Shown in pieces: positions 1-35,968 of a stretch of DNA of 35,968 bases. The position numbers and the translations under genes are program-made. Each line of letters begins with the position of its first letter. The stretch's first letter is position 1. The notes below the pieces were generated by a model. That model had not been told where the DNA came from, did not search any database, and was given only the letters and a program-made list of their open reading frames with translations. Source of the DNA: Saprospiraceae bacterium (GTDB taxonomy: Bacteria > Bacteroidota > Bacteroidia > Chitinophagales > Saprospiraceae); the NCBI GenBank assembly GCA_027486765.1, contig JAIXOO010000044.1, positions 1-35,968 on the forward strand, read 5' to 3'.

Positions 1-594
1 TCACCCAAAGCAGAACCCTTCAAACAATGGCTTGCCAAGGTTGGCTACGAACGCATCCAGGAAATAGAAAACCCGGAACTCGCCGCCATCCGCGCCCGTG
101 AGTATTATCAAGCCCTGGGTTACAGTGAGGAATGGATTCAACGGCGCATGCAGTCGATCGCTGCCCGTACACAGTTAACGGAGGAGTGGAAAAATCGAGG
201 AGTACAAGAAGGGCAGGAATATGCCATCCTCACTGCCGAAATCAGCAAGGCTACTTTTGGCCTGACACCCACAGAGTACAAGGACCTGAAAGGCTTGAAA
301 CGCGAAAACTTGCGTGACCACATGACCGGCCTGGAACTGATCTTCACCATGCTGGGGGAGGAGGAAACCAAAAATGAGGCCATCGATATCGACGCGCAAG
401 GTTTTGACGAAAACCGTAAGGCGGCGCGTAAGGGTGGTTCATCGGCTGGTAAGGCACTAGAGGCTTTTGAACAGTCTTCAGGGCGAAATGTGGTTGCTTC
501 GACCAATTTTAAGGGCCAGATTAAGGAGGCAAAGAAGCAGAAAAAAACATTGGGTAAAATAGAGGAAGAAGGTAAAGGGGAGGAGAAAGTATAG
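1..594 (+). CDS. DinD/BRO-type protein, C-terminal part (5' end outside window)
   Basis: The frame is open from base 1 and stops at 592-594, giving 197 residues with no start in the window. The text matches my memory of the DNA-damage-inducible protein D / BRO-N antirepressor-like family: a segment near WLAKVGYERIQEIENPE, then EEWIQRRMQSIAAR, then LTEEWKNRGVQEGQEYAILT, then a basic helical tail. In that family a BRO-N DNA-binding domain comes first; here it would lie upstream of the window. In E. coli DinD is SOS-induced and inhibits RecA filaments; whether this protein does so is unknown. The tail (about residues 140-197) is rich in Lys and Glu and probably disordered. An internal ATG at 148 exists, but the strong family match upstream of it shows it is not the start. 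Confidence 0.8.
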   Translation, partial: SPKAEPFKQWLAKVGYERIQEIENPELAAIRAREYYQALGYSEEWIQRRMQSIAARTQLTEEWKNRGVQEGQEYAILTAEISKATFGLTPTEYKDLKGLKRENLRDHMTGLELIFTMLGEEETKNEAIDIDAQGFDENRKAARKGGSSAGKALEAFEQSSGRNVVASTNFKGQIKEAKKQKKTLGKIEEEGKGEEKV

Positions 595-699
595 CCCAGT
601 CAATACGTTATATTACATATCATTACAAAGAAACTGGCGCTCCAAAAAAGGAATGCATAGGTTTTTCCTAGTGATTACAGATTACTTACGCGCAGCAAG

Positions 700-948
700 C
701 TATTTTTCAAGCGGCCCTAAATAGAGTTCAAATTCTTTCTTCATGTTATACAATGCATATGCCCCTTCGATGAATGCATTTTGCTCCTTCTCAGTCAGTT
801 TTTTCCAGTCCTCAGTTTGTTCAGCCATAGTTACCAGCATGACTGCTTGTTTTTTGCTTTCTTCCATAGTTACCCGTCTTTGTTCGCGGCGGATGCACTC
901 GACTATCATTTCCACGATGTAGGGTGAAATTTCCTTTTGATCTTCCAT
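700..948 (-). CDS. small helical protein of unknown function
   Basis: Encodes 82 residues from ATG (946-948) to TAG (700-702). I do not recognise the family. The composition is charged and Met-rich, and it should be mostly alpha-helical, with no signal peptide or membrane segment. The coding strand opposes the DinD-like gene, so the two converge over a 105-bp gap. It does not overlap another convincing gene, which is the main reason to accept it. Confidence 0.5.
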   Translation of the reverse strand: MEDQKEISPYIVEMIVECIRREQRRVTMEESKKQAVMLVTMAEQTEDWKKLTEKEQNAFIEGAYALYNMKKEFELYLGPLEK

Positions 949-1250
949 TTTGGTGCTTTTTTTTGCAGGCTCTGAATGCGGAAAGGCTGTCTTCCAGGTC
1001 TACAAGAGTTCTTTATTTTATCCGATATTCCTATTTCCCCAAAAGACGATTGAAAGGGCAATATCTGAAACTTAGTTTATTGAAACCAGTTTTTGAGACT
1101 TTTTTACAAGGAGTTGGGAGAGGGTAGGGGAGAGGAGTGGCAGTTTCATAAAACGAGGGTTTTGTGGGAGGGGCAGAATAGATGGGGTATGGAACGCCAA
1201 CCGTTTATTTCCGGGTGGAATTCCATACCTTTTTTTTTATTTTTTATCTT
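949..1250. other. gene-free interval between the small ORF and the Tc operon end
   Basis: About 300 bp without a convincing gene. Several overlapping plus-strand frames are open here but are low-complexity and match nothing I recognise. The only structured element I see is the inverted repeat with a T-run at 1186-1238. Confidence 0.5.
1186..1238 (+). terminator. terminator-like inverted repeat after the Tc operon
   Basis: GGTATGGAA (1186-1194) pairs perfectly with TTCCATACC (1221-1229) and is followed on the plus strand by nine T residues (1230-1238). The 26-nt interval contains further partial pairing (CCAACC against GGGTGG). On the minus strand the same structure lies 13 bp after the Tc operon stop codon and is preceded by an A-run, so it could act in both directions. 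The 26-nt loop is long for a classic intrinsic terminator. Confidence 0.5.
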
Positions 1251-4200
1251 TCAATTCCCCCATTTTACAGCAATCCATAAATCAGAGAACGTTCTATCCT
1301 CAAAGTACAATTTTATTTCACCTACAGGATTAGTAGGTATTGCAATGCCAGTTGGACCACCACTCAATTTTCCTACCAAAAGATTTCCTAATGAAGCATC
1401 TTTGACCAATTGATCTTTTTTTGATCCCGCCTCAGCTGAATTGGCTTTATCAAATAGATCAATACTTCCAGGAATTACTTTTCTTACGCTTCTTGCTAAA
1501 ATATTCAATTGATGGACACTTTCTAAACGCCCCTGACTCCAATATGGGTAATGCTCGGGACGCAATAAGAATTTTAACTCAAATCGTTGATCCTGCACTA
1601 CGGCTTGTTGCTGGAATCTAGACCATTCTGTAGGGAATTCATGTCGTAATGAAAATAATCTAACTGACCCAACCGTTTCAGCCTCATTAATCTGATTTTT
1701 CAGATGGTCGGTTGCTCCTGCTTTTAGCATGTCTCCACCTTCCCTTGCAGAATAATTCAAGTGCATGATTACATCACTAATTGTATTGTAATCAAACTGC
1801 TGGGGATCATTTTTACTCGGATTAGCCGGTAGTTGCAGTTGCCACTCACTGATGGCACCAGTGCCTTCAAACGGAAGGTAACGTTCATCGCGAAGGTTGG
1901 TTTCAAACATTCCACTGTCTTTCTGCGCTGAACTGGTCACAATGGATTGCAGGCTGCCAAAATAATCCTCGAAACGACTGTCCTCAGCATCACTGCGGGC
2001 ATAAGCATCTCTAATTACTGAGGTTTTGCGAATGCTACTTTTCAACAAGGTCAAAGTACAGTTTACACTCACGTAAGGTCCACTGATGCAAGGGATGCTG
2101 ATGGAAACCGACTTGGTTCGACGGAAATAATGACCGGGGCCATCCATATCAAAAAGTGTTTCCGGTAAGCGCATGGTACATCTCCCGGTTGTGCGCAATT
2201 GCAGTAGCGCCAAGGGATCCAACTGGAGCAAGCTAATGTGTTTGCTCAGTTCGTACTCACGTCGGTTGAGTTCGAGATAGGCCATCTCCATCCGTTTGAG
2301 GTCCAGATAGAGCTTTTCGCCGGCGAGTAATCCTTCTTTTCCGGCGGTGTAACCGAATTGAAGGTAGCGCAACTCCGGGTTGCCCAATTCATGTTGTAAT
2401 GCTCGTTCTGCTTTACGGGCGGTATCGAAAGCGAATTGAAAACATTGCCCGTACAGCCCCTTTACTTCCCGCTTCATCCAGGTGTAAAACGCCTTATTGG
2501 TTTTTTTACCTACTCCATCTTTCGCGGCACCTTCCGCATTGAGGAATTGTTCAATTTCTTCGGCATGCTTCATTTGTTGCTGGTGGTTGCGCAGCTCCTG
2601 TTCGGCTAGCGCTTCCCGGATTTGTGCCCCGCGCAACTGCTTCATGATTTGATTGATTTCACCAACGGCGAGGTTGCTTTGGTAAGCCCAGTCTTGTTCG
2701 CGGCGAGCATAGGAACCTATTTTTGTAGCAAGGCTGGCTTCGTGGTTTAATTTATCAGCAATTGCCATAAAGACGTCTGCGCCATAGGAAGCAACTGCAC
2801 CTAGTGTTGATCCTCCAATCTTCATGTCACCACCAAGACCCCAAAAGTGAAATTTAATCCCAAAATCAGGCAGCATCCTAATTCCTTGAGCTGCTAGTTT
2901 TCCAAATCTGATAATGTCTTGAATATCACGTGCTGTCCCTGATTTTGACAAATCTTCTTCTTCATAACTGCTAATTATTTTACCATCTGAATTATCGAGA
3001 TCGGTTGCAATATCGATCGCGACCTCTCGCAATGGCATTTCTGGTTCCTCCATCAAAAACTGCATTTTTGCCAAACTCTCCTTGTCTAATTCTGCCAGGG
3101 CCGGTATCGCGTTTTGGATTTCTTCGGGCTTCTTGCCCAATTGTCGTTCATAATAAATATAACGTTGTAGGGCGTTTTCCAAGGTTTTGAATAGGCCCTC
3201 TTTGGATTTAATCGATTCTTGCAATTGTCCATACTTGATGTGCTGCACCATTTCCAGTATGGTGCGTTCGTGCTTGGCCCGGAGTATGGCCATGGCCTCA
3301 CCTTCTTCTTTTTCCATGGCCGACAACAGGCTATTGCCTAAGGATTTAATCTCGGAACAAACTTCGTTGGCTTTTTGAAGTAACACTTGAAAACGGACCA
3401 AGGGCAAAGGCTGGTTCAAACCATTGACAACGGCCCCAACATCCAAGCCTGAAGCGACCGCACGTGCAAGCATAGCAGGATCAATCGGTGGCTCAAATAA
3501 GGGCAACTGCCGAAAAATGCCCTGAATATTGAGGCTGTTGCGGATTTTGAACAAGCGATCCGCCACCCTGTCCCAATATTCCAACAGCTTGTCATTGAGG
3601 GGAATGCAAAAATAAAGTGCCTTACCAATGCCACGCACAACGGCCAAACGTTCATTGTCAGAAGCCTGACTGGGATGAGGCATCGATTCAAAGGCTACTT
3701 CTGCTTCCAGATTGCGCAGGGTGTTTCCGAATTTGTCCAAATCCTTGCGCATATTGGCGTAGGTTTGTGGCCGTACATTGCCTTTTTTGGGTACAGCCTG
3801 TGGCTTGGCCCCCAAGATATTGGCGGCTAGTACATAAACGATCATGGCTTCATTGATGCTCTCGCCAGTGTCTTGCCGGAAAAGGGAATCCCCCCAATCA
3901 ATCAGGTTATCCAAATAGGCCATAACCGTTTTGTACATGTAGGCTTGTTGGCGGTAACGAGCCACCACATGCGGGCGGAAGGGCGCATCTTTCCAGGCTT
4001 CAATGCTGCGAATGGTATCGTCGCGCAACTGAGGGTCTTCGCCAGTGGAAAGATTGGTCAAAATTTTCTCAATTTTCTCTACATCGGTATATTGGAAAGG
4101 CCTCACTTTCCAAAAGCGTTGTGGCGTAGTCCCAGCGCTGTCATCTGTAGGGTCGAAGATGTAATGAAACCATTGTTGTGCCTCGGCATAGCGCCCATTT

Positions 4201-4646
4201 TTGCTGAGGTGGGTTGCAATGATAAAAGGCACATGAAAAAACAATTCCCAATTGTACGCGGCATAAGCACCGCCATAAGTGAAATCTAAATCCTTAACCG
4301 GATAGGGTTGTTCAACCAAATTTGAGGGATTGTAGAGCGAAGTCGAAAAGATCTCACGGTACAACGTTGGTTTGGATTTTCCATCTGGCAATTTTAATGG
4401 ATTCCCATTAAGGTCTTTTTGATAATCCGTATCGGCATCCTGTAAGCCCCTGATCGAGTGTTGAAGTAAGCGTTTGATTAAATTTTGCACATAGGGATGC
4501 TGGTGCAAACTGAAGCGATACTTGACTTCACGTTCCTGAATCAGGAGGTGTTTAATTTCTTTGGTAATTGTTTCCCGACTGGGTCGATATTGAATCAACT
4601 CTGTATCGATGTATTGGTGAAAACTTTGGGACAATAGCTGTTCCAT
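1251..4646 (-). CDS. Tc toxin TcA subunit, C-terminal half (pore-forming and TcB-binding)
   Basis: Encodes 1131 residues corresponding to the C-terminal half of TcA proteins, like TcaB or YenA2 in split systems. Residues about 135-175 carry the family signature around VPFIIATHLSKN and the WFHYIFDPT motif. Residues about 630-750 form long helices that should be part of the alpha-helical shaft and translocation channel. Residues about 790-1131 match the TcB-binding domain, including SGMFETNLRDERYLPFEG near residue 910. In TcA the assembled pentamer binds receptors, forms the pore and docks the TcB-TcC cocoon. The start ATG (4644-4646) lies 49 bp after the stop of the upstream TcA half, so the two are almost certainly co-transcribed and should form one composite A subunit. 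There is no signal peptide, as is usual for Tc proteins. Confidence 0.9.
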   Translation of the reverse strand: MEQLLSQSFHQYIDTELIQYRPSRETITKEIKHLLIQEREVKYRFSLHQHPYVQNLIKRLLQHSIRGLQDADTDYQKDLNGNPLKLPDGKSKPTLYREIFSTSLYNPSNLVEQPYPVKDLDFTYGGAYAAYNWELFFHVPFIIATHLSKNGRYAEAQQWFHYIFDPTDDSAGTTPQRFWKVRPFQYTDVEKIEKILTNLSTGEDPQLRDDTIRSIEAWKDAPFRPHVVARYRQQAYMYKTVMAYLDNLIDWGDSLFRQDTGESINEAMIVYVLAANILGAKPQAVPKKGNVRPQTYANMRKDLDKFGNTLRNLEAEVAFESMPHPSQASDNERLAVVRGIGKALYFCIPLNDKLLEYWDRVADRLFKIRNSLNIQGIFRQLPLFEPPIDPAMLARAVASGLDVGAVVNGLNQPLPLVRFQVLLQKANEVCSEIKSLGNSLLSAMEKEEGEAMAILRAKHERTILEMVQHIKYGQLQESIKSKEGLFKTLENALQRYIYYERQLGKKPEEIQNAIPALAELDKESLAKMQFLMEEPEMPLREVAIDIATDLDNSDGKIISSYEEEDLSKSGTARDIQDIIRFGKLAAQGIRMLPDFGIKFHFWGLGGDMKIGGSTLGAVASYGADVFMAIADKLNHEASLATKIGSYARREQDWAYQSNLAVGEINQIMKQLRGAQIREALAEQELRNHQQQMKHAEEIEQFLNAEGAAKDGVGKKTNKAFYTWMKREVKGLYGQCFQFAFDTARKAERALQHELGNPELRYLQFGYTAGKEGLLAGEKLYLDLKRMEMAYLELNRREYELSKHISLLQLDPLALLQLRTTGRCTMRLPETLFDMDGPGHYFRRTKSVSISIPCISGPYVSVNCTLTLLKSSIRKTSVIRDAYARSDAEDSRFEDYFGSLQSIVTSSAQKDSGMFETNLRDERYLPFEGTGAISEWQLQLPANPSKNDPQQFDYNTISDVIMHLNYSAREGGDMLKAGATDHLKNQINEAETVGSVRLFSLRHEFPTEWSRFQQQAVVQDQRFELKFLLRPEHYPYWSQGRLESVHQLNILARSVRKVIPGSIDLFDKANSAEAGSKKDQLVKDASLGNLLVGKLSGGPTGIAIPTNPVGEIKLYFEDRTFSDLWIAVKWGN

Positions 4647-4695
4647 GGTTCTTTTTTTAGTGGTTAAAAACTTTGGCCGCTCAATTTCCTGATCC

Positions 4696-7600
4696 TTAGC
4701 GGTTGTGGAACAAATTCACACTCTTCACAAGTGCGGTATTTAGTCCGTTGCTGCCGATTACGTTTAACACGCTAGTAGCCTGAACGACACTCCCTGCTGA
4801 AGAAGCCACTTGTTCTGCTGATACAAGGATGCCAGCGGACTCACTTCCTGGGCTTACAGCAATGGGGATTGCTGTTTGTAGTTGCTTGGCTTCTGCTGTG
4901 GATAGAACTTGTAGGTTTGTTCGCCCAGATTGTCCGATCAATTCTCCATTGAATTGAATCAGGGTAGTTGGGTTGGCCAACCAATCTTTTTGCGCTAGAA
5001 AGTCCAAACGAGTACGCGAATCAATTCCACGCTTCCATACTGGATCGTCGAAGTCGAGAGGTATGGGTATTCGATATTGTGGAATCATTGGTGCCAAAGG
5101 GACGGATTGCCAAAAACCGAGGTCATCCCGTTCAGCATCGGTTTCCGTGCGTTTTTTTACCCATTCTTGCCATTCTTCGATGCTTGTTTCACGGAAACTT
5201 GGTTCAATAAAAAAGGTGTTGCCTACTTCATCTTGGTAAAAAACAGGAGCGACCAATGCTCCAATCTCATCTGAACCAATCGTAAGGGCATTGGCGCAGG
5301 ATAGGAGCGTAAAAACACCACCTTGCTGCAAGATATTAGGGCTAAGGGTAGTCACTTTAGGTGGCTTGCCGTCTTCAGTTTCGATCCGGGCTTTGAAGGT
5401 TACTTTCAACCCGCCATTGCCTTTGCGCCGATTGGCCTGGGTCTCGGGCGCATTGTAAGGCATACCCGGAGCTGCTTCAATACTGCTACTTACCGGTACA
5501 CTGTTGCGGCTAACTACCCTGAAAGCCCGGTTTATTTCGCCCCCAAGGTTTATTTTCACAGCTCGGTCTTCCCCCTCTGCGTATTCTTTGCTTACGTGAA
5601 TAAAAGCCGCGTCAGGATTGAACGTCATGGGTACCTTCACCGTCAATGAAGCTGCTACTCCGCCTGATTCACGGGCACTCCAGGTGCCATTGAGGTATTC
5701 ACTCCAGTGCAATTGAACATCAACAAGCTTGGTGGCAACCATTGAAGAAAGCGCGTTGTTGATGTCTGCAATTGAGGCATCAACAAGTTTTGCCTCGCTA
5801 CCTGAACTTGAACCAGTCACAAGGGCAATACCTTTTGCGCTAGTTTTGGTTAAACCTTCTACTGATGTGGAGAAGGGCTTTTCGGCTACATACAGAGAAC
5901 CTCCGGTAGATGAAGGTTTTGCACTTGAATCAGCGCGATCAAGAAAGGTTACCCAAAAAAGGTTCAAGCGATCGCGCCACACCACGGGCACCAGGTGATT
6001 GCCCTGGATTTCAGCAGTCACTGGCTCCCAGGGAGTCCAAATCTGGTGTTTGTATTGGCGATAAAAATACTTGTGTGGCTGCGCAAAGGTGCGTCCAATG
6101 ACGTGTAGGGTACTGGAAGCCGGGTCGAAACTGTCCTCTTCACAATACATCCCGGCAATATCCAGTCGAGCCAGTTCGTCCAATTTTTTCAGGTATTTGA
6201 AAAAAGCGTCCTCCACCAAATCGCTGGATACATCTCCTTGCAACAAGGCACCTTCCAGTTCGGTAAATAGATGGGTTTTGTCGTCCCGGAACTCAGGTTC
6301 CAGCCAATTTTCGGGGAACAAAAATATTTTGCGGTTGGCCTCCCAAACCCGATAACGTTTCATCCATTGCCAATGTTTGGAATTGATGGCAGAAGGCGCT
6401 ACTTGTTGTGGCTCCATATTGAGCAAACAGCGTTGGATGAATACCTGGATTGCTCCGATGGCGGCACGAATGCGGGAGGTTTTAATAACGGGTTCGACCC
6501 CGGGATCAATTAAAAAATATTCAAACAATTGATCCATACGTTCAAAACCTCGCAGGTGCATTATGAATGCAACCAAGGCATTGCGTTGTTGTTGCCTCAA
6601 TTTGTCGAAAATGGGCTGTGCAACACGTTGCCATACTTCCGGTTCGAAGCGGGCTTTGATGCTTTCTTTCAGGCTTTGGGCAATTTTAAATTTTTTATCC
6701 TGAGTGGTAGTCTTGCTGATTATTTTTGTCCATTTATTGATTTCTTGAGCAGCTACCCCAAGTTTGGTTGTAGTTTGCAGACCTTGCCACAAGCGGATTA
6801 ATGTTCGCTCATCTTTAAATGTTGGGCTAGCAAAAAGTGCCTCCGCCGTTGTTTTGATCACCGTTTGATCCCGGCGGGTCAACTGAGCAATCTGTAGACA
6901 TACCTCGTCTAAAGAAAGCGTTTCGGCTACTTCCATCACCTCGATTAGGCCTCCACTACCTCCAGCCATTTCTTCGCGTAATGCCTTATATGCCATCAAG
7001 CGGCAAAACCAGGTAAACCGTTGAATGGCCACGCTCGGCGTATCATCTATTGCTTGAGTTGGCAATGCGCTAAAAGAAATATGGTCAAAATTGGCTGCAT
7101 GGGTAAGGAAATATCTTAATTCTCGTTCGCTTAATCCCAATTTCTGAACCAATGCCAGGGTTTTTTGAAGTAAAATCTGGGCCCGGGTACTATGTTCTAC
7201 ACTTGAGGCCGCGTACAAGGTAAGTCTGGATAATCCGCCAACCGGAAGCTGTTCACCTTGAACCTGTAAGAGGGCCTCACCTCCATTTAAATTTTGTAGT
7301 TCGAGTGAAAACCGATAGGCAATTCCAGGCTTTAACTCAATAAACTCGGCCGCCCCTTTGCCTAATGTGTCCTCATCCTGGGCGGCAACACCTACAAAGA
7401 CAGGGCTATGCAGGTGTGCAAAGCGCAAAGTTGCCGAGGCATTCTTTTTGGCCAATTTTGTGTAAAACCGATAAGCCCCAGCAGTAGATACTTCCAGATA
7501 GCCCTCAAATCGGCAGCTTTGGATATTTGTTGGGCGCAAAAGGTTCCCCTTATGGTCACGCAATCCAGTATCAATTTCTAAAAAGACTAAATTGGTTTCA

Positions 7601-10600
7601 GCACCATTCAAGTTTGGATCGGTATAAAAACTTGCAGAAATGCCTTTGGTGCCAAGCCCTGAAAAAGCGCTAAGCAATGGTTTTGGTTCAATCTGGATAG
7701 GGTCAGTCAAAAGCAGTGGATCGCTTAACAAAGATTCTATCAGCACTTGATCTGCTTGATTTGCTGCCGAAATCGTTTGTACGATCAATTGACGTACGAG
7801 TTGTGTTTGGAGGTAAGGTAAAAATGCTTGGATCAATAAGCCTCGTTTTTCATATACTTTATCCTCTCGGGCTTTTTCTGCTGCACGTTTTTGAATTTCA
7901 CTTAAGCCATCTGGGACAAGTGGCAATACCTCAAACAACTTACCATAATCAGCAGCTTCAAAAAAGCCTGCATTTGAGTTCGCATTCAGGGCCTGCTTTT
8001 GTAAGTATTTGGAAAAAAAGGCGCTGTTTTCAAGCTGCACCGCATCAAGCAATGTCGAAAATAGCATTTTTTGGTTAACGCTTAACTTGGAGTTGAATTT
8101 GGCTTTTAAAGCCATTTTTTGTGCATCGAGCAATATGCCTCGAAAGACCATCGTCTGTTCTTGCCGAACAGTATTGTAGTTCACTTTTTGAATGGCCATA
8201 TCTCCGGCAAAATCTGTTGCTTGCAATTGATGGTCAGGGTCAACTCCGCCTTGGACCACAGTCACTTCATTGGTTCCATCCAACATGGCCAATAAGCGAT
8301 TTACGACATTTGAAGGCAGCACTAAACCAAGTTTACTGCGCAGTTCATCATCAGGCAAAGCGGAAGGGTCATTGGGGATGACATGTTCATTTTGAATGGC
8401 TCTAATCCCCAATGCAATAGCCTTGGTAGTAGCCCAAAGTGCATCCTCATCAGGGCGGTATTTTCCACTTGCATCAAATTGATGCCGCAGTAAATAGTTG
8501 AGGTCCTGGATGTCAAAGCCACTGGCTTTGAGGGCGTCAAGCATTTCAACGAAACGAATCGTCTGACTGAAAGGAAAGTCGTTCTCTAACTGATCTAGTG
8601 GATCAGGGTGTAAGGATTTAAAAGGATCAAGTCCCGATAATTGTTTGAGTGAGAGCAGCTCCCCAATGTCCAGCTTGAGGGCTTTTGCCAATAAACCATG
8701 GCGGTACAACAACGAGACATGGGCTAAGGTCAGTGCTGCGGATTCAAGATCGAGGCCATTGTTTGACAAGATTTGATTGATTTCAGTAACACTAAGGCCT
8801 AAAGCTCCCTGAATAACCAGCAAATGATCTTTGAGTAATAAGTCCGGTTTGCTCAAATAAAGCCCCAATGGATCATCAAAAACTGGGTCGCTGCGCAGGG
8901 CACTCCTGCTGAGGAAATGCCGAGCGTAGAGTGGATTTTTGCCCTGGGTAGGGAGGTCAGTCCAAAGGCTGAGCAACTTGGAGAGGCTATTTTTGCCTAC
9001 GTTCATTTTTGTCTCCAAAGATCGAAGGTGGCTGAGGTAAATTAGTACCGTTAACAGCGGTTGTTTGGCTAGATGTTCGGCCTCAAACGGCGCATTTTTG
9101 GGCATAAAAGCCTGTAGCGCACGATCAGTATCGGCAATGCTCCAATTGAGTTTACGCCACAGTCTTACGAACAGGTTTATTTTAAGCAGGGCAAATCCAT
9201 CCACTTTATTCCCATTGGCGTATTGTAGTGTGGTTTTATCAAAATCACCAGCAGTACTGGTGTCAGCCAAAACCAGAATTTGATCAAAATCATTGTTTTG
9301 CAGGGCTGTGTTCAACCAATCGACGGCATCAAAGTCAGGAAAAGCTTTGCTCAAAAATTTTAGTTTCGCCACAATTCCATGCACTTCGTGCAGTACATCC
9401 CAGGCTGCTTTTGTGATGGCATCGAAGCGCGTTTGATCTGCTGGAGTCAAATCTTTCCGTTTTTTATCCAACAAATCTTCGTTGAGTTGATATGTAGCGA
9501 GGTGTTTTTTGTAAAACAGTACATCGTTGATCTCAATCCCCAATTTGTACAACACCACAAAAGCATTCAATTGAGGGTTGACAAAACCAGTGCGGACGAC
9601 CTCAAGCAATTCTTTGTAACTTATCCCCAAACGCCTGGAGAGCGCTTTGGCTGAATTCAGGTCAATGCGCTGCCCGCTGTCCGCGTCAATTGCCGAAGTT
9701 AGTGCTTGAGTTTCCCTCTCAAATCCATACAGTGTAAACCAATCATCCAAAGGATTTGGGTTGGTGAAAACCGCCAGTTCACTTGGCGAAATCCCTAAAG
9801 ATTCGATAAATATTGCCGCCCGATCATAGGATTGAAGGGGCTCAAAAAGGGCATCTGAGGAACGAAAACTTTCCAACAATTGCCACAGGGGTGTATCAAA
9901 ATAAGCACAAAATTGGCGCGCAGTTTCTAGCCAAAGGTCAAAGGGGAGATTCAGTGGGTAGCGAGCATTTTGCAAGGTTTTATACGCTTCGGGCTCAATG
10001 TATTGGGGTTCAGCAATGAGTTCACTGCTGGTAGCGTCGCCGGTATCATGGGCTGTATCCGCACCAAGGGAATGGTGAGCGACGTAGTATTCCAATATTT
10101 CGTTGACCAAATCAATTTGTGGCAATTCCGTATTGGTATTTTCACAAGTCAGGGGAATATTGGGAATATCCGGGCGGCGGCTGATCAAAATTTCATAAGG
10201 GGTAAGCGGGGTAATATCCCTATTTGGAACGGGTTCCAAAGGATGGGCAGCTTGCCAGCGTTGTTCAAACAAACCAAAGGCTTCTGTATCTTTAAACGGG
10301 TAGGGAGCGGAGCCGTGTTTGTTCTTCCAATCCTTCATGGCATTTTGCCAAACCTTTACCTCTGGATCTAAAAATTGCAACAAATCCACCAAATAAGCCG
10401 CCGGGCTGAGTACTGACCTACAGTGTTCACATTCGCAAAAATCCAGTGAGCCAAACAAACCTGCCATGTTTGGAAATTCGTTGATTAGTTTGGTTTTGGC
10501 ATCTTTACGAACTTCTGACGTGGCAGACATGGCAAAGATCGGTGCAGCATTGTCCAACTCCTTGGTAAGGGTGAAAATACTGGTGGTGACATTGCTTACC

Positions 10601-12684
10601 TGTTCACATTTGCGGTAAATGAGGGTAGCCTGATCGAGGTTCAACAAGCTTCCATAGCGCTCCAAAAATACGTCGAGTGGATAGGCCAACACATCTTGCG
10701 CAGAAAACAACCCTTCACTGAGCAGTATTTTCATGGCATCGTTGCCGGGGGTAATCTGGTACACCCGCTGCAAGGCTTTGAGCGCCTCTTGTGCGGTATT
10801 CTTTTGGCTCTCTTCAATGCCATTGAGCACACTGGGGTTGTCTTTAATGAATTTATCTACGGGCATTTGCCCTAGCTTAAAGCCTTCGGCAATCGCGTTT
10901 TTCAGTAGCAATTCAAGGGTGCCTGCACTCCCCAAACCTGAAACATCCATTTCTCCCATACGGATCATGTTCCAGGTTACCTCCGTCGAATAGCTGATAC
11001 GTACTTTGCGGGCCATGTCTTCGGCATAGGTCTCTTTGTCTTGGAAAATTGGGGCAGTGGCTCCAATGAGTTCGCTCCATTGTTCTTTTTTATAGTATCC
11101 CTCAGTGACCAGGGCTGTTAGTGGCCGGTCGCCCAGCTTGTCTTTGATTCCTGCCATCACTTGTGGGTTGTTGGTCGTCAGGTAGGCCAACTTTCCTTGG
11201 GCTTTCAACAGTGGAACGGCGTTCTCCAGCCCTGAACCTATCGCCTCAGCCTGCTCCCACAAGGTTTTGGTATCGTCTTGATATTTGAAATACAGTTTGG
11301 CAAACGCTTGTTGTTCGGTTTCGTTCAGGCCGCTTTGTTCTAGTAACTCGTTGTAGGTAGTGAGTGAACCAGGGGTTGACAACGACAAGCGTGTATTGAC
11401 ACTAAAGGTCTCAAAAGCATCCTTCGCAGCAACAAATTCGGCATCATCCAGCTGAATGATGCCGGCAGTTCGGGCTTTTTCCAAACCTTGCTCGAAAGCG
11501 CTGGTGCTGACTTGCGCCAATTGCAATTTATCACTGGGCAATCCCACCCGCAAGGCCCCGTACAACACCTCGGTGGGCAATCCCGTTTCTTCGGCTGTAC
11601 TGAGCTTGACAGCGCTTGCAGCCAGCGCAATCAAACGGGCATCCCAGCCAGTAGCCTCATTCAATAGGGTAAGGTCGGCGCGGTCTACATGCTCCTGGGC
11701 CTCTAATAAGGCGGTGATTTCTCCGCCAATATGGGGATTCAAATCGCTGCTTAAGCGCGCAAATTCGGCAGACAAGGGCTGGAGTAACCCGGGTGCCACC
11801 AAATTCATGACCTCTTGTTTTCCTGCATTGAGCACTTTGCTGGACAATGGAATTTCATTGCCTGCAGCGTCTACTGCGCGCAGTTCCAGGTTGTTGGAAG
11901 TGGCACTACGCTGGTACGGCAAACTGTACAATCCGTGCTCCTGGGTGGTGGTTTCGGCGAGAAGCCTCGCCCCTTGCGCGCCACCAAAGCCCAGTTGATA
12001 CAAGCGTAAATTCATACCTGTAGCGGGCAGCCCATGCTCCAAAAAGATGCGCCCATCCACGCGGTGCAGCTCGGCGTCAGGCTTGAGGGCTGGCAAGCTC
12101 AGGTTTTGCACCTCTATCAACTTGGCTGTAGTGATCAGCTCTGAATTCAGCAGTATTTTACCCGTGGCATCCGCTACACTGACCCGCAGATCGACGCTTT
12201 CAATTCCCGGAATAGGTTCATACCGAATGGTGTATTTGCCCTCCGCATCGGTGGGGTCTTCACCCAGGCGAAAAACCCCTGCTGCTGCTTCCTGAAAAAG
12301 GCGCACCCCCCCCCCAGCAAAGGCTTGCCCATCGGAGCGGCTTACCCGGCCACTGATGATCCGCAGAGCCTGATTGGCTTTTACCGCAGGTTCAAACATG
12401 CCCAACTCCTTCAGCAACTCGTTCATCACCGTAGCGGTTTTTTCCTCCACAAAACCATCGCCTTGGATACCCCGCATTTCCTGGAAGACGCTTACCAATT
12501 TGCGGGTAGCATCTTTGTAGCGACTTGCGTCACGCTCGATGGATAGTTCGAATCTAAAATTCTCCAGTTCCGGTGGGGTAAATGGAAAAATATTCCGCTT
12601 TAGGAATTCCAGCAATGCGTCTTGGAGGTCGCGCAGGGCCTGGCCTTGGGTTTCGTGGGTGATGGGGAAAGTTATTTTATTCAT
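4696..12684 (-). CDS. Tc toxin TcA subunit, N-terminal half with extra Ig-like and PA14-like domains
   Basis: Encodes 2662 residues. Residues about 1-100 resemble a peptidoglycan-binding-like helical module. About 107-200 and 207-295 look like two tandem carboxypeptidase-regulatory (transthyretin-like) beta domains (VSGRV...TD.EGKY pattern). The VRP1/TcA shell region follows, with the hallmark FCECEHCRSVLSPAAYLVDL near 745-775. A PA14-like beta domain lies at about 1665-1805 (GISASFYTDPNL ... FEGYLEVSTAGAYRFY). The neuraminidase-like region begins near 2070 (AAIGAIQVFIQRCLLNMEP, then KRYRVWEANRKIFLFPENW). Together with the next gene this makes about 3790 residues of TcA, against roughly 2500 for P. 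luminescens TcdA1; the added domains account for part of the excess. A run of ten G residues in the coding strand encodes G124-G126. The protein is probably the shell and receptor-binding part of the translocator. Confidence 0.9.
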   Translation of the reverse strand: MNKITFPITHETQGQALRDLQDALLEFLKRNIFPFTPPELENFRFELSIERDASRYKDATRKLVSVFQEMRGIQGDGFVEEKTATVMNELLKELGMFEPAVKANQALRIISGRVSRSDGQAFAGGGVRLFQEAAAGVFRLGEDPTDAEGKYTIRYEPIPGIESVDLRVSVADATGKILLNSELITTAKLIEVQNLSLPALKPDAELHRVDGRIFLEHGLPATGMNLRLYQLGFGGAQGARLLAETTTQEHGLYSLPYQRSATSNNLELRAVDAAGNEIPLSSKVLNAGKQEVMNLVAPGLLQPLSAEFARLSSDLNPHIGGEITALLEAQEHVDRADLTLLNEATGWDARLIALAASAVKLSTAEETGLPTEVLYGALRVGLPSDKLQLAQVSTSAFEQGLEKARTAGIIQLDDAEFVAAKDAFETFSVNTRLSLSTPGSLTTYNELLEQSGLNETEQQAFAKLYFKYQDDTKTLWEQAEAIGSGLENAVPLLKAQGKLAYLTTNNPQVMAGIKDKLGDRPLTALVTEGYYKKEQWSELIGATAPIFQDKETYAEDMARKVRISYSTEVTWNMIRMGEMDVSGLGSAGTLELLLKNAIAEGFKLGQMPVDKFIKDNPSVLNGIEESQKNTAQEALKALQRVYQITPGNDAMKILLSEGLFSAQDVLAYPLDVFLERYGSLLNLDQATLIYRKCEQVSNVTTSIFTLTKELDNAAPIFAMSATSEVRKDAKTKLINEFPNMAGLFGSLDFCECEHCRSVLSPAAYLVDLLQFLDPEVKVWQNAMKDWKNKHGSAPYPFKDTEAFGLFEQRWQAAHPLEPVPNRDITPLTPYEILISRRPDIPNIPLTCENTNTELPQIDLVNEILEYYVAHHSLGADTAHDTGDATSSELIAEPQYIEPEAYKTLQNARYPLNLPFDLWLETARQFCAYFDTPLWQLLESFRSSDALFEPLQSYDRAAIFIESLGISPSELAVFTNPNPLDDWFTLYGFERETQALTSAIDADSGQRIDLNSAKALSRRLGISYKELLEVVRTGFVNPQLNAFVVLYKLGIEINDVLFYKKHLATYQLNEDLLDKKRKDLTPADQTRFDAITKAAWDVLHEVHGIVAKLKFLSKAFPDFDAVDWLNTALQNNDFDQILVLADTSTAGDFDKTTLQYANGNKVDGFALLKINLFVRLWRKLNWSIADTDRALQAFMPKNAPFEAEHLAKQPLLTVLIYLSHLRSLETKMNVGKNSLSKLLSLWTDLPTQGKNPLYARHFLSRSALRSDPVFDDPLGLYLSKPDLLLKDHLLVIQGALGLSVTEINQILSNNGLDLESAALTLAHVSLLYRHGLLAKALKLDIGELLSLKQLSGLDPFKSLHPDPLDQLENDFPFSQTIRFVEMLDALKASGFDIQDLNYLLRHQFDASGKYRPDEDALWATTKAIALGIRAIQNEHVIPNDPSALPDDELRSKLGLVLPSNVVNRLLAMLDGTNEVTVVQGGVDPDHQLQATDFAGDMAIQKVNYNTVRQEQTMVFRGILLDAQKMALKAKFNSKLSVNQKMLFSTLLDAVQLENSAFFSKYLQKQALNANSNAGFFEAADYGKLFEVLPLVPDGLSEIQKRAAEKAREDKVYEKRGLLIQAFLPYLQTQLVRQLIVQTISAANQADQVLIESLLSDPLLLTDPIQIEPKPLLSAFSGLGTKGISASFYTDPNLNGAETNLVFLEIDTGLRDHKGNLLRPTNIQSCRFEGYLEVSTAGAYRFYTKLAKKNASATLRFAHLHSPVFVGVAAQDEDTLGKGAAEFIELKPGIAYRFSLELQNLNGGEALLQVQGEQLPVGGLSRLTLYAASSVEHSTRAQILLQKTLALVQKLGLSERELRYFLTHAANFDHISFSALPTQAIDDTPSVAIQRFTWFCRLMAYKALREEMAGGSGGLIEVMEVAETLSLDEVCLQIAQLTRRDQTVIKTTAEALFASPTFKDERTLIRLWQGLQTTTKLGVAAQEINKWTKIISKTTTQDKKFKIAQSLKESIKARFEPEVWQRVAQPIFDKLRQQQRNALVAFIMHLRGFERMDQLFEYFLIDPGVEPVIKTSRIRAAIGAIQVFIQRCLLNMEPQQVAPSAINSKHWQWMKRYRVWEANRKIFLFPENWLEPEFRDDKTHLFTELEGALLQGDVSSDLVEDAFFKYLKKLDELARLDIAGMYCEEDSFDPASSTLHVIGRTFAQPHKYFYRQYKHQIWTPWEPVTAEIQGNHLVPVVWRDRLNLFWVTFLDRADSSAKPSSTGGSLYVAEKPFSTSVEGLTKTSAKGIALVTGSSSGSEAKLVDASIADINNALSSMVATKLVDVQLHWSEYLNGTWSARESGGVAASLTVKVPMTFNPDAAFIHVSKEYAEGEDRAVKINLGGEINRAFRVVSRNSVPVSSSIEAAPGMPYNAPETQANRRKGNGGLKVTFKARIETEDGKPPKVTTLSPNILQQGGVFTLLSCANALTIGSDEIGALVAPVFYQDEVGNTFFIEPSFRETSIEEWQEWVKKRTETDAERDDLGFWQSVPLAPMIPQYRIPIPLDFDDPVWKRGIDSRTRLDFLAQKDWLANPTTLIQFNGELIGQSGRTNLQVLSTAEAKQLQTAIPIAVSPGSESAGILVSAEQVASSAGSVVQATSVLNVIGSNGLNTALVKSVNLFHNR
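12306..12315. repeat. C10/G10 homopolymer inside the TcA gene
   Basis: Ten consecutive C residues on the plus strand (G10 in the coding strand), read as GGG GGG GGG G in codons 124-127 of the TcA N-terminal half. Tracts of this length in bacteria are prone to slippage. A one-base change would truncate the protein in the first Ig-like domain. The frame is intact in this copy. Confidence 0.85.
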
Positions 12685-12901
12685 GGTTTGAGGTTTTTGG
12701 TCGTGGTGTGGAATGGGGTGATAAAAAATTTGCTATTAACAGTGGCATGCTGAATGCCCAAAATATAGTTGAAGTGCAGCAACCTTTGCCATAAGTGAGC
12801 CTTAGGCAGGGAAACTTTAGTTTGTAGTCTTTAATTGAAAAATTGGTTGTATTCATTGGGTTTAGTAGTTTATGTTAGACCATTCGATTGATAAGACAGG
12901 A

Positions 12902-15900
12902 CTATTCGATTTTTCCTCCTAGTTTTTTTACAATTGGTGAACAGTTGGAACAAGGTACACCTTGTTGTTGTCCTCCCCAGGATATACCCCAACGTATAAC
13001 AGTTGCACCCTGAGGTAAAGCATTTGCAATATTCACCTCTGCATGTTCTTTCCCTCCTACAACAGTGATTCCATGTTGCACCATATCCCGTCTTTGGACA
13101 CTACTCTCATTACCACCAGAAACGGAACCATATACTACTCGAGAACCATTTAATAATTGAACTTCAGCTAAAGCAACAGTAGTACTTCGTTGGGTTCTTG
13201 TTGCATCTCTACCACTTTTTACATCACTTGGAAACATAGGAGCTAAATCATGTATAGCTCTCGCTCCATCTCGTAAATCTCCTGGCCCTCTGAGACGATA
13301 ATCTACCCCTCCTCCTCTTGAAGTAGGTACACCTGGAGCATGCGATGTGTCTATTTTTGGTGCAGTGATAGGGGGAGCTGTTTTGGGTAAAGAAGGAACT
13401 GATACTCCTGCATTTGCCTTAGCGTTTGGTGATCTAGCACTAGAAGGAATTGTAATTCCTGTTCTACCTCCAAATGATAAATTCTTGGGATCATACGTTG
13501 GAGATCCACTTTGATAACCAGGTCCAGACGGTCTTGTTGGAACACTAAAAGTTGGTCTTGATGCTCTTGCGCCTGCCCAAGCGGCAAGCGCCGCCATAGC
13601 TTGAGCACTAAATTCTTGTCTTCCTCGGTCTTGTGCTGCCACAATTTGCGAATGAGGAGCTACCATTCCAACGCAACCATCGGGCGAACATACTAAATCG
13701 AGTTCCATAGGATCTCGATCTTTATGTACTTTTGGTTTAGGAGAATATTCCCATCTTTCTGATAATTGCAAATAACCTTTCAATCTATTTAATAATTCAC
13801 CCCTTTTTCCTAATTTATCATAGTCATACACTAGCCCATTTTGTTCGCTGAATTGATTATTTAACATCATTACTATTTGAGCAGTTGTCATTTTATTTAG
13901 AGCTTGTTCATTATATCGTTCTCCATCGGTCCCATTCATATCCTTAAATGATAAAAACCTATTGTTAACGTAACTATAAACATTTCCCCCATCCCCAATC
14001 CCAATCGGATCCGCACTCCCCCACCTTCCCAACCACGGCAAATAATACCTCGCCCCATGATATTCCAAGCCCGTCTCCTCATCCCGCTCCATCCCGGTAT
14101 ACCGATACCTTTTGGCCGCAGCTTTGATGCCTGCATTCCGGGCCTGATAGGCTGTCGTTCCATACGGATGGTATTCTTCATAACTGATCAGGGCGGCATC
14201 TCCATCCAGTTCCAGGCTTACTGAGCCCAGGTGGTTGCCCATTTGGTAGCGGATCAATCGGGCTGGGGTATCGGGGTCGACGCCCTGGGTGCGGGTTTCC
14301 AGCATCGCGATGCGCTGGGTGTCATCCATGATGTGCAGGGTTTGGCGCTCCAGGCCGCTGCTATCTTGGTACACTTCAAAATTGCCTCCTATATAAATCC
14401 GCTCGTCTTTTTTGCCGGGATTTACCCCGGCATTGGCGGCATTTTCGGTGATTTTACGCACCCGCTGCCCGCTGCCGTCGTAAACGTAGTAGGTCGTTTC
14501 GGGGCTGCTGCCGTCAACGCGGCGTTGTTTGGAAGTCGCTTGTAGTTCTTCTTTAAAAGTCCAGGCCATCAGTTGCAGGTGGGGCATTTTGCTCAGGTAC
14601 CCGTGTTGGGCGTGGTGGGGATACAGGTAGGTAGTATTGCCAATGGCGGTCGTTTTGAGGCGGTTGTTGGTGTTTTCGTAGGTATAGTTGCGCGTCCAGG
14701 AGCCATTGGCGCCTGCTTCGTGGCGTATTTGTTGGATGTTGCCTACGCTATCGTACTGGTAGTTTTGGTTGTAGTTGCGCATGGCCATGCTGTCGCCGCT
14801 GTTGTGGGAAAACAGCGCAATGGCATCGTTCCAATTGTCGCTGGAATCAAAATTGGGGGCATTGGTATTCTGCTCGCGGCCACTGGCCTGGATGAGGCGA
14901 TAAAGCGCATCGTAGGTGTATTCGTTTGTGCCTTTGATGATTTGGTTGTTGAAAAATCGTTCTGGAATGGCCTGATCGGCAATTTGGGTAATGTTGCCCG
15001 TGGGGTCGTAAGTGTAGTTCAAATCTTGAATGACTTCGCCGCCATTTTTGGTGCTGCGCAGTTGAGTGAGGCGAAAGGTCGTGGGGTCATAGCCGTACTG
15101 GGTCTTTACACCATTGCCATACACGATCTGGGTGCGTTGACCTTTGGCATCGTAATTGATGTTTTTGACGAAATCGGTAGTGGTGTTGCCTTCGCGGAGG
15201 CTTACTTTTTCCAGTAGCCCTGCGGGATTGAAGCTCGGTATGCTCACCTTGCCGTCGGGAGTTGTTTGGCGCAGTGGGCGGTTCAGCGCGTCGTATTCCA
15301 CGCTGGTGCTGAAGGTGTAATCTTCTCCATCCAACAAACTGTCGGGATTGACGATGTCCCAATGGGGCGTATTTTTGTAGTCTTTGCCAAAAATGCGGGT
15401 GCTTTTCAGCAAATTGCCTTTAAAATCATGGATTTCGGAAAGAACTTTCCCGGCGCTGTCGTACAAAATGGCAGCTTTCCCACGCAGGTTCCGCTGTTTG
15501 TCGTTCGGCTGCCCTTCGCCGTACACGATACGCTCGTAGCAATGATTCAAGGGCGTAAGGCCATCACCACCTTTGACGATTTTTTTGATGGGTCGGTGCA
15601 GGTCATCGTATACAAAAGAAAATTCGTGTTGGCGTTCGTCCCAGGTTTTGACCGGGTTACTCAAGGCATTGTTCAACATCCAGCGTTTGCCCGCATCCAT
15701 ACTCGTTTGTGCTACACGATGGCCCAACAGGTCGTAGCGCCAGGCCATCACCACATTGCCCCGCGCATCGGTAATGGATAGGGCGTTGCCTTCCAGGTCC
15801 AATTCCGAAGTGGTGTAGGAAAATTCCTCCTGGATGTTGCCATTGGCGTCCTCCCAACGGTTGTGGTCAATGCCCAAAGTTGGGCGGCCGAGCGTATCGG

Positions 15901-18900
15901 TGACCATACAGGAAGGAGTATTATGGTGCATTGCCGATTTTTGAGCGGCCTTTTTATCCGGGTTTGAGTCGGCTAAGGCCAGTCTTTGTTGGTACCAGGC
16001 GCTGTCTTTCACCGTATCATTGCCGTCGTAATGGAATTCCTTCCAGGCATCAAAGACTGCTTTGGTAAAGGTGCCATCGGGCAATTCGGTTCTGACGTTG
16101 CGGCCAGCACCATCGTAATACAGCATTGGACTTACGCCTTGTTCCACCCATGCGGGGTCATCCTCATAAGCTGGGGTGGTGGAAAAATAGGGCTCGTATT
16201 GTTTGATGGGCTTACCTTTGTTGTTCAGTACCGTACGTCCGTTGCCTACCCAGCGCAATTGATTGCCCGTATCAATAGTTGTTCCATCGGGCAATTGAAT
16301 GATGCCGGGCTCTGCCTGTACTTTTTTCATGGCCACTTTGCCCAGCCCGTCGCTGTATTCAAAACTGATTTGTAGTGGGCTGTTGTTGGGGTTTTGTTTG
16401 GTATGTTGCTCGCGGGCGATGCTGGCTACTACGCTGGGCTGGCGGGTAAAATCGTACACCATACGCGCACTGGCATTGCCCAGGAGATCCCGCGCAAGTT
16501 GTTGCAACAAGATAGTATTGGCTACGATTGGCGCTACCGCATTGGCAATGCTGAAAAAATCGGCGATATTTTGGGCCTCATTTCCTGCGGTTTGTTCGGT
16601 AAATCCGAGCAGATTGTCCCCTTCTTCACCTTGCAAAGGATTGTTGAGCGCTTTGCCCTCCACTGCCGCTGCTTTCACCATACCCAATTCATCCACGATG
16701 ACGGCTGAAATGTTGTCATTGATGTCGCGCATAATCTCGGGCGATAGGGTGCGAAAATTGAACCTCAATACCTGGCTTTCATTGCCTATTGCATCTACGC
16801 TGCGTTGCATGAAGAAATTCAAGGGGTCGTAAAAAACTTGAGTAACGCTGTCGGATGGATCGGTATAAGCGACTGGGGCAAAAAAGCGGGCTTTGACCGC
16901 CTCAAAAGTTTCCTCATTTCTTCGATGTTGCACGGTTCCCGATTGAATCCACCAATTGACCTCATCTTTTAAAAATTTCCCAGCCCGCATATCGGCCTCG
17001 GTCACATCAAACTGAGCCGAAAAAGGACTGGGTTTAAAAATATCGTCGATGAGTTTGGGCGTATAGGCCAATTGGTATGCTTCGAAAGGAATGCTTCGGA
17101 CGGCTTGTTGGCCATCAGGTAGGGGACCGGTCAATTCAGCGTTGTAAAATTTGGTTTTGACCTGTTCGATCAGGCGTTTTTGTGCCCTTCCATCGGCACT
17201 TTTTTCAAAGTACTGTATTTCAGAAATAGCTTCGATTTTGCCTTTAAATTCTTGAACTGTAAAGATCGCTTTGTCCGGTTTTAATCCTGTCAGTTCGTAG
17301 GTTTGGGTTTGCCAACCTTTGCGCAGGTAATAATTTGCTGGAAAAGCAATGTCTTTGGTAAAAGCGTTTTTTGTGTAGGTGATCCATTGCTTTTGCTGTC
17401 CCTTGCGGGCAGCAACTTTGGCCTTTTGTACCGTTGCGGAGTCAGTTGCTGCATCTTTCAGCAGGTCTTCGGTTTGGAGCCGAGGATACACCACCGATAC
17501 GGCCTCCAGTACATTGCCCAATTCATCAGTTTCAATATTAAGGGTATGCGCAATGCGCGGGTCTTCGGGATTGCGCTCGTAGGTATAGGTGATGGCTTCG
17601 CTTTCTTTGACGATAAAGGCGGCGTAGCGGTTTTTACCCCGCGTTTGCAGGAGCTGGATTTCGCAGTTGTGGGTGACCACCGAATAGGGCGCCTGTTCGG
17701 TTTGCCGTACTTCCTGTTGAAATTTCAGGAAATCAGGATCGGCGTCGGTGTATTTTTTGGCCAATTTTTGGTCGGTTATGCGTTTTTCCGCATCCAGTCC
17801 GAACACCTCTTGGCGCAAGGTCATGCCTTTACAGGCGCGCAGGGCTTCCCGCCATTCCTCAGCACTCAAGGCATTGATGTCAAAACCCGCTAGATTATTG
17901 GCTGCCAGAAGTACCGCATCAGGCAGCTCATATTCAATGGGGGTGGCAGTATAGCCGTGTTTTTTATATTCCTCGTACCAGTATTCTTGTTTGAACTGGT
18001 TCAAAATCCGCTCTTTGTCCAAAAATGCCCCGGTATGCAACCAGGTTTTGGTCAGTACTGGCGGCTGATGGTGCTCCTCGGGAACGACATTTTCTGCGCC
18101 CGTTTTAGAAAATACGTCAAAATACTCGGTATCCGTTTGATCTACTCGTCCGAAGCCGCGAAATTCGCGTTCGGCATGGTCGTAATAGCCGTGGTGGTAG
18201 CTGTATTGGGCAGTGAAGCGCACATTGGTGACGGATTCGGTCACGATGGTTTTGGCGACTACCTGTACCGGAAAGGCCAGTTTGGTAATCCAGGGCGTAC
18301 CGGCGAGTTTGTCTTGCAAATAAAACCAGGTCGAGCTTTTGTATTCTACCTCGGTTTTTTTGCCCATGCCATTTTCATGGCTAACCATCAAGTGTGGTTT
18401 TTTGCCCCCCATCAAATCCATGTAGCGCATGGGAGACTGGCTATATACCTGCAATTCGGACGACCACACGATGCAGGCAGTGCCATTGCCCAAGAGATCG
18501 GTAACGGCTATTTTATTGGGTTGTTCTGTGGGGAAGAACGGTTCTATTTCGGTGGCCTCGCTCCAGGCATTTCCGCTGAGGTTGAGGTAGGCTTTGAATT
18601 TGTTTTTGCCCAAATAAATGATATCGCTGGGCCCCGTACCGCTGATGTCTGCCAATTGCAAATAGGCGGGGTTGAACAATTCGGGATGGTCAAACCAGGG
18701 CGAATTACTCATTGTGACTTTGGCGCTGAAGCGGCCATAACCCAGGTTGGCCCAATAACAAACCTCGCCATTGCGGATGCGTACGATGTCGGTGAGGCCG
18801 TCGCCACTCATGTCGGCCAGAAAAATGCGTTGTTCGGAGTCGGCAAAAATGATGGCTGGGCCTTGTTCTTCATCGTAGGGCTTAACGGCGAGTTCGGGGG

Positions 18901-20662
18901 AATCGTAGCCAATTTTGCCTTCGTTTTCCCACCACCAAAAAGCGCCTTGATCGGAGAGTACCACTTCAGGTTTGCCATCGCCATTGAGATCGAGCATGCG
19001 CACGTTGGGATCACGCAGATCGAGGTTCAGGTTTTTGACAAAAGCCACGAAGGGCTGCCATTCGCCTTCATCACTGAGTTCAAAATAGCCCTGTACGCCC
19101 GGCGAATTGACGACAATTTGCTTCAAACCATCGGCATTGAGGTCTTGGAGTTGCAACACGCCATTGCCCATCCCTGTGAAAGAGGGCTTGGGCATCACCA
19201 ATTGCGCGTGGCTGAATTGCGCATTGCCCTGGGCGTCTTCCCCAAGATTGGATTTATAGTACCAAGCATTGGCTTGCTCGCTCAAAATGCCGTTGATGCC
19301 TTCGTTGTACAAATCTACCCATTGGTAATTGCCGGACAGTCCAGTGGGGGCGTGTACCAGGTTTTCGACGCTTACGGTTTTGACCTCGGTGTTCCAATGC
19401 AACCATTGGTAGTCAAAACTCATTTTGGGCAGGGCCTTCATAGAATACGTTCCATCCGCTTTGCGCACATAACCTTGCTGAACAATGCTCATCAGATAGG
19501 TACACTCGGCAGGGCGATCGCTTTTGATTTTAAGCTGATCGGCAGGTAGGTAATCAAAATCCAGCGAACGCACCAGGGTAGGTGAATTGCCATTCAATTC
19601 AGGAAAAGTATGAAACAACAATACCCGGCTGCAAAGGCGGTAAGTGCGCATCTCGAAGCCGGAGCGGTAAGCAGAGAAGGCATCGGAGCGCGATGACCAT
19701 TTGGTGTCTTCCGCTGGTTTGGGTTTGAGGGCATCGTGGTCGCCGTAGTCGAATACCACTTCAAAATGGTGGGGTTCGTTCAGGGGCAATTGCAGCTCGA
19801 AGGGCTTGCTATCATCGATGTAATAAGGCGTGGCATTGCCGTATTTGACGCTTTTAAGGTGCAGGTTGGAAAATGGGGCATTGCCGTTGAAGCGATTTTT
19901 TTCGTTGACCTCGTTTTTGACATTTTCCTGGTCTTCAGCCTTATACCTATACCAAATCCAACTGCCTTTGTCGTCAAAGCTGAATTCAGGCAACCAAGTA
20001 AAAATTTTAGCAGGGTCCTTGGGATCGGCAATGCGACAATTGCTGCTGTAGCCAAAAAAGGTGGTGACGTTGTCCCGGCTGGTGACCCGCCAGTAATAAC
20101 CTTTATCTGGATGATGGATGCGTTCAATCCGCGCAAAGCTGCCTTCGATTCTGGGGCGATAGGTTCTAATGGTATAGCCGTCTTTTGTTGCTTGTTTGAC
20201 CTTCCAGCTTTCGCCCGCTCGGGTCAAATGAGGCACCAATTCTTCCACGCCGGAAAACATAAAACTGTCTTCCTGATCGATCGGCTCCACATCGTTGGTA
20301 TCAAAATAGCGGGGCAATTTTTTATCTGTGCGTCTTTGGATGGAGGTAGTGCTTAAGTCCCAACCAATGCCAAATAAGCTGTTCCCCGTGCCGGAATTAT
20401 AAGACAAAGCCATTTCTGGATTGAATCCATTGCGATTGGGCGAAAAGGGTAGGGGAATGCTGAAGGATGCCGTTCCATTGGCCGCATTGACCTGAAATTT
20501 TTCGTCGATGCCTTTGATGGCACCGCCGCCTTTGGGTAACGATATTTGCGGAATTTGGATGGCGTTGGATTCAGTGGCGCGGTCTTGAGTAAGGGCGCTT
20601 AGGGAAGTGTCTGATTCATTCTTTGGCTTAGGCGTTTTTTCCGAGTTAACATGGGGGGGCAT
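12902..20662 (-). CDS. TcB-TcC fusion toxin (SpvB / FG-GAP / Rhs) with C-terminal deaminase-like domain
   Basis: Encodes 2586 residues. An SpvB-type N-terminus begins near residue 41 (SLPKGGGAIKGIDEKFQVNAANG). FG-GAP/VCBS-like repeats lie at about 505-730 (DLNADG, DLNGDGKPEVV, DMSGDGLTDIV, DISGTG), forming the TcB beta-propeller that docks on TcA. YD/Rhs repeats run from about 1560 to 2170, and the Rhs core end is at about 2180-2240 (RYTGMERDEETGLEYHGARYY, then D2218-PIG and NVYSYVNN). In TcB-TcC the Rhs shell encloses the C-terminal toxin, which is cut free inside the shell near this motif. The last ~340 residues are the variable effector: H2540-A-E2542 and P2570-C2571-S-N-C2574 match the zinc-binding and catalytic pattern of the cytidine-deaminase fold. 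No signal peptide is seen. Codons 2-4 hold a C7 run. A 217-bp gap separates the gene from TcA, and it holds no immunity gene. Confidence 0.92.
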   Translation of the reverse strand: MPPHVNSEKTPKPKNESDTSLSALTQDRATESNAIQIPQISLPKGGGAIKGIDEKFQVNAANGTASFSIPLPFSPNRNGFNPEMALSYNSGTGNSLFGIGWDLSTTSIQRRTDKKLPRYFDTNDVEPIDQEDSFMFSGVEELVPHLTRAGESWKVKQATKDGYTIRTYRPRIEGSFARIERIHHPDKGYYWRVTSRDNVTTFFGYSSNCRIADPKDPAKIFTWLPEFSFDDKGSWIWYRYKAEDQENVKNEVNEKNRFNGNAPFSNLHLKSVKYGNATPYYIDDSKPFELQLPLNEPHHFEVVFDYGDHDALKPKPAEDTKWSSRSDAFSAYRSGFEMRTYRLCSRVLLFHTFPELNGNSPTLVRSLDFDYLPADQLKIKSDRPAECTYLMSIVQQGYVRKADGTYSMKALPKMSFDYQWLHWNTEVKTVSVENLVHAPTGLSGNYQWVDLYNEGINGILSEQANAWYYKSNLGEDAQGNAQFSHAQLVMPKPSFTGMGNGVLQLQDLNADGLKQIVVNSPGVQGYFELSDEGEWQPFVAFVKNLNLDLRDPNVRMLDLNGDGKPEVVLSDQGAFWWWENEGKIGYDSPELAVKPYDEEQGPAIIFADSEQRIFLADMSGDGLTDIVRIRNGEVCYWANLGYGRFSAKVTMSNSPWFDHPELFNPAYLQLADISGTGPSDIIYLGKNKFKAYLNLSGNAWSEATEIEPFFPTEQPNKIAVTDLLGNGTACIVWSSELQVYSQSPMRYMDLMGGKKPHLMVSHENGMGKKTEVEYKSSTWFYLQDKLAGTPWITKLAFPVQVVAKTIVTESVTNVRFTAQYSYHHGYYDHAEREFRGFGRVDQTDTEYFDVFSKTGAENVVPEEHHQPPVLTKTWLHTGAFLDKERILNQFKQEYWYEEYKKHGYTATPIEYELPDAVLLAANNLAGFDINALSAEEWREALRACKGMTLRQEVFGLDAEKRITDQKLAKKYTDADPDFLKFQQEVRQTEQAPYSVVTHNCEIQLLQTRGKNRYAAFIVKESEAITYTYERNPEDPRIAHTLNIETDELGNVLEAVSVVYPRLQTEDLLKDAATDSATVQKAKVAARKGQQKQWITYTKNAFTKDIAFPANYYLRKGWQTQTYELTGLKPDKAIFTVQEFKGKIEAISEIQYFEKSADGRAQKRLIEQVKTKFYNAELTGPLPDGQQAVRSIPFEAYQLAYTPKLIDDIFKPSPFSAQFDVTEADMRAGKFLKDEVNWWIQSGTVQHRRNEETFEAVKARFFAPVAYTDPSDSVTQVFYDPLNFFMQRSVDAIGNESQVLRFNFRTLSPEIMRDINDNISAVIVDELGMVKAAAVEGKALNNPLQGEEGDNLLGFTEQTAGNEAQNIADFFSIANAVAPIVANTILLQQLARDLLGNASARMVYDFTRQPSVVASIAREQHTKQNPNNSPLQISFEYSDGLGKVAMKKVQAEPGIIQLPDGTTIDTGNQLRWVGNGRTVLNNKGKPIKQYEPYFSTTPAYEDDPAWVEQGVSPMLYYDGAGRNVRTELPDGTFTKAVFDAWKEFHYDGNDTVKDSAWYQQRLALADSNPDKKAAQKSAMHHNTPSCMVTDTLGRPTLGIDHNRWEDANGNIQEEFSYTTSELDLEGNALSITDARGNVVMAWRYDLLGHRVAQTSMDAGKRWMLNNALSNPVKTWDERQHEFSFVYDDLHRPIKKIVKGGDGLTPLNHCYERIVYGEGQPNDKQRNLRGKAAILYDSAGKVLSEIHDFKGNLLKSTRIFGKDYKNTPHWDIVNPDSLLDGEDYTFSTSVEYDALNRPLRQTTPDGKVSIPSFNPAGLLEKVSLREGNTTTDFVKNINYDAKGQRTQIVYGNGVKTQYGYDPTTFRLTQLRSTKNGGEVIQDLNYTYDPTGNITQIADQAIPERFFNNQIIKGTNEYTYDALYRLIQASGREQNTNAPNFDSSDNWNDAIALFSHNSGDSMAMRNYNQNYQYDSVGNIQQIRHEAGANGSWTRNYTYENTNNRLKTTAIGNTTYLYPHHAQHGYLSKMPHLQLMAWTFKEELQATSKQRRVDGSSPETTYYVYDGSGQRVRKITENAANAGVNPGKKDERIYIGGNFEVYQDSSGLERQTLHIMDDTQRIAMLETRTQGVDPDTPARLIRYQMGNHLGSVSLELDGDAALISYEEYHPYGTTAYQARNAGIKAAAKRYRYTGMERDEETGLEYHGARYYLPWLGRWGSADPIGIGDGGNVYSYVNNRFLSFKDMNGTDGERYNEQALNKMTTAQIVMMLNNQFSEQNGLVYDYDKLGKRGELLNRLKGYLQLSERWEYSPKPKVHKDRDPMELDLVCSPDGCVGMVAPHSQIVAAQDRGRQEFSAQAMAALAAWAGARASRPTFSVPTRPSGPGYQSGSPTYDPKNLSFGGRTGITIPSSARSPNAKANAGVSVPSLPKTAPPITAPKIDTSHAPGVPTSRGGGVDYRLRGPGDLRDGARAIHDLAPMFPSDVKSGRDATRTQRSTTVALAEVQLLNGSRVVYGSVSGGNESSVQRRDMVQHGITVVGGKEHAEVNIANALPQGATVIRWGISWGGQQQGVPCSNCSPIVKKLGGKIE

Positions 20663-20685
20663 TGGTGTCCTGGTTTAGGTTTGTT

Positions 20686-20719
20686 TTATTACAAAACAAC
20701 ATTAATTGTTTTGTAATAA
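20686..20719. promoter_or_regulatory. perfect 14-bp inverted repeat in the Tc operon leader
   Basis: TTATTACAAAACAA (20686-20699) and TTGTTTTGTAATAA (20706-20719) are exact reverse complements separated by 6 bp. The repeat ends 23 bp upstream of the TcB-TcC start codon. It could be an operator for a dimeric regulator, or an RNA hairpin that masks the start region. It is too AT-rich, and lacks the position, for a usual terminator. No regulator gene lies beside it. Confidence 0.6.
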
Positions 20720-21066
20720 TATAGGTTGTTTGTTTTTATTCAGTCAATACTGTAAGGTTTGTTACAAAAAAATGGCATTGATGAATATAATAGGTACAAT
20801 ATACTGTAGTTTTTTATTTTTTAGAAATTTTTAATTTTTCGGGAAAAGAATAGGAGATGTAATGGATCAATTTAGGAGTTTTGTAACTCTATTTAACATA
20901 ATGTACATTATGGGGCATGAAAATAACCCGATTTTTAACCTCTAAATTGGCCAATCTCACCTTGAATATCAGGGCTCCTACGCACTCGAACACAAAGCAT
21001 AGTATGTATCAAAAATTGCCGCAGTACCCAATGTCGGCACACATAACTCCTACCTCGGAGACCACT

Positions 21067-21158
21067 TTACTCAATCACCAGCACAATCTTGCCAACAATG
21101 CCCATTTGTGTATAATCGGTAGCCCCTCCAGGGGTTGGTAAGCATGCGTAAAATATTG
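21067..21158 (-). pseudogene. possible C-terminal remnant of a quinone oxidoreductase-like gene
   Basis: On the minus strand a short frame ends ATDYTQMGIVGKIVLVIE and a stop at 21067-21069. The final GKIVLVIE-stop resembles the end of zinc-type alcohol dehydrogenase / quinone oxidoreductase proteins. The preceding plausible text (QYFTHAYQPLEG) is in a different frame, so the remnant would need a frameshift at about 21123. It is too short to be certain and may be chance. Confidence 0.25.
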
Positions 21159-21330
21159 CACGGCAACAACAATTTTATACGTTTGCCCAGGGGAACAACC
21201 ATTTTTGTGATTTATTTAAACGACGTGAAACATCCGAAAATGCACCTCCAATCAAAATTTTATCCCCATTGTTCTTTATTTTGTCGCTGCGCTAGCTAAA
21301 ATGCTAAAACCCGATAAAAACAGCCTCTTT

Positions 21331-22065
21331 ATGCTCAAACTGCCCTTTACCCACATTCACCCCGACATCGATACGTCTGAATTGGTGCTCGTGCCAGGAG
21401 GTGCTTTTATGATGGGGAGAGAGAAATATGATGACGAAAAGCCCATTCACAAAGTGACCGTACCCACCCTCGCCATTGGCAAATTTCCAGTGACCCAGGA
21501 GCTGTGGACTGCGGTAATGGGCAATAACCCTGCTTACTTTATTGGCCCCAAACGCCCGGTGGAGCAAGTTTCCTGGAAGGACACGCAGTTGTTTTTAAAA
21601 AAAATCAACCTGGATTCCCGTTTAAAGCCAGGCCAGGGCTTCCGACTGCCTACCGAGGCGGAATGGGAATACGCCGCCCGAGGAGGAAAAGACCCAGACC
21701 AACGCCCTGCCTATACCTATGCCGGAGGCGATAAACTGGATGAAGTAGGTTGGTACATAGACAATAGCCATAACGAGACGAAACCGGTTGGCCTTAAGTT
21801 GCCCAATGAGCTAGGAATATGCGACCTGAGTGGCAATGTATTGGAATGGTGTGAAGATACCTGGCATGGCAATTACAAGGGCGCACCGCAAGATGGATCG
21901 GCTTGGGTAGATAAAAAAAAGGGTGTTTCTCATGTTTTGCGCGGCGGCACCTGGAACAACCGTCCGCCACGTTGCCGCTCCTCGTTACGCTACTCCATCG
22001 CCCCCGCTGATCTCAACTCCGACATCGGTTTTCGGGTAGTCTTGTTTTCCGCTTCAGGCAGTTGA
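21331..22065 (+). CDS. FGE/SUMF1-fold (C-type-lectin-like) protein 1 with DGR-like variable end
   Basis: Encodes 244 residues from ATG 21331. An in-frame ATG at 21301 adds ten residues, but the next paralog aligns with MLKL..F.HI at 21331. Family motifs in order: SELVLVPGGAFMMG, FPVTQELWTAVMG, RLPTEAEWEYAARGG, GNVLEWCEDTWHGNY, VLRGGTW and GFRVVL. This is the formylglycine-generating-enzyme fold. The cysteine pair of catalytic FGEs is not apparent and only one Cys (in RCRSS) lies in that region, so I infer a ligand-binding rather than oxidase role. There is no signal peptide, so it is probably cytoplasmic. It is close in sequence to the third FGE protein (26021), including a shared KDPDQRPAY segment and a shared downstream tail. 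Confidence 0.85.
   Translation: MLKLPFTHIHPDIDTSELVLVPGGAFMMGREKYDDEKPIHKVTVPTLAIGKFPVTQELWTAVMGNNPAYFIGPKRPVEQVSWKDTQLFLKKINLDSRLKPGQGFRLPTEAEWEYAARGGKDPDQRPAYTYAGGDKLDEVGWYIDNSHNETKPVGLKLPNELGICDLSGNVLEWCEDTWHGNYKGAPQDGSAWVDKKKGVSHVLRGGTWNNRPPRCRSSLRYSIAPADLNSDIGFRVVLFSASGS
21934..22050 (+). other. DGR-like variable region of FGE protein 1
   Basis: A segment of 39 codons from VLRGG to LFS. Its scaffold bases (GTTTTGCGCGGCGG, TGCCGCTCCTCG, CGGTTTTCG, TTGTTTTCC) are identical to those in the third FGE gene, while the intervening codons differ, mostly at positions 1 and 2. This is the position of the variable region in CLec-fold DGR target proteins. No template or reverse transcriptase is in the window. 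Confidence 0.45.
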
Positions 22066-22088
22066 GCTGGCCCATCGCAATAGGTCCC

Positions 22089-22154
22089 GTGAGCAAAAAA
22101 TAAAATAGCCAGAAAAAGTGGGAACGAAGCAGCGCAAGTCGAGCGAGGGACGAG
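22089..22154 (+). repeat. shared tail repeat, copy 1 (after FGE gene 1)
   Basis: A 66-bp segment beginning GTGAGCAAAAAA and ending GTCGAGCGAGGGACGAG, starting 23 bp after the stop. It is nearly the same as 26869-26937 after the third FGE gene (a few substitutions and about 3 bp of gaps). It is not found after the second FGE gene. It is noncoding here. Confidence 0.8.
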
Positions 22155-22248
22155 AATAGGTTTAAAATTGTTTCAGTTAGAGTGTGGATGTAACAGAAAT
22201 TTGAATGCTCATAGACTTTTAATTAAATTTGCATATAAGCTAACACAA

Positions 22249-22968
22249 ATGTTGAAACTTTCATTTGCACACATATTACCTAATTGCAGCACTTCTGAGC
22301 TAGTCTTTGTCAAAGGTGGAATATTTCGAATGGGAGGTATTGCTTCTTGGGAAAAACCACTACATTTGGTGAAGGTTTCATCCTTTTTTATTGGTAAATA
22401 CCCGGTGACTCAAGAGTTGTGGGAATTCATTATGGGTAATAATCCTTCATTGTTTTGTGGACACAGCCGCCCTGTGGAACAAGTATCATGGGAGGATACT
22501 CAGGAGTTTTTTTCTATGCTAAATAAAAGTATCCGATTAAAAAAAGGTCAAAAATTTCGCCTTCCAAGTGAAGCAGAATGGGAATATGCAGCCTCTGGTG
22601 GGGAAAGATCAAATTCTTATTATTTTTCAGGTGGAAACAAACTAAGCGAGCTTGGGTGGTATTCAGAGAATAGTTTAAACGAAACAAAGCCAGTGGGGCT
22701 GAAACTATCAAATGAATTGGGAATTTTTGATATGAGTGGAAATGTTTGGGAATGGTGTGACGATAAATGGAGTGGTAATTATCAAAAAAATGCGCTAAAA
22801 AACGGTTCATCAAAATTTGATGAAAAAAAAAGCGCCTACAGGGTTTTGCGTGGAGGGAGTTGGGATGATTACCCACAAAGTTGTAGACCTACCTGTCGTT
22901 TTAATGACCATCCTCAATTTATGAATCACAATGTTGGCTTTCGTGTGGTGTTATTTCTAAATGAATAG
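22249..22968 (+). CDS. FGE/SUMF1-fold protein 2
   Basis: Encodes 239 residues from ATG 22249, chosen because MLKLSFAHILPN aligns with the start of the first FGE protein; an upstream ATG at 22168 would add 27 residues of unrelated text. Motifs: SELVFVKGGIFRMGG, YPVTQELWEFIMG, RLPSEAEWEYAASGG, GNVWEWCDDKWSGNY, VLRGGSWDD and GFRVVL. It lacks the KDPDQRPAY insert seen in the other two. Its codons are strikingly AT-rich compared with the neighbouring FGE genes, and the scaffold codons of its C-terminal segment differ synonymously from theirs, so it does not share the recent homogenisation. The catalytic cysteine pair is not apparent. It is probably a ligand-binding homolog that arrived or diverged separately. 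Confidence 0.85.
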   Translation: MLKLSFAHILPNCSTSELVFVKGGIFRMGGIASWEKPLHLVKVSSFFIGKYPVTQELWEFIMGNNPSLFCGHSRPVEQVSWEDTQEFFSMLNKSIRLKKGQKFRLPSEAEWEYAASGGERSNSYYFSGGNKLSELGWYSENSLNETKPVGLKLSNELGIFDMSGNVWEWCDDKWSGNYQKNALKNGSSKFDEKKSAYRVLRGGSWDDYPQSCRPTCRFNDHPQFMNHNVGFRVVLFLNE

Positions 22969-23131
22969 TTTTAACCTGTTAAAGAATATGTTATAATTTT
23001 TGCACTAATGTAAAGATTATTGCTCAGGGTCTATCTGAGGCAAGAATATTTTAGTACTTTAGACCTGTTCCACTTGTGGGAATAGGTTCGCGTTTAAAAA
23101 AAAATAATTATAAATCAATAAGTTGTAAGAA

Positions 23132-26008
23132 ATGGACAAACTTGATCTAAACATCATAACTCGATTTAAACTTAATAAACTCGATTCAGTTGACCATGTT
23201 CGCCGTAGAAATAATAGTTATTCAGTAAATGAGGAAGGAAAACTAGTGGCATTAAGCTTGTCTGAAAGCTATTTACAAAAATTGATAATTGGTGAAGAAG
23301 GATTCCATCTAGAGCATTTATATCTGGCTGGAAATCAAGAATTAACTCATGTTGAGTTTACTGGTTCGTTTCCCAACTTAGTTCATCTTTATTTAAACAA
23401 TTGTAAATTAAACCGCATTATCATTCCAGCTGGATTAAGTAGCCTCCGGCAAGCATATTTTCAAAACAACCAATTAATAGAGCTAACCTTTGAAGGAGAT
23501 TGCCCCGAATTACAATTCCTAGATCTAAGCAAGAATCAAATGCAAAGGTTTTCTTTGCCTTCAGGTTTTAGTCGTTTAGCCTATTTGTATTTGAGTGATA
23601 ATAGGTTAAAGGAGTTAATTTTCGATACTTTATCTGGGTTAGAAATTTTACATTTAAAAGGGAACCAACTGGATGAACTACCAACCAACTTCCTTGCACT
23701 TAGTAAATTAGAGACTTTGTACCTTTCCGGAAATCCACTTTCCAATATTCCTCCTGACGTAATTGGAAGTGGTGACATGCACAACTCAGCGAGTACCGTT
23801 TTAGCCTATTTAAAATCCATCCGAGGCAAAATAACCCAATATCTTCATGAGGCAAAATTGATTTTAATAGGAAATCCAGAGGTAGGTAAAAGTTCGATTC
23901 GAATCAAATTGCAAGACCCTACAGCTGATTTACCCACTCAAGATGAACGCACTCCAGGATTGATCGTCGAAAGATATTTTTTAAATCAATTACCTGTACA
24001 GTTGACAAATCTAGAAAATCCGATCGACTACCAGTTGAATATTTGGGATTTTGGTGGCCAAGGTCGATACCGCGAAATTCAGCAATTGTTCTGTAGCCGC
24101 AAGTCACTATATCTATTTGTGACTTCATATGATGACACCCCAGTAAAGGAAGATTACATTGGACTGGAATATTGGCTCTCTATGGTCAATGCTTACAGTT
24201 ATGATCAAGAACAAAATCGGCCGAGCCCAGTGATATATGTACTGAATAAAATTGATTGCAAGGATGAAGGAATCGATGAAGTACAGAGCCGAAAAGCGTT
24301 CAGTAACCTGACCAAATTTGTTAAAATCAGTTGTACTGAATACCTGAATTTTGATGTGCTAATCGGATATCTTAGAGAAGTTTTACCGTCGGTAAGCAAA
24401 GATATTTTTAGTAATGCCTATAGCCAAGAGTGGTTCCGTGTCAAAGAGCAATTAGAAAAAAAGGCGGAACATAATAATCACATTGATTATGTAGATTATT
24501 GGGGAATTTGTAAGGCGGAAGGTTTAGATGAAGAGCAAGCAAAAGCCTGGTTGACCATTTTAGACCGCATTGGTAGCGTCATTTATTTTGGAGACAATAA
24601 GGATCTGAATAACTGGATTGTTCTAAATCCTATTTGGGTGAAAGATGCCATTTGTAATGTCATTGATAACCCTTTGGTGACAGATGAGGGGATCTTGAAA
24701 GAAGAATTTTTTGATGCAATATGGAAACAATACCCTGAAAAATTGGAAAGGCGTAATCTGGTGAAATTGATGTTGGCCTATAAGTTGGCATATCCAATCA
24801 AACTAAAAGGTAAGGAGGTATATGTTGTCCCTTCGGCGCTTTTCAACAGACCTAAACCAACCATAGAGGATTACCCACATTTGCAACAAAAGGCCAATCT
24901 TCAGTTTGAATTTCATTTTGATCCATTTATACCCGCAGGGATCGTTAACAAGTTGATGGTCAGTCTAAATCGAAATATTTACAACAATTTGATTTGGGGC
25001 AATGGATGTATTCTTCATGAGCCTGTTTCGAATACATTTGTGGAATTAAGAGAAGACTGGTCCAAACGCACTATACAAGTGGATATCTTTGGGAATGATG
25101 CCCAGGCTTTTTATGAAATTATCGCGGTAACCTTGAATGTAGTCACTGAAGAAATAAAATCCACTAGGTTTTTGCAGCACCTAACATTTACGGAGTGGAT
25201 GTTTTACAAAGATAAATTTCATAAAAGGAAAGATTTAGAAGATTTTGGAGTTTATCCCTGGAGTAAATTAGAGGTTAAAACTGACGGACATAAACCAAAA
25301 CCAAATTCTATGCACGGTATCGAAAAAGAAATCAAAGGCTTGTCAGATGCATTGGATCTAATCATCGACAAGAAAAATTATTTTGAAACTGAGTTTCAAA
25401 AAACTTACGACGCTGATAAAAAGTATACCCTAAAGCTTCAAATCAAGGATTTGGAAACCGACATTGAAGCATATCGAACCAAAATTCGGGGAAAAGAGCA
25501 GTCCATTCATGGGTTTGAAAACTATGAAGGAAGTAAGGCCAAGCTTGATGTTTTACTGGAAAAAGCGGAGCAAATCAGTCAAGACATCAGCCGGATGGAA
25601 ACGAAATTGGATGCAGGCTTCGATGCTGTCCTTACCCAACTCAGTGCCCAAGACCAGCAACTTATCGCCATTTTGGATACCTCACAAAGCACCCGCACAG
25701 AGTTGGCGCAATATTTTCACGATCTTGACCAGAAGCCTACCAATGAGTACGAACTGGAAATCATCATCCAGCGCATCAACTCCATGATTGGGGAACACTT
25801 CAGTAATTTACCAGAAGAACTGGCCCAAAAATTAAAACTACTCAATAGCAAATCAGCCGATTACACCGATGTAAAAGGTAAGTTCAAGCTCAAGATTCCC
25901 ATCATCCCGGCTATTCTGGAATACGAAAAAGAAGTCAATTGGGATTTGCGCAACGTAGCCAAACAAATCTGGACGGATTTAAAAGCAGGCAAAATTTTCC
26001 TGAAATAA
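23132..26008 (+). CDS. LRR-Roc-COR GTPase with helical conflict-system tail
   Basis: Encodes 958 residues. Leucine-rich repeats run from about residue 36 to 212 (LEHLYLAGNQ, LQFLDLSKNQ, LAYLYLSDNRL, LEILHLKGNQL). The Roc GTPase follows at about 241-430, with P-loop GNPEVGKSS (247-255), switch DFGGQ (306-310) and NKID (372-375), so the nucleotide site is complete. A COR domain occupies about 430-700. Residues 730-782 form a helical hairpin of the K..ETEFQKTYDADKKYTLKLQIKDLE type, and the last ~45 residues (KFKLKIPIIPAILEYEKEV...) form a module I associate with bacterial STAND/CHAT conflict proteins (from memory). Roco proteins are GTP-controlled dimers; LRRs sense ligands. There is no signal peptide or membrane segment. 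The stop is 12 bp before the TTG start of the third FGE gene, so the two are co-transcribed. Confidence 0.9.
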   Translation: MDKLDLNIITRFKLNKLDSVDHVRRRNNSYSVNEEGKLVALSLSESYLQKLIIGEEGFHLEHLYLAGNQELTHVEFTGSFPNLVHLYLNNCKLNRIIIPAGLSSLRQAYFQNNQLIELTFEGDCPELQFLDLSKNQMQRFSLPSGFSRLAYLYLSDNRLKELIFDTLSGLEILHLKGNQLDELPTNFLALSKLETLYLSGNPLSNIPPDVIGSGDMHNSASTVLAYLKSIRGKITQYLHEAKLILIGNPEVGKSSIRIKLQDPTADLPTQDERTPGLIVERYFLNQLPVQLTNLENPIDYQLNIWDFGGQGRYREIQQLFCSRKSLYLFVTSYDDTPVKEDYIGLEYWLSMVNAYSYDQEQNRPSPVIYVLNKIDCKDEGIDEVQSRKAFSNLTKFVKISCTEYLNFDVLIGYLREVLPSVSKDIFSNAYSQEWFRVKEQLEKKAEHNNHIDYVDYWGICKAEGLDEEQAKAWLTILDRIGSVIYFGDNKDLNNWIVLNPIWVKDAICNVIDNPLVTDEGILKEEFFDAIWKQYPEKLERRNLVKLMLAYKLAYPIKLKGKEVYVVPSALFNRPKPTIEDYPHLQQKANLQFEFHFDPFIPAGIVNKLMVSLNRNIYNNLIWGNGCILHEPVSNTFVELREDWSKRTIQVDIFGNDAQAFYEIIAVTLNVVTEEIKSTRFLQHLTFTEWMFYKDKFHKRKDLEDFGVYPWSKLEVKTDGHKPKPNSMHGIEKEIKGLSDALDLIIDKKNYFETEFQKTYDADKKYTLKLQIKDLETDIEAYRTKIRGKEQSIHGFENYEGSKAKLDVLLEKAEQISQDISRMETKLDAGFDAVLTQLSAQDQQLIAILDTSQSTRTELAQYFHDLDQKPTNEYELEIIIQRINSMIGEHFSNLPEELAQKLKLLNSKSADYTDVKGKFKLKIPIIPAILEYEKEVNWDLRNVAKQIWTDLKAGKIFLK

Positions 26009-26020
26009 AGCCAAAGCACC

Positions 26021-26872
26021 TTGGAAAAACGCCAACGCCAACATTTTCCAGATGGTTCTTTCTTCGACTTGATCCTAATCGAAGCAGGTCACTTCATGAT
26101 GGGTAGCAATGAAGAAGAGAGAGAACAACCCATCCACAAGGTTCAACTTTCCGATTTCTACCTCTCCCAACACCCCGTCACCCAAGCCCTGTGGCTTGCA
26201 GTAGTTGGAGGCGAAAATCCAGCTCATTTCCCAGGCCTCCGGCGCCCCATCGAAAGCGTCAGTTGGTACGATGCCGCTGCCTTCTGCAATCGTCTCAATG
26301 AAATGGGCGGTTATCCCGCCGTGTACTATACCGATGTGGAGTTTACCCAGCCATTGGACATAGAAACCGCAAAGAAGGTAGATTACCCCAACACCATCGA
26401 TATTTTTATGAAACCGGAAAAGATCGGCTACTGCTTGCCTTCCGAAGCCCAATGGGAATACGCCGCCCGGGGTGGCAAAGACCCCGACCAGCGCCCCGCC
26501 TACAAATACGCTGGCGGAGATAAGCTGGACGAAGTAGGCTGGTACGGTGACAATAGCCACCGTGAAACCAAGCCGGTTGGCATCAAACTCTCGAATGAGC
26601 TGGGTTTGTACGATATGAGCGGAAATGTGTATGAATGGTGCGAAGACCAATGGCATGACAGCTATGAAGATGCTACAACTGATGGATCAGCCTGGTTCGG
26701 TCTTGAGCGGGATAAATTCCAGGTTTTGCGCGGCGGACACGGACCCGACTCAAATCCTCAAGATTGCCGCTCCTCGTCCCGCTCCTACAGCGAGCCCACT
26801 AGTCGCCACAGTGTTTTCGGTTTTCGAGTGTTGTTTTCCCTGCCAGATAGTTCTCCATCCAATGGACAGTGA
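26021..26872 (+). CDS. FGE/SUMF1-fold protein 3, paired with the Roco GTPase, DGR-like variable end
   Basis: Encodes 283 residues from a TTG start; no nearer ATG precedes the conserved FDLILIEAGHFMMGSNEEE segment. Motifs: HPVTQALWLAVVGG, SWYDAAAFCNRLNEMGGYPAVYY, CLPSEAQWEYAARGG, GNVYEWCEDQWHDSY, VLRGGHG, CRSSSR and GFRVLFS. The fold is FGE/CLec; the oxidase cysteine pair is not apparent. Translation probably depends on that of the upstream Roco gene, given the 12-bp gap and TTG start. This suggests that the two products act together, with the FGE-fold protein as a sensor or substrate for the GTPase; this is inference. Protein text in the central part is close to FGE protein 1, but the DNA there shows many synonymous differences. 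Confidence 0.88.
   Translation: MEKRQRQHFPDGSFFDLILIEAGHFMMGSNEEEREQPIHKVQLSDFYLSQHPVTQALWLAVVGGENPAHFPGLRRPIESVSWYDAAAFCNRLNEMGGYPAVYYTDVEFTQPLDIETAKKVDYPNTIDIFMKPEKIGYCLPSEAQWEYAARGGKDPDQRPAYKYAGGDKLDEVGWYGDNSHRETKPVGIKLSNELGLYDMSGNVYEWCEDQWHDSYEDATTDGSAWFGLERDKFQVLRGGHGPDSNPQDCRSSSRSYSEPTSRHSVFGFRVLFSLPDSSPSNGQ
26723..26839 (+). other. DGR-like variable region of FGE protein 3
   Basis: 39 codons from VLRGG to LFS, the same length as the segment in FGE gene 1. Relative to that copy there is one extra codon before CRSS and one fewer near the end. In the 14 codons between CRSS and GFR, I count 18 base differences, 14 of them at codon positions 1 or 2. Confidence 0.45.
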
Positions 26873-26937
26873 GCAAAAAAGAAAAACAGCCAGACAGGAA
26901 ATGGGAACGAAGCAGCACTAGTCGAGCGAGGGACGAG
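26869..26937 (+). repeat. shared tail repeat, copy 2 (after FGE gene 3)
   Basis: A 69-bp copy of the tail at 22089-22154. It begins at the last codons and stop of FGE gene 3 (TGA at 26870-26872) and ends GTCGAGCGAGGGACGAG. Its position just after the variable segment is the same in both genes. Confidence 0.8.
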
Positions 26938-27035
26938 CCGACGGGTGCTGCGAAGTGGGTAGGGTTGATTGGTTCTGAGCAGCCTACCCTTCGGAGTTGA
27001 AAACTAAGTTAAATTTAGAACCAATCTACCTGTAA

Positions 27036-27056
27036 GGGCGACCCTCGCAATCGCCC
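27036..27056. repeat. GGGCRA hairpin repeat (family 2), copy 1
   Basis: GGGCGA (27036-27041) pairs with TCGCCC (27051-27056) around a 9-nt loop. It is preceded by CTGTAA as in the copy at 34734-34755, and lies at the stop codon of the CPBP gene, between it and the convergent FGE gene 3. Confidence 0.6.
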
Positions 27057-27559
27057 TACCCCTCCACCAGCCATCCCGCCCCCAGCGCAATCAAATTCCG
27101 CACCGCATGCACCCCCGTCGTCACCCAATAACTAGCCCCTTTCCGCTTCTGATACAGCAAATAAGTATAACTGAGCACAGCCCCTATCGGTAAAATCAGC
27201 ACTGCATACCAAACACTATAAGTCAGGTGCATTGCCGAAAACACCAAAGTAGACACCACCAAGGGCAGCCAAAAACGTTCCCGTGGGTACCAGCGTTGCA
27301 GTAAGCGGATCGGCCAGGATTGCCCCAGCAAGGTCTCCAGCAAAGGTGCCGCTACGACCACCGTCAGAAATGTGCCCCAGTCCCCCAATTTTTCCAACTC
27401 CGGGCCACCAATACTTTCTTCATCCAGGTTAAACAGCAGCAGTACCAACGGAATACCCAATACAAAGGCAATCAAATTGGCACTCAGGATAAAAGGCAAT
27501 ATAGACTGTCCCACCCACCAGGCATGGACTTTTGAAACAAACGTGAATAGCTTTTTCAT
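27056..27559 (-). CDS. CPBP-family intramembrane protease (CAAX protease-like)
   Basis: Encodes 167 residues from ATG 27557-27559 (MKKLFTFVSKVH); longer frames upstream read through the repeat-rich leader and are rejected. Four or so hydrophobic segments are visible. CPBP motif 1 appears as AAPLLETLLGQ (the ET...Q variant rather than EExxxR), motif 2 as FSAMH and motif 3 as HAVRN, which together supply the putative metal-binding Glu and His residues. Members cleave or process membrane or prenylated substrates, and in bacteria some serve bacteriocin maturation or immunity; nothing here tells which. The gene converges on FGE gene 3. Confidence 0.82.
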   Translation of the reverse strand: MKKLFTFVSKVHAWWVGQSILPFILSANLIAFVLGIPLVLLLFNLDEESIGGPELEKLGDWGTFLTVVVAAPLLETLLGQSWPIRLLQRWYPRERFWLPLVVSTLVFSAMHLTYSVWYAVLILPIGAVLSYTYLLYQKRKGASYWVTTGVHAVRNLIALGAGWLVEG

Positions 27560-27703
27560 GTCGATGAAGTTGAAAAGGTTAAAATTTGTTGTCCCTTCAA
27601 AGATCAAACAACCCCTCCTGCCGCAGCCTCGCAATCTGGAATTCGCAGGCATTGAACTGAAATCCGTAGACATTTTGCCAAAATCCGTTCTACCTCCAGC
27701 CAA

Positions 27704-27763
27704 CCCACGGATTTATCCGTGGGAGGCCACCCTACGGCCCCACCCCATGGCTTTAGCCGTGGG
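27704..27763. repeat. hairpin repeat array (family 1), two units
   Basis: Two 20-nt units, each CCCA-5N-TT-5N-TGGG and self-complementary: 27704-27723 (CCCACGGAT / ATCCGTGGG) and 27744-27763 (CCCATGGCT / AGCCGTGGG). They start 40 bp apart, as in the other two arrays. The array lies just upstream of the lipoprotein promoter. Confidence 0.85.
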
Positions 27764-27768
27764 AGCCC

Positions 27769-27799
27769 TTGACCCATTCCCCAAATCCCCTTATCTTTG
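27769..27799 (+). promoter_or_regulatory. Bacteroidota-type promoter for the lipoprotein operon
   Basis: TTG (27769-27771), a 20-bp spacer, then TATCTTTG (27792-27799) is an exact match to the Bacteroidota consensus TTG-N19-21-TAnnTTTG. It begins 6 bp after the hairpin array and would give a leader of about 135 nt before the ATG at 27942. Confidence 0.65.
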
Positions 27800-27941
27800 C
27801 CCCCAGCAATCACGCCACTTCGGCACTCATCTCCACAACCAAGTTTCACCAACCTTAATAATTATTCATAGCAAAGCACGCTCGGTCTTACCCACCGCAG
27901 CCCCCATTCATCATTTATCATTCATCACTATTCATTTTGCT

Positions 27942-28307
27942 ATGAAAACCAAATTTCTCCTCCTCCTCTGCCTGGCCACCACCGCCTGCACCCTCGACGA
28001 TCGCACCTACTTCATCCCCGTCACCGTCCACGGCCACTGGGCTCCCGCCGACGGCGTCACCTGGTCCCCCGGCTCCAGCTGGGTCGACCCCTGGCTTGAC
28101 TTTGAAGGCATGGAATCCCCCAACTGGTGCTGTACCACCAGCCTCCAGCTCCAGGCCATCCGCATGCCCGGCTACCGGTATTACGCCGAAGTCTCTCGCC
28201 CCATCCCTACCCTGCTCCAGGGCTGCGTCGATGTTTACGAAGAGCGCTACGCCGCTGCCTTTGATTTTGAAATCGATCTCCGTGTACCCGAAACCCTCGT
28301 CCCATGA
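27942..28307 (+). CDS. putative lipoprotein of unknown function
   Basis: Encodes 121 residues. The N-terminus MKTKFLLLLCLATTAC is a lipoprotein signal peptide, with Cys16 as the probable lipidated residue. The mature part is Trp-, Pro- and Cys-rich (two adjacent Cys in NWCCTT) and probably beta-rich. I do not recognise a domain. Codons are strongly C-ending, unlike the AT-rich Roco gene. The stop overlaps the start of the next gene by 4 bp (ATGA), so the two are translationally coupled and may act in the same compartment. Confidence 0.7.
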   Translation: MKTKFLLLLCLATTACTLDDRTYFIPVTVHGHWAPADGVTWSPGSSWVDPWLDFEGMESPNWCCTTSLQLQAIRMPGYRYYAEVSRPIPTLLQGCVDVYEERYAAAFDFEIDLRVPETLVP

Positions 28308-29032
28308 AAACGATTCTCCTTAGCTTCAGCTTCCTGACCCTGCTCCTGCTGCCTAGTCTCCCCGCATTCGGCGCAGCCCTCCGCCAACCCACGGATTTAT
28401 CCGTGGGAGGCTACCATACCGCCCCACCCCATGACTTTAGTCGTGGGAAAGCGCCCCATGGCTTTAGCCGTGGGAGAGCGGAGCCATGGCGCAGCGATAC
28501 CCTCCCGCCCCTGGCAACCCTCCACGCCTCCATCGATACCTTCCACGCCCACGCCGCCCATTCCTCCCTCCTCGAGCTCCAGGAATCCCGTCGTGGCAAC
28601 TGGCTCAAGTACCTCCCCGCCCTCGGCCTGGCCTACACCCCTACTGGCGCTCCCCGCCCCGGCCTCTCCTACTCCACCGCCGTCATCTACCAGGCCAAAA
28701 AGGACAAACAAACCCGAGCCACCAAGCGCCTCTCCATCCTCGAACAAGCCCAAGTCGCCGCCCGCCGCGACAAGGAGGCCCTCTTCCCCTACCTGGAGCG
28801 CCACCTCAGCCTTCGCCGCGAACTGGCCGCTGCCCTCCAACTCCTGGAACTCGACCGCGAGCTCCTCTCCTACTGGCAACAAGAACTGGCCGCCAAGAAC
28901 ATCGGCCCGGTGGAGTTCCTGGGTAAACGCAAAGACTTTCTGGAAAAAGAAGCGGGCATCGAGCGGCTAAGAGATCGGCTCCGGGAGCTGGAAGCCGAGG
29001 TGCTGGCAAAGGCACATTTTTTTGAAGAGTAA
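28304..29032 (+). CDS. exported helical protein with in-frame hairpin-repeat insertion
   Basis: Encodes 242 residues. Residues 1-23 form a signal peptide (MKTILLSFSFLTLLLLPSLPAFG). Residues about 27-62 are encoded by an array of three family-1 hairpins and read as low-complexity text (PTDLSVGGYHT, HDFSRGK, HGFSRGR). From about 66 on the protein is helical: a segment around LQESRRGNWLKYLPALGLAYTPTG and long amphipathic helices to the end (ELAAALQLLELDRELLSYW, RLRDRLRELEAEV). The LKYLPALGLAYTP...YSTAVIYQAK pattern recalls TolC-like outer-membrane factors, but the protein is far too short and I do not assign it. The ATG overlaps the preceding stop by 4 bp. Confidence 0.7.
   Translation: MKTILLSFSFLTLLLLPSLPAFGAALRQPTDLSVGGYHTAPPHDFSRGKAPHGFSRGRAEPWRSDTLPPLATLHASIDTFHAHAAHSSLLELQESRRGNWLKYLPALGLAYTPTGAPRPGLSYSTAVIYQAKKDKQTRATKRLSILEQAQVAARRDKEALFPYLERHLSLRRELAAALQLLELDRELLSYWQQELAAKNIGPVEFLGKRKDFLEKEAGIERLRDRLRELEAEVLAKAHFFEE
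28388..28474. repeat. hairpin repeat array (family 1), three units inside a gene
   Basis: Units at 28388-28407 (CGGAT/ATCCG core), 28428-28447 (TGACT/AGTCG) and 28455-28474 (TGGCT/AGCCG), each flanked by CCCA and TGGG. Start-to-start spacing is 40 and 27 bp, the same as at 34764. The array keeps the host reading frame open. Confidence 0.88.
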
Positions 29033-29140
29033 TTTACAATTTGTTGGAATTGAATTTATCTTGCCACAGAATTGTTGCGGCGGGACAATATCCGCTCCTA
29101 CCGCTACAAGATCATTAACTGGGGTTTAGTTTTACTTAGG

Positions 29141-29170
29141 GCCGGGACGCTATGCGCTTCCGGTCTTTTT
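29141..29170 (+). terminator. possible intrinsic terminator after the exported-protein gene
   Basis: An imperfect stem (CCGGGACGC against GCGCTTCCGG, loop TAT) is followed by five T residues at 29166-29170. It lies 110 bp after the stop of the lipoprotein/exported-protein pair. Confidence 0.4.
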
Positions 29171-29239
29171 ATTGTAGGAAGTAAGGAACTTAAAGCCACC
29201 TTTTCCAGGCACTCCCGGTCACTTTTCCACAAAGAATGG

Positions 29240-29247
29240 TAACTTTG
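29240..29247 (+). promoter_or_regulatory. possible -7 element for a near-leaderless KilA-N transcript
   Basis: TAACTTTG matches the Bacteroidota -7 consensus TAnnTTTG and ends 4 bp before the KilA-N start codon, so transcription would begin at or next to the ATG. No TTG is present at the expected -33 distance, so this is weak. Confidence 0.3.
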
Positions 29248-29251
29248 CAGC

Positions 29252-29962
29252 ATGAGTGGTGTAACTAAATTTGATTACGGAGGCCAGACGATCAGCTTTG
29301 AATTCGCTGATGGTAACAAGATGATTAATGCTACCGAAATGGCCCGACCATTCCGAAAGCAGATCGGCCATTTTTTGGCGCTTCAAGGCACAAGGGACTA
29401 TATTTTGCTTCTCGAATCCCGATATCGTGATTCCGATATCGGAGGAATGGCGCGGGAAGTACTGCGAGTGATTAAGGGTGGTGTCCCCGAATTACAAGGA
29501 ACCTGGATGGATGAAAAACTCGCACTGAAGTTTGCCGCCTGGTTATCACCTGAGTTTGAATTATGGGTGTATGATCGCATTCAGGAACTCATTACTACCG
29601 GAGTAACCCGCCTTCAGGGTATTCCCCCTTCTGGCTTTGCGGCGACCTTGCGCCTCCTCGCTGAGCAGTGGGAGAAGCAGGAACACATCAATGAAAATGT
29701 GAGAGAGGAACTGGACAAGACCGCCCAACGCCTCGATGAGCTGGAGTCCAAAATCATCAGTGTCGATGACCACTACTACACCATCGCTGGCTACTGCAAT
29801 CTACATAAAATCCCCTGCCCGCTTCACCAGGCCAAGGAATGGGGAAAAACCGCAGCGGCATTAAGCCGCCAAAAGGATATTCCCACCGGTGCTGCGCATG
29901 ATGAGCGTTATGGTCAGGTCAGAACCTACCATGAGGACGTATTGAAAGAGGTGATTCACTAA
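29252..29962 (+). CDS. KilA-N domain protein (phage antirepressor-like)
   Basis: Encodes 236 residues. A KilA-N DNA-binding domain spans about 12-115, with MINATEMARPF, the GTWMDEKLALKFAAWLSPEF core and VYDRIQELI. A coiled coil follows (about 146-174, EQWEKQEHINENVREELDKTAQRLDELES). The C-terminal domain (about 178-236: YYTIAGYCNLHKI ... LSRQKDIPTGAAHDERYGQVRTYHEDVLKEV) resembles that of phage and mobile-element antirepressors. The role is probably DNA binding in prophage or element regulation, though no phage structural genes are nearby. It is one of three KilA-N/BRO-type loci in the window. Confidence 0.85.
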   Translation: MSGVTKFDYGGQTISFEFADGNKMINATEMARPFRKQIGHFLALQGTRDYILLLESRYRDSDIGGMAREVLRVIKGGVPELQGTWMDEKLALKFAAWLSPEFELWVYDRIQELITTGVTRLQGIPPSGFAATLRLLAEQWEKQEHINENVREELDKTAQRLDELESKIISVDDHYYTIAGYCNLHKIPCPLHQAKEWGKTAAALSRQKDIPTGAAHDERYGQVRTYHEDVLKEVIH

Positions 29963-29967
29963 CTCGC

Positions 29968-29991
29968 TAATCAGGGTTAAAAACCTGATTA
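29968..29991 (+). terminator. 8-bp hairpin just after the KilA-N gene
   Basis: TAATCAGG (29968-29975) pairs with CCTGATTA (29984-29991) around an A-rich 8-nt loop, starting 5 bp after the stop codon. No T-run follows, so it may be a 3' stabilising structure rather than a terminator. Confidence 0.35.
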
Positions 29992-30183
29992 ATAGTGCGT
30001 TAAATTATGTAGAAAAAAGGGAAGAAATCGAAACATATTAAAAGGGATACAAGCCCATTTCTTATTCTCTTTCCTTTCAATTCAAATAATCAAAAGAAGG
30101 GGTAAATAGAGAGTATTGGTGGCAGGGGTCGACACGAATTTTACCTAATACAACTATATTTATATTTTTGCCGAAAATCACCA

Positions 30184-31011
30184 TTATGCTCGTTTGACAT
30201 GCTTTCTTTTGAACTCCATCAGTGGCTTTGCCGTATCTGGTTCGTCAAGGTATAAATAACCCTCTTTTATCCTTACACGTTTTGCATATTCGGGATATGC
30301 CTCTTTAAAATCGTGAACAAATCGGGCGGGGATTCCACTTCCTTTTAAAGATTTCTTCTCTACATCCATTAGATTGAAGGAAGTGATTTTTTTCTGATTC
30401 CGCCGTACAGACAAAAACTTATATTTTTTTGCAAGCTTTTTGTACACTGATGCTGTGGATACCGAGATGTTGAAAATCTTAGCCAGTGCATTACAGGCTA
30501 GAGGAAAATGGCTGGGAAGCCGCTTACTCAAGCGGTGATAGGAACTCCCTTTTAGCTGTTCCGGATTGAGTTTGCAAACTTCCCCCCATTTTTGTTTTTT
30601 CACTAGGTTTCCGAATGAGACACCGATTACAAATGCTTTGAATCGATGAAAATCGCGAATATCCTTATGCGTTGCAAGCCATACGGCTGATCTGCTCCGC
30701 AGTTTTTCGATCTGTTTAATTTTTTCAAACCCCCGGAAGAAGTAATATCCGGATTTAGGATTATAACCTATCCAGTTCCACTTCCTAAGCGTAGCAATGG
30801 AATTATCAATAGTGTCTTTAGATATACCAAGTTGTCGAGCAAAGCTTTCAATATCAGCAGGCGTTAATTTAGCTTGGCCGCTGAACTTTGCTTTGAGGAA
30901 CATGTAAATCTGAAATTCGCGGAAGCTTTTTCTTGCTATCACCAGGTCACAAATATGCACTGGAACAAGGAGATAATGAGTAGTAAGGCTGCCTAAATGT
31001 TTGTTTTTCAA
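30184..31011 (-). CDS. DNA-binding-like protein with two helix-turn-helix segments
   Basis: Encodes 275 residues from a TTG start (31009-31011); no upstream in-frame ATG is available, and the text is coherent from the start. Two winged-helix-like segments are visible: about 50-80 (LTPADIESFARQLGISKDTIDNSI...LRKWNWI) and about 171-200 (ACNALAKIFNISVSTASVYKKLAKKY). The remainder is basic. It resembles replication-initiator-type or element-encoded regulators in Bacteroidota, but I cannot assign a family. It is isolated, with 220 bp to the convergent KilA-N gene and 158 bp to the EAD11-like gene upstream. The gene is AT-rich. Confidence 0.65.
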   Translation of the reverse strand: MKNKHLGSLTTHYLLVPVHICDLVIARKSFREFQIYMFLKAKFSGQAKLTPADIESFARQLGISKDTIDNSIATLRKWNWIGYNPKSGYYFFRGFEKIKQIEKLRSRSAVWLATHKDIRDFHRFKAFVIGVSFGNLVKKQKWGEVCKLNPEQLKGSSYHRLSKRLPSHFPLACNALAKIFNISVSTASVYKKLAKKYKFLSVRRNQKKITSFNLMDVEKKSLKGSGIPARFVHDFKEAYPEYAKRVRIKEGYLYLDEPDTAKPLMEFKRKHVKRA

Positions 31012-31169
31012 AAACCTAAGATTTTAAAAGGTATGATTTGATTTACATCGGTTTATCTAATGTAAAGATACAAAATTTACCCTTAGAATCTAATCATTTA
31101 AAAACAAATTCAACAAAAAAAATCTTTTTTATTTCAAACCAAAAACTACATCATCTGTACAAACTGGCT

Positions 31170-31412
31170 TTATAGTTCATAAGTCAATTCCATGATAGCC
31201 AAAGAGATCTGATTTAGTAACATATCTGATTCTGTATATTGTATTTTTCCCTGACGGTAGGCGATTCTTGTTCTGGATAATCGTCCCTTTAAAGAAGGGA
31301 CTTCTTTATTACGGCTACCTGCCAATAGCTCTAGGGCCTCTAGAGCTTCGCTTAGTTCATCGTTTTCCACCAGGCTTTTAATATCTGATCTAATTTTTTC
31401 TTTGTCGACCAT
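31170..31412 (-). CDS. orphan effector-associated-domain (EAD11-like) adaptor
   Basis: Encodes 80 residues from ATG 31410-31412; an upstream ATG at 31451 would add 13 residues of non-family text. The whole protein fits what I recall of EAD11: IRSDIKSLVENDELSEALEALELLA, then SLKGRLSRTRIAYRQGKI, then SDMLLNQISLAIMELTYEL. EADs are small death-like helical domains that recruit partners carrying the same domain in bacterial NTPase-protease conflict systems. They usually sit at the end of caspase, TIR, NACHT or similar proteins. Here the domain stands alone with no effector gene beside it, so it may be an adaptor, a decoy or a remnant. No second EAD11 copy is apparent in this window. Confidence 0.7.
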   Translation of the reverse strand: MVDKEKIRSDIKSLVENDELSEALEALELLAGSRNKEVPSLKGRLSRTRIAYRQGKIQYTESDMLLNQISLAIMELTYEL

Positions 31413-31900
31413 TGCATTAATGCTTCGGTTAAAAAATTGCAGCAGCGGCATATAACAGAAATTGCTTCATTTGTTCATTTCAATGCAGCAGTACAAAGAT
31501 GTAGAGGGTCATGTAAAGATGAAAGGACAGCCCCTAAAGGGTATGACGAAAACGTCAACCTTTTTTTTAAGAGCCTTATTTTGAGTCGTTTATTGAAGTT
31601 TGTTAGTGGCAGTATATTGCTTATTGGTGCTTACTATCCTTTAACTTCCCTATGTCTCGATCATTTTTTAGATGCTGTCATAAGGCATCAAAATCGGATA
31701 ATCGGCCACTCAGCCTATTTTCTCTTTGTTAAACCTGCTTTGAAATGGAAATTTTACAATTAAAGTGGTGGATGTCGGATGCCTACCCTATTAAGGTACC
31801 TCATCCATCGATTTTTTAGGCTACTGCTCGGAACCATTGAGACTGGTTCGTTTTTAAAGCCAACGAATTCGTAATCTTCAAAATAAAGTCAAACAAAAAA
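31413..31900. other. gene-free interval upstream of the EAD11-like gene
   Basis: Nearly 500 bp without a convincing gene. A plus-strand frame at 31437-31763 is open with a hydrophobic centre but has no recognisable family or start signal. A terminator-like hairpin lies at 31831-31855. I see nothing else. Confidence 0.45.
31831..31855 (+). terminator. intrinsic terminator-like hairpin (plus strand)
   Basis: GAACCA (31831-31836) and TGGTTC (31844-31849) pair around a 7-nt loop, followed by G and five T residues (31851-31855). No accepted plus-strand gene precedes it. Confidence 0.45.
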
Positions 31901-31931
31901 TTGATTATACGTACTTTATTCCTTACTTTTG
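31901..31931 (+). promoter_or_regulatory. Bacteroidota-type promoter of the candidate small RNA
   Basis: TTG (31901-31903), a 20-bp spacer and TACTTTTG (31924-31931) match the consensus TTG-N19-21-TAnnTTTG exactly. Transcription would start near 31936. No protein gene follows on this strand; a terminator follows about 50-75 bp later. Confidence 0.6.
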
Positions 31932-31935
31932 TAGC

Positions 31936-32011
31936 ATCAAGATTGACCGTCTTGACCAGTTTTTTGTTGTTTTTGTATATACACGAGCCGTCCTACCCGA
32001 TGGCTCTTTTT
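31936..32011 (+). ncRNA. candidate ~76-nt small RNA
   Basis: The segment lies between an exact-consensus promoter and an intrinsic terminator and has no coding potential. Predicted structure: a 5' hairpin CAAGA (31938-31942) / TCTTG (31950-31954) with a 7-nt loop, a T-rich single-stranded middle, and the terminator hairpin (31985-32006) with a T-run. It ends 2 bp before the stop codon of the convergent small gene (32014), so the minus-strand transcript could overlap it. I know no family with this sequence. The start and end are predictions. Confidence 0.5.
31985..32011 (+). terminator. intrinsic terminator (plus strand)
   Basis: GAGCCGTC (31985-31992) pairs with GATGGCTC (31999-32006), with one G-U pair, around a 6-nt loop; five T residues follow (32007-32011). 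It ends the candidate small RNA. Confidence 0.7.
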
Positions 32012-32013
32012 AA

Positions 32014-32265
32014 TTACCGTACAGCCAACACCTCTTCCAACTCCACATAAACATCCTCATTCAGTTCACTGTACAGCTGTAGCGTATTCCCTCTGAAAGC
32101 AGCAATGCTCAAAATGCACAGATACCCCCAGTCGGTCTCTTGCACCAACTCCCAGGGATACCCTATAGTTGCCAGTTCCAGAAAATTGTCTTGCGGGATT
32201 TCTACCCGCACGGTGGCATCCTGATACTTCTGCTGGATGCCAGTAGTGGTACTTACCTCAATCAT
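32014..32265 (-). CDS. small protein of unknown function
   Basis: Encodes 83 residues from ATG 32263-32265. I do not recognise it. The text is acidic with alternating hydrophobics (VRVEIPQDNFLELATIGYPWELV ... YVELEEVLAVR) and may be a small beta-rich domain. It lies about 100 bp downstream of the broken KilA-N gene on the same strand. It is accepted because it is a clean frame with no competing gene and a plausible composition. Confidence 0.5.
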   Translation of the reverse strand: MIEVSTTTGIQQKYQDATVRVEIPQDNFLELATIGYPWELVQETDWGYLCILSIAAFRGNTLQLYSELNEDVYVELEEVLAVR

Positions 32266-32363
32266 GGTTTTCTATAGCTTTATATGAAACAAAAAGTCAA
32301 GTTAAGCAAAAATCAGGATTTTTCAAAACATATGAATCCAATGCATTAGCTCATTTCAACCCC

Positions 32364-32820
32364 TTACTCCAATCTTTTCAAACTTTGCGTATTCCGGGGA
32401 TCCGACAACAATTCCATCTGGTAAATCGCTATTTCATTCAATTTTTCCAGGCGCTCATCTTGGGACAATCCCTCTTTAATTAAATGAGCATTCAGGTTTT
32501 CCAGATTTGCCAATACCAGTAGTTGCTCTGCACTGGCATGATCCCGGACGTTCCCTTTTAGTTTCGGATTGGATTCGCGCCATTGTTTAGCCGTGATTAA
32601 AGGCATCGAATTCGATGCGGTTAAAATCTGGATTGTGAATGGTCTCCCACACCCCTAAAAAATGGATGGTGTTTCTGGCTCGCATCCAGTTTTGGATGAC
32701 AATGCGTGGCTCTCCAAATTTTTTGGCTATGTCCGTAAGGGAAAAGTACTCTTCTTTATCTACCCATATCCAACTGATTTCAGTCTGGTCTACTAGGAGT
32801 GATTTGCTGCTTTTTGCCAT
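32364..32820 (-). pseudogene. KilA-N domain gene broken by an internal deletion
   Basis: Two overlapping minus-strand frames hold the two ends of a typical KilA-N protein. The upstream frame (ATG 32818-32820, stop 32587) gives the family N-terminus: YFSLTDIAKKFGEPRIVIQN, then WMRARNTIHFLGVWE, then NPDFNRIEFDAF. The downstream frame (from 32606) gives the family C-terminus: ITAKQWRESNPKLKGNVRDH, then SAEQLLVLANLENLNAHLI. In intact family members the two are joined by most of the KilA-N core and a linker, in all perhaps 150 or more residues (from memory). That middle is missing and the frame changes at about 32590-32606. The two pieces could still be translated through the stop/start overlap, but a remnant is the simpler reading. 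Confidence 0.75.
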
Positions 32821-33037
32821 TCGTCTGATCAATAAAATGATAAGCTTTTCTGGGCCAACCTTGAGCTGGCTGACTGCTATTCATAGGGCAATTTACGAAA
32901 AAACGTAAAAGCAGCTTTAGTGCTGCCCAATCAGAATCTAAAACCAAATTAAATTACCCTCAAATGACTCAATTGCTTATTTTTCCACACGATGTTGTTT
33001 TACGTTTTTCGGCAAAATCGCTACGGATATAAGAAGA

Positions 33038-33100
33038 ATCCCTACGAATTCTCGATGGCATTAGCAGATTTACTCCTACAACCCCAACTTTGAAGCATCA
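33038..33100 (+). repeat. 63-bp upstream repeat, copy 1 (before the kinase gene)
   Basis: Matches 35744-35806 at 62 of 63 positions by eye (one T/C difference). It ends 10 bp before the kinase start codon. CAACTTTG near its end is a 7-of-8 match to TAnnTTTG, with TTA about 21 bp upstream, so the repeat probably contains the promoter. Confidence 0.85.
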
Positions 33101-33110
33101 ATAAAGCAAT

Positions 33111-34733
33111 ATGAAAATGAAAAATGAAAAAATAACGGCACTCTTCCCTGATTTGGTTTTTACGATGCTATTGCTGGTGTTATTCACGGGCAGGTCGTTT
33201 GCCAATGCATTGGATGATTCTTTGCACATGCAACGCGTACGCACTTTCCAACCTTACGTAGAAAATATAGCATGGGTCCGTGATTTACTTAGTGCAGATC
33301 CACAATCAAACCGAGCTCAACGGATGTTGTGCCTGACAAAGCTGGATGAAGCTTGGTTACACAATGCGAAGTATTCTAATCATATTCCTACAGAATGGTG
33401 TGGGTTTTGGAGCAACATTGTCACTCACTCGATTGATGTTTTTCCTTATAATGTATTTGATAAGCATTTGTACCGAGTCACCGCAACGGCAGAATACCGG
33501 GACATTATCTTGATTGCGTTAAAAACAATCTATCACACCAAGGTTATTGCCTTTGAAAAATCATTCAACTATGATGGTTTAACGTGCCAAATATTTGAAC
33601 TCAATACCGAAAAATACCAAGATCCTGAGTATCATCAATTGTATCAACGCAAACGGACAATGCTCCAGGAAATTCATGAAAATTTATACGGTGACTATGT
33701 AGAAAGAACTTGGCTATTTGGCCATAGTAAAGTAAAAGCCACCATCTCAGCGAATAGTATTTTGGCGCTCAAACGCAAATGGATCATCAAATCGCGCGGA
33801 GAAGTATTTGCCCGAGGGCGCCGTGCTTACAGACTCTACACCTGGGAAGAAAAAACCAGAACTCCCGGCTATTTCTTGGTGGAAAAATACAATTTAAACA
33901 AGGATAACTGGTATTTAAAGCTCGAACTTGAGCCGAGTGCGCTGGCTAGTGTAAAGAATCTACATTTTTTTGGGGCTAAATATGCAAAAGTCACTCGATC
34001 CAGATTCAACTATTTTCGCCTTGGTATGGGGTTCATTTTGTTGGGGATCGTTTATTGGACATACCGCCGCAGGCTTAAGTCCATTCAACGGGAACGTTCA
34101 CGTACTGAATTGGCACTCAGTGGTCTCCGCGCTCAGCTCAACCCTCATTTTTTATTCAATTCATTGGGCTCTATTCAGGATTTGATGAATGCAGACAATA
34201 AGCCCGCGGCCAATCGCTATTTTGACGAAATGGCTCAACTCTTACGCTATGTGGTGGATAGTTCTAAAGATACTTATATCCCACTTTCTCCGGAACTGGC
34301 CGCCCTTGAAAAGTATTGCTCTCTCGAAGCCCTCCGTACGCCTTTTCATTACGCCTTTGATGTGCACCCCGAGATCGACCAAAGTAATGTAGAAATCCCC
34401 ACAATGCTGCTCCAACCGTTTGTGGAAAATGCCATCCTACACGGCCTGCGCCCCGGCACCGATCCCAAAGAACTCAAGATCAGCATTTGGCCCGAAAGTG
34501 GCAATCGCATCGGTATCTCTATCCTCGACAATGGCATCGGCATCGATGAAGCGCAACGCCGGGGACAAAAACTCCTGGACACCCGCGACCACCAAGGTAT
34601 GGCAACTACCCAAAAACGCATCGACCTACTCAACGAGGGGAAAAAGGAAAAAATCACCCTCAAAGTGATCGACCGCAGCCACCTCAAACCCGGTCAAACG
34701 GGTACCCTGGTGCAGCTATCGATCCCCCTGTAA
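33111..34733 (+). CDS. LytS-type sensor histidine kinase
   Basis: Encodes 540 residues. An N-terminal signal or membrane segment covers about 12-31, then about 270 residues of a sensor region with no family I recognise, then a membrane segment at about 302-318 (GMGFILLGIVYW). The His_kinase domain carries LNPHFLFNSLGS with phospho-acceptor H346, and the ATPase has FVENAILHGL (N440) and a DNGIGI motif. This is the short HK family that pairs with LytTR regulators, and the partner gene follows. It is probably an inner-membrane sensor of an extracytoplasmic signal. The stop is 179 bp before the regulator, a gap filled with two hairpin-repeat families. The second half is more GC-rich than the first. 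Confidence 0.88.
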   Translation: MKMKNEKITALFPDLVFTMLLLVLFTGRSFANALDDSLHMQRVRTFQPYVENIAWVRDLLSADPQSNRAQRMLCLTKLDEAWLHNAKYSNHIPTEWCGFWSNIVTHSIDVFPYNVFDKHLYRVTATAEYRDIILIALKTIYHTKVIAFEKSFNYDGLTCQIFELNTEKYQDPEYHQLYQRKRTMLQEIHENLYGDYVERTWLFGHSKVKATISANSILALKRKWIIKSRGEVFARGRRAYRLYTWEEKTRTPGYFLVEKYNLNKDNWYLKLELEPSALASVKNLHFFGAKYAKVTRSRFNYFRLGMGFILLGIVYWTYRRRLKSIQRERSRTELALSGLRAQLNPHFLFNSLGSIQDLMNADNKPAANRYFDEMAQLLRYVVDSSKDTYIPLSPELAALEKYCSLEALRTPFHYAFDVHPEIDQSNVEIPTMLLQPFVENAILHGLRPGTDPKELKISIWPESGNRIGISILDNGIGIDEAQRRGQKLLDTRDHQGMATTQKRIDLLNEGKKEKITLKVIDRSHLKPGQTGTLVQLSIPL

Positions 34734-34755
34734 GGGCAACCCTTCGTGGTTGCCC
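34734..34755. repeat. GGGCRA hairpin repeat (family 2), copy 2
   Basis: GGGCAACC (34734-34741) pairs with GGTTGCCC (34748-34755) around a 6-nt loop. It starts directly after the kinase stop codon; the copy at 27036 also abuts a stop. The stem pairs differ but stay complementary. Confidence 0.65.
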
Positions 34756-34763
34756 CCCGCCAA

Positions 34764-34898
34764 CCCACGGATTTATCCGTGGGAGGCCACCATACCGCCC
34801 CACCCCATGACTTTAGTCGTGGGAAAACATCCCATGAATTTATTCGTGGGAAAAAACGCCCCAACCTGCTTGACCTAACCCACGGATTTATCCATGGG
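34764..34898. repeat. hairpin repeat array (family 1), four units
   Basis: Units at 34764-34783, 34804-34823, 34831-34850 and 34879-34898, each CCCA...TGGG or CCCA...TGGG-like with a self-complementary core (CGGAT/ATCCG, TGACT/AGTCG, TGAAT/ATTCG, and CGGAT/ATCCA with one wobble). Start-to-start spacing is 40, 27 and 48 bp. The last hairpin ends 14 bp before the regulator's start codon. Confidence 0.88.
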
Positions 34899-34912
34899 CA
34901 AACAAAAACACA

Positions 34913-35653
34913 ATGATCCGAGCCATTCACATCGACGACGAACCCCACAACCACCGCAGCCTCGCCCGCATCCTGGCCGAAACCTGCCCCCAGGTCCAAA
35001 TCCTCGGCCAGGCCATGAACGCCACCGAAGGCCGCGCCCTCTACCTCCAAACCCAGCCCGACCTCATCTTCCTCGACATCGAGATGCCCGACCAAAACGG
35101 CTTCCAATTCCTGGAATCCATCCACCCCGTGCGAGCCGAAGTCATCTTTGTCACCGCCTACGACCAGTACGCCCTGCGTGCCATCAAGTTCGCGGCCCTG
35201 GACTACCTGCTCAAACCCATCAACGCCACCGAGGTGCAAGCCGCAGTGGCCAAGGTGCAGGAAAAGCTCCTGGCCCGCTGGGGCAACCTTCAGCTCCAGC
35301 AACTCCTCGACAACCTGCGCAACCCGCAGCAGCAACCCAAAATCGCCCTGCCCTCCATTGAGCGCGTCGACTTCGTGGAACCTGATCAGATCCTCCGTTG
35401 CCAATCCGAAAACACCTACACCTATGTGTACCTCCTGGATGGTACCAAGCTCCTGATCACCAAATCCCTCCGCGACTTCGAGAACCTACTCACGGATCAC
35501 GGTTTCCTGCGCACCCACCAGTCGCACCTGGTCAACCGCAAGTACGTCCGCTCCCTCCTCAAAAAGGATGGTGACAGCCTCTTGCTCACGGATGGAACCG
35601 TCATCCCCATCTCTACCCGCCAAAAAACGGAGGTGATGGCGGGGCTGAAGTAG
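34913..35653 (+). CDS. LytTR-family response regulator
   Basis: Encodes 246 residues. The receiver domain (1-120) has the acidic pair D8-D9, phospho-acceptor D55 in FLDIEMPD, T81 and K101 (LLKPI). The LytTR DNA-binding domain (about 142-246) has RVDFVEPDQILRCQSENTYT, then FLRTHQSHLVNRKYV and LTDGTVIPIS. It is the cognate partner of the kinase immediately upstream. Codons are very C-rich. The start at 34913 is supported by the MIRAIHIDDE beginning typical of this family. The nearest hairpin repeat ends 14 bp before the start, so it may affect translation or the level of read-through from the kinase gene. Confidence 0.93.
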   Translation: MIRAIHIDDEPHNHRSLARILAETCPQVQILGQAMNATEGRALYLQTQPDLIFLDIEMPDQNGFQFLESIHPVRAEVIFVTAYDQYALRAIKFAALDYLLKPINATEVQAAVAKVQEKLLARWGNLQLQQLLDNLRNPQQQPKIALPSIERVDFVEPDQILRCQSENTYTYVYLLDGTKLLITKSLRDFENLLTDHGFLRTHQSHLVNRKYVRSLLKKDGDSLLLTDGTVIPISTRQKTEVMAGLK

Positions 35654-35678
35654 GAAACTTCACCCTGGCTACAAGAAG

Positions 35679-35707
35679 ACTTAGTGAAGAAAGTTAATGC
35701 ACTAAGT
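35679..35707. promoter_or_regulatory. 8-bp inverted repeat between the regulator and the next kinase gene
   Basis: ACTTAGTG (35679-35686) and CACTAAGT (35700-35707) are exact reverse complements with a 13-nt interval. No T-run follows. It could be an RNA hairpin ending the regulator transcript or a regulatory site for the next gene. Confidence 0.4.
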
Positions 35708-35743
35708 TACGGATTATGGAAAAATGCCACGAATAACAGACAA

Positions 35744-35806
35744 ATCCCTACGAATTCTCGATGGCATTAGCAGATTTACCCCTACAACCCCAACTTTGAA
35801 GCATCA
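35744..35806 (+). repeat. 63-bp upstream repeat, copy 2
   Basis: Matches 33038-33100 with one difference. It ends 17 bp before the start codon at 35824. Confidence 0.85.
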
Positions 35807-35823
35807 TTAAAATACAAGTTGCT

Positions 35824-35968
35824 ATGAAAAACCCTAAGCCTTCTATAGCTGCCGATCTCTTGATCGTTTTTGCTTTTGTTTTTGGAATGACTGCTGGAGT
35901 AAAGGCGAATAACCCACACCTTGTCGCCAACCATTCAGTGGATCATCAGGCCCTGGTCGCTACGTTCA
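35824..35968 (+). CDS. start of a probable second exported/membrane kinase (cut by window end)
   Basis: The first 48 codons are in the window: MKNPKPSIAADLLIVFAFVF, then GMTAGVKANNPH. The pattern (short basic start, hydrophobic stretch to about residue 28, then Ala-Asn and a polar region) resembles the N-terminus of the kinase at 33111, and the two genes share the same 63-bp upstream sequence. I therefore infer a paralogous sensor kinase; the diagnostic domains would be outside the window. Confidence 0.55.
   Translation, partial: MKNPKPSIAADLLIVFAFVFGMTAGVKANNPHLVANHSVDHQALVATF

Follow-up and report, generated by a model that had tools for sequence, protein, structure and literature searches.

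DGRs that pair a reverse transcriptase (RT) gene with an HRDC gene and act on FGE-fold targets have been described in Treponema denticola (the TvpA family), where several targets occur per genome, the HRDC gene overlaps the RT gene by 47 bp, and some isolates have targets but neither RT nor template repeat (TR), a state read as leftovers (PMC4891356). A second close relative in organisation is Thiohalocapsa PB-PSB1, a multicellular bacterium with CLec/FGE sensors in putative conflict systems, where loci are broken by mobile elements, targets occur without a TR in the assembly, and diversity within the population was demonstrated (PMC10907252). As far as the accessible text of these two reports goes, leftover targets of HRDC-type DGRs and broken, trans-served loci are thus already known. 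In BPP-1, mutagenesis is at adenines, the variable repeat (VR) has a 3' recognition region, and an element is required just past the end of the TR/VR homology (PMC3240598, PMC12875486). How the mutated cDNA locates and enters its target is incompletely understood, according to those parts of the recent BPP-1 work that we draw on (PMC12875486). A Haliscomenobacter element is named in the portion of PMC3521204 available to us. The genome of H. hydrossis DSM 1100, listed under the same genus as the genome studied here, contains a DGR (L110) with an nSTAND-FGE target, an HRDC gene, an RT gene and a TR in a row.

The window analysed here, a stretch of 35,968 nucleotides, is one contig (C242) of a 7.72 Mb Saprospiraceae draft genome (514 contigs, completeness 99.98%). 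It resembles the Treponema system in having FGE-fold targets, several per genome, and this genome likewise has an HRDC gene that overlaps an RT gene, here by 44 bp. It differs in belonging to another phylum, and no inverted TR-flank element was found in the main text of PMC4891356. It shares with Thiohalocapsa the sensor type, the damage by mobile elements and the targets lacking an assembled TR. We consider it probable that the two VRs of the window belong to an HRDC-accompanied DGR of a particular RT clade, which acted in trans on FGE-fold sensor genes and has since left them orphaned.

Organisation of the window

A GTPase gene of LRR-Roc-COR (ROCO) type, whose C-terminal region is long (23132..26008, forward strand; Pfam Roc, COR-A, COR-B and LRR), is flanked by three FGE-sulfatase genes on the same strand. 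Gene 1 (21301..22065; PF03781, E 1.6e-47), of the FGE-sulfatase/C-type-lectin fold, is 85% identical to a gene on a H. hydrossis plasmid (NC_015512.1, contig C3), and gene 3 (26021..26872; PF03781, E 1.1e-45) lies directly beyond the GTPase gene. Both look like DGR targets, and in both the Pfam FGE-sulfatase domain reaches the C-terminus, with an in-frame VR of 39 codons at that end: VR1 at 21934..22050 (forward strand, variable codons up to 22035) and VR3 at 26723..26839 (forward strand). The link between FGE and the C-type-lectin fold is taken from the literature (e.g. the consulted part of PMC8195603). Gene 2 (22168..22968, forward strand; assigned by Pfam), whose listed reading frame starts at TTG with an ATG at 22249, has neither the scaffold nor the downstream box described below, and serves as an internal control.

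A similar arrangement is seen on contig C99, where three FGE genes surround a gene that occupies a similar place to the GTPase gene and whose 3' end has 69.9% DNA identity to the GTPase gene 3' end, the likeness being one of 3' end DNA. FGE paralogs gave 22 matches in this genome. On the minus strand of the window, Tc toxin complex-like genes adjoin the FGE cluster (1251-20662; TcA TcB-binding domain, VRP1, SpvB/TcdB and a deaminase-like C-terminus).

The codon-position and adenine footprint

VR1 and VR3 have GTTTTGCGCGGCGG, TGCCGCTCCTCG and TCGGTTTTCG in common, exactly, so that the two 39-codon segments on a shared scaffold which a sequence-only reading of this DNA had proposed are borne out, as is the synonymous divergence that it saw upstream. 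Aligned without gaps over the 34 codons that start at TGC and run as far as the GFR motif, the two VRs differ at 32, 41 and 26% of codon positions 1, 2 and 3, compared with 34, 24 and 60% in the gene bodies (196 codons; Fisher p=0.0096). The earlier count, which placed 14 of 18 differences at first or second positions, therefore had the direction right, and the signal from this pair alone is moderate. VR3 is one codon longer upstream of the TGC codon; for this length difference the earlier suggestion of different templates is plausible, because sub-scaffolds can be read from the VR columns within the class.

Comparison between species gives a sharper contrast. When gene 1 is set against the H. 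hydrossis plasmid gene, differences at positions 1, 2 and 3 number 25, 18 and 70 in the body (210 codons) and 10, 11 and 4 in the VR (34 codons; Fisher p=1.4e-5), with 13 of the 14 changed VR codons non-synonymous, in a comparison whose VR orthology is unsure since the plasmid counterpart resembles a fusion. This plasmid gene (L111, at about 6300-7700) seems to join the 5' part of gene 1 to what surrounds gene 3 on its 3' side, as would result from a recombination that removed the genes in between. A C99 copy and one H. hydrossis gene also show the contrast between body and VR (p=8.5e-5), and when copy C99b is compared with two H. hydrossis members of the class (L114 and L116), 6% of third positions have changed in the VR, the figures for the bodies being 63% and 48%. 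Across the nine-member class, 13 of 36 pairs lie below p=0.05 without correction and 23 do not; none of these 13 pairs includes L113, which has diverged furthest.

The second component of the footprint concerns adenine, and was counted in the eight VRs of the scaffold, i.e. the class without L113. Of 102 VR columns, 55 are near-invariant and none of these is an A, whereas near-invariant body columns include 51 A among 199 (p=1.5e-6); third positions make up 20 of the 55 near-invariant columns in VRs versus 24 of the 199 in bodies. Randomisation of every A in the template explains both the held third positions and the A-free scaffold. Six control FGE genes from the same genome lack this pattern, with none of 25 near-invariant VR columns at third positions and two A, and in gene 2 only 3 of 14 codons for the same residue are identical to the scaffold, which is thus not shared. 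When the assembly was searched with the scaffold TGCCGCTCC..CG..CC..CGGTTTTCG, at up to 3 mismatches, four places were found: VR1, VR3 and two on C99. We conclude that 21934-22050 and 26723-26839 carry a strong but indirect DGR footprint, read from codon positions and adenine columns since no TR was found for a direct A-to-N comparison.

A textbook case is provided by a second orphan class (L167), three tandem FGE genes of H. hydrossis (C1:1534700-1539000) which show a near-perfect DGR footprint: third positions change by 0-3% in the VRs, where the bodies show 37-48% (p 2e-6 to 6e-6). The TGAGC box described below is present, and BLAST and profile searches of this 4-contig genome found no TR for the class.

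A truncated reverse transcriptase and the search for a template

One RT match was obtained in the genome, on contig C295, in the order FGE gene, HRDC gene (E 4.5e-16), RT, the overlap of 44 nt between the latter two being given by the ORF coordinates; the accessory gene expected of this DGR type is thus in place. Alignment with related RTs shows that the YMDD and IGNLTSQ motifs are kept, the latter presumably the label of a DGR enzyme. The same alignment shows that about the last 30 residues, after KTAFLAEELVRG, are missing, and beyond the end of the gene lies the remnant of an IS200-like transposase (E 1.9e-4, just under the curated cut-off). With its C-terminus lost, the function of this RT is doubtful. 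In a tree of 28 RTs it falls inside a clade (support 100/98) whose TR/VR pairs show the inverted flank, and so groups with RTs that have adjoining TR/VR pairs. Several relatives have their TR downstream of the RT, at a distance of no more than about 500 nt (L065 to L068, L071), and others have it before the RT (L074, L080). Scans of the whole C295 contig, by an A-tolerant ungapped score and for AAY codons, found no TR. The reverse loss is seen at another locus (L257, G099 C18), where a TR and a VR at 3602-4416 are accompanied by a truncated HRDC gene, with no RT match between them: the template is kept and the RT is gone.

The search for a template was extended to the whole assembly. The scaffold pattern returned only the four VRs already named (VR1, VR3 and two on C99) and no TR. 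A profile was built from 15 VR-type and 4 TR sequences; tried on DGR loci and whole genomes that had not gone into it, it found the TR in 20 of 20 and 4 of 4, respectively. In this genome, where 150 of 1145 first-look candidates were scored, it gave 15 matches and no TR: 13 lie at known FGE genes, and two (C335, C340) are at chance level and have no A-rich stretch. In H. hydrossis (150 of 1276 candidates scored) 44 matches were examined and no TR for the window class was among them, the only TR, at C1:5459860, having another scaffold. These fractions mean that the absence of a TR is not absolute. BLAST with VR1 and with the second orphan class gave nothing but FGE genes above noise. The A-tolerant and AAY-codon scans of 15 stretches of the genome and the window found no TR, and a pattern of two AAC-rich blocks, a search of phage records and of viral contigs with one exact pattern, and an Rfam scan of the window were each without match. 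A pattern made from a predicted flank, which fits the LAL class of H. hydrossis but neither the window class nor C295, matched three VR flanks that were already known, 11 or 12 near-identical places which are copies beside other RT genes, and further single places at 3 mismatches. At one further locus (L266, G005 C99) a TR-like repeat with a TR-type flank (AGCTCATAAG...) has only 6 AAY codons and is possibly a decayed template.

The proposal of template-directed homing into a CLec/FGE fold thus stands with respect to held third positions, an A-free scaffold and a DGR-type RT with HRDC gene; a working cassette is what the assembly lacks, as the RT is truncated, and the A-rich template sought in the genome was not found by scaffold pattern, profile or BLAST. 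VR1 and VR3 look like orphaned or trans-served targets.

A box downstream of the variable repeat, which in related DGRs mirrors the template flank

Another observation concerns the DNA 3' of the VRs, which in all nine members of the class contains TGAGC followed by A-rich DNA, 42-68 nt past the GFR codons. In the window this box is CCCGTGAGCAAAAAA, in non-coding DNA after VR1 (22086..22100, forward strand), and ACAGTGAGCAAAAAA, overlapping the stop codon of gene 3 after VR3 (26866..26880, forward strand; identified by flank comparison). Its form is CCCRTGAGC in eight class VRs and ACAGTGAGC in VR3. It also follows three of three VRs of the second orphan class, three of five LAL-class VRs (at +41) and the C295 VR. 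TGAGC starting at +38..+70 after GFR occurs in 6 of 17 FGE genes of this genome (chance 3.3% per stretch), namely VR1, VR3, the three C99 genes and the C295 VR; one of the C99 genes (L031:4558) has the box with the scaffold absent. In H. hydrossis, TGAGC at box distance is found in 13 of 32 FGE genes, and 2 of the 13 are outside all orphan classes. These two genes and L031:4558 count against the reading favoured below.

What the box may correspond to is indicated by related DGRs that possess both repeats, in which the reverse complement of the TR flank sits at the place corresponding to 22086..22100. Past the homology the TR typically continues AGCTCA... and the VR AGTT...; from 24-43 nt after GFR, the VR flank of the clade loci is the reverse complement of the continuation of their own TR, and for 15 of 18 pairs TGAGC or TAAGC lies inside this inverted match. 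When the two flanks are scored by their longest such match, 18 of 18 pairs, from 16 clade loci, reach 11-25; each VR fits its own TR better than any other of 23 TRs, the foreign ones reaching at most 16. Direct-orientation matches score 4-7. Outside the clade, the scores are 5-7 for eight pairs and no higher than 10 for 46 distinct viral-contig pairs (mean 6.8, with 6.2 for foreign pairs), so that none of these 54 pairs reaches 11. Since the flank varies between loci and both sides change together, template and target covary.

The 18 of 18 come from the very loci in which the rule was discovered; the one held-out pair, at L257, has an inverted-flank score of 16 against at most 10 for foreign TRs, and its VR differs from its TR at 13 positions, all A. 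One locus, L079 (score 7), was in a first list of the clade, for which the count is 18 of 19 pairs; the later tree puts it on a long branch outside, and it is counted there among the eight. Two loci without a usable TR/VR pair (L070 and L081) were left out. The viral-contig set comprised 68 loci, of which 67 were scanned, 61 had a TR/VR pair and 46 had distinct flanks. In the RT tree the 16 loci fall into a single clade (100/98), which also holds the C295 RT and L070 and, going by record titles, spans Bacteroidota, Lentisphaerota, Cloacimonadota, Calditrichota and Verrucomicrobiota. At VR1, VR3 and the C295 VR the box is present with its partner TR missing from the assembly. The inverted-flank rule was not described in the literature that we searched, taken largely without subscription papers, and a template-target pairing signal in an RT clade is apparently undescribed so far.

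The box is reminiscent of BPP-1 in its position just past the homology, and is unlike it in that BPP-1 has a self-contained DNA stem-loop after the VR, whereas the clade flank is complementary to the flank of its own TR. An ordinary hairpin or terminator was considered for the box and rejected, as folding of the DNA was no better than that of shuffles (z 0.95 for VR1, 1.53 for VR3 and 1.43 for C295). A scan for perfect stems of at least 7 bp with loops of 3-5 nt found none in 18 clade VR flanks; the same scan, finding merely 2 in 46 viral-contig DGRs, is not a sensitive test. Remote FGE genes in three genomes (G026, G054 and G023) were tried as targets of the cassettes in those genomes and rejected, since they mismatch the TR at 35-50 positions, of which 4-17 are at A. 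They have no box at the usual distance and speak neither for nor against the rule; one remote case, in L250, proved to be an A-rich TR belonging to another type. More FGE genes with a downstream TGAGC box were noted at L264 (G004 C23) and L260 to L262 (G099), and are candidates for remote or orphaned targets.

A proposed mechanism of target recognition

We think that the box would act by pairing with the 3' flank of the TR transcript and so mark the target. Downstream of the VR, the sense strand would pair with a transcript that carries this flank; lacking the inverted copy, the TR is no such target. An RNA:DNA stem of this kind would stand in for the self-contained DNA stem-loop and would tell target from template. 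Pairing may serve to recruit the complex alone, or also to prime cDNA at a nick; the cDNA might even be primed from a nick at TGAGC and then fold back onto the VR. That the whole RT clade finds its target by such base pairing in trans, between the TR-transcript 3' flank (typically AGCTCA...) and its reverse complement downstream of the VR (...TGAGCT), is a proposal to which we give an even chance. If true, orphaned VRs that keep the box would record the flank of the lost template, which for the window class would begin GCTCACGGG. A testable recognition rule would result, by which remote or orphaned targets could be identified even where the template is lacking.

Origin of the variable repeats

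Of the possible explanations, we favour one where a C295-type DGR wrote VR1 and VR3, so that the genome would once have had, or the population would still have, a working core of FGE target, HRDC gene, RT and TR. At C295 the RT is now truncated and no TR was found, and this leaves VR1, VR3 and their two C99 counterparts orphaned. In one lineage at least, homing would postdate the divergence from H. hydrossis.

The closest competitor to this orphaning is a DGR that is still active. Its TR and an intact RT would then reside on a plasmid, in DNA that escaped assembly or in other cells of the population, with C295 a disrupted copy. The assembly is indeed a draft of 514 contigs, and Thiohalocapsa PB-PSB1 offers a precedent in which targets without an assembled TR proved to have an intact locus in long reads (parts consulted of PMC10907252). 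The C99b scaffold is, moreover, nearly identical to those of L114 and L116 across species, which suggests recent rewriting. The completeness of 99.98% speaks against missing DNA, however, as does the fact that H. hydrossis, in 4 contigs, likewise yielded no TR for the window class, and we regard an active element as unlikely, though deserving of some weight.

Two further explanations are very improbable. Diversifying selection with gene conversion among FGE paralogs would need no retroelement, and many such paralogs exist (the 22 matches), with L111 looking recombinant. However, selection on amino acids neither holds third positions below the divergence of the bodies nor purges A from a scaffold, and control FGE paralogs are without such a footprint. 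Nor do we find it credible, to any greater degree, that another DGR of this organism group, such as the C1 type of H. hydrossis, wrote the VRs in trans and that the box is accidental. That DGR (L110) does have its RT, HRDC gene, target and TR side by side, but between its TR and the five VRs of the class in H. hydrossis there are 41-49 differences over 99 positions, and only 18-22 of these fall at A. Its scaffold is another one, its own VR flank is without the box or an inverted match, and its RT lies outside the box clade. Orphaned targets of a C295-type DGR thus remain our preferred reading.

The sensor genes and their surroundings

The position of the LRR-Roc-COR gene between FGE genes (as assigned by Pfam) links these to an NTPase switch, as in FGE/FGS-sensor conflict systems. 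The FGE proteins of the window may be variable ligand-binding sensors upstream of the ROCO GTPase switch. A variable binder coupled to a switch has been proposed for FGS-NTPase conflict systems (PMC8195603, PMC7159879), and DAP-like proteins are described with variable effectors, FGS included, 11 paralogs of them in H. hydrossis (PMC8195603), as far as the consulted parts of these papers extend. If it applies here, the recognition rule proposed above would explain why these filamentous bacteria have many hypervariable FGE genes and few working cassettes.

Elsewhere in the window, around other genes, dispersed repeats of 92 and 109 nt were noted (33014-33105 and 35720-35811; 27683, 28367 and 34743).
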